From Campylobacterales bacterium (GTDB lineage Bacteria > Campylobacterota > Campylobacteria > Campylobacterales > Sulfurovaceae): a stretch of DNA of 64,000 nt. The stretch spans positions 1 to 64,000 of the forward strand of contig JACXUM010000020.1 in assembly GCA_014763895.1 (NCBI GenBank), written 5' to 3'. Shown piece after piece: positions 1 to 64,000 of this stretch. Numbering within the stretch: the first letter of the stretch is position 1; every line of letters starts with the position of its first letter. A program made the position numbers and the translations under genes. A model generated the notes under the pieces. The model saw only the letters and a program-made list of their open reading frames with translations, was not told the DNA's origin and searched no databases.

Positions 1-36
1 ATCTACAACAGTAGAAATTATATGGTCTCTTTAGAC
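1..36 (-). CRISPR. Type V-A direct repeat, leader-proximal; array continues off the left edge
   Basis: Reverse complement is GTCTAAAGAGACCATATAATTTCTACTGTTGTAGAT; its last 20 nt TAATTTCTACTGTTGTAGAT match the Cas12a crRNA handle. Lies next to cas2. Only one repeat is visible. Confidence 0.9.
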
Positions 37-176
37 AGATACTGTAGCAAAAATAGCTATTTTTGTTACATTTTTACTCGCTTTTCCAAGTTTTTTATGC
101 CCAAAAATACTATTCTTCATCTCTTTTATCCATTAAGACCAAGGTTTGCAATTTAATCTTTCGCTTTAAGATTTTA
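37..176 (-). promoter_or_regulatory. CRISPR leader between cas2 and the first repeat
   Basis: AT-rich 140-bp non-coding segment between the cas2 stop and the first repeat; crRNA polarity puts the leader on this side. Confidence 0.7.
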
Positions 177-449
177 TCATATTACTATTAAATCTTCATC
201 ATCATTTTTGGCATATCCGAAACGGTCTATTTTGCATTGTTTGCTCAGTCGCATGATGATGACGCTGTCGCTTTGTCCGAACTTTTTTTCAAACTTGCTT
301 TTGATCTCTATCGTGACGTTGTCCAAAACCCTGTCGCTGTTTTTGATGCGAAACATAGAGTATTGCATCCGTCCGCCGTATTTGGAGAGCATCTTTGCAA
401 ACCGTGTACGGAGTTTGTCGTTGCTGATGTCATAAGAGATAATGAGCAT
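177..449 (-). CDS. cas2: CRISPR-associated endoribonuclease Cas2
   Basis: 90 aa, MLIISYDISNDKLRTRFAKMLSKYGGRMQYSMFRI; Cas2 fold start, next to cas1. Confidence 0.92.
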   Translation of the reverse strand: MLIISYDISNDKLRTRFAKMLSKYGGRMQYSMFRIKNSDRVLDNVTIEIKSKFEKKFGQSDSVIIMRLSKQCKIDRFGYAKNDDEDLIVI

Positions 450-1417
450 TATGACCCTCCGTTATAGACCGGAAACTGTTCTATGGGCTTACTTTGCATG
501 AATGCCCTGTAGTAGCCCCTGATGTACAAGAAGATATCGTTTTTGTGTTCAAGCAGCTCCTGAAGCAGCAGCCTCACATACGGTTTGCTATCCTGACCAA
601 AAATCCTGTACTGACCGCTGACTACGCTAAAGTCTTCCTTTTTCACCTGTCCAAGCGCAAAGGCTTTGCGAACTCTTTGGTCTATGATCGTGCGAAACGG
701 CTCTACGATATCACACACGAGCGACTTACGCTGGTAGAAATCCTGATGATACACGCCCTTATAGGTATCAAAACCATAAAGCCCCAGCATTGCATCAACA
801 AGATGAAAAAGCTGTGTATAGCCAATATCCAAAAGCAGGTTGGCGATATCTCTTTTGGCGCGGGGCTGTCTGCCATGCCACTCTATTTCTTCAAACATCG
901 CGCCAAAATAGACGCGTGATGCTATCCCCTCCATACCCAGCAGCGACTGAAGGTCTATCTCCTCCGGTTCATCGAGTCTTGCTCTGTACTCAGTCAGTTT
1001 GAGCAGGGCATTTTTTAGTTTTTCGCTTTTTTCTCTTCTTTTTTTGAGCGCCGCTATCTGCCGTTCGATCTTGTTCTTGACGATGTGCATCGCTATCTCA
1101 TTGCCTTCGTAGCCGTACTGTTTGGAACGCAGTATGACATTGCCTTCAGCCGCGGCAAACCAACTGCCGTAGGGGATGAGTCCATGCGTCATCATGACGA
1201 TACTGAAGCCAAACTTTTTGGAACGCTGAAGTATGCCCGATGTGATCGTGATATGCCCCACGATAAAGAGCGCAAAAAGCCTGTGGCAGCTTGACTGGTG
1301 TTTGATGCCATTCTCATGGGCGATAATGATGTTGTCATTTTTGAAACTGACCCTATCGCCATAACTCAGTAACGCTACAACAATCTGCTTTTCTTTAAAA
1401 TCAGGCAAACTTAGCAT
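449..1417 (-). CDS. cas1: CRISPR-associated integrase Cas1
   Basis: 322 aa with Cas1 motifs (GMEGIASRVYF, GVYHQ, DIVEPFR). Confidence 0.93.
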   Translation of the reverse strand: MLSLPDFKEKQIVVALLSYGDRVSFKNDNIIIAHENGIKHQSSCHRLFALFIVGHITITSGILQRSKKFGFSIVMMTHGLIPYGSWFAAAEGNVILRSKQYGYEGNEIAMHIVKNKIERQIAALKKRREKSEKLKNALLKLTEYRARLDEPEEIDLQSLLGMEGIASRVYFGAMFEEIEWHGRQPRAKRDIANLLLDIGYTQLFHLVDAMLGLYGFDTYKGVYHQDFYQRKSLVCDIVEPFRTIIDQRVRKAFALGQVKKEDFSVVSGQYRIFGQDSKPYVRLLLQELLEHKNDIFLYIRGYYRAFMQSKPIEQFPVYNGGS

Positions 1418-1968
1418 GGCGATACGTCACACAGATTGGAGTAGATGCAGTGTCGACACTTGTTGGGATTTGGCACAAAACTGTCTGTCAGTCGGTAGGT
1501 TTTCATCTTCATGATCATGTCCTCAAATTTTCTATGCATCATTGGGTTTGCCTCGGGCGGCAAAACAGAGTAGCTTTTATTGTCGTCCATGCTGTAGAGT
1601 TTTAGCGTTCTCACTTCATAGTCCATTTCTATAAGGCAGTGGTACTGCGCATAAAGCTGAAAGATATAGCCGTCATAGATGGTTACGATCTTCTTTTTAC
1701 GTTCCGTAAGAAGCATCCGTTTTTCATCGTAGGTATCGATCTTGCCGCCGATACCATATCGAACACTATAAACTTCAAGCGATTGCAACACATTTTTGGC
1801 AGTCGTATAGGTTTTAGTATCGACGCTCTTATGCGCTGCCCTGCCTGCTGTCTGATAGCCACTGTGGTAGAGCGAGGTATCCGCCCCGCCGTAGAGCTGA
1901 TGGAAGTAGATCGAACGGGGGCAAAAGATAAAGTCATTCAGAAACGAGATGGGGATATAGGGTTCCAT
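1411..1968 (-). CDS. cas4: CRISPR-associated exonuclease Cas4
   Basis: 185 aa; N-terminal FCPRSIYFHQLYG and C-terminal Cys cluster CRHCIYSNLCDVSPC; overlaps cas1 start. Confidence 0.9.
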   Translation of the reverse strand: MEPYIPISFLNDFIFCPRSIYFHQLYGGADTSLYHSGYQTAGRAAHKSVDTKTYTTAKNVLQSLEVYSVRYGIGGKIDTYDEKRMLLTERKKKIVTIYDGYIFQLYAQYHCLIEMDYEVRTLKLYSMDDNKSYSVLPPEANPMMHRKFEDMIMKMKTYRLTDSFVPNPNKCRHCIYSNLCDVSPC

Positions 1969-1971
1969 TTC

Positions 1972-4900
1972 TCATCTCTGGGCAAATTGCAGCCACTCTT
2001 TGTTGGTGATCTTGAGATCGGGTTTTTTGATATCTTGTGCCTCTTTGATCTTTTTTACAACCATGAGACCTTTTCGCGCGATATTGTACGCGCCGTTGGC
2101 GTCGGCATCTTTTGGCAGGGTATCATCGCATACTCGACTATCATAAAATACACCATTCTCATCTACTACAGGTGAGACGAGATAATCGATATCTGTACCC
2201 GTGATAGAGTTACGCATCTGGAGCGTAAGCCTGAAAAGCCCCAAAAGCTTCTCAAAAAATGCCTTGTCATTCTGCGCTACTATATACTCTTTGAGATTGT
2301 CTGCCTGCCCGTTTAGAAGCGTTTTGAAGCCATCTGTGAGCTGCACGGTTTTATTGTCCCACTGGTTGAGTTTTTCGCTGTTGCGATATGTCAAAACCCT
2401 GTCGCCGTAAGTGCATATCGTCCAGTTCTGGCGCGTTCCTTCTGCTTTGGGATTAAACTGCGTATAGTTGTCTATCTCAAATTCATAGTAGTCTTTTTCG
2501 CTGTTATAGCGGATAGACTTGAACTTACCAAAAAACTCTTTTGACTTCTCCACACTGGCGTATCTGGTATCAAAAAGATTGACAAATCCCGTAACCGGAT
2601 CGATCTTGGAGGTGTTCCATGCAGGCACATAGAACAAAAAGCCGTTTTGTTTGCCCATCTTTTCAAAGCTCTCAAATTTGTTGGTCAGCTGAAGCGCATT
2701 GAGTACGCCGCCGAGCTCGTTTGGAGATTTTTTCTTGTCCACGAGATAGTTGAGCTTATCGATGAGCATCTTTTCGAACTTCTGATACACCTGCTTTTCG
2801 ACCTTGAAGCGTCCGCGTTTAAATCCAAAGTTGAGGTCTTCAAGGACGACGATAGCACGATGCTCTACCATAAGCGTAGCGATACGGTGAATGACATGGC
2901 TCATGTAACCCTCTTTGAGTTCTTTGATATTTTCTACCGTACCCCAGTTGACCCGTGCCTTGGCTCTTTCGTCCTCTTTTTTTGCCAATTTCTCATGATA
3001 ATTGATCACATGATCTTTTCCGTTGTAGCTGTTGATGATCTGATTGAGCGTGTACTGCTCTACGATTTTGCCCTGCGCGTCTATGAGCGATAGATAGAGC
3101 AAATGACGTTCACCTCGGTCGATACCGATGATTTTGATATCTTCTTTGCCCGAAGCGATCATCTCATTGACTATTGCATTAAGATTGGTATATCCTTGCG
3201 CTTTGAAGTTGAGCGTGATGGGCACGTGAAACTGGAATTTATCAAAGGCAAAACGACGGTCTTTGATAATGGGATAGTCAAACTTGCCAACCAATTCTTT
3301 GGCATGGTGTCCTTTTTGCATCACCTCATCACTGTATATGATAGACTTTTTACGGTAAAAAACCTCTGCTTGACCGTTGAGCTTATAGACCACATCGGCA
3401 AGATTTTTCTCGTCAAATAATGCCCTCCAATAAAGGGTATGCATATTAGGCGTTCCTTTGCTATAAGGGGAAAAATCTTTGTTATAGATTTGAAAGAGGT
3501 AAAGTTTTCCCTCGGATACAAGTGTATCGATATAGGATTGAGAGATGTTTTTATACGTTATTTTGTATCCTTGCTGTTCAACCTCTCTGTAAAATCCGCT
3601 TAAATCTTTATAACTCGCCGTGTCGGAAAACTTGAATTCAAAATTTTTCCAGTCTTCGTGCTTTTGTATCGAAGATTTAAAAAAATCAATTAGTTTATGG
3701 CAATGCTCCAAATCAAAAATTTCACCTTTTTTGTGCGTTCCCTTTTTATAATTGCTGATTATATCGGAAGAGGGTGCAAACTCATCAATACGGCTGTTTG
3801 AAAAAAACACCTTTGGCAACATCTTGTTTGCTCCGGGCAAAAGCTTGTAGTTTATTTTGCGATATGATGAATCGTCTTGAGACTCTGGGGTATTTTTAAA
3901 CACACGATTGTGTTTTTTATCCATAATACCAAGATAAAACAATCCGTTTTTTTCAAGCAATATTGCTGTGTTATCTGTTTCTTTGTTCACATCCCACCCA
4001 TCAAGTAGTGTAGAGTTTTCAAAATTGAGTTTGAATTTCTCAAGCGAGTATGGTTTTTTGGTCATAAAGTTTCGCACTTTATCGTAGAGTTTCACTACGG
4101 CGCTCAAGCTTTCAAAATAGCTCTCAAAGGTTGCATAAAAGGCGATATCCCTATCCACATCGCTCTTGACGCTCAGCGGCTTGAGGAAACGCTGCCATGC
4201 CAAAAGCGCGTCCATCACTTCCTTGATACGCTCAGTTTTTTCTTGATCGTCCAACCATGTTTTATATGCGACTTGTACCGCTTTGGTTAAAGGCTTGATT
4301 TCATTGGAAAAATATGTCAGGATATCCGATGGGGATTGCGCCTCTTTTAGCGCTATATGGATATCGTTGATACTAAAATTTTGCCGTCACAACACTCAAA
4401 CGCGATGATATTGTTTTGATAAAAAGTTTTTATTGCTTCTGCAAGTTCGTTTTTGTCTTCAAAAGCCTCCGGAAGCCACGAGAGAGATTCGCGGTCGCTG
4501 AGTATCTGTTTGTAGAGCGGTTTGAGATTGGGAAGGTCTCTTTTGGAAAGACCGTGTTTTTGTCTATAAAGATTGATCTTTTCGTTAAATCCTTGTATCT
4601 TTGAGCCATCATTAGACACTTTGCCGCCTATCATAGTATTGTAAAGGTCGATGTGGTTTTGAGCTAATGTGTGTGAAAAATATGCCAGCGTAAACATATC
4701 TTCGAATACTGCGCCAAAAAGATGCGACTCTATAGCATCTTTTGAATCGGCAATTAATTCGGGATATTTTGTTGCAATTTGCTCAAATGTTTTTTTGTTG
4801 CCTAGAAACACGGGTAGATTTTCATGGACGATACGGTATGCAACCGCAGTATGTAGCGCTTCATCGATGTACATATTGGCTCTGTTTTCATGAAAACCTG

Positions 4901-5369
4901 TAAAATATGTCGTGAAGTCCACAAATTTCAGAACGATTTCTTTTTCGTTTATTTTTTGTTCTTCAGGGATTTCTTCGCTATCCAAAAAAGTCAAAAGTTC
5001 ATTCCTTATCAGCTCTTTTTTAAACAGCGTACTCCATTTTGGATGTTTTTTAAAGAGTTCAACGATCCTTTTTCTCAAAGTATCCTGAAGCTTTTCAAAT
5101 TCTTTTTTCCCTTTTTCATCCTTAATTGCGAAATAGAGTTTCTCATACGTTTCAAGCCCCTCTATGGCAATGCCATTTAAGGCATCTTCGATAAACGCCT
5201 TATGATACCTGTCGATGATCTTTTTCATCTCCTTGTACTCTTCGGCTCTCTGTTCATCCTGAATGATCAACCCTTTGGCTTCAATATGCTCTTTTGTTTT
5301 CCCGACAGGTCTAAGTTCAAACCTAAGCGTTTTTGAAAGCTGGTATTGGTTGGTAAAATTTTGTAACAT
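1972..5369 (-). pseudogene. cas12a: Cas12a (Cpf1) effector, frame-disrupted: N-terminal ORF 4353-5369, C-terminal ORF from ~4379 to 1972
   Basis: N-terminal NQYQLSKTLRFELRPVGKT; RuvC I IIGIDRGERHL, RuvC II VVLEDLNFGFKRGRFKVEKQVYQK, RuvC III DADANGAYNIARKGL. Frames are offset by one base near 4376-4383. Restoring the frame gives ~1132 aa. Confidence 0.93.
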
Positions 5370-5443
5370 TGAAATATCCCCTTTTTTAAGACTTAAAACA
5401 TATCACTGTGTTATCTTATCACAACTGTAAAGACATTTATGTG

Positions 5444-6346
5444 TCACTCATACCGTAGTCTTTGGTCTTCATCCTGATAGATTTCAAGGTCGCGCATGAG
5501 ATCGTTCCACAGCCACTTCGGTTCGATGATGTGTACCCTTGGAAGCCAATACTTGATCTGGGGGAGTATCTCCAGTTTGTGGGTGATCGTACAATGGACC
5601 TCAAGACCGCCGTCATAGTGCTCGTCCTCGATGGTCTGGGATTTGTGCAGTTTGATATCCTTGATATACTCGGCGATCTCCGGCCGGACATAAAGCACCA
5701 CATGGGAGGCCTCTTTCCCCGTGGAACTCCAGATACTCTTCAGGCTGTCGGCTTGCGCTATCATCTCCGGCGTGAGCGTCTGTTTCTCTTTCACTCTCCT
5801 AAAATTCCGAATCTTATCAAGGTTGAAATATTTGATCCCGTCATCCTTGTAATCCCTGGCGATCAGATACCACCTGCCGTTCTCCGTATAGATCTTGATA
5901 GGATCGACTACCCTCTCCGAGCTACCCTCCGCCTTGAGATAGACAAATGCACACTTCTCATCATTTAACAAAGAGGCAGCAAGTGCCTCTCCAAGTTTTT
6001 TGGGCAGATTTTTGTACTCAATGGCAAAAGAGATCTTCTCAGAAGAGAGATTGGAACGCTCCAGGCACTCCACCTCTATCTCAAGGTTCCGGGCAAAAGA
6101 AGAGAGCAGTATATGGTTAAGATCATCTTCTCCTTTGGAAAGTGCGGATCTGCCCAGACTCCAGATGCCGTTACGGTTTTGCAGGGGAATACTCCGGGCG
6201 ATTTTGAGCATATCGCGATGGATCGTACGTGAAGATACACCGTACTCGACATATACGATTCCTGCACTGAGTCTCTCACCGGCATAGAGTCGCCGGACGA
6301 TATCAAGGATCCTGGGGGTCGGGGTTTTCTGTTTAAGATATGCCAT
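5444..6346 (-). CDS. HTH/WYL-domain transcriptional regulator
   Basis: 300 aa; N-terminal HTH, central WYLIARDYKDDGIKYFNLDKIRNFR (WYL motif). Co-directional and 74 bp upstream of cas12a. Confidence 0.88.
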   Translation of the reverse strand: MAYLKQKTPTPRILDIVRRLYAGERLSAGIVYVEYGVSSRTIHRDMLKIARSIPLQNRNGIWSLGRSALSKGEDDLNHILLSSFARNLEIEVECLERSNLSSEKISFAIEYKNLPKKLGEALAASLLNDEKCAFVYLKAEGSSERVVDPIKIYTENGRWYLIARDYKDDGIKYFNLDKIRNFRRVKEKQTLTPEMIAQADSLKSIWSSTGKEASHVVLYVRPEIAEYIKDIKLHKSQTIEDEHYDGGLEVHCTITHKLEILPQIKYWLPRVHIIEPKWLWNDLMRDLEIYQDEDQRLRYE

Positions 6347-6401
6347 AAAAGATTATACTAACTTACGCTAAAATACCCCCGAACTTAATACAAAGAAAAT
6401 T

Positions 6402-7808
6402 ATGCGGCTCAAATCTATTTTTACCAACAGTTTCGGTATCCTTATTTCACGTGTAACGGGGTTAGTACGTGATGTTTTGATGGCTTCTGCTTTGGGTGCT
6501 TCCCTATGGAGCGATATCTTCTTCATCGCCTTTAAACTCCCAAACCTTTTCCGCCGTATCTTTGCAGAGGGTGCTTTTACTCAGGCTTTTATGCCCTCTT
6601 TTGTCGCTTCTAGACAAAAAGGGGTCTTTTCTGTTGCCATTTTTTTAAGATTTCTTCTATTTTTAACGATTGCTTCTTTGGTTGTCACACTCTTCCCGGA
6701 GCTGATCACCAAACTGCTCGCATGGGGATGGAGCCCCCAACAGATAGAGCAGACTGCACCCCTGACAGCGATCAACTTTTGGTACCTTGATTTTATCTTC
6801 ATTGTTACCTTTCTTGCAACCATACTTCAGTATAAAGAACATTTTTTCACTACGGCGATGTCAACGGCACTTTTAAATATCTCGATGATAGGCGCTCTCA
6901 TTCTCTTCATGCACCAAGATCCCAAAACCGTCGCCTATGCAGTCAGTATCTCTGTAGTGATCGGCGGAATATTACAGGTCATCACCCACATCATCTCGAT
7001 CAAAAATCTCAATCTCCACCGAATTTTGGTGGGAGGATGGCATTATCGAAAAAAGAAAGACATCAAAGAAGAAACCGAGAGTTTCAACAAACTTTTCATT
7101 CCTGCGGTCTGGGGTAGTTCCACGGCACAGATCAACAGTTTCATCGATACGATGCTTGCAACATTCCTGGTATCAGGTTCGGTATCCTACCTTTTTTATG
7201 CCAATAGGGTCTTTCAGCTTCCGCTTGCCATCATTGCGATAGCCACAACAACTGCGATCTTTCCTTCTGTCTCCAAAGCGATCAAGAACGGCCGTAACCA
7301 GGAAGCCTATGTCAATCTCGCACAGGCATTCTGGTTGCTTGCCTTTACTCTTGGGGTTGCCACTGTAGGGGGGATCATGCTTGCCGAGCCGATTGTCTGG
7401 CTGTTGTTTGAAAGAGGCAAATTTATCCGCTCTGATACACTTGAAACTGCAAATGTACTAATCATGTATTTGGCAGGTTTGCTGCCTTTTGGCTTGGCAA
7501 AACTCTTTTCACTGTTCCTCTATGCATCACATCAGCAGTCCAAAGCAGCCAAGATCGCTACGATTTCACTGGTTGTCAATATCATTGCCTCTTTGGTACT
7601 GATCAAACCGATGGGAGCGATGGGTTTGGCATTGGCAGGAAGTATCGGAGGGTGGATACTTTTTATACTCACTGTTTATGAAGTAGGCATGGATAGATTT
7701 TGGGAGATCATAAAATCGATCAAAACACTCTACTGGGTTATGGTTATCATAGGATCTGCATTAATCTTATACGCCCTAAATCTCTGGCTCTTGAACCTTA
7801 TACGTTAG
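6402..7808 (+). CDS. murJ: MurJ/MviN lipid II flippase
   Basis: 468 aa multi-TM, MRLKSIFTNSFGILISRVTGLVRDVLMASALG. Confidence 0.9.
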   Translation: MRLKSIFTNSFGILISRVTGLVRDVLMASALGASLWSDIFFIAFKLPNLFRRIFAEGAFTQAFMPSFVASRQKGVFSVAIFLRFLLFLTIASLVVTLFPELITKLLAWGWSPQQIEQTAPLTAINFWYLDFIFIVTFLATILQYKEHFFTTAMSTALLNISMIGALILFMHQDPKTVAYAVSISVVIGGILQVITHIISIKNLNLHRILVGGWHYRKKKDIKEETESFNKLFIPAVWGSSTAQINSFIDTMLATFLVSGSVSYLFYANRVFQLPLAIIAIATTTAIFPSVSKAIKNGRNQEAYVNLAQAFWLLAFTLGVATVGGIMLAEPIVWLLFERGKFIRSDTLETANVLIMYLAGLLPFGLAKLFSLFLYASHQQSKAAKIATISLVVNIIASLVLIKPMGAMGLALAGSIGGWILFILTVYEVGMDRFWEIIKSIKTLYWVMVIIGSALILYALNLWLLNLIR

Positions 7809-7901
7809 TTTAATTTTTTCTCATACATGTTAGGACTTTAAATTCCTAACCAACATTTGGCTATAATCGTTTTTACAATAATTTTTTAAAAGGTCCCCGT
7901 T

Positions 7902-9302
7902 ATGCTCATCTATGACAGCGTACAAAAAACAAAACTTCCCTTAGTCCCGATCAAAGAAAGAGAAGTCTCCATATATGTATGCGGTCCTACGGTTTATGAT
8001 GATGCACACCTTGGACATGCAAGAAGTGCCTTGTCTTTCGATCTTCTATCACGCACGCTCAAAGCACTCGGTTACAAAGTGACGCTGGGGAAAAATTTTA
8101 CCGATATTGATGATAAGATCATTAAAAAGGTTGAAGAGACTGGAAAAAGCATGCAGGAGATCACCGGCTTTTATATCGACCGTTATCTTGAAGAAATGGC
8201 TGCACTTGGTGTTGGGCGAGCCGATATCGAACCAAAAGCGACCCAGTCCCTTGAAGCCATCGAAGGGATGATCCAAAAACTCATAGAAAAAGGATTTGCC
8301 TATCAGACATCCAACGGCGATGTCTATTTCGATACGTCCAAGGATACACACTATGGCGATATCTCACACCGTGTAGGTAATGAAGAGGAGAGTCAAAGCC
8401 GGGTTGCTCATACAGAAGAAAAACGTAATTCCAAAGATTTTGCCCTATGGAAAGCCTGCAAAGAAAATGAAGACATCTGCTTTGATACCCGTTTGGGCAA
8501 AGGACGTCCCGGATGGCATATCGAATGTTCTGCCATGATAGAAAAACACTTTTGCGGCAATGATAAGTATACCATAGATATCCATGGCGGAGGTGCAGAT
8601 CTTCTCTTCCCGCACCATGAAAACGAAGCCGCACAAAGCAGGTGTGCTACCGGGCATGAGCTAGCCAAATACTGGATGCATAACGGTTTTGTAAAGATCG
8701 ACGGCGAGAAGATGAGCAAAAGTCTGGGCAACAGTTTCTTTTTAAAGGATGCACTCAAAGCATATGACGGAGAAATCCTGCGATATTATCTCAACTCGGT
8801 ACATTACCGCAATGATTTTAACTTCAACGAAGAAGACCTTCTTGCGGCGAAAAAAAGGCTGGACAAACTTTACAGGCTCAAAAAACGTGTAACTCCCACA
8901 ACAGGCTCTGTTGCAAATAAGGAATTCAAAAAAGCCCTCATCGATGCGATGAGCGATGATCTGAATATTTCAGTCGCGCTTTCGCTCATCGACCAAATGG
9001 TTGCCCAGAACAATGAACAGCTTGATCTTGATCCCAAAAACAAAGGGCTCAAAAAAGAGATCATCGCCAATATCGAATTTATCGATGATTTGCTTGGCTT
9101 TGGCGGTAAAGAGCCGTTTGCCTACTTTCAGATCGGAATAGATGAAACACTCAAACAAAAAATAGAACAGCTTATCGCCCAACGGAGCGAAGCCAAAAAA
9201 ATCAAAGACTTCATACGTTCGGATGCGATACGTGATGAACTCATTGCTATGGGAATCTCCATCATGGATACGGCCGATGGAACAGTCTGGGAAAAAGCCT
9301 GA
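7902..9302 (+). CDS. cysS: Cysteinyl-tRNA synthetase
   Basis: 466 aa; CGPTVYDDAHLGHARS and KMSKSLGN motifs. Confidence 0.97.
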   Translation: MLIYDSVQKTKLPLVPIKEREVSIYVCGPTVYDDAHLGHARSALSFDLLSRTLKALGYKVTLGKNFTDIDDKIIKKVEETGKSMQEITGFYIDRYLEEMAALGVGRADIEPKATQSLEAIEGMIQKLIEKGFAYQTSNGDVYFDTSKDTHYGDISHRVGNEEESQSRVAHTEEKRNSKDFALWKACKENEDICFDTRLGKGRPGWHIECSAMIEKHFCGNDKYTIDIHGGGADLLFPHHENEAAQSRCATGHELAKYWMHNGFVKIDGEKMSKSLGNSFFLKDALKAYDGEILRYYLNSVHYRNDFNFNEEDLLAAKKRLDKLYRLKKRVTPTTGSVANKEFKKALIDAMSDDLNISVALSLIDQMVAQNNEQLDLDPKNKGLKKEIIANIEFIDDLLGFGGKEPFAYFQIGIDETLKQKIEQLIAQRSEAKKIKDFIRSDAIRDELIAMGISIMDTADGTVWEKA

Positions 9303-11008
9303 TGAAAGAACTGCTTAAACAGTACCTGCCTTATCTGATCGGTTATAAAAAAGCCTTCTTCTTTGCCATTATAGGGATGCTGGCAGTAGCGGCCGGAACA
9401 GCTGGTACTGCACAGCTGATCAAACCTGTACTCGATGATATCTTTGTCAACAAAGATCAAGAGATGCTCTTTTTAATGCCATTCATGCTCTTTGGTGTAT
9501 TTGCCCTTAAAGGGATAGGCAGATATGTCCAAACCTACTATACCTCTTTCATAGGTCAAGACGTGATTCGCAAACTAAGAGACAGGCTCGTAGGACATCT
9601 TACCTCTTTGGATATGGAATTTTTCAAACAAACACATAGCGGTGAGATACTTTCACGCGTGACCAATGATATCTCTCGTATTCAAACAGTTGTTGCGGGT
9701 ATCATCCCCGATCTGATCCGTGAAACATTGACTGTCATCGCGCTTAGCGGCTATGTTATCTATGAAAGCCCTAAATTAGCACTCTATTTTTTGATCATTA
9801 TGCCATTGACTGTTTTCCCACTCTCAAAACTGGCTAAGAAAATGCGAAGATACTCCAGACTTTCACAGGAAAGTACGGCGGATATGACCAAACGCCTTGG
9901 GGAAATACTTGCCAATATCGAAGTGATCAAATCCAACTCTACCCAAGCATATGAACAGGATCGCTTTGCCAAAGAGAATCAGAATGTATTCCGGTTCATT
10001 ATGAAACAGGTCCGTACCAATGCACTTACCTCTCCCGTGATGGAACTTTTAGGCTCGATCGCGATCGGCATAGTCATTTATATCGGTGGGAAAGAAGTCA
10101 TTGAAGGTCATATGAGCGTAGGTTCCTTCTTTGCTTTTGCAACGGCACTTTTTATGCTCTATGACCCTATCAAACGCCTTTCAACACTTTATAACAGAGC
10201 ACAGGATGCCATCAGTGCAAATACCCGTATGCATGAACTTTTGTCCAAGCAGCCGCTTATTCATTCGGGCGGAAAAATACTAAGTGAAACAATAGATACG
10301 ATTAAAGTGGACAATGTTTCACTCTATTATGCACAAATACCTGCACTTAAACAGATATCTTTCGAAGCCAAAAAGGGACAAGCTATCGCCTTGGTCGGCG
10401 ACAGCGGTGCAGGCAAGAGTTCCTTGGTAAACCTGCTTGTACGTTTTTATGATCCGACAAGTGGCAAAATTCTCATCAACGGTACGGATTACACTGCATT
10501 TGATCTTCCTTCACTGCACCGTAAAATCGCCTATGTGACACAGCGTATCTATATTTTCAACGATACGGTTGCTGCCAATGTCGCTTACGGTGATGAGATC
10601 GATGAACAAAAAGTCATCCAGACACTTCAAAAAGCCTATGCGATGGAGTTTGTCGAAAAACTGCCTGATGGTATCTTTACACTGCTTGGCGAAAGCGGGA
10701 ACAATCTCTCGGGAGGACAAAGACAGCGGATCGCATTGGCAAGAGCGCTCTATAAGAATCCTGATATCCTGATTTTGGATGAGGCGACTTCGGCCCTTGA
10801 CAATAAAAGCGAAGCACTCATCCAACAAGCACTGCATGAGATCAAACCGCAGATGATCACCTTTACCGTAGCACATAGGCTCAGTACGATTGAAGAATCG
10901 GATGTTATTTTGGTCTTCAAAAAAGGGGAGATCGTATGCCGAGGTACACACAAAGAGTTGCTTGAACAATGTGAAACCTACCGCATATTGGCAAAAAAAT
11001 CCAAATAA
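9302..11008 (+). CDS. ABC transporter permease/ATPase, MsbA-like
   Basis: 568 aa; Walker A GDSGAGKSS, signature LSGGQRQR, Walker B ILILDEATSALD. Confidence 0.92.
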   Translation: MKELLKQYLPYLIGYKKAFFFAIIGMLAVAAGTAGTAQLIKPVLDDIFVNKDQEMLFLMPFMLFGVFALKGIGRYVQTYYTSFIGQDVIRKLRDRLVGHLTSLDMEFFKQTHSGEILSRVTNDISRIQTVVAGIIPDLIRETLTVIALSGYVIYESPKLALYFLIIMPLTVFPLSKLAKKMRRYSRLSQESTADMTKRLGEILANIEVIKSNSTQAYEQDRFAKENQNVFRFIMKQVRTNALTSPVMELLGSIAIGIVIYIGGKEVIEGHMSVGSFFAFATALFMLYDPIKRLSTLYNRAQDAISANTRMHELLSKQPLIHSGGKILSETIDTIKVDNVSLYYAQIPALKQISFEAKKGQAIALVGDSGAGKSSLVNLLVRFYDPTSGKILINGTDYTAFDLPSLHRKIAYVTQRIYIFNDTVAANVAYGDEIDEQKVIQTLQKAYAMEFVEKLPDGIFTLLGESGNNLSGGQRQRIALARALYKNPDILILDEATSALDNKSEALIQQALHEIKPQMITFTVAHRLSTIEESDVILVFKKGEIVCRGTHKELLEQCETYRILAKKSK

Positions 11009-11134
11009 TCATTCAGGTTTTGCTTTCTTTCAGTAAGCAATCCATTTTGCTCTATTCAGTTTAAAAGCCATCCATCAAGAAGCTTATAACGCAAAAAGTG
11101 CTATAGTAACTTTTTGATTTTGGAGTCGTATACT

Positions 11135-11617
11135 ATGTCAAAAAGCATCGTATTTTTATGTTTATGCATTGGTACTCTTCTAGCTGAAGAGTTCCCGTTT
11201 GTAGGAATTGCCGTATCATCGCAAAAAAACACTATTCTTAACGAAGAGCGTTCTCAAAAAACAGTCTCTTTGCATTACGGTCAACAATCTTTGGATTGGC
11301 GTACGATGTTTAGTTACGAGTTCAAAGGAAGTGAGTACAAAAGTTTTTCGGTCCATATCGATAAGATACTGTTGGACCAGCTTTTTGGAACACCTAAGTT
11401 CAGACCTTATTTGGGGGGAGAAATCGGTACACTCAAAATGGCCGATCCGCTTCTTGAAGATCAAAATGGATACTATTACGGTTTAGGAGGCGGGCTGATC
11501 CTCTATGCAACAGATCACGTCGATATCGATGTAGGTTATCGTTATCATTGGGTTCAAAAGATCGAATCATTGGATACGATCAAAGGTGTAATGCTCTCTT
11601 TGCACTACTTTTTTTAA
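11135..11617 (+). CDS. Small predicted outer-membrane beta-barrel protein
   Basis: Signal peptide; alternating beta pattern; C-terminal aromatic ...SLHYFF. Confidence 0.6.
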   Translation: MSKSIVFLCLCIGTLLAEEFPFVGIAVSSQKNTILNEERSQKTVSLHYGQQSLDWRTMFSYEFKGSEYKSFSVHIDKILLDQLFGTPKFRPYLGGEIGTLKMADPLLEDQNGYYYGLGGGLILYATDHVDIDVGYRYHWVQKIESLDTIKGVMLSLHYFF

Positions 11618-11641
11618 TATTTTATAAACGGAGAAGAACAC

Positions 11642-12706
11642 GTGTCACTATGCAGTTATGAAAACCTCAAAAAAATCCTCTTTAAACTCGATCCAGAAAC
11701 AGCACATACCCTTGCATCGATCGGACTTAGAACGGTTACCAACTGCCCTCTTTTATTGCGTTTTTTCAAAAATAGATATTTTGTGACCCATCCGATGCTT
11801 CAGCAGGAGATTTTCGGGCGTACGTTTCAAAACCCTGTAGGTTTGGGTGCAGGATTTGACAAAAACGGTCAATATATTGCGGCTATGCCGACATTGGGAT
11901 TTGGATTTACCGAGATTGGTACGGTCACACCGCGACCTCAGGACGGCAATCCAAAACCGAGACTTTTCAGGCTGATCGAAGACAACTCGATCCAAAATGC
12001 AATGGGGTTTAACAACAAAGGAAGCTACTATATGCTTCAGCAGCTCAAAAAACTCTATTTTTTTGACTATCCTATCGGGATCAATATCGGCAAGAACAAA
12101 ATTACACCTGAAAATGAAGCGCTCAGGGATTATGAGACACTTTTTAAAGCCTTTAAAGATCATGGCGATTACATTGTCATCAATATCTCTTCGCCGAATA
12201 CCCCCGGGCTTAGAGACCTGCAAAATGAACACTTTATCAAAGCGATCTTTGCAATGGCAAAGGAAATCACTTCCCAACCTGTGTTGCTCAAAATAGCCCC
12301 GGACATGGAACCTGAAGATGCCATTAGTTTATGTAAAACAGCAGTAGATGCAGGAGCTGCAGGTATCATTGCGACCAATACGACCATCGATTACTCTCTC
12401 ACGCCACATGCCAGAAATTTTGGCGGCATCAGCGGAGCATTGTTAAAAGAAAAAAGCTATCAACTCTTTAAAGCGATCGGCAAAGAGCTATATGGCAAAA
12501 CACTGCTTATCTCTGTAGGCGGGATCGATTCGGCCGAAGAGGCTTATAGACGCATCAAGGCTGGCGCATCACTTGTACAGGTTTACAGTATGCTTGTCTA
12601 CAAAGGCCCTGCTCTCATCAAAGAGATCAATGAAGGACTTATCACCCTTTTGCAGAAAGACGGCTATAACCATATCAGTGAAGCGATAGGGGCCGATTAC
12701 AAATAA
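11642..12706 (+). CDS. pyrD: Dihydroorotate dehydrogenase (quinone)
   Basis: 354 aa; NPVGLGAGFDKNG, INISSPNTPGLRDLQ, IISVGGIDS-like motifs. Confidence 0.95.
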   Translation: MSLCSYENLKKILFKLDPETAHTLASIGLRTVTNCPLLLRFFKNRYFVTHPMLQQEIFGRTFQNPVGLGAGFDKNGQYIAAMPTLGFGFTEIGTVTPRPQDGNPKPRLFRLIEDNSIQNAMGFNNKGSYYMLQQLKKLYFFDYPIGINIGKNKITPENEALRDYETLFKAFKDHGDYIVINISSPNTPGLRDLQNEHFIKAIFAMAKEITSQPVLLKIAPDMEPEDAISLCKTAVDAGAAGIIATNTTIDYSLTPHARNFGGISGALLKEKSYQLFKAIGKELYGKTLLISVGGIDSAEEAYRRIKAGASLVQVYSMLVYKGPALIKEINEGLITLLQKDGYNHISEAIGADYK

Positions 12707-12707
12707 A

Positions 12708-14132
12708 ATGAAAAATGAAAAATTGTTAATGCATCATTTCGGTATGTTTTTTTTCAAAAAACTCCTACTCTATAAAAGTATTATAGCGCAATATCAACCG
12801 ACATTACGCATTAAAAAAGTTTCTCTTATTATACTATTGACAGGATTCTCTATGGCAAGTTCATTACCTCAACACTTTACTAAAACATTGAAGAACGGCT
12901 TGGAAGTCGTCGTGATCCCTATGCACAACGAATCAGGTGTGATCACTACGGACATCTACTACAAAGTAGGCAGCCGAAACGAGATCATGGGCAAAAGCGG
13001 TATAGCCCATATGCTTGAACACCTCAGCTTTAAATCAACCCAAAAACTCAAAGAGGGTGATTTTGATATGATCGTCAAAGGTCACGGTGGAGTGGATAAT
13101 GCAGCAACCGGGTTTGACAAAACGCATTACTTCATCAAAACGGCAAGCAAAAACCTACCGATGACTTTTGATCTTTTCAGCGAATTAATGCACAATCTGC
13201 TTTTAAAAGACGACGAGTTCCAAAAAGAGAGAGATGTCGTGGCAGAAGAGCGCCGCTTACGTACCGATAACAGCCCGATGGGGTATCTCTATTTCCGCCT
13301 TTTTAACACACATTTTACTTATCATCCCTACCATTGGCTTCCTATCGGTTTTATGGAGGATATCCTCAACTGGAAGGTAGAAGATATCCGAAACTTCTAC
13401 AAACGGTACTACCAGCCAAGCAATGCCATCCTCATCGTTGCAGGGGATATCGAACCAAACGAAGTCTTTAAACAAGCCGAACACTATTTTGGATCTCTAA
13501 AAAATGAACAGGAGATCCCTGAGGTTATCGCCGTTGAACCAGAGATAGATGGAGCAAAAAGAGCCCTCTTGCATAAACAGAGCAACCAGGTCGATACGCT
13601 TGCTGTCGCTTACCCTATTCCAAACTATGAGCATGAGGACCAGCTGGTTCTTTCAGCGATCAGCCACATACTCAGTTCAGGCAAAAGCAGCCGTTTTGAG
13701 AAAAAACTGGTTCAGGAAAAACAGCTTGTTGATCAGATCTACGGTTACAACATGGAACTTAAGGATCCGGGAGTTTTTTTGATCATGGCGTTATGTTCAC
13801 ACGGTGTCGCTCCTCAAAAAGTAGAAGAGGAGATACTTTCAGAGCTTGAAAAGCTCAAAAACGGTGATGTGACCCAAGCAGAACTTGACAAGGTCAAGAT
13901 CAACACCAAAGCAGAATTTATCTACTCTTTGGAGAGTTCAAGTTCGGTAGCTTCTCTCTATGGAGACTATTATGTCAAAGGCAATATCGAGCCTTTACTT
14001 AAATATGAAGAGAATTTGGATAAAATTACGCTTGATGATATTAGCCGTGTGGCTAAAAAATATTTTGACCACGCTCGATCAACGACTGTGATACTCAAAA
14101 AACAAGAAAGATTGACAGGACAACACGAATGA
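12708..14132 (+). CDS. M16-family zinc protease
   Basis: HMLEHLSFK (HxxEH); true start may be downstream near 12825 (signal-peptide-like segment). Confidence 0.9.
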   Translation: MKNEKLLMHHFGMFFFKKLLLYKSIIAQYQPTLRIKKVSLIILLTGFSMASSLPQHFTKTLKNGLEVVVIPMHNESGVITTDIYYKVGSRNEIMGKSGIAHMLEHLSFKSTQKLKEGDFDMIVKGHGGVDNAATGFDKTHYFIKTASKNLPMTFDLFSELMHNLLLKDDEFQKERDVVAEERRLRTDNSPMGYLYFRLFNTHFTYHPYHWLPIGFMEDILNWKVEDIRNFYKRYYQPSNAILIVAGDIEPNEVFKQAEHYFGSLKNEQEIPEVIAVEPEIDGAKRALLHKQSNQVDTLAVAYPIPNYEHEDQLVLSAISHILSSGKSSRFEKKLVQEKQLVDQIYGYNMELKDPGVFLIMALCSHGVAPQKVEEEILSELEKLKNGDVTQAELDKVKINTKAEFIYSLESSSSVASLYGDYYVKGNIEPLLKYEENLDKITLDDISRVAKKYFDHARSTTVILKKQERLTGQHE

Positions 14133-15025
14133 GTCACTACATTACAGGTGCGACGACTGCACTGATCACGCCTTTTAAAAACGGAAAATTGGATGAAGCG
14201 ACATTTGCAAAACTTATCCAGCGGCAGATAGACAACGGTATCGATGCGGTATGCCCGGTAGGAACAACCGGTGAGAGCGCGACACTCAGCTACGAAGAAG
14301 ACAAAAGATGTATCCAGATCGCTGTTGAAGTCTGTAAAGGGACCAGTACCAAAGTACTTGCAGGAGCGGGAAGCAATGCAACCCACGAAGCGATCCAGAT
14401 TGCAAAGTATGCCCAAGATTGCGGTGCAGATGCTATTTTTTCGGTAAGCCCTTATTATAATAAACCATCTCAGGAAGGACTTTATCAACACTATAAAGCC
14501 ATTGCAAGTGCCGTTGAAGTGCCGTTTATGCTTTACAATGTTCCAGGAAGAACCGGTGTGGATATCTTGCCTGAAACGGTCAAAAGACTTTTTGATGATG
14601 TTTCTAACATTATGGGTATCAAAGAAGCAACCGGTTCTATCGAAAGAACGGTTGAACTATTAGCAAAAGTACCCGATCTTTATGTTTTCTCAGGCGATGA
14701 TGCAATTGATTTTCCTATTATAGCGAGTGGCGGTAAAGGGATCACTTCAGTGACTGCGAACTTGCTTCCTGACATGAAAAGCCGTCTTGCACATGCAGCA
14801 TTGGATGGAGATTACAAAACAGCAAAAGCATTGAATGACGAATTGTTTGAAATCAACAAGATGCTTTTCTGCGAAAGCAACCCTATTCCAATCAAAGCAG
14901 CGATGTACATCGCCGGATTGATCGATACCCTCGAGTATCGCTTACCTCTTGTTCCGCCAAGTATCGAGAACATGAAAAAAATCGAAAACGTTATGAAAAA
15001 TTATACGATTATAGGAGTTAATTAA
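14129..15025 (+). CDS. dapA: 4-hydroxy-tetrahydrodipicolinate synthase
   Basis: 298 aa; GTTGES, YNVPGRTGVD. Confidence 0.96.
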   Translation: MSHYITGATTALITPFKNGKLDEATFAKLIQRQIDNGIDAVCPVGTTGESATLSYEEDKRCIQIAVEVCKGTSTKVLAGAGSNATHEAIQIAKYAQDCGADAIFSVSPYYNKPSQEGLYQHYKAIASAVEVPFMLYNVPGRTGVDILPETVKRLFDDVSNIMGIKEATGSIERTVELLAKVPDLYVFSGDDAIDFPIIASGGKGITSVTANLLPDMKSRLAHAALDGDYKTAKALNDELFEINKMLFCESNPIPIKAAMYIAGLIDTLEYRLPLVPPSIENMKKIENVMKNYTIIGVN

Positions 15026-15801
15026 TGTCAGGAATGAGAGGAAAAACACTCGTTATTACCGGTGCTACTAAAGGGATCGGCGAAGCAATCGCTGAAAAAT
15101 TTGCCCAGAATGGTGTGAATATCGCTTTTACCTATAACAGTAATGCTGAAGTGGCAAATGAACTTGCAAAAAAATGGGAATCAGCATACGGAATCAAAGC
15201 AAAAGCCTATCCTCTCAATATTTTGGAACCTGATGAATTCAAACCGCTTTTTGAATCCATCGATAACGATTTTGACAGGGTTGATTTCTTCGTCAGCAAT
15301 GCAATGATCTATGGACGCCCGGTAGTCGGCGGATATGGCAAATTTATGCGCCTTAAACCCAAAGGACTGAATAATATCTATACTGCTACAGTCAATGCAT
15401 TTGTCGTCGGTACACAGGAAGCTGCCAAACGTATGGAAAAAGTAGGTGGTGGTTCGGTTGTCACCATGTCAAGTACAGGTAACCTCATTTATATAGAAAA
15501 CTATGCCGGACACGGTACCAATAAAGCAGCCGTGGAAGCCATGAGCCGATATGCCGCTGTGGAACTGGGCGAAATGAATATCCGTGTCAATGCCGTTTCT
15601 GGAGGACCGATCGATACGGATGCACTCAAAGCCTTTACCAATTATGAAGAGGTAAAAGCCGAAACAATTAAACGTTCATCGGTTAAAAGAATGGGGCAGC
15701 CGCAAGATATTGCCGGTGCCGTTTACTTTCTTTGTACCGATGAAGCAGGCTGGATCACGGGTCAGACCATTATCGTGGATGGAGGAACAACTTTCCGATA
15801 G
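15025..15801 (+). CDS. SDR-family enoyl-ACP reductase-like protein
   Basis: TGATKGIG nucleotide-binding motif, C-terminal ITGQTIIVDGG. Confidence 0.8.
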   Translation: MSGMRGKTLVITGATKGIGEAIAEKFAQNGVNIAFTYNSNAEVANELAKKWESAYGIKAKAYPLNILEPDEFKPLFESIDNDFDRVDFFVSNAMIYGRPVVGGYGKFMRLKPKGLNNIYTATVNAFVVGTQEAAKRMEKVGGGSVVTMSSTGNLIYIENYAGHGTNKAAVEAMSRYAAVELGEMNIRVNAVSGGPIDTDALKAFTNYEEVKAETIKRSSVKRMGQPQDIAGAVYFLCTDEAGWITGQTIIVDGGTTFR

Positions 15802-15846
15802 GAAATGTTTCTTCTTTCTAGGCCATTAAAACAAGGATACATAAAC

Positions 15847-16407
15847 ATGCTTCGCTCCCAACTCTTTAACATCCCTAATAGCTTAGCATTTATACGTCTT
15901 TTGTTGGCACCTTTGATGTTTTTCTTATTGGTAGACAGGGACAATATTCTTTTAGCAGGTATTCACTATACCTGGCTGGACACTATGGCCGCTTTTATTT
16001 TCGTCTTGGCCAGTGCAACTGATTTCTTCGACGGATACATTGCTAGAACTTTTGATCAGATCACCACTTTGGGCAAGATCCTTGATCCTTTGGCGGATAA
16101 AATGCTGACGCTTGCCGGATTTCTGGGATTGATGATGCTGGATCGTGCATCCGAATGGGCTATCTTTCTGATCATCACCCGTGAACTCTTTATCACCGGC
16201 CTTCGGGTTTCAGCTGTCAGCGAGGGGCTTGATATCGCCGCATCATGGACAGGTAAAGTAAAAACGGTGGTTCAGATGATCGCTATCGGATTTTTACTGA
16301 TGCAGTGGCCGGGAGCACAATGGCTGCTTTGGGGTGCTGTCATATTAACCCTTTATTCTGGCTATGAATATGTCAGAGATTTTTTAAAACATACTATTTC
16401 CCATTAG
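15847..16407 (+). CDS. pgsA: CDP-diacylglycerol-glycerol-3-phosphate 3-phosphatidyltransferase
   Basis: IPNSLAFIRLLLAP; CDP-alcohol transferase motif DFFDGYIARTFDQITTLGKILDPLADK. Confidence 0.92.
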   Translation: MLRSQLFNIPNSLAFIRLLLAPLMFFLLVDRDNILLAGIHYTWLDTMAAFIFVLASATDFFDGYIARTFDQITTLGKILDPLADKMLTLAGFLGLMMLDRASEWAIFLIITRELFITGLRVSAVSEGLDIAASWTGKVKTVVQMIAIGFLLMQWPGAQWLLWGAVILTLYSGYEYVRDFLKHTISH

Positions 16408-16513
16408 AACAACCAAAAAATCAAAATTGCCTAATTTTTAATCAGTCTGTGGTTAACTTTTCATTAATTCATGTGCCATAATTGTTTTACAAATTAAAAC
16501 AAAGGGAAAAAAC

Positions 16514-17638
16514 ATGAAATTCACAAAACTTAGTCTAATCGCAGCTTTGGCTGCAAGTGCAGCAATCGCAGGTGGAGACATCGCTCCTGTAGAACCGGTT
16601 GTTGAAGCTCCTGCAGCAGAAAGTGCAACGACTATCGAAGGTAAAATCACAGGATATTACTACACAGATGATATGTTTGATGAAATGTTCGGCAGCGACC
16701 ATCAGCTTGCTTTGGGAGTAACACTTGATGTATCTCATAAGTTCACAGATTGGTTGACAGCAAACTTCTCTGCTGTTGGTTACCTCAATACTCTTGAGGA
16801 TTCCACTCTTGGATACTTCTTTGAAGGAGACAAAAAAGGTGCTTACTTCAACGTAGCAAACCTTACAGCAACATTCGATGGCACAACATTGGTAGCAGGA
16901 AGACAGCTTCTTGGAACACCAATGCTACAAGGGTATGATTGGCTGTTAGCTCCAGGTTCATTTGAAGCCTATACGCTTATGAACACATCGATCGAAAATC
17001 TAACATTGGTCGGTTCATATGTAACAAAAGTAAGATTTAATAACACTGGTGAGTTCGGCGATGATCTTCCGGGTGACAACTTTGCATTTGGTGCTGCTTA
17101 TGATGACAAAACACTCAGCGGAAGCATTTGGTACTACAATATAGATGCAGCTGACTACTCACAATTCTATGGAGACCTTGGATACAATTTCGGTTCTGTA
17201 AAAGTGGAAGGTCAATTTGCAAGTACTGACTTTGATGGGGCTGATGACTCAACTGTATTCGGTGCAAAAGTATCAACATCACTTGAAGGATTTGACCTAA
17301 GTGCTGCTTACAACCATTTGACTGATAATGTTACAGGTTACATCGGATGGAACGGTCTTTATACAAATTCATGGAACTCTTCTGTAGCTGATCAATGGGA
17401 TGGTGATATCGATGCATTCAAACTCGATGTATCCAAATCATTTGATGCACTTTCAGCAGAAGTGTCTTATGCCTACTATGACAATGACAGATATGAATTT
17501 GATGTGATCCTGGGTTACGAAGTATCTAAATCTGTTAGTGTGGGTGCTGTTTACGTAAATTATGAAAGTGCATATACCGAAGCGTTTGTAGACGATTCAG
17601 TAAATCAGGTTGAACTTTTCGTAAACTACAAATTCTAA
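16514..17638 (+). CDS. Outer-membrane porin-like protein
   Basis: Signal peptide, acidic beta-barrel pattern, C-terminal LFVNYKF. Confidence 0.75.
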   Translation: MKFTKLSLIAALAASAAIAGGDIAPVEPVVEAPAAESATTIEGKITGYYYTDDMFDEMFGSDHQLALGVTLDVSHKFTDWLTANFSAVGYLNTLEDSTLGYFFEGDKKGAYFNVANLTATFDGTTLVAGRQLLGTPMLQGYDWLLAPGSFEAYTLMNTSIENLTLVGSYVTKVRFNNTGEFGDDLPGDNFAFGAAYDDKTLSGSIWYYNIDAADYSQFYGDLGYNFGSVKVEGQFASTDFDGADDSTVFGAKVSTSLEGFDLSAAYNHLTDNVTGYIGWNGLYTNSWNSSVADQWDGDIDAFKLDVSKSFDALSAEVSYAYYDNDRYEFDVILGYEVSKSVSVGAVYVNYESAYTEAFVDDSVNQVELFVNYKF

Positions 17639-17669
17639 TCCTAGAACATCTCAATTTCTCCGATATACC

Positions 17670-17693
17670 ACTCTCCTTTTTTTTGGGGGGAGT
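17670..17693 (+). terminator. Possible terminator of the porin gene
   Basis: ACTCTCC-T8-GGGGGGAGT hairpin followed by a T-rich tract. Confidence 0.5.
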
Positions 17694-17717
17694 GATTCTT
17701 CTTTTCTCTAAATTTTA

Positions 17718-17732
17718 TGATAATGAATATCA
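17718..17732 (+). promoter_or_regulatory. Fur-box-like site upstream of feoB
   Basis: TGATAATGAATATCA matches the 7-1-7 TGATAATnATTATCA pattern at 13 of 14 positions. Confidence 0.65.
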
Positions 17733-17835
17733 TTTTAACAGTTTTTAAGAATAGTAGATGTATGATTCAACATGAAAACAAAAATGATAACAGTTTTCAT
17801 TATTTATTATAAAAGTTTATAAGGATGGATAAATT

Positions 17836-19953
17836 ATGAAGCCGATAATCGTTGCATTGGCAGGACAACCCAATGTCGGGAAGAGTTCTTTGATCAATGC
17901 CATATCCAATGCCAAACTCAAAGTTGGAAATTTTTCAGGAGTTACGGTTGAAAAAACGGAGGTTTCGTTTCAGATCTGTGATGAAAAAGAATGTAAAGAC
18001 TATGATATCAAAATCATCGATCTTCCCGGAGCCTACTCACTTACCGAGTATACCATCGAGGAGAAGGTCACCAAAAGCTTTTTGCAAAGCGATGAATATG
18101 ATATCATCGTCAATGTGGTCGACTCGACCAACCTGCAAAGAAACCTTCTTTTTACAACCCAACTGCTAGAAACCGGTAAAAAAGTGATCGTCGCGCTCAA
18201 TATGACCGATGAAGCAAAAAAAGAGGGTATTGAGATAGATGCAAAACAACTCTCCAAAATCCTTGGCGTTCCCTGTATCAAAACCAGTGCTGCAAACAAA
18301 GAAGGGATCGAAGAGCTCAAAAAGGCTATTATCAAAGTTTATGAAAAACCTGCTTCAACAGCGAAAATCATCTACAGCGATGCCATTGAAGAAGAGATCT
18401 CGCATATCACAACTCTCCTTAGTGAAAAAAAATATCAAAGCACACTGCCCTACAGACTTCTTGCTATCAAACTGCTTCAGGAAGATGACGAAATCTATAA
18501 ACAAATGCATGATGAACCTGTGTGGATCGAACTTCTGCCGGTGGTAAGAGAAGGTTTAAATCATATCTATCTTCATAATGAGACAAAAGATCTACAACAG
18601 ATCTTTGCCTATGAACACTTTGCTTTTGCTAAAGGTGCAAAAATGGAAGTTATGTCGGCAAAATCGATGAAAGCCAAGAACCTAACACAGAAGATAGATA
18701 ACTTACTCATCAATAAGATCTTGGGTATTCCTCTCTTTCTTTTCTTTATGTGGGCCCTTTTTCAACTCACATTTGAACTTGGATCCGTACCGATGGATAC
18801 GATTGATGCGATATTTACCTGGTTTGGTGATCAGGCAAAGAGTGTATTGGGAGACGGGGAATTAGGTTCTTTGGTTGGAGACGGTATCATAGCAGGTGTG
18901 GGTGCGGTTGTCATGTTTCTTCCCAATATCGTGATCCTCTTTATCGGTATTGCCTTGCTTGAAACAACCGGATATATGAGCCGTGTCGCCTTCTTGCTGG
19001 ACGGTTTCTTTCATAAGTTCGGACTGCACGGAAAAAGTTTTATCCCGTTAGTAACCGGTTTTGGATGTTCTGTTCCAGCCTATATGGCTGCTAGAACACT
19101 CAAAAATGAGAAAGACCGTCTTATCACGCTTTTTATCATAGGGTTTATGAGCTGTGGTGCGAGACTGCCTGTCTATGTACTTTTTGCCGGAGCCTTTTTC
19201 GCACAGGAAAATGCGGGAAATATCCTGTTTATCATCTATATTTCGGGTGCCCTGCTTGGACTTGTGATGGCAAAAGCCCTTAAAATGTTTGTATTCAAAG
19301 GGGATGACGAACCCTTTGTTATGGAAATGCCAAAATATCGTATGCCCTCATTCAAACTGATCTGGCATACCGTTTATGGACAGGCAAAAAGCTATCTGAA
19401 AAAAGCGGGAACGTTTATCCTCGCTGCTTCCATGTTTATCTGGTTTGCAAGCAACTATCCCAAAAATCATGAGCTAGAAGCCGTATATGAAGCAAAGATA
19501 GCACAAGCCGTTTCCCAAGAAGAAAAGAGGCGATATCAGAATGAATTGACCAGTAAACTCTTAGAAGAGAGTTATCTTGGAAAGATCGGTCATGCTACTG
19601 AACCGTTGTTTGCACCGCTTGGTTTTGACTGGCGCATGGCTGTAGCACTTGAAACAGGCCTTGCTGCAAAAGAGATCGTAGTCTCGACACTTGGCGTACT
19701 CTATGCACTTGGTGAAGATGTAGACGAAAACAACAATGGGCTCATTGAACAGATAAAAGCGAATATCCCTTTTGCTTCTGCCATTGCTTTCATCGTCTTT
19801 GTTATGATTTATCTTCCTTGTCTGGCTGCATCGATGGTCTTTGCAAGAGAAGCAGGAGGATGGAAATACCTGGTCTATCTCTTTGTCATGACCACAGCGA
19901 CAGCCTGGATATTAAGCTTCGTAGCTTATCACATTACACAAATGATCGTATAG
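17836..19953 (+). CDS. feoB: Ferrous iron transporter FeoB
   Basis: 705 aa; G domain GQPNVGKSSLINA, DLPGAYSL, plus TM region with GFGCSVPAYMA. Confidence 0.96.
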   Translation: MKPIIVALAGQPNVGKSSLINAISNAKLKVGNFSGVTVEKTEVSFQICDEKECKDYDIKIIDLPGAYSLTEYTIEEKVTKSFLQSDEYDIIVNVVDSTNLQRNLLFTTQLLETGKKVIVALNMTDEAKKEGIEIDAKQLSKILGVPCIKTSAANKEGIEELKKAIIKVYEKPASTAKIIYSDAIEEEISHITTLLSEKKYQSTLPYRLLAIKLLQEDDEIYKQMHDEPVWIELLPVVREGLNHIYLHNETKDLQQIFAYEHFAFAKGAKMEVMSAKSMKAKNLTQKIDNLLINKILGIPLFLFFMWALFQLTFELGSVPMDTIDAIFTWFGDQAKSVLGDGELGSLVGDGIIAGVGAVVMFLPNIVILFIGIALLETTGYMSRVAFLLDGFFHKFGLHGKSFIPLVTGFGCSVPAYMAARTLKNEKDRLITLFIIGFMSCGARLPVYVLFAGAFFAQENAGNILFIIYISGALLGLVMAKALKMFVFKGDDEPFVMEMPKYRMPSFKLIWHTVYGQAKSYLKKAGTFILAASMFIWFASNYPKNHELEAVYEAKIAQAVSQEEKRRYQNELTSKLLEESYLGKIGHATEPLFAPLGFDWRMAVALETGLAAKEIVVSTLGVLYALGEDVDENNNGLIEQIKANIPFASAIAFIVFVMIYLPCLAASMVFAREAGGWKYLVYLFVMTTATAWILSFVAYHITQMIV

Positions 19954-19961
19954 GAGAGAAA

Positions 19962-20186
19962 ATGCTGCTAACGCAATTACATAAAGGCGATCAGGCAGAA
20001 ATCACAAAGATTCATGCCGATCAGGCCCTTAAAAACCGTTTTAGCTCTTTTGGCATTATGCCAGGAGAGATACTTACTGTTAAAGCCTGTTCTATTGCCA
20101 AACAGACGATGGAGATCGAGGTTGGCTCAACTCATATCGCACTTAGAGCCCAAGAAGCTGAAAAAATTGAAGTAAACAAACACTGA
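19962..20186 (+). CDS. feoA: FeoA-family protein
   Basis: 74 aa from ATG at 19962 (longer ORF start at 19818 overlaps feoB); SH3-like FeoA pattern, RFSSFGIMPGEILTVK. Confidence 0.85.
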   Translation: MLLTQLHKGDQAEITKIHADQALKNRFSSFGIMPGEILTVKACSIAKQTMEIEVGSTHIALRAQEAEKIEVNKH

Positions 20187-20208
20187 AATAAGAAAGAAGG
20201 ATTATTAG

Positions 20209-21363
20209 ATGAACAAGAAGATGTTTTTGAGGCTACTTTTAATGATATCGACTATCGATATCTTATATGCAGATTCTTTGATCAAAGAAGTAAACGGGTA
20301 TATCAGAACCGGTTTGCAGGTGACAGATATTGATCAGGATGATACCTATAAAGACATGGCATTGGGAGGAAAACTGCATATAGAAACCAATGCATACAAT
20401 GGGATTTCTGCCGGAGTAAGTTTTTATACGACCAATGCGCTTGGCTGGCATGAAGGATACGGCGATGCCTATGGAATGCCATTCTTTGACGGGAATAATA
20501 ACTCCTATACGATAGTCGGTGAAGCCTATATCCAAGGAGAATGGAAAAACACCCTTTTGAAGATAGGCCGTCAAGCGATCGATACGCCTTTTGCAGATAC
20601 CGATGATATTGGTATGGTACCCAATTCATTTGAAGCTGCCCTTATCGTCAACAAAGACATAACGGATACAACGATTACGGTTGCACAATTGCAAAAAATG
20701 GCCGGTGTGGATGCAGAGGAACCATCACAATTTCGTTCCATCAATGGTGATGACAATGCACAAACGATCGGGATCACCTATGAGGGAGTAAAAGGGTTGA
20801 CTCTTTCAGGCTGGTACTACTATCTGCAAGATTTTGAGATTGAAAACATCGCATATCTCGAAGCGACTTATGAAACCAATATCAAACCTTTTACATTGGA
20901 GCTTGGTTTGCAATATGCTTCCCAAAATTATACCTTACCGAGTCTCGATGATGCAGATATCTTTGGGATCAGTGCAGCACTTGGGCATGAAAATTCGGGC
21001 CTTTCGTTTAGTATAGCATATAACCGTAACAATGGTAGTGCAGCAAGCAATGGATTTGGAGGCGGGCCGTTCTTTACCAGTTCTGAACATTTAACGCTTG
21101 CCGAAGCCGGAGATAAAGGGAAAGCAACATTTTATACATTGGAGTGGGATGCAGAATCCATAGGTATCGATGATCTCTCTTTGGGAATCGGAAAACTCTA
21201 TCTTGAAAGCGAAAATGATATCAAAAGCAATGAAACCGATCTGACAGCCAGCTATGATTTTACAGATACACTCAGTGTGCAGGCATACTACAGCGATATC
21301 AACGACAAGATCAATGTCATCAACTATCAAAATTTGAGAGTCTTTGTAAATTATACATTTTAA
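20209..21363 (+). CDS. OprD/porin-like outer-membrane protein
   Basis: Signal peptide, beta-barrel pattern, C-terminal LRVFVNYTF. Confidence 0.75.
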   Translation: MNKKMFLRLLLMISTIDILYADSLIKEVNGYIRTGLQVTDIDQDDTYKDMALGGKLHIETNAYNGISAGVSFYTTNALGWHEGYGDAYGMPFFDGNNNSYTIVGEAYIQGEWKNTLLKIGRQAIDTPFADTDDIGMVPNSFEAALIVNKDITDTTITVAQLQKMAGVDAEEPSQFRSINGDDNAQTIGITYEGVKGLTLSGWYYYLQDFEIENIAYLEATYETNIKPFTLELGLQYASQNYTLPSLDDADIFGISAALGHENSGLSFSIAYNRNNGSAASNGFGGGPFFTSSEHLTLAEAGDKGKATFYTLEWDAESIGIDDLSLGIGKLYLESENDIKSNETDLTASYDFTDTLSVQAYYSDINDKINVINYQNLRVFVNYTF

Positions 21364-21517
21364 AGGATTTTGCGTTAAAACAGACTCAAGGAGGTGTATT
21401 CATAAGGAGATTACAATGAAAAAATACATTGGAAACGTCTGTTTTAACGACCATAGGTTGTCTCATCTTCTATGGATACCAAAGTATAACGTAAGACAAG
21501 AACAAACTAGGCATTTT

Positions 21518-21542
21518 ATTGATTAATTTTTAATCAATTTTA
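21518..21542. terminator. AT-rich bidirectional terminator-like hairpin
   Basis: ATTGATTAA-TTT-TTAATCAAT followed by T tract. Confidence 0.4.
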
Positions 21543-21653
21543 GAATTTAAAATCAACCATGACCCAGTACACATCTTTGTCGTTACGTGCTGCACTGATC
21601 ACAGAATCAGATTCTCCAGAGAAAAACGCCGCTTTTGCCATGAAACTCAGATC
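21540..21653 (-). pseudogene. C-terminal remnant of an outer-membrane barrel protein
   Basis: Minus-strand translation DLSFMAKAAFFSGESDSVISAARNDKDVYWVMVDFKF*, with no N-terminal part. Confidence 0.55.
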
Positions 21654-21712
21654 TCAAAAAAAGATATTCGCTTGAACACCTCAAGATCAAACTTGACAAC
21701 GATACAAAAACG

Positions 21713-22039
21713 ATGATGCATGAACCATTTGAAATCTATCATTTTGGTGAAAAACTCTATCATGCGATTGAGGGTGAACTCCCTTATGGAATCGTCAAGC
21801 ATTTCACACCGCAAGGTAAAGAAGCCAAGATTACAAATATACATGAACCGGCCATTGCTTCACTCATCAATCAAATGATCACAAGCACACCAAATAGACC
21901 GGAAGTGTTTTCTGAACTCCTGATCCAGATCAATCAATTTCAATTCTATACCCGTATAAAAAGACTGGAGCCAAGAGCTGCTTCGGTCATCTCTAATGAA
22001 ATCTCCACCAACTTTTGCTATAATGCAGCAGATAGTTAA
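21713..22039 (+). CDS. Hypothetical protein, possibly 5'-truncated
   Basis: Frame is open upstream of the ATG (KKRYSLEHLKIKLDNDTKT) without a clear start. Confidence 0.45.
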   Translation: MMHEPFEIYHFGEKLYHAIEGELPYGIVKHFTPQGKEAKITNIHEPAIASLINQMITSTPNRPEVFSELLIQINQFQFYTRIKRLEPRAASVISNEISTNFCYNAADS

Positions 22040-22051
22040 TAGAGGATATTT

Positions 22052-23107
22052 ATGGGTTTTATCGTAGCACTTTTGGTTTTATCAGTCTTGATATTCGTGC
22101 ATGAACTGGGGCATTTTACTGCTGCACGCTTTTTGGGGGTACATGTAGAAGTCTTCAGTATCGGATTTGGTAAAAAACTGTACTCAAAGATGATAGGCAG
22201 TACACGCTGGCAAATCTCCGCCATCCCGCTTGGGGGTTATGTGAGGATGAAAGGACAGGATGATACCGATCCTACAAAAATCAGCTATGATGTTGACAGC
22301 TACAACAGCAAATCTCCTTGGCAGCGTATTATTATCCTTTTGGCCGGTCCTTTTGCCAATTTTTTAACAGCATTTGTTCTCTACTTTGCGATCTCGCATC
22401 TGGGTGTTCCTAAACTTCTACCTTATGTGGGAGAAGTGAGTAAAGATACTCCTGCTTTTGTGTCCGGGTTGCAAACCAATGACAAAATTCTCAGCGTTGA
22501 CGGCAAAGAAGTCAAGTACTGGGAAGAGATCGGGCGGTTTATCAACCAAAATGATGGCAACGTCATTATCGATATCGAACGTGACCACAAATTGCTGCGT
22601 CTTTCCCTTGTCCCCAAAGTGATCGAAGATCAGAATATGTTTGGAGAAAAAATCACAAGACGAGTGATCGGGATCAGTCCGCTTGGAAAACAGACAACGG
22701 TTTATTTTGGATTTTTTGACGGGCTGGACTATGCATGGGAGCAGACAAAACAATCAAGTTTGATGATCATTCAAGGAGTAGAAAAGCTGATAACCGGCGT
22801 TGTCGGTGCGGATAAAATAGGCGGGATCATCACGATCGTTGATGTCACTGCACAGGCGAGCCACGCAGGGATCGTTGCCCTTTTCTTCTTCACCGCGCTG
22901 ATCTCTGTCAACCTGGGCGTTCTGAATCTTCTCCCTATTCCGGCACTTGACGGAGGCCACATCCTGTTTAACCTCTATGAATGGATCAGAAGAAAAGCGC
23001 CAAACGAAGCCATCATGTACCGTATGACGGTCGCGGGATGGGGTATTTTACTTGGATTGATGGTCCTTGGACTTTATAATGATATCAATAGACTTTGGAG
23101 TAATTAA
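22052..23107 (+). CDS. rseP: Site-2 (M50) membrane metalloprotease RseP
   Basis: VHELGHF zinc motif, PDZ region, C-terminal NLLPIPALDGGH. Confidence 0.93.
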   Translation: MGFIVALLVLSVLIFVHELGHFTAARFLGVHVEVFSIGFGKKLYSKMIGSTRWQISAIPLGGYVRMKGQDDTDPTKISYDVDSYNSKSPWQRIIILLAGPFANFLTAFVLYFAISHLGVPKLLPYVGEVSKDTPAFVSGLQTNDKILSVDGKEVKYWEEIGRFINQNDGNVIIDIERDHKLLRLSLVPKVIEDQNMFGEKITRRVIGISPLGKQTTVYFGFFDGLDYAWEQTKQSSLMIIQGVEKLITGVVGADKIGGIITIVDVTAQASHAGIVALFFFTALISVNLGVLNLLPIPALDGGHILFNLYEWIRRKAPNEAIMYRMTVAGWGILLGLMVLGLYNDINRLWSN

Positions 23108-23796
23108 TGCAAATACTGGATAAAGAACAACTCAGAAAGAATCTTGATGAAGTGATCTGGAAGATGGAAGAGGCGCGTATCAGTGTGAGCGAACATCATA
23201 TTGTCAAACTGGTTACTGTTGCCAAATATACGCCGATTGAAAATATACGTACCCTCTATGAACTCGGGCAAAGAGCCTTTGGAGAAAATCAGGTACAGCA
23301 ACTTAAAGAACGTATGGGATTGTTGGATGACCTTCCGCTTGAATGGCATATGATCGGTACACTTCAAAAAAACAAGATCAACAATCTTATTGATCAGCGT
23401 CCTGCATTGATGCAATCGCTCGACAGCATTGATCTAGCAGTTGAGTTAAACAAAAAACTGGAAGCCAAAGGGCAGAAAATAAGCTGTTTGCTACAGATCA
23501 ACAGTGCCAAAGAAGAAAGCAAATCCGGCATCATGCCCGAAGAAGCCATCGATATCTATCAGCAGATCAAAGAAACTTGTCCGAATATCAACCTTAAAGG
23601 GGTTATGAGCATCGGTGCGCATACCGAGGATACAGCAATCATACAAAAAAGTTTTGAAACTACCCATAATATCTATCAAGCATTAACCAATAAAGGAGCA
23701 ACAATCTGTTCAATGGGTATGAGCGGTGATTATGAACTTGCGATCAAGTGCGGCTCAAATCTTGTACGTGTTGGCTCTGCACTTTTTAAATCATAA
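23107..23796 (+). CDS. YggS-family PLP homeostasis protein
   Basis: VTVAKYTPIENI, FGENQVQQ, HMIGTLQKNK, SMGMSGDYELAIKCGSNLVRVG. Confidence 0.93.
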   Translation: MQILDKEQLRKNLDEVIWKMEEARISVSEHHIVKLVTVAKYTPIENIRTLYELGQRAFGENQVQQLKERMGLLDDLPLEWHMIGTLQKNKINNLIDQRPALMQSLDSIDLAVELNKKLEAKGQKISCLLQINSAKEESKSGIMPEEAIDIYQQIKETCPNINLKGVMSIGAHTEDTAIIQKSFETTHNIYQALTNKGATICSMGMSGDYELAIKCGSNLVRVGSALFKS

Positions 23797-23825
23797 AAAG
23801 TGCTTCTTTTGGACAAATGATCGTT

Positions 23826-25517
23826 TTATCTGACGATCACTTGTTCTATCTGCGTAGACTGTTCTGCTTGAATCTTTGTGTAAACATTTTCCATCGGTAA
23901 TACATTGGCATCCCGTCCATAGATAAAACTTTGTTCTTCGACCAAAGTCTTATATCCTTTATTGAGTTCTAATGCTCTCTCCTTGGACGGGAAAAGAAGC
24001 AAAGAAATATCTTGGTGTAAGGCTTCTAACATATCTTGTTTAACAGAACCATCACTATGAAAGAACTTCTCTTGAACCTCTTGGTTATTTCTAAACTCAT
24101 TTCCGGAATGATTGTTCTGAAGATAAAAACTGTACTCATATTGTTCTCCATAATTGAAGTAAGAAATCAAAGGCTCTTTGATTCCCTTAAGGCCTTTTTG
24201 AGTCCAATGATTCCAACCGTAATCATTCGCATCTGGATCAATACCTTCAAACTTTCTTGCAAAAGCAAAAGTAGAATCTGTTGTACTGCCAAGATGGGAA
24301 TGACATCCCATGCAATTAATGGTCTCTTCATGTGTTTGGGGCCTCAACAGACCATTTTTGTCTTCGATAAATCCTTGATATATCCACCCGATTTCATTAT
24401 TTAACCCATATTCGTAGTCACCGCGGAAAGTCGCCAAAACCGCTTCATCTGTTCCATTGACTATTGCTTCTTTGGTTTCAGTTAAAGCCGTTCTGGCTAT
24501 TGCACTGTAACTATTCCATTCATATTTTTTTGCATACCGAAGCTCTTTCATACGTTTTGACAACACGATACGACCGAGATTTTCATCCCAATCAATATAT
24601 CTTACACTATGTAAAAACTCGGTATTTTCAGGATAGAGTCCCAGTGCCAAATGTATTTTTTTCTCTTCAAGCAATTTTTTTGCCATACCCACGTAGGACA
24701 TTTGATCATAAGTCGCAACTACAACGATTGAACTACTATCAAGGATACCGTTTTGGTTTAGATCTACCCCGTATTGAACCTCATCAACCGTAACGGAAAG
24801 ATTAATATCTTTTTGTTTTACCACGGATTCAACAATTGCGAGATTTAATTTGTAAACTTCTATATCCAGTTGGCCATCTTCACTCATTGCAAAATTTTGG
24901 TCCAAACGAATCAATACATCATCCATCGAACCGTTTGTCGGCCAGAAAGTGCCCAAAAACGGATAGTACCTAAATGCACGCCATAGGGTATAGTTTCCAT
25001 TTATATCTCTATCAAAACCTTCACTATCAAAATTAAAATAACAATCCGGAATATAACCTTCCCAATCTTTGGGTAACCTATCGGCCAAAAGGATATTGCC
25101 TTTCTCGTCAATATAGTTGGATTGTCTCACATAGGTCCATATCTCTTCATCACTGATCTGGCTTACCCTGATACTTCTGTCTTTGAAAAGATTTGAAAAC
25201 GGATTTTTCATCATTTCAGGGGGGAAATTGTAACTTTCCTGGAGAGGAGAATCATTATAATAGTTTGGAATAATACCTTTTGTATGACAACTGTAACAAG
25301 GGTTAGAAACACTCTCTAAACTCTCATCTTGCGTCATAGTATAACACATCGAAGTGATATAACTTCCTCTTGTATTGAGGATTTGGTCATAACTGATATT
25401 ATTCTCTATTTCAATCTTTTGAAGATAACTTGTTTTTTCATTTACGTTATTATTACATCCAAAAGAGAAGATCATTGTTATAAACGCAGCAATTAAAAGT
25501 ATGTATTTCATTTTCAT
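23826..25517 (-). CDS. Lipoprotein with two CxxCH c-type heme motifs
   Basis: Lipobox-like FSFGC; CYSCH and CMGCH motifs; 563 aa. Confidence 0.7.
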   Translation of the reverse strand: MKMKYILLIAAFITMIFSFGCNNNVNEKTSYLQKIEIENNISYDQILNTRGSYITSMCYTMTQDESLESVSNPCYSCHTKGIIPNYYNDSPLQESYNFPPEMMKNPFSNLFKDRSIRVSQISDEEIWTYVRQSNYIDEKGNILLADRLPKDWEGYIPDCYFNFDSEGFDRDINGNYTLWRAFRYYPFLGTFWPTNGSMDDVLIRLDQNFAMSEDGQLDIEVYKLNLAIVESVVKQKDINLSVTVDEVQYGVDLNQNGILDSSSIVVVATYDQMSYVGMAKKLLEEKKIHLALGLYPENTEFLHSVRYIDWDENLGRIVLSKRMKELRYAKKYEWNSYSAIARTALTETKEAIVNGTDEAVLATFRGDYEYGLNNEIGWIYQGFIEDKNGLLRPQTHEETINCMGCHSHLGSTTDSTFAFARKFEGIDPDANDYGWNHWTQKGLKGIKEPLISYFNYGEQYEYSFYLQNNHSGNEFRNNQEVQEKFFHSDGSVKQDMLEALHQDISLLLFPSKERALELNKGYKTLVEEQSFIYGRDANVLPMENVYTKIQAEQSTQIEQVIVR

Positions 25518-25534
25518 TTTCTGTTTTCTGTTTT

Positions 25535-25555
25535 TATCAGGACAATGTCCTGATA
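25535..25555. repeat. Inverted repeat/hairpin between the phoX-like and heme lipoprotein genes
   Basis: TATCAGGACA-A-TGTCCTGATA. Confidence 0.6.
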
Positions 25556-25559
25556 ATTT

Positions 25560-27434
25560 TTATTCAAATATCTCTGCCGGAATACCGTCGATATATCCTA
25601 CAAAAGCTTTTCTGTCATCATCTGTTGCATCTTCCAGCAAAGCCGTATTAGGTTTTGCCCCAGTAGCACTTTTAGGATTGTCTGAGAAAGGGTGCTGTGC
25701 ATTGAGCATTAAAATACCTTTATCTTCAACCACACTTTGATCAATACCGGTTACCTCTGCACCGATAGGCAAAGAAGCAATTCTTGTCATAGTTTGTGTC
25801 TGGGTATTGTATGCCCAGCTCATGTTGTTGACATGAGATTTTGTATCTTCACTGATCAGCAATGTATCATGTCCAATATAAGTAATATTGTCAGGGTTTG
25901 AAATACCGTTTGGATCACATGCCCACTCATCTGCATATGCATCACCTGCGACTAAAGGTTTTCCTGCAATAATTGCATTCATATGAGTTCCATTATAATT
26001 AGAGTCCAAAGAGATTTCATAGACTGCACCACATGCATTTTTCTTCAATCTAATGTCGTTGATCGGTTCCATTCCTTTATAATTGTCTTCCATACTGTTT
26101 TTGATTTCACTCATCGCAACATAGAGTACATTTTTATCTTTGTTGTAAGAAAGACCTTCTTCTTTTTTAAATTCTACGGAAGCACCTCTGTAAGCTGCAT
26201 ATTTTCGTGATTCCAAGAATGCAGCCGCTTTATCCATATTAGGCTTTAATGCTAAACATTCGATCTTATCATCTTCATACACTTTTGTATATCCTGTAGC
26301 ACAGTTTCCGTTTTCATCTGGGCTAGCTATTTCAAAGATATCAGTCAAACTCATTTTTGAATCGATCATTGTTTTGATCTCACTGTCTTTTGCATGTCCA
26401 AGCTCGATCCAGTTTAAATCAAATGAGCCGCCGTTTTGATCTGAAGTCTGATTGACCTTTGCAGCGTAAAGTGTGCCTTCCCATTCTGCTTTGAAATCTG
26501 TGATCTTACTGTCAGATACAAATTTCCACAATCCTTTTGCCGTACCGTCATCACTCATATAGACCGTTTTGCCATCCGGCATCATTGCAGCCAACTCAGG
26601 TGTATATTTGCCCGTTACATAGTGTTTTGCTACTTTATTTGTACCATCAGACTGCGGTTGAACTTCTACAATGTATCCATAATTGTAAGGTTTAAAACTA
26701 TCTCCGTTATACCCATTGTTTTTATCGATAGTCGTATCATTGAAGTATTTGTTCATACCATCTACATAACTACAAAAAGCATTTGGTTTGCCATTTGTAT
26801 CATTACCGCTGCCATCCAAAGCACAATCCGCATAAAACGGTGAATTGTTATCAGCAAATACAGAATTTAAAGAGTAATCCTCTTCCCCGCCCAAATGGCT
26901 TCCGTAAGCTGTTTTCGTACTGGCACAATTGATAATCGTACCACCGATAGAGGCCAGGTCAACCGGTTTTGTATTGATTGCTTTTAAGACACCGTCTTGA
27001 ACTTGAACTTCTGTATGGTAAAGTTCACCGGGTGCCTCTTCCATATGTGTGATAAGATAGCTTTTATTGCCTACATTGATCATTGAGTTACCATCAGGTC
27101 CATCTGAGATATCTTCAGAACCGTCAGTATTTAAAACAGGATTTCCATCTTTATCCGTAATCAGGCCAATAGTCCCTGTTCCAATTGAATCACCCATTTT
27201 TGACAAGATCTTGTAACTGAGCGGATACTCCTTGCTAGTATTATCATCATATGTTACGATCATTTTAGGGGAGACACGCATTTGCGTTTTTTCAGAGTCA
27301 TTTGCAGATAGTTCAACGGGTTCAAAGGCAATTGATTTTACTTCTGCTGAAACCTTATCATTATTATTGCTGTCACAAGCTGTAAAAGTTAAAGAAAGTG
27401 CACCTAAAGTCAAAACCGGGAGAATATATTTCAT
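25560..27434 (-). CDS. PhoX/DUF839-family lipoprotein (alkaline phosphatase-like)
   Basis: Lipobox FTAC; GGTIINCASTKTAYGSHLGGEEDY, YVTGKYTPELAAMMPDGKTVYMSDDG. Confidence 0.7.
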   Translation of the reverse strand: MKYILPVLTLGALSLTFTACDSNNNDKVSAEVKSIAFEPVELSANDSEKTQMRVSPKMIVTYDDNTSKEYPLSYKILSKMGDSIGTGTIGLITDKDGNPVLNTDGSEDISDGPDGNSMINVGNKSYLITHMEEAPGELYHTEVQVQDGVLKAINTKPVDLASIGGTIINCASTKTAYGSHLGGEEDYSLNSVFADNNSPFYADCALDGSGNDTNGKPNAFCSYVDGMNKYFNDTTIDKNNGYNGDSFKPYNYGYIVEVQPQSDGTNKVAKHYVTGKYTPELAAMMPDGKTVYMSDDGTAKGLWKFVSDSKITDFKAEWEGTLYAAKVNQTSDQNGGSFDLNWIELGHAKDSEIKTMIDSKMSLTDIFEIASPDENGNCATGYTKVYEDDKIECLALKPNMDKAAAFLESRKYAAYRGASVEFKKEEGLSYNKDKNVLYVAMSEIKNSMEDNYKGMEPINDIRLKKNACGAVYEISLDSNYNGTHMNAIIAGKPLVAGDAYADEWACDPNGISNPDNITYIGHDTLLISEDTKSHVNNMSWAYNTQTQTMTRIASLPIGAEVTGIDQSVVEDKGILMLNAQHPFSDNPKSATGAKPNTALLEDATDDDRKAFVGYIDGIPAEIFE

Positions 27435-27550
27435 TGTTAAATCCTTGCATTTTTTTGGGATGCAGGATTATAAAAAAATTAGTAACAATTGGATTTCAAA
27501 AATATTTCAGAAATGTTATAAAAAATTTGGAGAAGTTAGTTATCTTTATA

Positions 27551-27578
27551 TTGTCAAGAAGCAGCTGCTTCTTGACAA
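27551..27578. repeat. Perfect 28-bp palindrome over the perR stop codon
   Basis: TTGTCAAGAAGCAGCTGCTTCTTGACAA equals its own reverse complement. Confidence 0.9.
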
Positions 27579-27976
27579 TGGCTACAGATACCATAAAGAT
27601 TGATCTGTTGTTTGGTAAGCTTGAAATGCTCCTGCTGCGTCAAAAAGGCAAAAATCTCATCCGTACCAGCACTGCACGGTCGGTCTTCGACTTCGCCGCA
27701 CTCAGTACAGATCAGATGCATATGGTCACGCTTTGCAAGTTCATACTTTGATTTATTGCCTACAATAGGGACTTCCACCAATACACTGTTTTCAACCATA
27801 ATAATAATATTTTTATAAATCGTCGCAACAGAAAGAGAAGGATGCACCTTTCTTACCTCTTCATAGATCGCTTCGATAGTAATGTGCCCATATTTATCAA
27901 TCACTTCTAAAATATGCAAACGTTGAAATGTTGCTTTCAGCCCGCTCTCTTTAAGGAGCGTTACATAATCGCTCAT
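27554..27976 (-). CDS. Fur-family regulator, PerR-like
   Basis: 140 aa; SVATIYKNI, HMHLICTECGEVED, C-terminal CSHC zinc pair; next to a peroxiredoxin gene. Confidence 0.88.
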   Translation of the reverse strand: MSDYVTLLKESGLKATFQRLHILEVIDKYGHITIEAIYEEVRKVHPSLSVATIYKNIIIMVENSVLVEVPIVGNKSKYELAKRDHMHLICTECGEVEDRPCSAGTDEIFAFLTQQEHFKLTKQQINLYGICSHCQEAAAS

Positions 27977-28040
27977 ATTTGTCCTTTCAAATTATCATAC
28001 TGTATACCGCAGTATCCACTATCATAATCTGCATCTTTTT

Positions 28041-28061
28041 CCCGTCTCAATATGAGACGGG
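28041..28061. repeat. Hairpin in the ahpC-perR intergenic region
   Basis: CCCGTCTCA-ATA-TGAGACGGG, 9-bp perfect stem. Confidence 0.7.
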
Positions 28062-28071
28062 AATAGAAAGA

Positions 28072-28668
28072 TTACAGTTCTTCTGCGTGTTTTGCAAGAT
28101 ATTCAGCTACACCTTCGGTGTTGGCTTTCATACCTTCATCACCTTTTTGCCATCCTGCCGGACATACTTCCCCATGCTCGTTTGTAAAGATCATTGTATC
28201 AACCATTCTGATCATCTCATCAATGTTTCTACCAAGTGGAAGGTCATTGATCACAGCATGTCTAACTGTACCATCCGCATCGATTAAGAATGAACCTCTA
28301 AGTGCCACAGATTCATCAAACAACACATCATAATCTCTAGCGATCTGTTTGTTAAGATCTGCTACAAGCGGGTACTTAATTCTGCCGATACCACCATTTT
28401 CTACCGGTGTTTTTCTCCATGCAAAATGTGAGAATTGGCTGTCTACAGATACGCCGATCACGTTTACGCCTCTGCTTGTAAATTCTTCGATTCTATGAGA
28501 GAAAGCAATGATCTCAGACGGACAAACGAATGTAAAGTCCAATGGATAGAAGAAAAGAACGGCACCTTTTGGTCCAAGGTTTTCCATCAAATTAAAATTG
28601 TCTACGATCGAACCGTTTGCGAGCACGGCTGTAGCTGTAAAATCTGGGGCTTTTTTAGTTACTAACAT
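28072..28668 (-). CDS. ahpC: 2-Cys peroxiredoxin
   Basis: FYPLDFTFVCPSE and GEVCPAGW cysteine motifs. Confidence 0.95.
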   Translation of the reverse strand: MLVTKKAPDFTATAVLANGSIVDNFNLMENLGPKGAVLFFYPLDFTFVCPSEIIAFSHRIEEFTSRGVNVIGVSVDSQFSHFAWRKTPVENGGIGRIKYPLVADLNKQIARDYDVLFDESVALRGSFLIDADGTVRHAVINDLPLGRNIDEMIRMVDTMIFTNEHGEVCPAGWQKGDEGMKANTEGVAEYLAKHAEEL

Positions 28669-28801
28669 TCTGTTTCCTTAACGATAATTTTTATTAACAA
28701 AAATATTTTATCATAATATCTTTAAAAAAAATTGAAAGATTGAAAGAAAAAGTGAAATGAAGTACAAGAAATCGAAAGACAGAAACGTCTTTCAAAATAG
28801 A

Positions 28802-30634
28802 TTATTTAAACGGCAAAAGTCCGAAATGTCTGATAAACGTTTCGTCGATGTCGATAATCCCTTTTGCCTGCAAACGATCCAATACCTCTTTGGTACAGAA
28901 GGTATCACCAGGCCATTCCCTGTCGTATCTATCATGTTTATCTTTATTCGTACCGTCTATGGCAATGAATGGTTCCAAAACAATATCCCTTTGTGCATCA
29001 ATATTATTGGCGACTCTCCAGATCAACATATAAGAATTGCCAAGCTCATTATTTGCTTTATCCACGATCACGAGCAGTTTGATATGCTTTTTAAGCTCAT
29101 GCAGTTTTGAGATCATATATTTTTGGGACTCTTTTTTTGCTACGGAAATCACACAGACCGGTGTCTTTGTATGGATCATGTACTGCTTAACCTCACAGAT
29201 ATTTTCATCGATCTGTTGCATCTTTTCAAGCAATACTGCATCGCTGATCAGCTCTTCAACCCCCTTTTCTATCTCGTCATCGGTCGCATCGATACCCAGT
29301 TTCCCACCGACGAACTGCTCAGGCGAAGAGTGGTCAAGATGGTCTACGATCCCATGGGTGATAAGTATCTTACTCTTCTCAAGTCGGTTTAGAATATGTT
29401 CGGTTAGTTTTTCATGATTTTCAAGATCAGGTGCATGTTCTCCAACAAAAATCGCATGTTTGACAAAACTCATCTGCCCGACACCCCAGAAGGCATGCAT
29501 AAATTGCTGTGCATGCCCTTTATAGAGTGTTTTCATTTTTGCCAGGATCAGATTATGAAAGACCCCGTTTTCAGGCATATTATAATCGATCAGATCCGGT
29601 GCCATGGGTTTGAGCAAAGGTAAGAAGATGCGCTCGGTCCCCCATCCCATATATTTGTCTTCAAGCGGCGGTTTACCTACGACCGTCGCCTGGAATACCG
29701 GGTTTTTTCTCATTGTGATCGTTTCAACATCCAAAACAGGAAACGGCTCTTTGAGGGTATAATACCCGGTATGATCCCCAAACGGTCCTTCGATCTCTCT
29801 TTGTGTCGGATCCACAAACCCTTCAATCACGATATCCACATCATGGGGGATATAGATGTCATTGGTGATAGACTTGACCAATCGTGCATTTTGGTTGCGT
29901 ACAAACCCGTAGAGAAGAAGTTCAAACATGCCATGCGGCATCGGGGCCTGCCCGCACCAGATATAAAGCGGATCTCCTCCAATGGCAACCGTTACGGGCA
30001 TCTTTTTACCCGCCTTTTCATACTGGTCAAAAAAATGAGATGCATCCTTATGTATCTGCCAATGCAGTCCAAGTCTATCCTTACCGTACTGCTGTAGCCT
30101 GTACATACCAAGGTTTTGCATTTTGCCATCGAGACTTTGGGTGTAGACCTGTCCCATTGTGATAAAAGGGCCTCCGTCTTCCTCCCATGTTTTCAAGATA
30201 GGGAGTTTATCAAGATCGACTTCTTTTTTAGAGTAAATCACTTCTTGACATTCTCCCCTGCCATTTAGACGTTTCGGAAAAACATTTTTAAGCGCGAATA
30301 GTTTGGGAAGCATTGCAAGTTTGGCTAAGAAACCATGAGGCGGTTTGAGCTTCATCAGCTCATCGATTCCTTGTGCTATATCATCTGGATGTTTTCCAAA
30401 AATCTTTTGCGTGATCTCTTTGTTTGCAAAGATATTCATGAGAACAGGGATATCATAGGTGATCCCTTTTGCTTTACTGACAGGATTTGTAAAAAGCAGT
30501 GGTCTGGAATCTTCTTTTTTAACTTCGATATAGGCAACATGCGGAATCTCAAGCTCCACATCCAAAGGTTCTTCAATGATCTTTAAATTACCGTTTTCTT
30601 TCAACCATTTAACTACATCTGTCATATCTATCAT
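28802..30634 (-). CDS. UbiD-family decarboxylase
   Basis: 610 aa; EGPFGDHTGYYT, ATVVGKPPLEDKYMG. Confidence 0.92.
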   Translation of the reverse strand: MIDMTDVVKWLKENGNLKIIEEPLDVELEIPHVAYIEVKKEDSRPLLFTNPVSKAKGITYDIPVLMNIFANKEITQKIFGKHPDDIAQGIDELMKLKPPHGFLAKLAMLPKLFALKNVFPKRLNGRGECQEVIYSKKEVDLDKLPILKTWEEDGGPFITMGQVYTQSLDGKMQNLGMYRLQQYGKDRLGLHWQIHKDASHFFDQYEKAGKKMPVTVAIGGDPLYIWCGQAPMPHGMFELLLYGFVRNQNARLVKSITNDIYIPHDVDIVIEGFVDPTQREIEGPFGDHTGYYTLKEPFPVLDVETITMRKNPVFQATVVGKPPLEDKYMGWGTERIFLPLLKPMAPDLIDYNMPENGVFHNLILAKMKTLYKGHAQQFMHAFWGVGQMSFVKHAIFVGEHAPDLENHEKLTEHILNRLEKSKILITHGIVDHLDHSSPEQFVGGKLGIDATDDEIEKGVEELISDAVLLEKMQQIDENICEVKQYMIHTKTPVCVISVAKKESQKYMISKLHELKKHIKLLVIVDKANNELGNSYMLIWRVANNIDAQRDIVLEPFIAIDGTNKDKHDRYDREWPGDTFCTKEVLDRLQAKGIIDIDETFIRHFGLLPFK

Positions 30635-30688
30635 CCCTTACTTTTAAGGGATGTACTACTATCCCTCTTTTTCAAAAAATCTAAAAAA

Positions 30689-31642
30689 CTAAAGTCTCTC
30701 GGGGCGTTCGTCTTTGAAAGCAATCTCTTCGGCTTTTGAGAGTATCTCAAGGGCACCTTCAGCGATCATTTTCTCTGCAAGTTTATATCCCAGATCACTG
30801 CTTTGCTCAAGCAGTATAGAGAGTGTTTCCTCCATAATATGGGTTCCGTCCGGATATCCGAGCATTGCACGGACAGTCATTTCACCATTTTTGATGATGG
30901 CATTTACAGCAACCGGAGCAGAACATCCCGCACCGATCTTTGAAATGAAATCTCGCTCCACTTTGGTACACAAAAAACTCTCTTCATCGTTAAGACTCAT
31001 CGCTATTTGGCGAACCTTCTCGTTGGAACTGACGATCTCAATGCCCAAAGCTGCCTGCCCCATCGGCGGAATCATAAACTGAAGTCTTTCAACATAAGGG
31101 ATATCTTTGAGAAGATCGAGCCTATGAAGGCCAATGAAAGCCAGAATGATAGCATCATACTGCCCTTCTGCAAGCTTTCTTAAACGTGTATTGACATTAC
31201 CTCTTAGATCTTTGACCGTAAGATCCGGGCGTTTTTGAAGCAGCTGCATACGACGTCTCAGACTTGTCGTTCCGACCACTGCACCTTGAGGCAGATCACT
31301 TAGACTTTTGTATGTATGGGACAAAAATACATCGCTTTGATCCTGTCTTTTCGTAATGGCACACAGTTCCAGCCCCTCTGGGATAAAAGTCGGCACATCT
31401 TTCAAGGAATGAACTGCAAGATGTGCATTGCCTGCTAGCATCTCATCTTCAAGCTCTTTGGTAAAGTGGCCTTTCCCTCCCACCAATGCCAAAGGTTTAT
31501 CCAATATCTTGTCTCCTCTGGAAGTGATCTTGTTCAACGCAACTTCCACTTCCGGGAAACACTGCTCTATCCTATTTTTGATATGGTACGCTTGCCATAA
31601 GGCAAGCTCACTGGCCCTCGTTGCAATAATTAACTTTTCCAC
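30689..31642 (-). CDS. hemC: Hydroxymethylbilane synthase
   Basis: IATRASELALWQA, AVHSLKDVPT, GAGCSAPVAV. Confidence 0.97.
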   Translation of the reverse strand: MEKLIIATRASELALWQAYHIKNRIEQCFPEVEVALNKITSRGDKILDKPLALVGGKGHFTKELEDEMLAGNAHLAVHSLKDVPTFIPEGLELCAITKRQDQSDVFLSHTYKSLSDLPQGAVVGTTSLRRRMQLLQKRPDLTVKDLRGNVNTRLRKLAEGQYDAIILAFIGLHRLDLLKDIPYVERLQFMIPPMGQAALGIEIVSSNEKVRQIAMSLNDEESFLCTKVERDFISKIGAGCSAPVAVNAIIKNGEMTVRAMLGYPDGTHIMEETLSILLEQSSDLGYKLAEKMIAEGALEILSKAEEIAFKDERPERL

Positions 31643-31646
31643 TTGA

Positions 31647-32480
31647 CTACTTTATAAACTTTTTGTATCCGTCTCTCATTTTATCCCACTCACCGTCAAG
31701 ATAAATAGTTGGTGTACCGCTTACCATCATTTTACTGGCCCGATCTTCATCCAATCTCATTGCGGCTTTGACTTTTTCATCTTGTATCTGTGCGGCTGTT
31801 ATCTCATACCCTATCTGTTTTTTAACAGCTTCAATAATCTTATCAACATTGGTTTCTCTCGGATCGATCTTGAGAGCATACATCTTCTCTACAACATCTT
31901 TTTGTCCTGCTTCCTGCGCAATATGCATGATAGGAGTCAGTACACCAGATACCGGGTGAATATTTAAAAGAGGTAAGTGATAGTAATAAACAGCCAATAG
32001 ATCCGGATGTTCTTTTGATGCTTTGAAAATTTCAGGAACAACTTCCTGACAGAAAGGACACTGCGGATCGGAGAATACCAGCACTTTGTGCTTTGCATTC
32101 TTATTGCCAAATAGAAGATGTGCATCATCATACATCATGTCAGGAACAGTCGGTTTGATCTCGTCACGGTAGTCATTGCCTGTTTTAAGATCAGTTAAAT
32201 GTCCTGTGATCAAACCGTCTTTGACAAACATCGTTTCTGGTACATGAAGCTCTTTCCCCTGATACATAAGATCCAACGTCGTTAAAAGAACAGTCCAGCC
32301 GGCAAGTTTATCCACGTTTTTGCTTTCGATCACACTCACGCCTTTGATCTCCACCTGTGGATTTTTAACAAGACTCTTTTTAACGTATTTAACCAATAGT
32401 TTATTATCAGGTAGATCCGCTGCATTAAGGGACACGCTTATGATCAGTGTGCTCATCAATAATTTCGGCATCAATGACAT
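31647..32480 (-). CDS. Periplasmic thioredoxin-fold (DsbA/DsbC-like) protein
   Basis: Signal peptide; VFSDPQCPFCQE; GTPTIYLDGE. Confidence 0.85.
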   Translation of the reverse strand: MSLMPKLLMSTLIISVSLNAADLPDNKLLVKYVKKSLVKNPQVEIKGVSVIESKNVDKLAGWTVLLTTLDLMYQGKELHVPETMFVKDGLITGHLTDLKTGNDYRDEIKPTVPDMMYDDAHLLFGNKNAKHKVLVFSDPQCPFCQEVVPEIFKASKEHPDLLAVYYYHLPLLNIHPVSGVLTPIMHIAQEAGQKDVVEKMYALKIDPRETNVDKIIEAVKKQIGYEITAAQIQDEKVKAAMRLDEDRASKMMVSGTPTIYLDGEWDKMRDGYKKFIK

Positions 32481-32859
32481 TTTCTTCTCCTTTATATGGT
32501 TGATTCAAATCAAATATTTGTTGTTCAGGTGTTATTTTAGCAATGAATTGTAAATAAACTGCATAACTTAAAGCTATTACACCCAAAATATCACTCAATA
32601 CCCCTGGGATAATCAACAAAACAGCCCCGATAAAATAGGCTGTTGCTGCATCCCCAAACCCTTTCATACTCAGCTTGCCCTTGGCAACAGAATCAAGATT
32701 CTGCATCATTGTAAAAGGTGTAGACTGCAATAACCGTATACCGATCGCCATCGTTACCACTATCCATACCGCACTCCACACAAAGCCTATCTTCTCCCCA
32801 ACTTTCAAAGAAAGATAGAGTTCAAGCAGCAAAAACGGTATAAGCAGCAGGATCAGCAT
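32425..32859 (-). CDS. fxsA: FxsA family membrane protein
   Basis: From ATG at 32859: [26 protein letters not shown]. Upstream ORF extension is out-of-frame proS sequence. Confidence 0.75.
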
Positions 32860-34312
32860 CAACAAACCTCTTGTTTGACCAGATCCGATCAAACGGTGCA
32901 GACTCTTTTGTCCAAATACATCCGCTATCATCATGATGTTGTTCGATGATCGCAGCCAGCAAACGGCTCACACCGATCCCATACGTTCCCATGACCATCG
33001 GTACCGACTTGCCATTCTCATCCAGGAAATTACAACCAAGAGGGTCTGAGTATCGCGTCCCAAGCTGGAAGATATGTCCGACCTCTATCCCTTTTGTATA
33101 ACGTAAAAGTCTTCCGCAATGCGCACAAAGATCACCTTCCTGTACGGCAACGAGATCAAAATATTCTGTTTTGGCATCTTTAAGATCGACACCGACTAAA
33201 TGGTAATCCTTTTCATTGGAACCACAGATCATGGATGAAGCTTCTTTCAAGGTCTCATCCAATACAACACGTACGCCATCAGGAACAACCCTCGGTCCCA
33301 TAAAACCAGGCACCAAACCGATCTCTTGCAATTCTTCTTCTGTAATTTCTATCAGATCATTGGCATCCACCGCATTACAAGCCTTGACCTCCTGAAGCTC
33401 GTCTGATCCCCTTAAAGCAAACAATACCACTTCACTTCGGCCTTCGTCATACAAAGCACGCATTGCAACCGTTTTAACCAAATAATATGGATCGACCTTA
33501 AAGAAAGCCGAGAGTTCATCTATTGTTTTTACATCCGGAGTATAAAACTTAGCAAATGCTGCTTCAGGTGCCTCCGCCTCACAAGCTCTCTCTCTGCGTA
33601 CAGCAGCTTCGATATTTGCTCCATACTCGCAACCGTCACAAACAACAATGGTATCTTCACCGCTGTCGGCTAGAACCATGAATTCTTTGCTTCCGCTTCC
33701 ACCGATTGCGCCGCTATCAGCTTCCACTACCCTAAAGTCAAGCCCTAACCTTGTAAAGATCTTTTTATAAGTTGTTTCCATCAATGCAAACTCACGCTGC
33801 ATATCTTCAATGGAAGTATGGAAACTGTATCCGTCCTTCATCAAAAACTCGCGTCCTCTCATCAATCCAAAACGCGGTCTGAGTTCATCACGGAATTTAA
33901 GATTGATCTGGTAGAGGTTTAATGGAAGCTGTTTATAGCTCTTCACACTTTGACGTACCAATGCAACCATCATTTCTTCGTGGGTTGGTCCCAAGATAAA
34001 GTCATTCTCTTTTCTGTCTTTAAAGCGTAACAGCTCCTTCCCGTACTTTTCAAATCTGCCACTCTCTTGCCACAATGATGCCGGTGTTACAAAACTCAGG
34101 CTCACTTCCTGGCAGCCTGCCCTGTCCAACTCCTCTTTCACGACACGCTCTACTCTATCCAACACCTTTTTCCCTAACGGCAAAAAGTTATAAAGCCCAC
34201 TGCCGCCTACCGATTGAATAAATCCTCCGCGGATCAGATAAATATGGCTTGGTAAAGTAGCTTCGCTAGGTGTCTCTTTTGTCGTATGCACCAAAAATCT
34301 TGAAAATCTCAC
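32822..34312 (-). CDS. proS: Prolyl-tRNA synthetase, apparently C-terminally truncated
   Basis: 496 aa; class II motifs and [34 protein letters not shown], then an unrelated tail [22 protein letters not shown]; no anticodon-binding domain visible. Confidence 0.93.
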
Positions 34313-35616
34313 GCGTTGTATCCTTTTGTATGATGATCATCTTTATATTGTTGTACATCAACATTTTCCGTATTGATATTAAACATTTTTTTCACTGCTT
34401 CAATGCTGTTGGCATTTTTTTTCTCTGCAGAAGAGTGTCTTAGATTTTGTGTAGGGTCATGTAAAAAACGGTTGAACATCTGTTGAGCCATTCTTCGCAT
34501 ATTCTCCTCGTATTCGGCAGGAACAAACCCTTTTTGGATCGCCCTTTTCATCTCTTTATCTATGGCCTTTGAGACATATTCGCGCATCTGTTTGATAACG
34601 GGTTCAACTGAAAGTGCACGCAGCCATGCGTAAAATTCCTCTTTAAACTTTAAAACGATCTCTGTCGCCCTGACTGCCTGCTCTTCACGCAATGCATGAT
34701 TATCCTGCGAAATACTTTGGAGGTCGTCTATCCTGAATAGCTCTAATTTTTCAAACTCCATATCTTCGATATCCCTCGGAATCGCCATATCAAACCACAA
34801 TCTTGGCAATGTGTCATTCTCAATCATATCTTTTGTGATGATCGATTCAGCAGAAGAGGTTGCAGAAAAAAGCAAACGGTAGCGATTGAGGTATTTGTCC
34901 AATTTATCCATCGTGTCAGCCTTGACATTTTCTCCAAGACTTTGGGCGATCTCTTTGACCTTTTCAATATCCCTTCCGATCAAGACTACATCGCATCCTA
35001 CTCTCAGTAAATGCTTTGCAGCCAATACACCGATCTCGCCTGCCCCTACTACAACGCCGGTCATTCCCGGCATATTGTCACCCAGTATCTTATGCGCCTG
35101 AGAAACCGCAACCGAAGCGATGGAGATAGGATGTTCAGAGATGTTGGTTTCATTCCGAACCTGAGCTGCACACTTGATCGCATAAGAAATGACTCGGTTA
35201 AGTTTGCGTCCGGCTGTCCCGTTTTCAAATGAAAACCTAAAAGCCTCTTTTACTTGACCCGTAATCTGCGATTCACCGATGACTAAAGAATCCAACGAAG
35301 AGACAACGGCAAAAATATGCTCTATAGCCTCTTCATCGTCATAACGTTTCGCCGTTGCTTTGACATCATAAAAATTCAAACCGCTTTTTTGGGTCATCAA
35401 TCCCAAGACGGTATGGTAGCTTGAAAAGTTGTCTCTTGTTGCCATAACGATCTCAACCCTATTGCAAGTCGAAACGATAAATGCTTCATGGATAAAATCA
35501 AAACTGACCAGTTCATCAAGTATCACTTTTAACTCTTCATTGCTCGCGAATGCAAGCTTCTCTCTCATCGCCTGATCACAATTTTTATGCGTAAAACTTA
35601 TGATTTGGTAATACAT
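34309..35616 (-). CDS. hemA: Glutamyl-tRNA reductase
   Basis: [29 protein letters not shown]. Confidence 0.96.
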
Positions 35617-36512
35617 TAAAAATCCCTGTCTATCATCTCTCTAGCAATACCCAAGAGTGCAGTTTCACCACACTGCTCCATCAAAACTATCGCTTCATCG
35701 ATCAATATTTTAGCTTCATGATATGACCGCTGGATGATCTGATGCTTTTGCATTCTCGATTGGATCCAAGCTTGTTCTTCCCCATTCAATACTTTTCCAT
35801 GTAAAGAACGAAGCATTTGTTTTTCTTCATCATCCAAGGCCTCATACAGATAAATATAAGGCAGCGTCGTCTTGCCTTCGGCAAAATCATGCAAAGCCGG
35901 CTTGCCTAATGTAGCACTGTCAGACGTAATATCCAATAGATCATCGATCATCTGAAATGCAATTCCCAGATTTCTTCCGTAAACCATATAAACTTCTTTT
36001 GGTTTTCCTGCCAAGAGTGCAGCTGCGCCGGCACTCGCTTCGATCAAGGAAGCCGTTTTTTGATAGATCATGTGAAGATATTTATCTTTGTCGGTATTGA
36101 ATGATTTGGCAAGCAAAACATCATTAAGCTCTCCAAGACTCAGTTGGGTAACGGCATTGGAGATTAGTTTGGCAACATCCGTACTGATATTGTTTAATTC
36201 AAAGAAACCTTTCGAGTAAAGGATGTCTCCCAGCATGATCGCCGTTTTATTCCCATATAACGCATTTAAAGAAGGCATATTACGTCTTGTATAGGCATCA
36301 TCGATCACATCATCATGCAACAGACTGGCTGTATGGATCATCTCCACTACCGCCGCTGTTTTTACAATCGTCAAACTGTTTCCTGCAATTTTAAGGATCA
36401 GTTTTGCACGGAGTCTTTTGCCATGCGGAAGTTTCGCATAATAAGCCAAGACCTCTTTATCATTCAATTCAATAATATATTGTTCAATCTTTCTTTCAAC
36501 TGCGCTAAGCAA
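35616..36512 (-). CDS. Polyprenyl synthetase family protein
   Basis: LLHDDVIDDAYTRR and QMIDDLLDI motifs. Confidence 0.92.
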   Translation of the reverse strand: MLSAVERKIEQYIIELNDKEVLAYYAKLPHGKRLRAKLILKIAGNSLTIVKTAAVVEMIHTASLLHDDVIDDAYTRRNMPSLNALYGNKTAIMLGDILYSKGFFELNNISTDVAKLISNAVTQLSLGELNDVLLAKSFNTDKDKYLHMIYQKTASLIEASAGAAALLAGKPKEVYMVYGRNLGIAFQMIDDLLDITSDSATLGKPALHDFAEGKTTLPYIYLYEALDDEEKQMLRSLHGKVLNGEEQAWIQSRMQKHQIIQRSYHEAKILIDEAIVLMEQCGETALLGIAREMIDRDF

Positions 36513-36520
36513 CTTTTATC

Positions 36521-36796
36521 CTATTCACACTGAGTAACGATGTTACCGACAAGCTCTATAAAAATACTATTGGTTCTGTCTTCAAGCTCCTGATCAATGA
36601 TCATGCTTTTAAGCAGCATTTCATGTTCTTCTTCCAACCCTTTCTCTTCAAGGATCTTTTCCGCTACAGCCAAACGCTGGAACATTTTTTCAAGTTCCAT
36701 CTCAACGATATTTTGGTTGGCCGATCTTGCAATACCAAAAAAATTACTCTTTGGAGTACCGCCCAAGAAACCGTCGTCATCATCAAAAATGTTCAT
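36521..36796 (-). CDS. DUF2018-like small protein
   Basis: 91 aa, MNIFDDDDGFLGGTPKSNFFGIARSANQNIVEMELEK; Campylobacterota-type conserved hypothetical. Confidence 0.55.
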   Translation of the reverse strand: MNIFDDDDGFLGGTPKSNFFGIARSANQNIVEMELEKMFQRLAVAEKILEEKGLEEEHEMLLKSMIIDQELEDRTNSIFIELVGNIVTQCE

Positions 36797-36842
36797 TTTT
36801 CTACTCCGTTTGCAATCATTTATTTAAAGAAAAAGTATTATA

Positions 36843-38735
36843 TCAAACTTTGTTAAATTTCTCATACGCTTCAATTGGCTTTGGCTCTCCAAGATAATTT
36901 CCCTGCGCATATCTAATTTTCAATGATTCAACCGTATGATATACAGTTTCATCATATATAAATTCTGCTATCACTTTCATACCTAATTGAACTGCCATAT
37001 CATTGATACCTTGGATTACAATCTTTGTACGATCAGAAGAAATAGCAAGCTCTCTTATCAGAGAACCGTCAATTTTGACAATATCTATATTCAACCGTAT
37101 CAAATAGGTAAAATTGGAATATCCGCTTCCAAAATCATCTATTGCGATTTGAGAACCGTAAGCTCTTAATTGCTGGAAGATGATACTGGCTTTCTCATAG
37201 TCAATTATTTCATCATATTCAAGTATCTCAAAAGTTATCCGGTTGGCAACTTCCCTGTTTTTATAAAGGTTCTTATTGATAAGTTTCATCATGTCACTGC
37301 TGTAAAGATCGTTCAAATCCAAATTCATGCTAATTTTAATATCCGTATAGACATGTAGTTTTGAAAAAACTTCTTCCAATACCAATTTGCTCATTTTAAT
37401 ATATTGGGTTGTTCCCCTGATTGCAGGAAGAAAGTAATTGGGTGTAATCAATTTTTCGCTATCTATTTTGTCTCTTAATCGTACCAGCGCTTCATATTTT
37501 GCAATTTTTCCATTTTCAATATCATAGATCGGCTGATAGAGGCAAACCAGCCTTTGATCCTCCAATGCCTCTTTGATATAATCCATGTTGCCGTATTGAA
37601 GTGACGCAAACGTTTCGGACTTTAAAACAATATAGTCATTTTTTCCTTTATTTTTTACTTCTAACAGTTTTTCATCAAGCACTCTTAATACATTTTGCAA
37701 AGACAATACCTCATCAGGAATTACCATGGCGCTCATCGAAACATTTAAAGAAACTAATTCGTTATCTATAAGATATCTTTTGATTTTCAAGTTTATAAAC
37801 AGATCTTGTACAAAAAAATCCAACTCTTGTTCTGTTTTAGGTATTGCAATAAAAAACTCTCCTCCTCCAATCCGTACCAAGATATCATCTAACGACAAAA
37901 ATGTTTGAATTGTCTCTACAAATTCTTTCAGTACCTTATCACCAACCCCATAACCGAATTTGGCATTCACTTCCTTAAATTCATCAATATCGATCAAAAT
38001 GGCATTACAACTGCCTAACTTCTTTCTGTTGAAAAACTCTTCCAGAAACAATTTGGTATGTGCACCTGTCAGTTTGTCAATCAAAACAGTTTGCCTAAAC
38101 CGATGATAGCGATAGGCCATCCATATCAGTACTACCATACTGATGAACAAAAAAATTTGCATCATCATAGCAACTGATTGAAGCGGTGAATTAATGTTAT
38201 TTAAATAATCTGCATATTCTTCCGAGATATCCATCACCAAAAGTGCCTGGGTCTCTCCATTTTCATTGATAGGATACAACAACGAAAGCCAGATTTTTTG
38301 TGTACCATCCTCCTGCTGGGCAATATGCATTTGGTGTGTCAAAAAAACATTATCAAAAGTTTTGCTCTGAGGGAAAAAAATGGTTTGAAATTCAACAGGT
38401 TCTTCTTTGGACCCATCCAATAAAAAACGATAATGACCTTTAGAGTCCTTATTGAGAACAAATATATACTGAAATTTTTCTGTCAGAAATGTTTGAAGCA
38501 CATCATTTAACTCACTTCTTAAATTCGGATCGTTCTTTAAGGTTGAAATAATTTTATTATCTGTTTTAAGTTGTAGATAATCAACAATTTTTTTTGCGTA
38601 TTTTTCTGATTTAACAATCTCATCATGCTTCAGTTTATCTGTACTTTTTACAATCTCATATTGTAAATAAAGCGCAAAGAGTAGTGATAATCCGACAATA
38701 ATGAAAACAAGCTGATTAACATAATTTTTTTTCAT
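36843..38735 (-). CDS. Membrane GGDEF(degenerate)-EAL protein with periplasmic sensor region
   Basis: Two TM segments flanking ~170 aa; GGGEF in place of GGDEF; EAL motifs YEALVRL, DDFGSGYSN, VKIDGSLI. Confidence 0.88.
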   Translation of the reverse strand: MKKNYVNQLVFIIVGLSLLFALYLQYEIVKSTDKLKHDEIVKSEKYAKKIVDYLQLKTDNKIISTLKNDPNLRSELNDVLQTFLTEKFQYIFVLNKDSKGHYRFLLDGSKEEPVEFQTIFFPQSKTFDNVFLTHQMHIAQQEDGTQKIWLSLLYPINENGETQALLVMDISEEYADYLNNINSPLQSVAMMMQIFLFISMVVLIWMAYRYHRFRQTVLIDKLTGAHTKLFLEEFFNRKKLGSCNAILIDIDEFKEVNAKFGYGVGDKVLKEFVETIQTFLSLDDILVRIGGGEFFIAIPKTEQELDFFVQDLFINLKIKRYLIDNELVSLNVSMSAMVIPDEVLSLQNVLRVLDEKLLEVKNKGKNDYIVLKSETFASLQYGNMDYIKEALEDQRLVCLYQPIYDIENGKIAKYEALVRLRDKIDSEKLITPNYFLPAIRGTTQYIKMSKLVLEEVFSKLHVYTDIKISMNLDLNDLYSSDMMKLINKNLYKNREVANRITFEILEYDEIIDYEKASIIFQQLRAYGSQIAIDDFGSGYSNFTYLIRLNIDIVKIDGSLIRELAISSDRTKIVIQGINDMAVQLGMKVIAEFIYDETVYHTVESLKIRYAQGNYLGEPKPIEAYEKFNKV

Positions 38736-39196
38736 AACTCATCTACTATAAACTGTTGATACTCGCGAGGCAATTGAATATGATAAAACTCCAATCTTTT
38801 TTTTAAAAATAAGAGCTGTGATCTTCCTTTTCTCCAATAAAATGCGCCGATTATCCTATCCTCTTTTTTTAAAAAATGATAATCTGTGGCAAATATCAAT
38901 GGAGAATATTCAAAATTTTGATCTATTTTCTTTTTTATCCAATCGAGTGTTTTCACTGAAGTAACTAGGACAATATCAGAATGTTCAAAACTATCTGAGA
39001 TCTTAATATCTCCTGAGCCTTTAAATACTTCTTTATATTCCCTGCCCTTGACATAAACAGTGATCGGTTTTTTTAAACCAAGGGCATTGAATATTGAGCT
39101 ATAAATTTTAAATGTACTTTCCTTCTCCAATGCATGCAACTGCACACTGATCAATAGTAAGGAAAGGAACAGCTTTCTCAAAATGTATACTCCCAT
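38732..39196 (-). CDS. Small periplasmic protein, YfiR-like by size, motif and context
   Basis: Signal peptide; ...DIVLVTSVKTL...PLIFATDYHFLKKEDRIIGAFYWRKGRSQLLFLKKRL; between TonB receptor and GGDEF-EAL genes. Confidence 0.5.
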   Translation of the reverse strand: MGVYILRKLFLSLLLISVQLHALEKESTFKIYSSIFNALGLKKPITVYVKGREYKEVFKGSGDIKISDSFEHSDIVLVTSVKTLDWIKKKIDQNFEYSPLIFATDYHFLKKEDRIIGAFYWRKGRSQLLFLKKRLEFYHIQLPREYQQFIVDEL

Positions 39197-41103
39197 TCGA
39201 TCATGATTCTTCTGTCCACCGGCGAGATCGACAATGGCTGCATCATGTTAGTTGTAGAAGGATCTATCCTGAAAAGTGAAGTCTCTTTGGCCCTATCAAG
39301 GATGTTTTCCCCTTTGAGTGTGACGGTCATATCCTCATCCATATTCCAGCTGACCGAACTGGTCAGATCCCAGTAATTTTTCCAGTCAAGACTGTTGATA
39401 TGCCAAACCAACCCGTTATAAACGTCAAATTTTCCACACCTGTTAAACAATGAAAAATAGCCGCTGAAATCTTCCAATTCATCCAAACTAAAAATATGCC
39501 TGTAATCAGCATAATACACTTGTGTAGTCAATTTGCTGTCAATACTGAAATCATACTCAAAATTTAGAACCGTAAAGAAATACTGGGTATTGCCGCTATC
39601 CAAAACATTTTGTACCAATCCCTCTTCATCTTTCATAAAAAGTAGCATCAAACGGATGCGCTGTTGATCCGTACTATAGGCAAGCTCCTGGGTGATCCCT
39701 ATTGTCTTTTGCGGTTCGACCGATCTGGTAAGAGGACCACCGATATAACGATTGTAGGGATCCAAAGCAAACATTAAACGGTAAAGATAGGTTTTGTAGG
39801 TCCATTGATCATTATTCCAGATATATCCCAGACGTATCTGAACGAGATCATCATCTTCAACTCCCCCGTTTCTGGCAAAATGCATTCCTTCCACTCCAAA
39901 CGTAAGAAGTTCTCCTTCACCCAATGCATACTGGTCTTGGAAGAAAAGGGAAGCTATAGCTTCCTGGTCGAAATCAAGCGGGATATCACCAAATCCATTC
40001 TGTTTTACCCTATCAAGTTGTTTGACCCTCCCTTTGATCCCTGTTGAAATCCTGTGTTTGCCTATGGTTTGATTATACGTAAGTTCACCGGTATAGGTAC
40101 TGTTGGTTATCTTACCATCGAGCTGTGTAGTATAGGGTGAAAACAGCGCCAGATAGGCTAACTGATGATCATCCAGCATATAAATAGAACTCTTCAACCA
40201 ATCATAGGCAAACTGTGCGTGCCAGTGTTCATCTAGATCAATACCGTAATCCATATGGATATTCAGATAATCTACCCTGCTTTCTTCAGGCGTCGCATCA
40301 ACACTGTACCCTGCCAACGCATCAGTATTTTTTTTCATGACCTGAAGATGAAAGGACTGTTTCTCTGTCTTTATACTGGAAAAGAGCTGTGTCCTTTCAA
40401 AATCTCTCGATAAAGGGTGCGAAGTGCCGTTAGCGATTTTTTCCCGTTTGTCTTTGGTATGTGAAAAATTAACCATATAGGAAAGATCATTAACCTGCTG
40501 GGCACAACTGAATCTTTGATCATTATATCCCCTGCTGCCGCCTCTTAACCCAAACTTGCCGCCGCTGTCGCGTTTGGGGTCTTTGGAATAAAGAAAGATT
40601 GTAAGGTACGCCGGCTCCACAGAAGTTTCAAATGAAGGGATCATATAGTAAAACTCGATGTGATCCACAAAATCGATATCCATATCACCATAAAGCACAA
40701 GCCCGCTGCCGAGCCACCCTTGCGTGATCTCTACCCCATCTATATATAAACGTATAAAATTGCTTCTGTAAGGCTCAAAAGCTCCGCTTGTGAGGGGATC
40801 GGGCAAAGCAAATCTGTTTTCATGATAATAGACTACCGGCGTTGTCAAAAAAACATCTTTAAGTGTCCTGGCATGCATATTTTCAAGTTTTTCTCTGCTG
40901 TAAAGTACCAAATGCCCCTTATTTTCATCAACCGTTTTTTGGCTTAAAGCATTTTTCTGATTATACTCCTCCATCATGCTTTCAATACTCTGTGCCTGTG
41001 CATTGATATAAAACAATAATCCAAAGAGATAGAAACATCTCTTCATATATTTACTTTTTATCCTCATGACTTTCCCTATCTTTTCAATGATTTTAGTATA
41101 CAC
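39178..41103 (-). CDS. TonB-dependent receptor-like outer-membrane protein
   Basis: Plug-like segment (VLYSREKLENMHARTLKDVFLTTPVVYY, RLYIDGVEITQ), barrel, C-terminal MIEWEYTF. Confidence 0.8.
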   Translation of the reverse strand: MYTKIIEKIGKVMRIKSKYMKRCFYLFGLLFYINAQAQSIESMMEEYNQKNALSQKTVDENKGHLVLYSREKLENMHARTLKDVFLTTPVVYYHENRFALPDPLTSGAFEPYRSNFIRLYIDGVEITQGWLGSGLVLYGDMDIDFVDHIEFYYMIPSFETSVEPAYLTIFLYSKDPKRDSGGKFGLRGGSRGYNDQRFSCAQQVNDLSYMVNFSHTKDKREKIANGTSHPLSRDFERTQLFSSIKTEKQSFHLQVMKKNTDALAGYSVDATPEESRVDYLNIHMDYGIDLDEHWHAQFAYDWLKSSIYMLDDHQLAYLALFSPYTTQLDGKITNSTYTGELTYNQTIGKHRISTGIKGRVKQLDRVKQNGFGDIPLDFDQEAIASLFFQDQYALGEGELLTFGVEGMHFARNGGVEDDDLVQIRLGYIWNNDQWTYKTYLYRLMFALDPYNRYIGGPLTRSVEPQKTIGITQELAYSTDQQRIRLMLLFMKDEEGLVQNVLDSGNTQYFFTVLNFEYDFSIDSKLTTQVYYADYRHIFSLDELEDFSGYFSLFNRCGKFDVYNGLVWHINSLDWKNYWDLTSSVSWNMDEDMTVTLKGENILDRAKETSLFRIDPSTTNMMQPLSISPVDRRIMIEWEYTF

Positions 41104-41197
41104 TAAATTTAAAATAAAAATAAGTTTTTAGATATTTTTTATAAAATTAATTTTATACTTTAGATTATTCAATAAATCAAAAATATAAAGAAAAAAT

Positions 41198-42022
41198 ATG
41201 AGCGGATATGACGCATTTGAGATTTTGACAAAAGAATATTCGCTGAAACTCGCGACAGGCAATAAAGATTTTGAAGCTGTAAAAGAGGTGAGAGCCGAAG
41301 TATTTGCTCCTAAATACAAGATGTCACGTGAATATCTTGAAAATAAAGGTTACCTTTTCAGCAACGATGACCATCAATCCTTCATTTTTCTTTTGCAACA
41401 TAGACCAACGGGTAGATATGTAGGGACCGTAAGGAATTTTTTTATAAACAGTAAAACAACTGTGCAGCATATGCCCATGCAAAAAGACGGCCATGTAGAA
41501 GGGATCGAACGTCTCACGCAGGCTCTGCCTATTTGCGAAATCTCCCGCATGGCACTTTCAAATGATCTGCCATCTTATAAAAATCTTTCACAGCTTCAAT
41601 TAAGGACTTATTTAACGTTGGGTCTCATGATAGCAACCCGTATCAATTTTTTTCTTTATCGCTATGCAACAATTTTTGCCATTATGGAACCTTCCTTACA
41701 TCGGATACTTTCACGCCAAGGGGTCAATTTTGAACAAATCGGTGAACCGGTTGACTATTATGGAATGAGAACACCGTTCGCGATTGAGAGAAATAAACTC
41801 TTAAACGAAACGGAAGCATTCATGGGAACAATTACCAGGCATTATCTCAAACAACTCTGCAATGATCCAAAACCGTTCTGGGATTTTATCGACAACAACC
41901 CCTATCTTGACCGTTCGGATATCCGCTTAGACAAGATCTGTGAACTTTTCAAAAGTTATGGAGAGGATGTCGATCATGCACTTTTACTGGGTGAAAAAGA
42001 GCCTTCTCTTCACTTAGCTTAA
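41198..42022 (+). CDS. FeeM/exosortase-associated type N-acyltransferase (GNAT-like)
   Basis: CEISRMALSND, AIMEPSLHRILSRQGVNFEQIGEPVDYYGMRTPF. Confidence 0.7.
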   Translation: MSGYDAFEILTKEYSLKLATGNKDFEAVKEVRAEVFAPKYKMSREYLENKGYLFSNDDHQSFIFLLQHRPTGRYVGTVRNFFINSKTTVQHMPMQKDGHVEGIERLTQALPICEISRMALSNDLPSYKNLSQLQLRTYLTLGLMIATRINFFLYRYATIFAIMEPSLHRILSRQGVNFEQIGEPVDYYGMRTPFAIERNKLLNETEAFMGTITRHYLKQLCNDPKPFWDFIDNNPYLDRSDIRLDKICELFKSYGEDVDHALLLGEKEPSLHLA

Positions 42023-42024
42023 AT

Positions 42025-45000
42025 TCAAACCTTTACCCGATACATAACCGCATACATTAACGGTACATAAAAGAGGTTCAATACCGTAGCCCAAGCTATA
42101 CCAAATCCCAAGGATACTGCCATAGGCTGGAGGAGCAATGCCTGCCCGCTGGCAAAGAAGATCAAAGAAGAGAGCCCCAACACGGTCGTAACAGATGTAA
42201 GAATGATCGGTCTGAGCCTCAAGCTCGCCCTCTTGACCATCTCTTCAGGTGTACGTGCTGTTTTGATAAAATCAAGCATAATGATCCCGTCATTGACAAC
42301 AACCCCTGCAAGGCCGATGATCCCCATAACCCCAGGCAACGTCAGGTTGATACCCATCAGTTTGCTTCCTACCAGTGCCCCGACGATCGAAAGAGGGATG
42401 GTTGAGAGTATGATCAGAGGCAGAACAAGAGAATTGAACATCCATACCAACGAAATAAAGATCAGGAACATCGCGATCATCATGGCCTGCATCATCTCTT
42501 TTTTAACTTTCGAGCTCTCTTTCTCTTCACCTTTGATGAGGACGTTTACCCCGCTTTGACGGATCTCTTTTAAAAGCGGCTGTAATTTCTCCATTACCTC
42601 TGCAGATACGATCTTTTCACTTTCAACCCTGGCAAAAACAGAACGCACCTTTTCGCCATTGTCTTTAAATATCTTGACAAAACTCTTTTGATAGTAAAAA
42701 TCACACACATCCGACAACCTTACGATCTGGCTTCCATCAGGCGTCATGATCTTAAAATTACCGATCGCAGAAGAATCCTGTTTATACGCATCTTCTATCC
42801 TGACGCGTATCAATCCTTTGGCATTGAACATTTTGGCATATTCGGCTTTCAAAAATGCCCCCCTAAGCACGTTTGTGACATACCCTTCGCTCATGCCCAA
42901 GGATTGTCCGTATTCATTTACCCTAAGCTTCAACTCCCGTTCGCCTTCATTGGCATTATCAGAAATATCCTCTACCCCATCGATGGAAGAGAGACGTTCT
43001 TCTACTTTGTGCAATACTTCAATCACTTTATTTTCATCAGTAAAAGCAAATCCTATCTCGATGTCATGTCCAACAAGTCCTGTCTGCTGTACATAGATAT
43101 TGAATTCTTCAAAGAGATTTTTACCGCTGATCTGAAGATTTTTGAATTTTTTCCCGACATTTTCCTGCACTTCCTTAACGATCTGTTGTGCTTTTCTCTC
43201 CCGGATCATATCACTATCGTCATATTCCAGTGAAAAAAGCGGATTGATATATCTGTCAAAGAAGTTTTCAGGCGCTTGTTCATGAAGATTGATAAAGATT
43301 TGAAAGAGGTTCTCTCCCGTCTCAAAACTCTGATCGGGATTGAATTTAAATCCTATTACCGATGTTACAGAATCTACTGCACTTTTATCCAAAGACTTCA
43401 GCAACTCTTCTTCAATCCGTGTAACATACGCTTCCGTATTGTTAAGATCATTATTGATATTTACTTTCCCGTTGATGTAAATTTGTTGAGCATCAAATTC
43501 CGGAAATAACTGAAATTTTGTGATCTTTGCCATCATGATCGTACTTAGAATGATAAATAGAACCAAACCGATCAGAGAACGCCACTTCTTTTGCAGCAAT
43601 TTTGACAAAAAATTCGTATATCTACTTGTAAGATACTTCCATGAAGTCGTCTCATCTTCGATCTTTTTGATCTTACCGATACTAAAAAGCTCCTGGGCAT
43701 GCAACGGTAGAAAATAAAAGGCTTCAAAAAGCGAGCTTAGAAGTAAAATGCTGATCATTACAGGCAGAACCTGCATGAACATCCCCATCTTCCCGCTCAT
43801 GATCAAAAGTGGCAAAAAAGCAAAAACCGTTGTCAGCGTTGCTGTCACAACAGCAGGAAACATCTCAAGCGCTCCGTCAACCGCAGCATCTTTTGGCGAT
43901 TTCCCGGCTTCCAAATGCCTATAGATGTTCTCCGCTACAACAATCGCTTCATCCACCAACATTCCCAGTGCGATCAATGCCCCAAGCAGGGTAAGCATAT
44001 TCAAACTGTACCCTATCAGATCAGCCGCAATGATCGCGACCATGAAACTAGTCGGTATCCCAAGAGCAACCACCCATGCGATCCGTGAATTCACACTTAA
44101 AAAAAGGGCCAGAAAAACCAAAATAAGACCAAAAATGATATTGGAAGAGACTAAATTCAAACGGTTTTTCACCCAGATGGACGTATCGGTATAGGCTTCA
44201 AACGTGATATTTTTGTATTTGTCATTATAGGTTTTTAAAATCTCTCTGACTTCTTTGCTTAAAGCGATCGCATTGCCGGCCTTGCTTTTGTTGATATTCA
44301 AAGAGACATTCTGTTTACCGTTAAAATGCGAAAGCTGTTGGGCCTCTCCAAGCCCATAGCTGACCTTTGCCACATCCCCCAGCCGAAACTGTTTATTCCC
44401 GATATGGATTAAGACAGATCCAAGTGCTTTGGCGTCTTTTTCCCCGTTGATCGTAGAGATATAAAGATGATCTCCCTGCCCATCCAATGTGCCTGCCGGA
44501 AAAATCGAAGAGATTGATGATATCGCTTGATATATTGCCGCTTTATCCAACCCATAAGCATCCAGCTTTTTCTGGTCAAGTTCTATCAATACTTCCTCAT
44601 CGGCATCTCCCCGTATCAAAATCCCGCTGAGATCCTTGATAAGCGACAGCCTGCTTTTAAGGTCATTGGCAGCATCCAATAATACAGACTTCTCTACGTC
44701 TCCGGAAATTGCCACAAGAAGCAGAGGATAATCATGGATCATGATCTTTGCAATCGGTTCATTCATATCCGATGGGAGGTCTTTTCTGATATTGGAGATG
44801 ATATCTTTGACATCCGACAGAACCAATTGCGGATCATTCCCCGGTTTGATATCCGAAGTAATCGTAAAAAACCCGTTTTGTATCACCGTATCGATCGTGT
44901 CGATTTCAGAAAGGCTTTTGAGCTCATCTTCGATCTGTGCAACTGCCATTTTATCAAGCACATTCGCACTCGCACCCGCATAACTGCCGGTAATGGATAT

Positions 45001-45135
45001 CTGATCGAGCGTGGAGGGAGGAAAGATCTCTTTGGCGATATTTTGATAGGCAAAGATGGACAACAAAAGCATAAACACAAGCAAGATATGATTGATAATC
45101 GGTCTATCAACAGCAAAACGTAAAAAACGTCTCAT
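42025..45135 (-). CDS. RND-superfamily efflux transporter
   Basis: 1036 aa, 12-TM RND layout, MRRFLRFAVDRPIINHILLVF, GALIALGMLVDEAIVVAENI. Confidence 0.92.
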   Translation of the reverse strand: MRRFLRFAVDRPIINHILLVFMLLLSIFAYQNIAKEIFPPSTLDQISITGSYAGASANVLDKMAVAQIEDELKSLSEIDTIDTVIQNGFFTITSDIKPGNDPQLVLSDVKDIISNIRKDLPSDMNEPIAKIMIHDYPLLLVAISGDVEKSVLLDAANDLKSRLSLIKDLSGILIRGDADEEVLIELDQKKLDAYGLDKAAIYQAISSISSIFPAGTLDGQGDHLYISTINGEKDAKALGSVLIHIGNKQFRLGDVAKVSYGLGEAQQLSHFNGKQNVSLNINKSKAGNAIALSKEVREILKTYNDKYKNITFEAYTDTSIWVKNRLNLVSSNIIFGLILVFLALFLSVNSRIAWVVALGIPTSFMVAIIAADLIGYSLNMLTLLGALIALGMLVDEAIVVAENIYRHLEAGKSPKDAAVDGALEMFPAVVTATLTTVFAFLPLLIMSGKMGMFMQVLPVMISILLLSSLFEAFYFLPLHAQELFSIGKIKKIEDETTSWKYLTSRYTNFLSKLLQKKWRSLIGLVLFIILSTIMMAKITKFQLFPEFDAQQIYINGKVNINNDLNNTEAYVTRIEEELLKSLDKSAVDSVTSVIGFKFNPDQSFETGENLFQIFINLHEQAPENFFDRYINPLFSLEYDDSDMIRERKAQQIVKEVQENVGKKFKNLQISGKNLFEEFNIYVQQTGLVGHDIEIGFAFTDENKVIEVLHKVEERLSSIDGVEDISDNANEGERELKLRVNEYGQSLGMSEGYVTNVLRGAFLKAEYAKMFNAKGLIRVRIEDAYKQDSSAIGNFKIMTPDGSQIVRLSDVCDFYYQKSFVKIFKDNGEKVRSVFARVESEKIVSAEVMEKLQPLLKEIRQSGVNVLIKGEEKESSKVKKEMMQAMMIAMFLIFISLVWMFNSLVLPLIILSTIPLSIVGALVGSKLMGINLTLPGVMGIIGLAGVVVNDGIIMLDFIKTARTPEEMVKRASLRLRPIILTSVTTVLGLSSLIFFASGQALLLQPMAVSLGFGIAWATVLNLFYVPLMYAVMYRVKV

Positions 45136-45411
45136 TTACTTTTCCTCATTCTCATCGATGACAAAAATCGTATCCGTTACCCTGTTTTTAAATTTCAATG
45201 CTTCAACGTTTTGCTGTAAAAGAGATTTCTCTGCCTTTAGCGTATCAACCTCCTGCTGGATAGTATTTACCGCTTTACTCTCATAGTAGATCTGATTGCC
45301 AAGATAGATCTTGATCAAAGTCAGGATCAATACGATGGCCATCGACATAAAAATGATAGTGATCATACGAAAAGTAATACCTTCCGGTTTTGATTTTTTG
45401 ACAGTTTTCAT
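45136..45411 (-). CDS. FtsL-like single-TM coiled-coil protein
   Basis: 91 aa, one TM plus coiled coil, directly downstream of rsmH. Confidence 0.55.
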   Translation of the reverse strand: MKTVKKSKPEGITFRMITIIFMSMAIVLILTLIKIYLGNQIYYESKAVNTIQQEVDTLKAEKSLLQQNVEALKFKNRVTDTIFVIDENEEK

Positions 45412-46326
45412 CTATTTGAACCTAAAACTCCGTAATTTTGCCGATCTGCTTCTAGGATTGAGTTTGAGCTCTTCTTTGGTAGCTGTAATGGGTTTTCTTG
45501 TAAGCATTTTCCCAAGAGCATGGCCTTTTCCACAGGTACAGCGTACGGCATGCGGATCACAGATACAATCGGTGCTCCATTTTTTGAAACGCTCTTTCAC
45601 CAGCCGGTCTTCCAAGGAGTGAAACGTAATAAGGGAAATGATCTCACCTGGATAGTGTTTGGCTTCTATCGCATCAAGCAATCCTTCTATTTCGCCAAGT
45701 TCATTATTCACCTCGATACGGATAGCCTGGAACATCAACGTAGCAGGATGTATCTTCCCCTGAGGTCCTAACACCTTTTTGGCAAGTTCGCTTAACTCTT
45801 TTGCACTTTGGATAGATGCTTTGGAACGCGCTTCGATGATGGCACCGGAAAGCTTTTTATAAGAACGTATCTCGCCGTAAATATCAAAAATATATTCAAG
45901 TTTCTCTCTAGGATAGGTATTGACAACTTCATAAGCGGATATCCCCGAAGCAGGATCCATTCGCATATCCAACGTTTCGCTTTCAAAGCCAAATCCCCGC
46001 TCTTTCTTATCCAATTGTAAAGAAGATACACCAAAATCCGCCAACAATGCAACGATCGGTTCCTCCCTAAGAGTAGGAACTACCGTAGCGAAGGTTCCTT
46101 TATACAATGTACTTCTGTCTTGGTAAGGTTCAAGACGTTTTTGGGAAAATGCCAAAGCCTCATCATCCCTGTCGATACCGATATGTTTGAGATACGGGTA
46201 CCTTTGAAGTATATGAAAGCTATGACCGGCATATCCCAAAGTACAGTCCACAAAATACCCTTCTTTTGCATCAGCAAAACTCTCCAATACCTCATCAAGA
46301 AGAACAGGAATATGCGGGATATCCAT
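45412..46326 (-). CDS. rsmH: 16S rRNA m4C1402 methyltransferase
   Basis: HIPVLLDEVLE, DCTLGYAGHS, DFGVSSLQLD. Confidence 0.96.
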   Translation of the reverse strand: MDIPHIPVLLDEVLESFADAKEGYFVDCTLGYAGHSFHILQRYPYLKHIGIDRDDEALAFSQKRLEPYQDRSTLYKGTFATVVPTLREEPIVALLADFGVSSLQLDKKERGFGFESETLDMRMDPASGISAYEVVNTYPREKLEYIFDIYGEIRSYKKLSGAIIEARSKASIQSAKELSELAKKVLGPQGKIHPATLMFQAIRIEVNNELGEIEGLLDAIEAKHYPGEIISLITFHSLEDRLVKERFKKWSTDCICDPHAVRCTCGKGHALGKMLTRKPITATKEELKLNPRSRSAKLRSFRFK

Positions 46327-46399
46327 CTTTTTCCTTTCACTACAAAAAGCATCATTGCTTTATTATTGCCTAATTTTGATGTTATAATACCCAAATTAG

Positions 46400-46993
46400 A
46401 TGAAAAAGGTTTTTATAGCAATGGATAGATATCTTATTGAAGACATCAAACATGTTTCACTCTCTATGTTCAACAAAAACTTCTTCGGAGTCTTTCACGG
46501 CTCCATTTCAGCCAGGGTTTCAACTTCTGGTTTTCTTATTAATAAAAAAAATGCCATTCTCGATGAGATCAACGAAGACTCATTGATCAGACTGGATTGT
46601 CAAAAAAGAGATTACCGGTGGTCAGAAGCAAATCAAGATGTTGCCATCCATGAACATATCTACCAAAATATTCCTAGTGCCAAATACGTCTGCTATACGA
46701 TGCCTCCCTATGCCACCGCTTATTCACTTAAACATGGGAAGGTCTCTCCTGCAGATTATTTCGGACAAAAGATCCTGGGTGAGGTGATCGTCTATGATCC
46801 CAAAAATATGGACGATTGGCTTGAACGTGCTCCGCATGAAATCCCCCGTTTTTTCCAGAAACATGAATCTCATCTCCTTCTGATCAAAGGTTTCGGACTC
46901 ATCTCCTACGACCGTGATATCATTGAGATGGCAAAAAAAGTCTCTATTTTAGAGAATTCATGCCGTTTATTGGGGCTAAGTGCCAATCTGTAA
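46400..46993 (+). CDS. Class II aldolase/adducin family protein
   Basis: 197 aa; FHGSISARVSTSGFLI and HLLLIKGFGLISYDRD. Confidence 0.75.
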   Translation: MKKVFIAMDRYLIEDIKHVSLSMFNKNFFGVFHGSISARVSTSGFLINKKNAILDEINEDSLIRLDCQKRDYRWSEANQDVAIHEHIYQNIPSAKYVCYTMPPYATAYSLKHGKVSPADYFGQKILGEVIVYDPKNMDDWLERAPHEIPRFFQKHESHLLLIKGFGLISYDRDIIEMAKKVSILENSCRLLGLSANL

Positions 46994-46996
46994 CGG

Positions 46997-48438
46997 TTAA
47001 AACTTTTTCCAGAAAGAACGGCTCAACATTACAAAAACCGTATAGAACTCGAGCCTACCTATGATCATGGCAAATGAGAGGACCCACAGGTCCATATCAC
47101 TGAAAACACTGAAGTTTTGGGCCGGTCCAACCTGCCCAAAACCAGGACCGATATTTCCAACAACAGCCAAAGAACCTGAGATAGCCGTCATCATATCAAA
47201 ACCGCTTGCATAAATATAAAATGCCGTAGCAAAAACGGTGAATACGAAAAGAAAAAAGAAGCCGAACGTCGAACTCAATATGCGCTCAGGCATTTTTACA
47301 TTATCAACAAATACCGAGATAAAAGCATTAGGATGCGTGACGCGCTTGAATTCAGCAAATAAAGCCTTGAAAATGATCACGTAACGGATCACTTTAACCC
47401 CTCCTGCTGTTGATCCAGCATTTCCTCCGGTAAACATGGCGATAAATACGATAACAATCGCCAACGATCCCCATTTCTCATAATCCAGTGTCGCAAATCC
47501 CGTCGTTGTCATCACTGAGGCTATCGTGAAAAACGCATGTTTTGCACTAAAGTAAAACGTATCCTGACTGTCAATAAAATGAGCCAGTGTCAACATCACC
47601 GATAAAATGAGAAAAATATTTAAATACCATTTAACCTCTTCACTTTTATAACCGCTTAAATCTTTATAGTAAAACTTGATATGGGCCAGAAAGTTAATAC
47701 CTGAAAGCAGCATAAAAACAGTCGTTACCCAGATAATACCATCTTCTTTGAAGTATCCCAAAGAAGCATTTTTGGTAGAGAAACCACCTGTTGAAATCGT
47801 TGAAAAAGCATGATTGACTGCATCAAACCAGTTCATACCGCATATTTTCAGTAATACCATGTCAATGACGGTCAATGCAACATAAATCCCCCATAAACTC
47901 AATGCGGTATCTTTGATTTTGGGCGTAAGTTTTTCCAGTTGTATTCCGGTCGATTCCGCTTTAAAAAGGCTCAAACTGCCCGTCGGGTTGATCATTGACA
48001 AAAGTCCCACTCCCAAAACAATGATCCCCATCCCTCCAAGCCAATGCATCGGGCTGCGATGGAAAAGTATCATATCCGGCAATTTTTCCAAATCTCCATA
48101 AACAGTCGCACCAGTCGTTGTAAACCCGCTTATCGCTTCAAAAAAAGCGCCAGAAAACGAAATTGGGGCATAAAGATAAAGCGGCATAGCACCTGCGATA
48201 CCGATCATGATCCAAAGAAAATTAACCGAAAAGATACTCTCTTTGATCGTAAAACGGATAGCATGCCTTCTCAATGTGAGCCATATCAAAAAATTTAATA
48301 CAAAAAAGACAACATCTACAATCAGAAGTTCATGATACAGTTCTCCGTATATCATCCCCACGATCACATCAAGGCAGAAAAGAGACTTAGTGCCATCCCT
48401 ATCAGGCTTAACAATTTAAAAATATTTTTATAGTTCAT
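46997..48438 (-). CDS. Trk-type potassium transporter TrkH with frame break near its 5' end
   Basis: Main ORF 46997-48367 (SGFTTTGATVY, TGGNAGSTAGGVKV). Upstream ATG at 48438 encodes MNYKNIFKLLSLIGMALSLF in another frame, joining at a T4 run (48378-48381). Confidence 0.85.
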
Positions 48439-48465
48439 AGATCCAGCTTTTTACTTTTAGCGATA

Positions 48466-49742
48466 TCATATGCTCGCAAAATACAACGATAACATCATTT
48501 CTTTCCCAGTAATTGGTCTCTCAAAAGGATGTAATACCCCTTCCCGTATGATAAAAGCGGATACATCGTTCATATTCTTAAAGGGTTTCAGTGTTTTATG
48601 GATCAGTGTAGAATCAGTGAATATTTTACGAAGATAGATATTGGCTTTCCCGCCGCAAAATTTCCTTTCCATAACTACATCACTCGAATAGATACGCTCG
48701 ATAATCTCATTATAGGCGCTCATTTTCGGTCCGCGTACGACAACGATCCCCAAGGCATGCATTAAATTATAATATTCCAGCTCATTGATAATGGCAACTA
48801 CTTTACGTATGCCATGTTCTCTGGCCTCCAAACACTTGATGATATTGTATTCATCGTTGCTGGTCGCAGCAATCATCATATCGGCATGTTCAAGCCCCTC
48901 TTCTTCAAAAAGTGCTTCCGTGCCATATTTGCTATTAATAACCAGAACTGTCCCGTCAAGTGCTTCATCTGCACGCTCACACAACTGGATATCTTTATCT
49001 ACAAGCTTTATCTTTTTACCCCTTTCTTTAAGAGATTTTGCGATGGAAACACCAACCTCTCCTGCCCCAAAAATCACACATCCGTTGATCGATTGGGGTT
49101 CATGTGTCTCCAATAAACCGCTTAGATATCGTATCCTCTCCGCTTCTCCAAAAAAATAGACTAGATCGTCTTTTTGGATAAACTCTTTTTGGCTTGGAAC
49201 AAAAAAATGCTTATTGCGTTCTATTCCGATGATCTGGCAACGTTCATTTTGCAGATTTGCCAAACCTGTATGGTTTGATGCACGAACCGAAACAAGTTTG
49301 AAATCTGTATATTTGAAATGTTTCACATTGTTTGCTTTGGGATAATCGAGCAAACCGGCCACTGTTGCAGAGGTTAACTGTAAAGGAAAAATTGTTTCGG
49401 ATATAGAGAGTTTATCCTTGATGGCACTTTTTGCAAAAGAAGTATTGCGCAACCGGATAAATTTGCGTTTGACATCGATCACATCATCTGCGATCAGGGT
49501 AGAGATAAGGTTGGCTTCATCCACATCCGTAACAGCTATGAAGAGATCGGCTTTTTCAACAACAAGCTTTTTATACGTTGATGGATCCTCTATATCTCCA
49601 TGTACAACCAGGATATCCAAACTCTCCTGCAACCGTTTAAGCGCTTCTGCATTCCGATCAATTACCGTTACACATGGATAACAGAAAGTGTCTTGGCAAG
49701 ATGGAAACCTACGCGCCCGGCTCCGGCTATGATAATATTCAT
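48466..49742 (-). CDS. trkA: TrkA potassium-uptake regulator with frame break near its 5' end
   Basis: Main ORF 48466-49632 (RCK domains). ATG at 49742 encodes MNIIIAGAGRVGFHLAKTLSVIHV* in another frame. Confidence 0.88.
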
Positions 49743-49939
49743 TGATTATTTCTTCTTAAGCAGTTCATTCATTTACTCCTATGAAGCATTATACTTATCT
49801 AAAATTCTATAGCAACTGCCATATTGTTAACCTGAAGTTTAAATAGGTTTTAAATTTGATTTTATATAGCGTGTCAACACTTTTAAAAAGAGTTGTGTAA
49901 AGCTTAGTTCTGTTATACTTTTCCCACGATACTTACCTG

Positions 49940-51301
49940 ATGGAAACAGACAAAATGAACCCTACCAAAAAAAGATTGAAGATTATCAAACTTGCTATTT
50001 CTCTGACAGACAATGAAACCATTCAACTCCAAATGCTCAAACTCAGCATGTATAAAACCGATGTTAAACTGCAAGAGATTTTAACAGCCCTTCAACATGA
50101 AAGTTTTGCACATGCACAGGAACTTATCAATACCTATATTGAAACACCCACTGAAGAGATACTTCAGCGAAGTAAACAGGAATATGAGCAGATACAAAAA
50201 GAAAAAGAAATGGCCATTATAGAGGAATTTGATCTTTTTTTCTCTGATGATGAAAATGAGACGGAAAAAGAAGAAATCAATCTGGATACCCTCTTAGATA
50301 TTAAACCTGTTAAGGATGAAAAACCAAAAACCGTTGATTTTAATGCTTTGCTTGATCTCAAAGCTGATGATATTTTAAAAAACAATATCACTCTCAACTA
50401 TGAACCATCACAAGCCAAGAGAGATGCCTTTTTTGAAGAAAAGATACCATCAGTACAAAATAAGCGGACAGAAGAGGATGATTTCTTTTTTGCCATTGAC
50501 TCATCACTCCAAACGGATCTCCCAGCAGAAGAGAATATGGAAATATTAACCATTCCTTTGAAAGAGGGACAAACAATGAACATTACAGCTCCTTTAGAAA
50601 CCGATTCCATCCACAATAATGAATCCATCCCTTCCACCCAAGAAGATCATTTCTTTTTTTCCCTTGATGCATCATCACAAATTGATCTCTCAACAGAAGA
50701 AAATCCGGACAGATTAACCATTGTTTCTGAAGAAGAACAAACTACAAACATTGAAAAACCTTTGGAAACAGATTCCGTTACGGGTTACAAATCCATCTCT
50801 TACATCGACCAAAAACTGGCAAATCTCAACACCCAGTTTCCTCCCCAGGAAATCATGATAGAAACATCCGCACTTGTCAATCAATATCTAAATAAAATCA
50901 AAAATCAAGGCTATACGGATAAAGACATTGAAGAGATCTTTCAAGCGATCCACCAAAAACGTCAGACGGATAAAGCAGATGCGGCACAACTATTGCTGCT
51001 TGCGGGAGCAACAGAATCCGTATTTGCACAATTCATGCTTTCTAGAGAACTTTACAAAGGTGAACTGCTTCAAAAAAATATTTCAGAAGCCATAACCCGC
51101 ATCTATAAGCTTGCAATGGACGACTATCCTGAAGCTATCTGCGACCTTGCACAATTTTATGAGCATGGCATAGGAAAAGAGAAAGACAAGGATCATGCCC
51201 TTGAGCTTTATAAAGAGGCGATGGAGCTTGGAGTTCACAGGGCTGCAAAACATTATGAACGCCTTTTAAAAGAAAAAAAAGGATTTTTAGGACTTTTTTA
51301 A
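49940..51301 (+). CDS. Sel1-repeat protein with long acidic N-terminal region
   Basis: C-terminal AICDLAQFYEHGIGKEKDKDHALELYKEAMELGVHRAAKHYERL. Confidence 0.7.
   Translation: METDKMNPTKKRLKIIKLAISLTDNETIQLQMLKLSMYKTDVKLQEILTALQHESFAHAQELINTYIETPTEEILQRSKQEYEQIQKEKEMAIIEEFDLFFSDDENETEKEEINLDTLLDIKPVKDEKPKTVDFNALLDLKADDILKNNITLNYEPSQAKRDAFFEEKIPSVQNKRTEEDDFFFAIDSSLQTDLPAEENMEILTIPLKEGQTMNITAPLETDSIHNNESIPSTQEDHFFFSLDASSQIDLSTEENPDRLTIVSEEEQTTNIEKPLETDSVTGYKSISYIDQKLANLNTQFPPQEIMIETSALVNQYLNKIKNQGYTDKDIEEIFQAIHQKRQTDKADAAQLLLLAGATESVFAQFMLSRELYKGELLQKNISEAITRIYKLAMDDYPEAICDLAQFYEHGIGKEKDKDHALELYKEAMELGVHRAAKHYERLLKEKKGFLGLF
50474..50809 (+). repeat. Diverged tandem repeat, 2 x 168 nt (56 aa)
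   Basis: EDDFFFAIDSSLQTDL...PLETDS and EDHFFFSLDASSQIDL...PLETDS, offset by exactly 168 nt. Confidence 0.75.
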
Positions 51302-51312
51302 TTTCTTAACTG

Positions 51313-52647
51313 CTACTTATTTCCTATAAGTTGGCAGATTCCTTCATATGCCGTATCGATCATTTGATCAATCTCCTTATAACTGATGATGTAGGGCGGC
51401 ATAAAATAGATCACATTTCCCAAAGGCCGTAAAAGTACCCCTTGTTTCAGTCCATATTGATAGACCTGGAGTCCTGTTCTCTCATGAGGCGCATATCCTT
51501 GAAGCTCGACTGCTGCTACCATTCCTTGCTGCCGTACCTCTTTTACATTGTCAAGTGATTCAAATTTTCGGAGTTTTTCTCTAATATAATGAGATTTTTT
51601 CTCGTTTTTCCCAAGAATATCTTCGGTCTCAAATATTTCCAATGTAGCCAATGCTGCCGTACAAGCCAAAGGATTGCCCGTATAGCTGTGTGAATGTAAA
51701 AAGGCTTTGTGTTCCTCATAAGCACAATAAAAGGCATTATAAACATTATCTGTGGTCATCACAACTGATAAAGGTAGATATCCGCCTGTCAACCCTTTGG
51801 AGAGTGTCATGAAATCGGGAGAAATCTCTGCATGGTCACATCCAAACATTTTTCCGGTCCGTCCAAAACCCGTCATGATCTCATCAGCTATCAAATGCAC
51901 ACCGTATTGTTGCGTAAGTCTTCTTGCACCTTTCAGATAGTCAGGATGATACATATGCATACCGCCTGCTCCCTGTATCAGAGGCTCGACGATCAATGCC
52001 GCGATCTCCCCTCCTCTTTGTATCAACACCTCCTCAAGTATCTCCAATGCATCCATGGCCGCCTGAGGGCTTTGGTCGGCAGGAACCGGAACCTGAATAG
52101 AGCGTATCAATAACGGCTCATAGGTCTCTTTATAAAGCGACACATCCCCCACGCTCAAAGCACCCAGTGTTTCACCATGATAACTGTTTGTCAACGATAA
52201 AAACAGAGGTTTGTACCTCCCTTGATTGCGATGATAGTGGTAACTCATCTTCAATGCCGCTTCTATAGAACTGGATCCGTTGTCAACATAAAAGACTTTT
52301 TTCAAACTCTCAGGGGTTATCTCTACCAATCGGTGAGCAAGTTCTATCGCCGGTTCATGGGTAAAACCTGCAAGCAGAACATGTTCAAGCGTGTCAAGCT
52401 GTTTTTTTATCTTTTTATTGATCGCTTCATTGGCATGTCCAAACAGATTGACCCACCAACTGCTTATCGCATCAATATATCCATTACCGTCAAAATCATA
52501 AAGGTAAACACCTCTGCCTGACTTGATAGGAATAAGTGGCAATTTCTCATGATCTTTCATCTGTGTGCAGGGATGCCACACAACTTCAAGGTCACGCTGC
52601 ATCATTTGAGTGTTCTTGCTTATCATCGTTTTAGATAAATACTCCAT
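51313..52647 (-). CDS. bioA: Adenosylmethionine-8-amino-7-oxononanoate aminotransferase
   Basis: VWHPCTQMKDHE, ISSWWVNLFGHAN, LIADEIMTGFGRTG. Confidence 0.93.
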   Translation of the reverse strand: MEYLSKTMISKNTQMMQRDLEVVWHPCTQMKDHEKLPLIPIKSGRGVYLYDFDGNGYIDAISSWWVNLFGHANEAINKKIKKQLDTLEHVLLAGFTHEPAIELAHRLVEITPESLKKVFYVDNGSSSIEAALKMSYHYHRNQGRYKPLFLSLTNSYHGETLGALSVGDVSLYKETYEPLLIRSIQVPVPADQSPQAAMDALEILEEVLIQRGGEIAALIVEPLIQGAGGMHMYHPDYLKGARRLTQQYGVHLIADEIMTGFGRTGKMFGCDHAEISPDFMTLSKGLTGGYLPLSVVMTTDNVYNAFYCAYEEHKAFLHSHSYTGNPLACTAALATLEIFETEDILGKNEKKSHYIREKLRKFESLDNVKEVRQQGMVAAVELQGYAPHERTGLQVYQYGLKQGVLLRPLGNVIYFMPPYIISYKEIDQMIDTAYEGICQLIGNK

Positions 52648-52715
52648 TTCAATTACTATTAACCACAACTTGATTAGAATATTGTACAAATTTTTCGATT
52701 GAAGGTAGATGAAGT

Positions 52716-54191
52716 ATGATAAGTTGGATGCAAAAACACAACAGGTATCTTGTATGGACGATATGGGTGGCAACCATCACGTTCATCGGCGCCGGTTTTG
52801 TGGGCTGGGGAACCTATAGTTACGGTACGAAGGCAAGTGCGGTGGCCAAAGTAGGTGAAATCGAGATATCACGATCAAAACTGGACATGGTGTATAGCAA
52901 TATCTATAACCAATACAATGAGATGATGCAAGGTCAGCTGGATGAGGCAAAAGCAAAAGAACTGGGCTTGGTACAGCGTGCATTTGCTACATTGGCGACA
53001 CAAGCCAAAATCCTAAATTTTTCCAAAGAAATGGGTATCGTCGTCTCCGATAAAGAATTAGCTGATCAGCTACAGTCTATTAAGAGTTTCCAAAAAGACG
53101 GGAAATTCGATAAAAGTATCTATGAGGGATATCTTAAAAACCAAAGACTTAAAGCAAAAGTATTTGAATCCATGCTCAGAGATGACCTTATCATCAGCAA
53201 AACACTTAACTTGTTCAATATCCCTACACTTCCTTTGGAAGTTGAAACAATCGGATCTGCATTGAATGTGGCTGACAAGATCGCCTATAAAGTCCTGACA
53301 CCAGCTGATATCAACCTAACGCTTGATGAATCAAAAATCAAAAGTTTTTGGGAAACACAAAAAGAAAGCTATATGACTCCAAAAACATACGTTCTTTCTG
53401 TAGTTTGGACACCAAGTGCCGATACTCAGATAAACGAGGATGAAATCAAATCCCACTATGATACCAACAGCTTCAACTATATTACGGCGGAAGGCAAACA
53501 GCTCTCGTTTGACGAGGCAAAAGAGATGGTAATCAAAGACCTTAAATTAGCCAAAACAAAAAAAACGGCACAAAAAGACTATATCACATTCAAAAAGAAC
53601 GAGATCCAAGCCCAGGAGTCCCTTAAACTGTCTCTAAATGACCCCAAACTAACGGCAGAACTCTGGACTGATATACAACTCAAAGGGATCAATGACATTT
53701 TGAAACCGAAAGTCGTCGGAGATCGATATGCTACAATCAAAATCGATGCCATCGAAGAACCTAAAACTATGGGCTTTGATGAAGCAAAACAACTAGTCAC
53801 AGACGCTTATCGTATTCAAGAGCAACAAAACATGTTGTCAAAACTTGCACAAACCACATTGGACAACTTTAGAGATGCCAATGCAACGGTGTCCGATTTT
53901 GTCACATTCCAGCAAGCCGTCAATCTAAAACCTATGAATACAGAAGAAAGTTTACAATTTTTACAAAAACTCTTTACATCCTCAAAAGAAAAAGGTATTA
54001 TAGCTATATCGGATAAAGTAATAGTATATGACATTATGGAGCAAAAACTGTTGCCAGTAGATGCAAATCAGTCCACACAGATTGAGAAAAATGTCAATCA
54101 ACTTAAGCAAAATGTATTTGAATCAAACTTTATCAGAACATTAGACGAGAGATACCCGACAGAAGTCTTTATGGGAGGGCTTACAAATTGA
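52716..54191 (+). CDS. PpiD/SurA-like periplasmic folding factor
   Basis: N-terminal TM anchor, SurA_N-like region; upstream of ftsA. Confidence 0.75.
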   Translation: MISWMQKHNRYLVWTIWVATITFIGAGFVGWGTYSYGTKASAVAKVGEIEISRSKLDMVYSNIYNQYNEMMQGQLDEAKAKELGLVQRAFATLATQAKILNFSKEMGIVVSDKELADQLQSIKSFQKDGKFDKSIYEGYLKNQRLKAKVFESMLRDDLIISKTLNLFNIPTLPLEVETIGSALNVADKIAYKVLTPADINLTLDESKIKSFWETQKESYMTPKTYVLSVVWTPSADTQINEDEIKSHYDTNSFNYITAEGKQLSFDEAKEMVIKDLKLAKTKKTAQKDYITFKKNEIQAQESLKLSLNDPKLTAELWTDIQLKGINDILKPKVVGDRYATIKIDAIEEPKTMGFDEAKQLVTDAYRIQEQQNMLSKLAQTTLDNFRDANATVSDFVTFQQAVNLKPMNTEESLQFLQKLFTSSKEKGIIAISDKVIVYDIMEQKLLPVDANQSTQIEKNVNQLKQNVFESNFIRTLDERYPTEVFMGGLTN

Positions 54192-55591
54192 GCGAGATAG
54201 TTTTAGCTATTGATATAGGATCCACGAAAGTATGCGCGATCATAGCTGAAATTGAGGATGGAAAAGTCCAAGTCTTAGGTCATGGTATCTCTAAATCCCA
54301 AGGTATCAAAAGAGGGGTAATCACCAATATCGAGCTGGCAACAAAGTCGATCAAAAAAGCATTGGCCGATGCCAAACGGATTGCCGGATGCAACATAAAC
54401 TCTGCTATTGTATCTATCTCCAATGCCTATGCAAAAAGCCTTAACTCTACCGGTGTTGTCAATATCCCTCATAAAGACATATCGATCAAAGAGATCAACC
54501 GTGTCATGCAAACAGCACTTTACAATGCAAGTGTTCCAAACGAGTATGAAGTAGTTCATGTCCTTCCTTATAATTTCAGGGTAGATGACCAGGATTTTAT
54601 CGAAGATCCGTTTGGGATGAATGCCAGCCGTATGGAAGTGGATGTCAATATTATCATGACACAAAAATCCAATCTTTCAAACCTCAAAAAAGCTGTACGC
54701 TCAGCAGGCATTGAAATCGATGGTATTGTACTCAGCGGATATGCTTCAGCAATTGCTACGATGGATCCAGATGAAAAAGAATTGGGAATAGCAGTTGTGG
54801 ATATCGGAGGTCAGACAAGCAATCTGGTTATCCACACGGGTAACTCCATCCGTTACAATAACTTTCTAGGTGTCGGGTCCAATCATATTACCAATGACCT
54901 ATCCATGGCTTTGCATACACCGCTTCAAATCGCAGAAAATGTCAAAATCCGTCACGGAAACCTTTTGGAAAGCAGCAATGAGATCATCGAATTACCTATT
55001 ATTGGGGATGAAGAGAACCGTAACGGTGTTTCATTGGAAATCGTCCACAGTGTCATCTATGCACGTGTTGAAGAGACTTTAATGATCTTGGCAAAAATGT
55101 TAGAGAAAAGTGCGCTGAAAGAACAGATCAGTGCCGGGATTATCCTGACTGGGGGAATGACAAAACTCAAAGGGATTAGAGAGCTTGCACAAGCTATTTT
55201 CACGGGTATGGCAGTCAGAATCGGCTATCCAAAAAATGTAGATGGTCTTTTCGAAGAGCTCAAAGATCCGGCCTATTCCACAGCAATAGGATTATTACTC
55301 TATAAAGCCGGTTATCATACCCCATATGAGATTAATTTCCAACAGGAGATGCTGCACTCCAAGAGTGGTCATGAAGACAACTTGAATGATATCAAGATAG
55401 CTAATACGGTAAATGAGGTATCTGAGAATAAGGCAATGAAACAAAATACAAAATTTTCAAGTCAAGAAAATGCAGAAAACAATGACAGTGATAGTCCGAG
55501 ATCATTTTCATTTGAAGATTTGCCGGATATTAAAAAAGAGAAAGGTAGTACGATAAAAAAGCTGACCAATTGGGCAAAACAGCTATTTTAA
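54188..55591 (+). CDS. ftsA: Cell division protein FtsA
   Basis: AIDIGSTKVCAIIAE, VVDIGGQTSNLVIH; followed by ftsZ. Confidence 0.96.
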   Translation: MSEIVLAIDIGSTKVCAIIAEIEDGKVQVLGHGISKSQGIKRGVITNIELATKSIKKALADAKRIAGCNINSAIVSISNAYAKSLNSTGVVNIPHKDISIKEINRVMQTALYNASVPNEYEVVHVLPYNFRVDDQDFIEDPFGMNASRMEVDVNIIMTQKSNLSNLKKAVRSAGIEIDGIVLSGYASAIATMDPDEKELGIAVVDIGGQTSNLVIHTGNSIRYNNFLGVGSNHITNDLSMALHTPLQIAENVKIRHGNLLESSNEIIELPIIGDEENRNGVSLEIVHSVIYARVEETLMILAKMLEKSALKEQISAGIILTGGMTKLKGIRELAQAIFTGMAVRIGYPKNVDGLFEELKDPAYSTAIGLLLYKAGYHTPYEINFQQEMLHSKSGHEDNLNDIKIANTVNEVSENKAMKQNTKFSSQENAENNDSDSPRSFSFEDLPDIKKEKGSTIKKLTNWAKQLF

Positions 55592-55614
55592 TCACATCAT
55601 AAAGGAGGGGAATT

Positions 55615-56766
55615 ATGGAAGAGTTTGAATTTAATGTCATAGAGAGTAAAACAACGACAAATGGTGCAAAAATCAAAGCAATAGGCGTTGGTGGAGGCGG
55701 CGGTAATATGATCAATCACATGATCAATGAAGGGATCAATGATATTGATCTGATCGTAGCCAATACTGATGCTCAGGCATTGGCAACATCATTGGCACCA
55801 TTCAAGCTTCAATTGGGGGCAAGTGCTACCAGAGGTTTAGGTGCAGGAATGGTACCTGATAAAGGAAGAGAAGCTGCCTTGGAAAGCTTTGAAGATGTGA
55901 AGTCCATGCTGCAAGGTTCAGATATTGTCTTTATCTCTGCCGGTCTTGGAGGAGGTACAGGAACTGGAGCAGCCCCAATCATTGCACAAGCAGCGAAAGA
56001 AGTTGGTGCATTAACGGTTTCCATCGTAACAACCCCTTTCAAATTTGAAGGTAGAAAAAGAACGAAACTAGCAAAAGACGGCCTTGAAGAGCTCAAAAGA
56101 GAAAGTGATTCCATCATTGTAGTACCAAATGAGAAGCTTCTTTCTATTGTAGAAAAAAACTTAGGGATCAAAGAAAGCTTCAGAATGGTTGACGACATTC
56201 TCTCACAAGCGGTAGGCGGTATTTCTAAAGTGATCCTTTCACATGGAGAAAATGATATCAACCTTGACTTTGCTGACGTTAAAACCGTTATGAGCCATAA
56301 AGGTCTTGCACTTATGGGTGCGGGTTACAGTACCGGTCCAAATGCAGCTTATGATGCAGCTAAAGCAGCTATCGAATCTCCGTTGCTTGACAATATTTCT
56401 ATCGATGGAGCAATGGGCGTATTGGTGCACTTTGATATCCACCCTGATTATCCTATTATGGAAATCGGTGAAGCGATGAGTATTGTTGAAGAGAGTGCTG
56501 ATGAGGATGCAAGTGTGATCTTCGGGACAACGACAAATCCTGATATGGATGTGGATGAAGTTCGTATTACGATCATTGCGACTGGATTTGAAGATAAAAA
56601 TGCTGTTGCTGAACCGACTGTAAAGCACCAAGAGTCGCTTCTAAACCCGGTTACAAACAATATTCATACTTTAAGAAGTGCCAATAAAATGGTAGTGGGC
56701 GGTTACAATGGAGAGAATGAAGATATATTGGATATCCCTACTTTTCTAAGAAAGCAAATGGATTAA
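55615..56766 (+). CDS. ftsZ: Cell division protein FtsZ
   Basis: GVGGGGGNMIN, GLGGGTGTGAAP tubulin signature. Confidence 0.98.
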   Translation: MEEFEFNVIESKTTTNGAKIKAIGVGGGGGNMINHMINEGINDIDLIVANTDAQALATSLAPFKLQLGASATRGLGAGMVPDKGREAALESFEDVKSMLQGSDIVFISAGLGGGTGTGAAPIIAQAAKEVGALTVSIVTTPFKFEGRKRTKLAKDGLEELKRESDSIIVVPNEKLLSIVEKNLGIKESFRMVDDILSQAVGGISKVILSHGENDINLDFADVKTVMSHKGLALMGAGYSTGPNAAYDAAKAAIESPLLDNISIDGAMGVLVHFDIHPDYPIMEIGEAMSIVEESADEDASVIFGTTTNPDMDVDEVRITIIATGFEDKNAVAEPTVKHQESLLNPVTNNIHTLRSANKMVVGGYNGENEDILDIPTFLRKQMD

Positions 56767-56921
56767 ATTCTTTTTCTACCATTCTTCTTCACTAGTCGAG
56801 CAAAGGGAGTCTCTTCCCTCTCTTTGAAACAATAAAGTATGTTTTTATTGTCTTCTTTTCTAACTCTATTTATTAATCTTTTTTTGTTATGATTAGCCAA
56901 ATTTTTCGATAGGATAATTTT

Positions 56922-57515
56922 ATGAAATATATCAAAACACTTTCCCATATCACTTCTGCAAGCGGTCTTGGAATTTTACTTTCCATAGGTATTACCGGAT
57001 GTGGAGACAATATGCAAAATACCGCCGAACAGCCTCAGGCAAAAGGTGCTTTTGTCATCATAGAAGAGAGTGCCCCGGGCAAATACAAAATCAAAGATGA
57101 ATTTCCTGCCGATGAGACCAGGATTGTACTCAAAAAACTGGATGGAACCGAAAAGATCCTTACAAAAGAAGAGATGGATGCCCTGCTCAAAGAGGAAGAG
57201 GCAAAAATCGATAACGGTACTTCCAATCTTACCAAACCAAATGCAGAAGTTTCACAGCAAGGAGGTATGGGTCTGGGTGAAGCCATCCTTGCAAGTGCAG
57301 CTGGGGCGATCATTGGCTCTTGGATAGGTAGCAAGCTCTTTGGTAGCCCAAACTACCAACAAAACAGACAGGCAGGTTATAAATCCCCTTCAACTTTTAA
57401 CAGAAGCCAAAACAGTTTCAACCAACCAAGAACAAGTTCTAAAAGTACCAAAAGCGGCTTCTTTGGAAACAGCAAAAGTTCAAGCACAAAAAGCAGCGGC
57501 TTTTTTGGCGGTTGA
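56922..57515 (+). CDS. UPF0323-like lipoprotein
   Basis: Lipobox GITGC; Ser/Gly-rich C-terminus; adjacent to GSP-synthase-family gene as in Campylobacter. Confidence 0.6.
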   Translation: MKYIKTLSHITSASGLGILLSIGITGCGDNMQNTAEQPQAKGAFVIIEESAPGKYKIKDEFPADETRIVLKKLDGTEKILTKEEMDALLKEEEAKIDNGTSNLTKPNAEVSQQGGMGLGEAILASAAGAIIGSWIGSKLFGSPNYQQNRQAGYKSPSTFNRSQNSFNQPRTSSKSTKSGFFGNSKSSSTKSSGFFGG

Positions 57516-57518
57516 TCG

Positions 57519-58694
57519 ATGGTAACACTACAAAAAACTGTTTCATTAGATACGGATTATCTGGAGTCCCTAGGATTTATCTGGCATACAGATAGTGATA
57601 ACAGCAGCTACATTGCAGATGAACTGGTTACAATAAGTGAAAGTGAAGCCGAAGGATATTATGAAGCAGCCAACGAGCTATATGATATGTATGTCCATGC
57701 AGCACAATATGTGATTGACAACAATCTTTTTCATGAAATAGGTATCCCGTTTAATCTTGTAGAGATCATCAAGGCATCCTGGGAAAATGATATACATTGG
57801 CATCTATACGGACGGTTTGATCTTGCTGGCGGGTGTGATGGCAAACCTATCAAGTTGCTTGAATTTAATGCAGACACTCCTACTTCACTGTTTGAAACAG
57901 CTATCATTCAATGGGCTATACTGAAAAAGAACGGTATGGATGAGAGCCGACAGTTCAATGCACTCCATGAAGCACTGATTGACAATTTCAAACGTTTGGT
58001 CACATTAGATGAAAATGTTGAAAATTTTGAAGAGAGATATGAAGGGTGGAAATTCCTTTTCAGCTCCATTAAGGGAAACAGTGAAGAAGAAAATACGGTA
58101 AGACTCCTTCAATATATTGCAGATCAGGCCGGCTATCAAACAGAGTTCGCCTATATTGATGAAGTAGAGTTCTCGGATGAAGGGATAAGCTATCAGGGCA
58201 ATGAATATGAACTTTGGTTCAAATTGATTCCCTGGGAAGATATAGCTTTGCAAGCATCCGATCTGGCAATGCTGCTTACCAATATCATCAAAAACCAAAA
58301 AGCGATCATATTCAACCCTGCCTATGCCCTTCTTTTCCAAAGTAAAGGAATGTTAAAAATACTATGGGATCTTTATCCAAATCACCCTTTGCTCCTTGAA
58401 AGCTCTTTTGAGCCTTTAAAAGGCCGCAAACAGGTCAGAAAACCCGTTTTTGGAAGAGAAGGGGGCAATGTTGCCATCATAGATGAAAACGGTATGATTA
58501 CAGAAGAAGCATCCGGAGAATATCAAAACCATAAAATGCTCTACCAAGCCTATACGAATTTGCCTGAAGACAATCAGGGACAAAGCTACCAGTCAGGTGT
58601 TTTTTATGCATATGAAGCCTGTGCTTTGGGCTTTAGAAAAGGCGGCAAGATCTTAAACAATATGTCTAAATTTGTGGGTCATATCATCCAATAA
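57519..58694 (+). CDS. Glutathionylspermidine synthase-family ATP-grasp protein
   Basis: 391 aa; LLEFNADTPTSLFETA, KPVFGREGGNV. Confidence 0.85.
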   Translation: MVTLQKTVSLDTDYLESLGFIWHTDSDNSSYIADELVTISESEAEGYYEAANELYDMYVHAAQYVIDNNLFHEIGIPFNLVEIIKASWENDIHWHLYGRFDLAGGCDGKPIKLLEFNADTPTSLFETAIIQWAILKKNGMDESRQFNALHEALIDNFKRLVTLDENVENFEERYEGWKFLFSSIKGNSEEENTVRLLQYIADQAGYQTEFAYIDEVEFSDEGISYQGNEYELWFKLIPWEDIALQASDLAMLLTNIIKNQKAIIFNPAYALLFQSKGMLKILWDLYPNHPLLLESSFEPLKGRKQVRKPVFGREGGNVAIIDENGMITEEASGEYQNHKMLYQAYTNLPEDNQGQSYQSGVFYAYEACALGFRKGGKILNNMSKFVGHIIQ

Positions 58695-58696
58695 AA

Positions 58697-58849
58697 TTGC
58701 AGAAAATTTTTAAAAAATTTAATGCCCAAAAGGTAGATGACCAGCTCGTAGCGCTTGGATATGATCCGATCTTTGCATATTTGGATGAAGATGGGGAATA
58801 TGAAGTGGTCCAAAAGTTTAATCACCGCAAACACTTAGACGATGATTAA
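58697..58849 (+). CDS. Small 50-aa ORF (TTG start)
   Basis: LQKIFKKFNAQKVDDQLVALGYDPIFAYLDEDGEYEVVQKFNHRKHLDDD*; below the ORF-track size cutoff. Confidence 0.5.
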   Translation: MQKIFKKFNAQKVDDQLVALGYDPIFAYLDEDGEYEVVQKFNHRKHLDDD

Positions 58850-58888
58850 CTAACTTGTTAAATATCCTAACGATCAATTATCCGAACG

Positions 58889-59755
58889 TTAGGAAGTATA
58901 TGATCCCGGTTTTGCTTTACGCATCATAATCATTTCTTTAGATGATGGTATCACGATTTTCGGATTGCATTCGAAAGAGACGTTTCCATTCTTTTCTTCA
59001 TAAGCAAAATGGCTTAAAATCAATTTCATTGCTTCAATTCTGGCTTGATGCTTGTCATTTGAACGGATAACATACCAAGGGGCATCGGGATGGTTGGTTT
59101 TATCAAGCATCTCATACTTCATCTTGCTAAATTCCTCCCAGAGCCCTTGAGCCTGAAGATCTACTTCACTCAGTTTCCATTTACGAAGCGGATCGGTTTT
59201 TCTTTGCTCAAAACGAACTGCCTGAACGGATTTTTTCACACTGAGATAGAGTTTGATCAATACGATCCCCTGTCTACTTAATGAACGTTCAAAACCCGTA
59301 ACATCATTCATAAATATTTCGTACTCCTGTGGTGTACAAAAACCAAATACGGGTTCTACCATCGCACGGTTATACCAGCTCCGGTCAAAAAGTATGATCT
59401 GTCCGGCTGACGGAAAATGCTCAACGTATTTTTGAAAATACCATTGTGTTTTCTGTTCTTCGGTCGGTTTGCCCAGTGCTACAATACGGTAATGTTTAGG
59501 GTTCATATAGCGTGAGATGGTTCCGATCAAACTTCCTTTACCGGCAGCATCCCTTCCTTCAAAAACAACGACAAGTTTTTTACCGTTATTTTCGATATGT
59601 TTTTGCAATTTGACCATTTCGGCCTGATAGACCTCAAGCTCTTTCATCTCTTTATACATTTTTAATGCTTCAGCATTTTGTTCATGAAAGTCCTGAAGCT
59701 GATTACGCAGCATCTCGATCTCTTGCTGTAAACTGTCCAACGTAATCTGTTCCAT
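58889..59755 (-). CDS. ppk2: Polyphosphate kinase 2 family protein
   Basis: FEGRDAAGKGSLIG, FDRSWYNRAMVEPVFGFC. Confidence 0.94.
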   Translation of the reverse strand: MEQITLDSLQQEIEMLRNQLQDFHEQNAEALKMYKEMKELEVYQAEMVKLQKHIENNGKKLVVVFEGRDAAGKGSLIGTISRYMNPKHYRIVALGKPTEEQKTQWYFQKYVEHFPSAGQIILFDRSWYNRAMVEPVFGFCTPQEYEIFMNDVTGFERSLSRQGIVLIKLYLSVKKSVQAVRFEQRKTDPLRKWKLSEVDLQAQGLWEEFSKMKYEMLDKTNHPDAPWYVIRSNDKHQARIEAMKLILSHFAYEEKNGNVSFECNPKIVIPSSKEMIMMRKAKPGSYTS

Positions 59756-59839
59756 GATGAAAACCTTTATGGGATATCAAACAGGTTTATATAGATGCCT
59801 GTCAAAATAGTATAAAAGTGTAATTTTATACTATTTTAT

Positions 59840-60691
59840 TTAATTATCACTGAGGGAAAGACCAGATGTTTTAGATGCTTTGGGGCATTCAACCTGTACG
59901 ATCATAGGTTCAGGCATATCCAATCTTGCAGCAGTCAGTTTTCCTCCCCAGATACATCCCGTGTCCAGTGCCAACACATGTTCATCCTGATAATATCCCA
60001 ACGCTGCCCAATGCCCAAAAATGATCTTTAGATCGATCTCTTTACGATAAGAGGTAAGAAACCATGGGCTCATGCCTTTGGCTTTTAGCTCTTCTGAGGG
60101 AGATCCTTTTTGATCGAAGTCCAATCGATGATCATTGAAACAAAACCGCATTCTTGTAAAAGAACTCATCAAATAACGATCGATGTCAATAATATCGGCT
60201 TTCCTGTCAAATCGGCTAACCCCTTTTTTAAACATCTTTTCAAGCCAGATAGGTGCATCGGCACTTTGCAAACGTGTTTCCAGATATCCAGCATAGCGTA
60301 TCGCCATTCCCAGATCAAATTCCGGTGAAATGCCGGCATGAGCCATACAATATCCCAGTTTATAATCCACATGCAGAAATTTTTGTTCCTGCAGCCACTC
60401 GATCAGTTTTTTGGCCTCAGGGGAATCAAGAATTGGATCGATCGTAGGATTGGATTTTTTAATCCCGTAATAGGCTGCAATGAGTGTGATATCATGATTT
60501 CCAAGAACGATATCAACACTCTCTTTGATACCATAAAGATACTCTAGTGTCTCTAACGATCCCTGCCCTCTATTGACAAGATCCCCGACCAGCCATAATC
60601 TGTCTTTTTGGGGGTCAAATGCAACCTTTTCCAAAAGAGCCTTCAAGCTATCAAAACATCCCTGTATATCCCCTATCGCCCAGACTGCCAT
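59840..60691 (-). CDS. apaH: Symmetrical bis(5'-nucleosyl)-tetraphosphatase
   Basis: AIGDIQGCFDSL, LVGDLVNRG, VLGNHD. Confidence 0.95.
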   Translation of the reverse strand: MAVWAIGDIQGCFDSLKALLEKVAFDPQKDRLWLVGDLVNRGQGSLETLEYLYGIKESVDIVLGNHDITLIAAYYGIKKSNPTIDPILDSPEAKKLIEWLQEQKFLHVDYKLGYCMAHAGISPEFDLGMAIRYAGYLETRLQSADAPIWLEKMFKKGVSRFDRKADIIDIDRYLMSSFTRMRFCFNDHRLDFDQKGSPSEELKAKGMSPWFLTSYRKEIDLKIIFGHWAALGYYQDEHVLALDTGCIWGGKLTAARLDMPEPMIVQVECPKASKTSGLSLSDN

Positions 60692-61176
60692 CCCAGACCC
60701 AGCCTCTCTTTATAGATTTCACATTTTTCCTCAAATTTCATCGCAGCATAAGCTGGTGAAGGAGACGGCAAATAAACCGTATCAATATTCAAATGAGCAA
60801 AATGTTTTTTAAAAAGTGTATACGCTTTTTTACCTGTCAATGCAACTTTTTGGATCTGAGGGTATTGTTCGAGAAATGTTTCAATATCGTTAACCTCTTC
60901 ATTTTTCAAAGCACTGTCCAATGAATTTGATCTGCTGCATGCTTTGAGCATATCCCACAACCCTATTTTACACTCCTTAAGCAGCCAGATCTTTTGATCT
61001 TTATTGTATGTCGGGTAACCGGTAATTGTTTCAAGTATTTTCCAGAACTGATTTTGAGGGTGGGCATAATAGAAATTTTTTTCAAACGATTGGACACTGG
61101 GGAAGGATCCCAATACCAGTATCTTCGTATCTTTGAAAACGACAGGCTTGAAAGGATGTGCTAAAATTTCATTCAC
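60673..61176 (-). CDS. Uracil-DNA-glycosylase superfamily (hypoxanthine glycosylase-like)
   Basis: VLGSFPSVQSFEKNFYYAHPQNQFWK; C-terminal LPSPSPAYA. Confidence 0.8.
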   Translation of the reverse strand: MNEILAHPFKPVVFKDTKILVLGSFPSVQSFEKNFYYAHPQNQFWKILETITGYPTYNKDQKIWLLKECKIGLWDMLKACSRSNSLDSALKNEEVNDIETFLEQYPQIQKVALTGKKAYTLFKKHFAHLNIDTVYLPSPSPAYAAMKFEEKCEIYKERLGLGWQSGR

Positions 61177-61655
61177 TATTTACACGCCTTTTGCATATTT
61201 CTGATCATGAGAACCAACACTGCCGCACTGAAGATCTTAAAGTTGATCTCACTGCCTTTGTGGGTATTGATAAAAGCTTCGCTTTTTGTCATCGCTTCAC
61301 CACCCATCTGCATCGTTAATATATCGGGTAGATAATAGTGTCCAAACATAAGACCGGTAGAAACTGCAAAAAAGGCAGCAATCAAAGTGATGGTATCTCT
61401 TTCGAACTTCTTGTATTTGTACCCTTCATAAAGTACTACAGCAACTACCAATAGATTCACAAGATAGGAAAGCCTGATAAAATTCTCAGTCATGATCAAC
61501 CCTTCCTGGTACTGTGTCAATACCCCAGAACCAAGCCATTTCTCTGTATGAAATGTCACTGGTGCAACCACCGCTCCTGCATACAAACTTGCGCCCAAGA
61601 TGATACCAAGCAGTACCAGATAAACCATCGTCGTAATTCTAAAATATTTTTTCAT
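61176..61655 (-). CDS. DUF4149-like membrane protein
   Basis: 159 aa, 4 predicted TM segments. Confidence 0.55.
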   Translation of the reverse strand: MKKYFRITTMVYLVLLGIILGASLYAGAVVAPVTFHTEKWLGSGVLTQYQEGLIMTENFIRLSYLVNLLVVAVVLYEGYKYKKFERDTITLIAAFFAVSTGLMFGHYYLPDILTMQMGGEAMTKSEAFINTHKGSEINFKIFSAAVLVLMIRNMQKACK

Positions 61656-62482
61656 TTTTCACCCTTGTTTAAAAGTATAAACCCTCTATCAAATCCTGCC
61701 AGATCCTGGTAAAAATCGATAGTTTGTACCCCTGTTTCATTTGCAAACGCTTGAAGCGGGGCCTTTTGATCATACCCCATTTCACAGGCAAGACAGGCGA
61801 TCCCTCTTTTCTGTACATCCAGTATAATCTGTTTTAAAAGCTCATCACCCACTTTTCCGCCAAAGAGCGCCTCTTTAGGTTCATAATCGGCCACATTGGG
61901 CTCAAGCACAAAGTCCTCTGCGATATAAGGAGGGTTGGAAACCACGAGTTGAACATCTTCCTTAATCTCATCCATTAGATTGCTTTTAAGCAACGTAATC
62001 TGACCCTGAAGTCCAAACTGTTCGATATTACGTGTCGCCACTTTTAAAGGAATATCACAGATATCGGTTGCAATGATCTTCAAATGGGGGAATTTCCGTG
62101 CCAATACGATACTAATAGCCCCTGACCCCACTCCTATCTCTACAATGCGGTTTATCCCTTTTTCTTCTATGATTCGCGAGACATGATCGATCAGAAGTTC
62201 GGTTTCGGGACGCGGGATGAGAACCCCATGCTCCACATAAAGCTCTATATCATAAAAACTTGCCTTATTGACAATATATTCATAAGGCTCATGTGCCGCT
62301 CTACGCAATACCAATGATTCAAAACCTTCAAAGTTTTGAACTTCTTTGTCCTCATACATATGCAAAAAAACCCGTTCTTTTTGCATATGATGTGCCAATA
62401 AAAGCTCTGCTTCGAGTACTGGACGTTCACAGCTTTGGGCCAATCTCTCGCGAGCCCAAACCAAACACTCTTTAACCCTCAA
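61652..62482 (-). CDS. prmC: Release factor glutamine methyltransferase
   Basis: IPRPETE, EIGVGSGAISI, VSNPPYI. Confidence 0.95.
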   Translation of the reverse strand: MRVKECLVWARERLAQSCERPVLEAELLLAHHMQKERVFLHMYEDKEVQNFEGFESLVLRRAAHEPYEYIVNKASFYDIELYVEHGVLIPRPETELLIDHVSRIIEEKGINRIVEIGVGSGAISIVLARKFPHLKIIATDICDIPLKVATRNIEQFGLQGQITLLKSNLMDEIKEDVQLVVSNPPYIAEDFVLEPNVADYEPKEALFGGKVGDELLKQIILDVQKRGIACLACEMGYDQKAPLQAFANETGVQTIDFYQDLAGFDRGFILLNKGEK

Positions 62483-62507
62483 AAAAGACCCCTTACCTCA
62501 AAAATAA

Positions 62508-63845
62508 TCAATGTTCTTGTTGATCTAAAAAAGTAAAAATACCGTCTTTTGGCATTTCACTTTTCTGTATCTCATCAATATCTGTATGGCTAGCATCATA
62601 TCCCAATGCTTTCAGCCTTTCCAAAACCGGCGGATGGGTATAGTAAAAAAAGATCACTAAAGGATGGGATTTTGGAAAGGACTTATTTTCAGTTACCAGT
62701 TTGAACAGTGCCGAAACAAGATTCTCTTTTCCACCCATTTGCGATCCGAAATCATCCGCTTCGTACTCATTATGCCGACTGACGTAACTCATGAACGGAG
62801 TAAAGACAAAACTGACCAACGGCAAAAGAAGCATCAATACTGCAATCTGTGCTCCAGCTGTGGGCATAATGCCCATCTGAATAAAGAGTTCGTCAGGCAA
62901 ATGTCCGAACAGATAAAAAGAGATAAATAAAAGCAATCCCATCAATCCGATATTTTTCCAGATATCCCCATGTGTAAAATGGCCCAGCTCATGTCCCAAA
63001 ACTGCCAAAAGCTCTCTGTTATTCAATTTGTGCAATAGCGTATCAAACAATACAACCCGTTTGCTTTTCCCCAATCCTCCAAAATAAGCATTCAGACGGT
63101 TGTCTCTTTTACTTGCATCCATCACAAAGATTCCGTCACTTTTGAGGCCAACCTTTTCCATCAGTTCAGTGATTGACTCTTTGAGTTCCCCATCATTGAT
63201 CGGTTCAAATTTGTTGAATATCGGGGCGATCACCGTAGGGTACAGTACGTTGACTAAAACCGCAACTGTAAAGATCAGCAAAAATCCCCAAAGCCACCAT
63301 AATGCACTGGTAAAAATGATCCATGCCAAGAGAGCAAACAATGCCCCACCCAGTACAAAAAACATCAAAGCAGACTTGATCGTATCAATGACAAATAGCT
63401 TTGGTGTCATCTGGTTAAATCCGAACTCCTCATCGATTTTGAATTTTTGATACAGCTCAAAAGGAAGTCCAACGATATAATTGATCACTACAAATCCAAA
63501 CAAAAAAAACACAGCAGCAATGATCCCACCTTGCATATCAAACAGTGAAGCCATCCAGGCAAACCCAGCAAAAACCCACCACAGGAACATCAAATAATCC
63601 ACAAATGATTCAACCAAAGAGAGTTTTTCTTTTGCAACGGCGTACTTGGCGGCTACAAGGTATTTGTCTGCGCTCATCAGAACCGGTGCTTTACGTTTTT
63701 CCTCGTTAATATAACCGATCTGCATAATAGAAATATAGATTCTCATCATCGTATAGAGCGAATAGATAGCCACAATGGTTTGCAACATGTCAAAATACCT
63801 TTTATATGATTGTTTCATGAAATATAGCAAGAAGAGCTTTATCAA
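62508..63845 (-). CDS. M48-family Ste24-like endopeptidase
   Basis: LGHELGHFTHGD zinc motif; multi-TM; 445 aa. Confidence 0.9.
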   Translation of the reverse strand: MIKLFLLYFMKQSYKRYFDMLQTIVAIYSLYTMMRIYISIMQIGYINEEKRKAPVLMSADKYLVAAKYAVAKEKLSLVESFVDYLMFLWWVFAGFAWMASLFDMQGGIIAAVFFLFGFVVINYIVGLPFELYQKFKIDEEFGFNQMTPKLFVIDTIKSALMFFVLGGALFALLAWIIFTSALWWLWGFLLIFTVAVLVNVLYPTVIAPIFNKFEPINDGELKESITELMEKVGLKSDGIFVMDASKRDNRLNAYFGGLGKSKRVVLFDTLLHKLNNRELLAVLGHELGHFTHGDIWKNIGLMGLLLFISFYLFGHLPDELFIQMGIMPTAGAQIAVLMLLLPLVSFVFTPFMSYVSRHNEYEADDFGSQMGGKENLVSALFKLVTENKSFPKSHPLVIFFYYTHPPVLERLKALGYDASHTDIDEIQKSEMPKDGIFTFLDQQEH

Positions 63846-63899
63846 GCCTTAAAGCACTCCAACTTTGCTATAATTGCGCTATTTAAACAAGGAAATAGT

Positions 63900-64000
63900 G
63901 TGGCACTGATCGATCTTTTCAACATCAAAAAACAGTATGACATCAAACTACTGCTTGATGATGTGGATTTTCATCTCAATGAGGGGGAGCGCATCGCCAT
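63900..64000 (+). CDS. ABC-F type ATPase, 5' end only (cut by window edge)
   Basis: GTG start; MALIDLFNIKKQYDIKLLLDDVDFHLNEGERIA, as in Uup-like proteins. Confidence 0.7.
   Translation, partial: MALIDLFNIKKQYDIKLLLDDVDFHLNEGERIA

Follow-up and report, generated by a model that had tools for sequence, protein, structure and literature searches.

A putative acyl-signal synthase genetically linked to a TonB-dependent receptor, a YfiR-like protein and a c-di-GMP enzyme in Sulfurovum and other Campylobacterota

In the YfiBNR (YfiNR) systems, known from P. aeruginosa and, as HmsCDE, from Yersinia, clustered genes encode an outer-membrane component, a periplasmic protein of the YfiR fold and an inner-membrane GGDEF-family enzyme with a sensor region. 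Modules of this kind with GGDEF-EAL or kinase outputs have been documented, and YfiR itself carries four conserved cysteines (PMC3375315). The physiological role of another group of proteins relevant here, the N-acyl amino acid synthases, has been described as unclear (PMC4897644). As for LuxI-LuxR quorum sensing, a study of vent-shrimp epibionts, many of which are Epsilonproteobacteria, is reported to have detected neither a luxI gene nor AHLs (PMC5362221), and LuxS/AI-2 is therefore the usual candidate. Within the open-licence papers that we covered, on YfiR and TonB-dependent receptors, on AHL synthases and Sulfurimonas, and on N-acyl synthases and c-di-GMP, we found neither an account of the module presented below nor one of acyl-signal quorum sensing in Campylobacterota.

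The window (the whole stretch of 64,000 nucleotides that was analysed) represents contig C27 of a 1.77-Mb genome and contains a four-gene locus which shares the YfiBNR layout, but differs from it in that the outer-membrane partner is a TonB-dependent receptor (TBDR) instead of the PAL/OmpA-like lipoprotein YfiB and in that the unit includes a dedicated acyl synthase. Three minus-strand genes, overlapping successively by 19 and 4 bases, encode a TBDR of a divergent family (39178..41103), a periplasmic protein of 154 aa that folds like YfiR and is the putative receptor-to-enzyme relay (38732..39196), and a membrane GGDEF-EAL protein, a putative c-di-GMP phosphodiesterase (36843..38735). The fourth gene (41198..42022, plus strand) encodes a 274-aa N-acyltransferase (AT) with a FeeM/LuxI fold, a putative signal synthase. 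The coordinates and strands of all four reading frames agree with those of a first-pass annotation of this DNA. The divergence of AT and TBDR noted there also stands, but the intervening gap, then given as 94 bp, is probably larger. The GTG at 41103 is merely the first GTG of the open TBDR frame, and ATGs at 41067 and 41046 give more plausible signal peptides, as seen in the signal-peptide alignment with relatives. Since a conserved TATACT-like box (41100-41095) sits at the GTG, the true start is probably one of these two ATGs, and the gap would therefore be about 130-150 bp. This leftward box and a rightward one ahead of AT (41154-41159) delimit a candidate divergent promoter region (41095..41159). 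A generic promoter scan did not detect the boxes in the AT-TBDR region; the evidence for them is of the consensus type, as most of the 12 relatives whose intergenic regions were aligned have them too. To the left, outside the module, lie ispB and a DUF2018 gene (35616..36796, minus strand). On the right, an RND (HAE1-type) efflux pump is encoded at 42025..45135 on the minus strand (Pfam ACR_tran, 470 bits). We considered whether the pump always belongs to the module and rejected this: because the closest relatives (L062, L063, L065, L080) lack it beside AT, and AT-negative genomes that have no module do carry it, it is probably a flank.

Fold comparison places AT nearest to LuxI-type enzymes and N-acyl amino acid synthases. 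Its AlphaFold model (pLDDT 93.3) has FeeM, LasI and TofI structures at ranks 1-8 among PDB fold matches (E 2e-7 to 4e-6), headed by FeeM 2g0b and LasI 1ro5. Fold comparison alone was informative in this respect, as profile searches of AT, TBDR and the 154-aa family against PDB sequences returned nothing. The best sequence model for AT (ACYLTRANSFERASE) is TIGR03694, at 84.5 bits against a curated cut-off of 111.95, and all 25 aligned AT members match this model; scores against Pfam Autoind_synth and FeeM are under their cut-offs, and the matches to PF00765, PF21926 and PF13444 are weak. The original label of a FeeM/exosortase-type acyltransferase thus keeps its FeeM part and its best model, but the sub-threshold score sets AT apart from the exosortase-associated enzymes that define TIGR03694, and the exosortase/PEP-CTERM context of these enzymes is missing as well. 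Just as had been remarked earlier, there is no exosortase in the window. The single exosortase-like protein of the genome is 158 aa long and is encoded on contig C45 beside pseudopilin genes, and we rejected an exosortase-linked function of AT on these grounds.

When AT is aligned with other acyltransferases of Campylobacterota, with an exosortase-type acyltransferase from Alteromonas and with an annotated AHL synthase from Agrobacterium, residues R32, D58, R79, E114 and R117 are invariant; we take them to be the conserved LuxI set. The conserved glutamate of AT, within an E-[IV]-S-R motif, matches the position of Glu103, which is essential in the N-acyl amino acid synthase Nas354 (PMC4897644). 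AT differs from such synthases by a C-terminal helical extension of about 70 residues and by its linkage to a receptor-c-di-GMP cassette, and it has no PilZ domain according to a search with Pfam-type models. Given the fold and the invariant active-site residues, AT is likely to make an N-acyl compound that is released; the likeliest reading of the product is an N-acyl amino acid or a lactone-like molecule. The resemblance to AHL quorum sensing extends from the LuxI-like fold and active-site pattern to gene arrangement, with the synthase placed back-to-back with a putative response apparatus. However, no protein of the genome matches the LuxR-type Autoind_bind domain (PF03472), the proposed receptor is an outer-membrane protein, the output would be c-di-GMP, and nothing points to S-adenosylmethionine as a substrate of AT.

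The TBDR is highly divergent, yet its family retains both the plug and the barrel: Pfam Plug is matched by all 30 family members (best E 2.5e-6) and the TBDR barrel by 8 of the 30, whereas the window protein itself reaches only E 0.077. The 154-aa protein has no Pfam match, and its relationship to YfiR was proposed earlier as something to be checked by structure. Its AlphaFold model (pLDDT 90.1) bears the proposal out: in Foldseek, YfiR or YfiB-YfiR entries make up 14 of the best 26 PDB matches (TM 0.50-0.61 along the length of the protein), those to YfiR 4yn9/4xjy/4zhu covering about 145 residues at TM 0.58-0.61 with best E of 0.0016-0.006. The likeness is one of fold alone, with identity of about 5-9% and E of about 0.002-0.06, and other periplasmic binding folds score about as well as YfiR. 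Unlike YfiR, the protein misses PF13689 (DUF4154) and the four cysteines. None of the 35 family members matches PF13689 at E<=1 in a search that does find PF13689 proteins elsewhere in the phylum; none of YfiR's four cysteines is present in the window protein, and the mature parts of family members have 0-2 cysteines. The redox sensing proposed for YfiR is therefore not expected here. At every locus read that carries the receptor, the gene for this protein sits between those of the TBDR and the EAL protein (or a kinase), and we regard a relay from receptor to phosphodiesterase through the YfiR-like protein as rather probable.

The output protein has two TM helices, hydrophobic segments near residues 4-30 and 184-209, flanking a periplasmic sensor region, followed by GGDEF (74.6 bits) and EAL (181 bits) domains. 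The membrane GGDEF-EAL protein of the first-pass annotation is thus present with an intact EAL domain, but its GGDEF domain is degenerate. The motif reads RIGGGEF in the window protein. The 23 closest sequences (window, L062-L083, L089-L091) have all lost the acidic residue of GGDEF, whereas six more distant homologues, e.g. L094 and L098-L101, still have it. EAL residues E415, N471, E503, D533, D534, K554, E591 and Q611 are invariant in 29 of 29 homologues. Degenerate GGDEF combined with an invariant EAL suggests that the output is probably c-di-GMP breakdown: judging from these residues, the window enzyme has probably lost cyclase activity and acts as a phosphodiesterase only, in contrast to YfiN, an active diguanylate cyclase.

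Whether the acyltransferase and the receptor operon are neighbours by chance can be judged from their distribution. AT is carried by 28 of 175 genomes of the family. Many of the genomes used are MAGs whose contigs end close to the locus, and the fractions that follow exclude loci with cut flanks. In Sulfurovum, the TBDR is the divergent neighbour of AT at 26 of 26 assessable loci (25 of 25 relatives and the window), and the YfiR-like and EAL genes come after the TBDR wherever the contig continues. The prospect that the two transcription units would rarely adjoin in relatives, raised at the outset as grounds for abandoning the idea, is therefore not realised. At L067, L071, L074 and L077, the four genes stay together though the outer flanks differ. 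Conversely, the slot between rsmH-ftsL-RND and DUF2018-ispB-hemA is closed in 11 AT-negative genomes (L268, L270-L277, L280, L281), where the next gene after RND, at a distance of 27-367 bp, is ispB or DUF2018. G064 also has a closed slot, but carries a complete module about 0.9 Mb away, and G081 (L096), which lacks AT, has broken YfiR-like and TBDR genes and a shortened EAL gene. Moreover, across 15 loci, AT and TBDR tree distances remain correlated after the ispB signal is subtracted (partial r 0.685, permutation p 0.0005), by which measure the two co-diverge beyond this housekeeping gene. Gain, loss and relocation affect AT and the receptor operon as a unit, and their grouping is not due to chance. 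It is thus very probable that the four genes form one functional module.

A second version of the module came from a weak match in one genome, G226, in an AT-profile search across the phylum. A single operon there encodes an HpcH/HpaI-type protein, an acyltransferase (AT2) that exceeds Pfam cut-offs, a canonical TBDR, a probably secreted protein of 182 aa and a GGDEF-EAL protein. AT2 is a LuxI/FeeM-type acyltransferase of another clade than AT; the acyltransferases fall into separate clades, that of AT1 being supported at 100/99. At the threshold used, an AT2 profile matched 39 of 397 Campylobacterota genomes, a count that includes a few cross-hits to AT1 and AT3. The resulting loci (L176, L201-L215, L238-L254) usually form one operon, as opposed to the divergent arrangement of AT, and occur in other families of the phylum. 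The TBDR is adjacent in 29 of 32 AT2 loci with enough flank and is nearly always followed by a small protein and a GGDEF-EAL protein, the exceptions being L247, L249 and L252. L247 and L249 have no receptor, showing that the acyltransferase can stand alone, and G436 (L258) has neither AT2 nor TBDR but retains the HpcH/HpaI-type gene together with those of the small protein and the enzyme. The same four roles recur in the AT2 operon, which strengthens the proposed link between synthase, receptor, YfiR-like protein and c-di-GMP enzyme.

How the two versions are related is less straightforward. The AT-linked TBDR and AT2-linked TBDRs are distantly related (profile match over 567 columns, probability 96), and the catalytic halves of the corresponding enzymes are related as well (probability 100). 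On the other hand, the sensor regions show no detectable relation, and since the profile-profile match between the two small-protein families is limited to the signal peptide, a common origin of these proteins is not supported. Four of 13 AT2-linked small proteins weakly match PF13689 (E down to 0.007), and the AT2-linked GGDEF motif, in contrast to that of the window enzyme, is mostly intact (SGDEF). At L241 and L251, the AT2 version occupies exactly the Sulfurovum slot, RsmH-FtsL-RND-[module]-DUF2018-ispB-hemA, and this sharing could mean common ancestry rather than independent assembly. Either the cassette was swapped in place, or the combination arose twice, or both versions diverged beyond recognition; under all three readings, the synthase and the cassette belong together.

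The cassette also occurs on its own. A YfiR-like profile matched 88 of the 397 genomes, in 26 genera, and the 18 loci that we read have TBDR and YfiR-like genes together, with neither AT1 nor AT2 among them. At one of these (L158), a histidine kinase takes the place of the EAL protein, and together with the GGDEF-EAL and kinase variants of YfiNR this provides precedent for the cassette's outputs. Since the cassette is found in the phylum without AT, it can work on other ligands. The TBDR-YfiR-like-EAL cassette is thus a general input-output device, which one Sulfurovum branch has tied to an acyl synthase. A scan of the genome collection with the AT profile matched only Sulfurovum/Epsilonproteobacteria records owing to its AT1-specific peptide pattern, so that this outcome has no bearing on other phyla, and plasmid searches gave only remote acyltransferases, with no cassette in the annotated neighbourhood read.

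Taken together, these components suggest how the module might operate. AT would move a fatty-acyl chain onto an amino acid or a similar amine, giving a released N-acyl compound which, self-made or produced by a neighbour, would be bound at the outer membrane by the TBDR. The state of the receptor, occupied or not, might then be passed on to the periplasmic YfiR-like protein, in the way that YfiB sequesters YfiR in YfiBNR, and this protein would bind the GGDEF-EAL protein at its periplasmic sensor region and alter its phosphodiesterase activity. With a degenerate GGDEF domain, the output would be one-way, lowering c-di-GMP, and the circuit may couple the level of the acyl signal to leaving or entering the biofilm state. 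The earlier proposal that the acyltransferase product, or a substrate of the receptor, may be sensed through the receptor and the periplasmic protein therefore gains from the linkage, the YfiR-like fold and the AT2 analog, but has to be amended to a phosphodiesterase-only output and to something other than YfiBNR proper. The product, the ligand, and the direction and sign of signalling are what we infer, not what we observed; on balance, we lean slightly towards the full loop from AT through TBDR and YfiR-like protein to the phosphodiesterase.

The alternative that survives best, though we consider it unlikely, reverses the wiring: the TBDR would sense an outside ligand (a metal chelate, a vitamin or a foreign lipid), and AT, its product not being that ligand, would be an output, co-regulated with c-di-GMP and making a biosurfactant or surface lipid for attachment or dispersal. 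It would fit the occurrence of the cassette without AT throughout the phylum and the fact that surface-active N-acyl-tyrosines are produced by certain N-acyl amino acid synthases with a PilZ c-di-GMP domain, which may make these enzymes targets of c-di-GMP (PMC4897644). AT, however, has no such domain, and its co-divergence with the TBDR beyond ispB, the adjacency of an acyltransferase to the receptors of two unlike cassette families and the joint absence of acyltransferase and receptor in G436, with small protein and enzyme kept, fit better with synthase and receptor as partners. It is quite improbable that AT makes an acylated chelator or amphiphile, exported by the RND pump and re-imported by the TBDR while the c-di-GMP arm reports uptake, as in a nutrient or metallophore loop: the pump does adjoin AT in the window and the AT2 version at L241/L251, but its distribution in the closest relatives and in module-less genomes is that of a flank, and the module has no other biosynthetic gene. 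Least probable of all is that AT is a membrane aminolipid enzyme, a neighbour of the sensory operon by history only, for although it shares its superfamily with OlsB-type enzymes and some AT2 members weakly match OlsB models, a separate protein with a strong PF13444 (OlsB-type) match is encoded on contig C3 of this genome, and the unit's relocation, precise absence and recurrence with a second cassette type speak against it.

In Sulfurovum and related vent bacteria, the shared inheritance, movement and loss of synthase, receptor, small protein and enzyme suggest a hitherto undescribed kind of chemical signalling among bacteria. We would go further only tentatively, at slightly less than even chances: a LuxI/FeeM-type synthase, a TBDR, a YfiR-like relay and a c-di-GMP enzyme, operating without LuxR, may represent a further quorum-sensing architecture that is widespread in Campylobacterota and was either assembled more than once or had its cassette swapped at one slot. 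A synthase genetically bound to a receptor and a c-di-GMP enzyme offers a testable system both for signalling in this phylum and for the role of such synthases. If the proposed circuit is true, TonB-dependent receptors would gain a direct role in the sensing of self-made signals, and YfiR-type relays would gain a small-molecule input.

A type V-A CRISPR-Cas region with genes for Cas1, Cas4, Cas12a and a WYL-type regulator lies at the contig end (window 449-6346). Cas12a is broken into two ORFs in different frames, one carrying the REC1 part (4353-5369) and the other the remainder with RuvC/Nuc (1972-4254); no repeat array was found in window 1-1200. At 23826-27434, two neighbouring genes, judged by eye only, encode probably secreted products: the first (23826-25517) a haem-binding protein with the CxxCH motif, the second (25560-27434) a phosphatase-type protein resembling PhoX. 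Elsewhere in the same genome, distant from the acyltransferase, an exosortase/archaeosortase-like protein of 158 aa (contig C45, 15754-16194; locus L182) adjoins type II secretion pseudopilin-like genes.

In one relative (locus L158), the TBDR-YfiR-like cassette is followed, in place of GGDEF-EAL, by a histidine kinase gene (6722-8212) whose product has a LapD/MoxY-like periplasmic region. In one family (f8), AT2 is always preceded by an HpcH/HpaI aldolase/citrate-lyase-like gene (L176, 3875-4819, and L201-L215), whose product perhaps provides AT2 with an unusual substrate.

A third acyltransferase clade, AT3 (L255, 5958; L256, 6767-7528; L257, 6346), has as neighbours a histidine kinase of the 7TMR-DISM type and a response regulator of the OmpR type, with two genes lying upstream in L256 and L257. 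The L256 acyltransferase matches FeeM (PF21926, 66 bits); the neighbours were checked against Pfam in L256 and are genes of equal size in L255 and L257. The AT3 arrangement is that of a predicted acyl synthase beside a two-component system.
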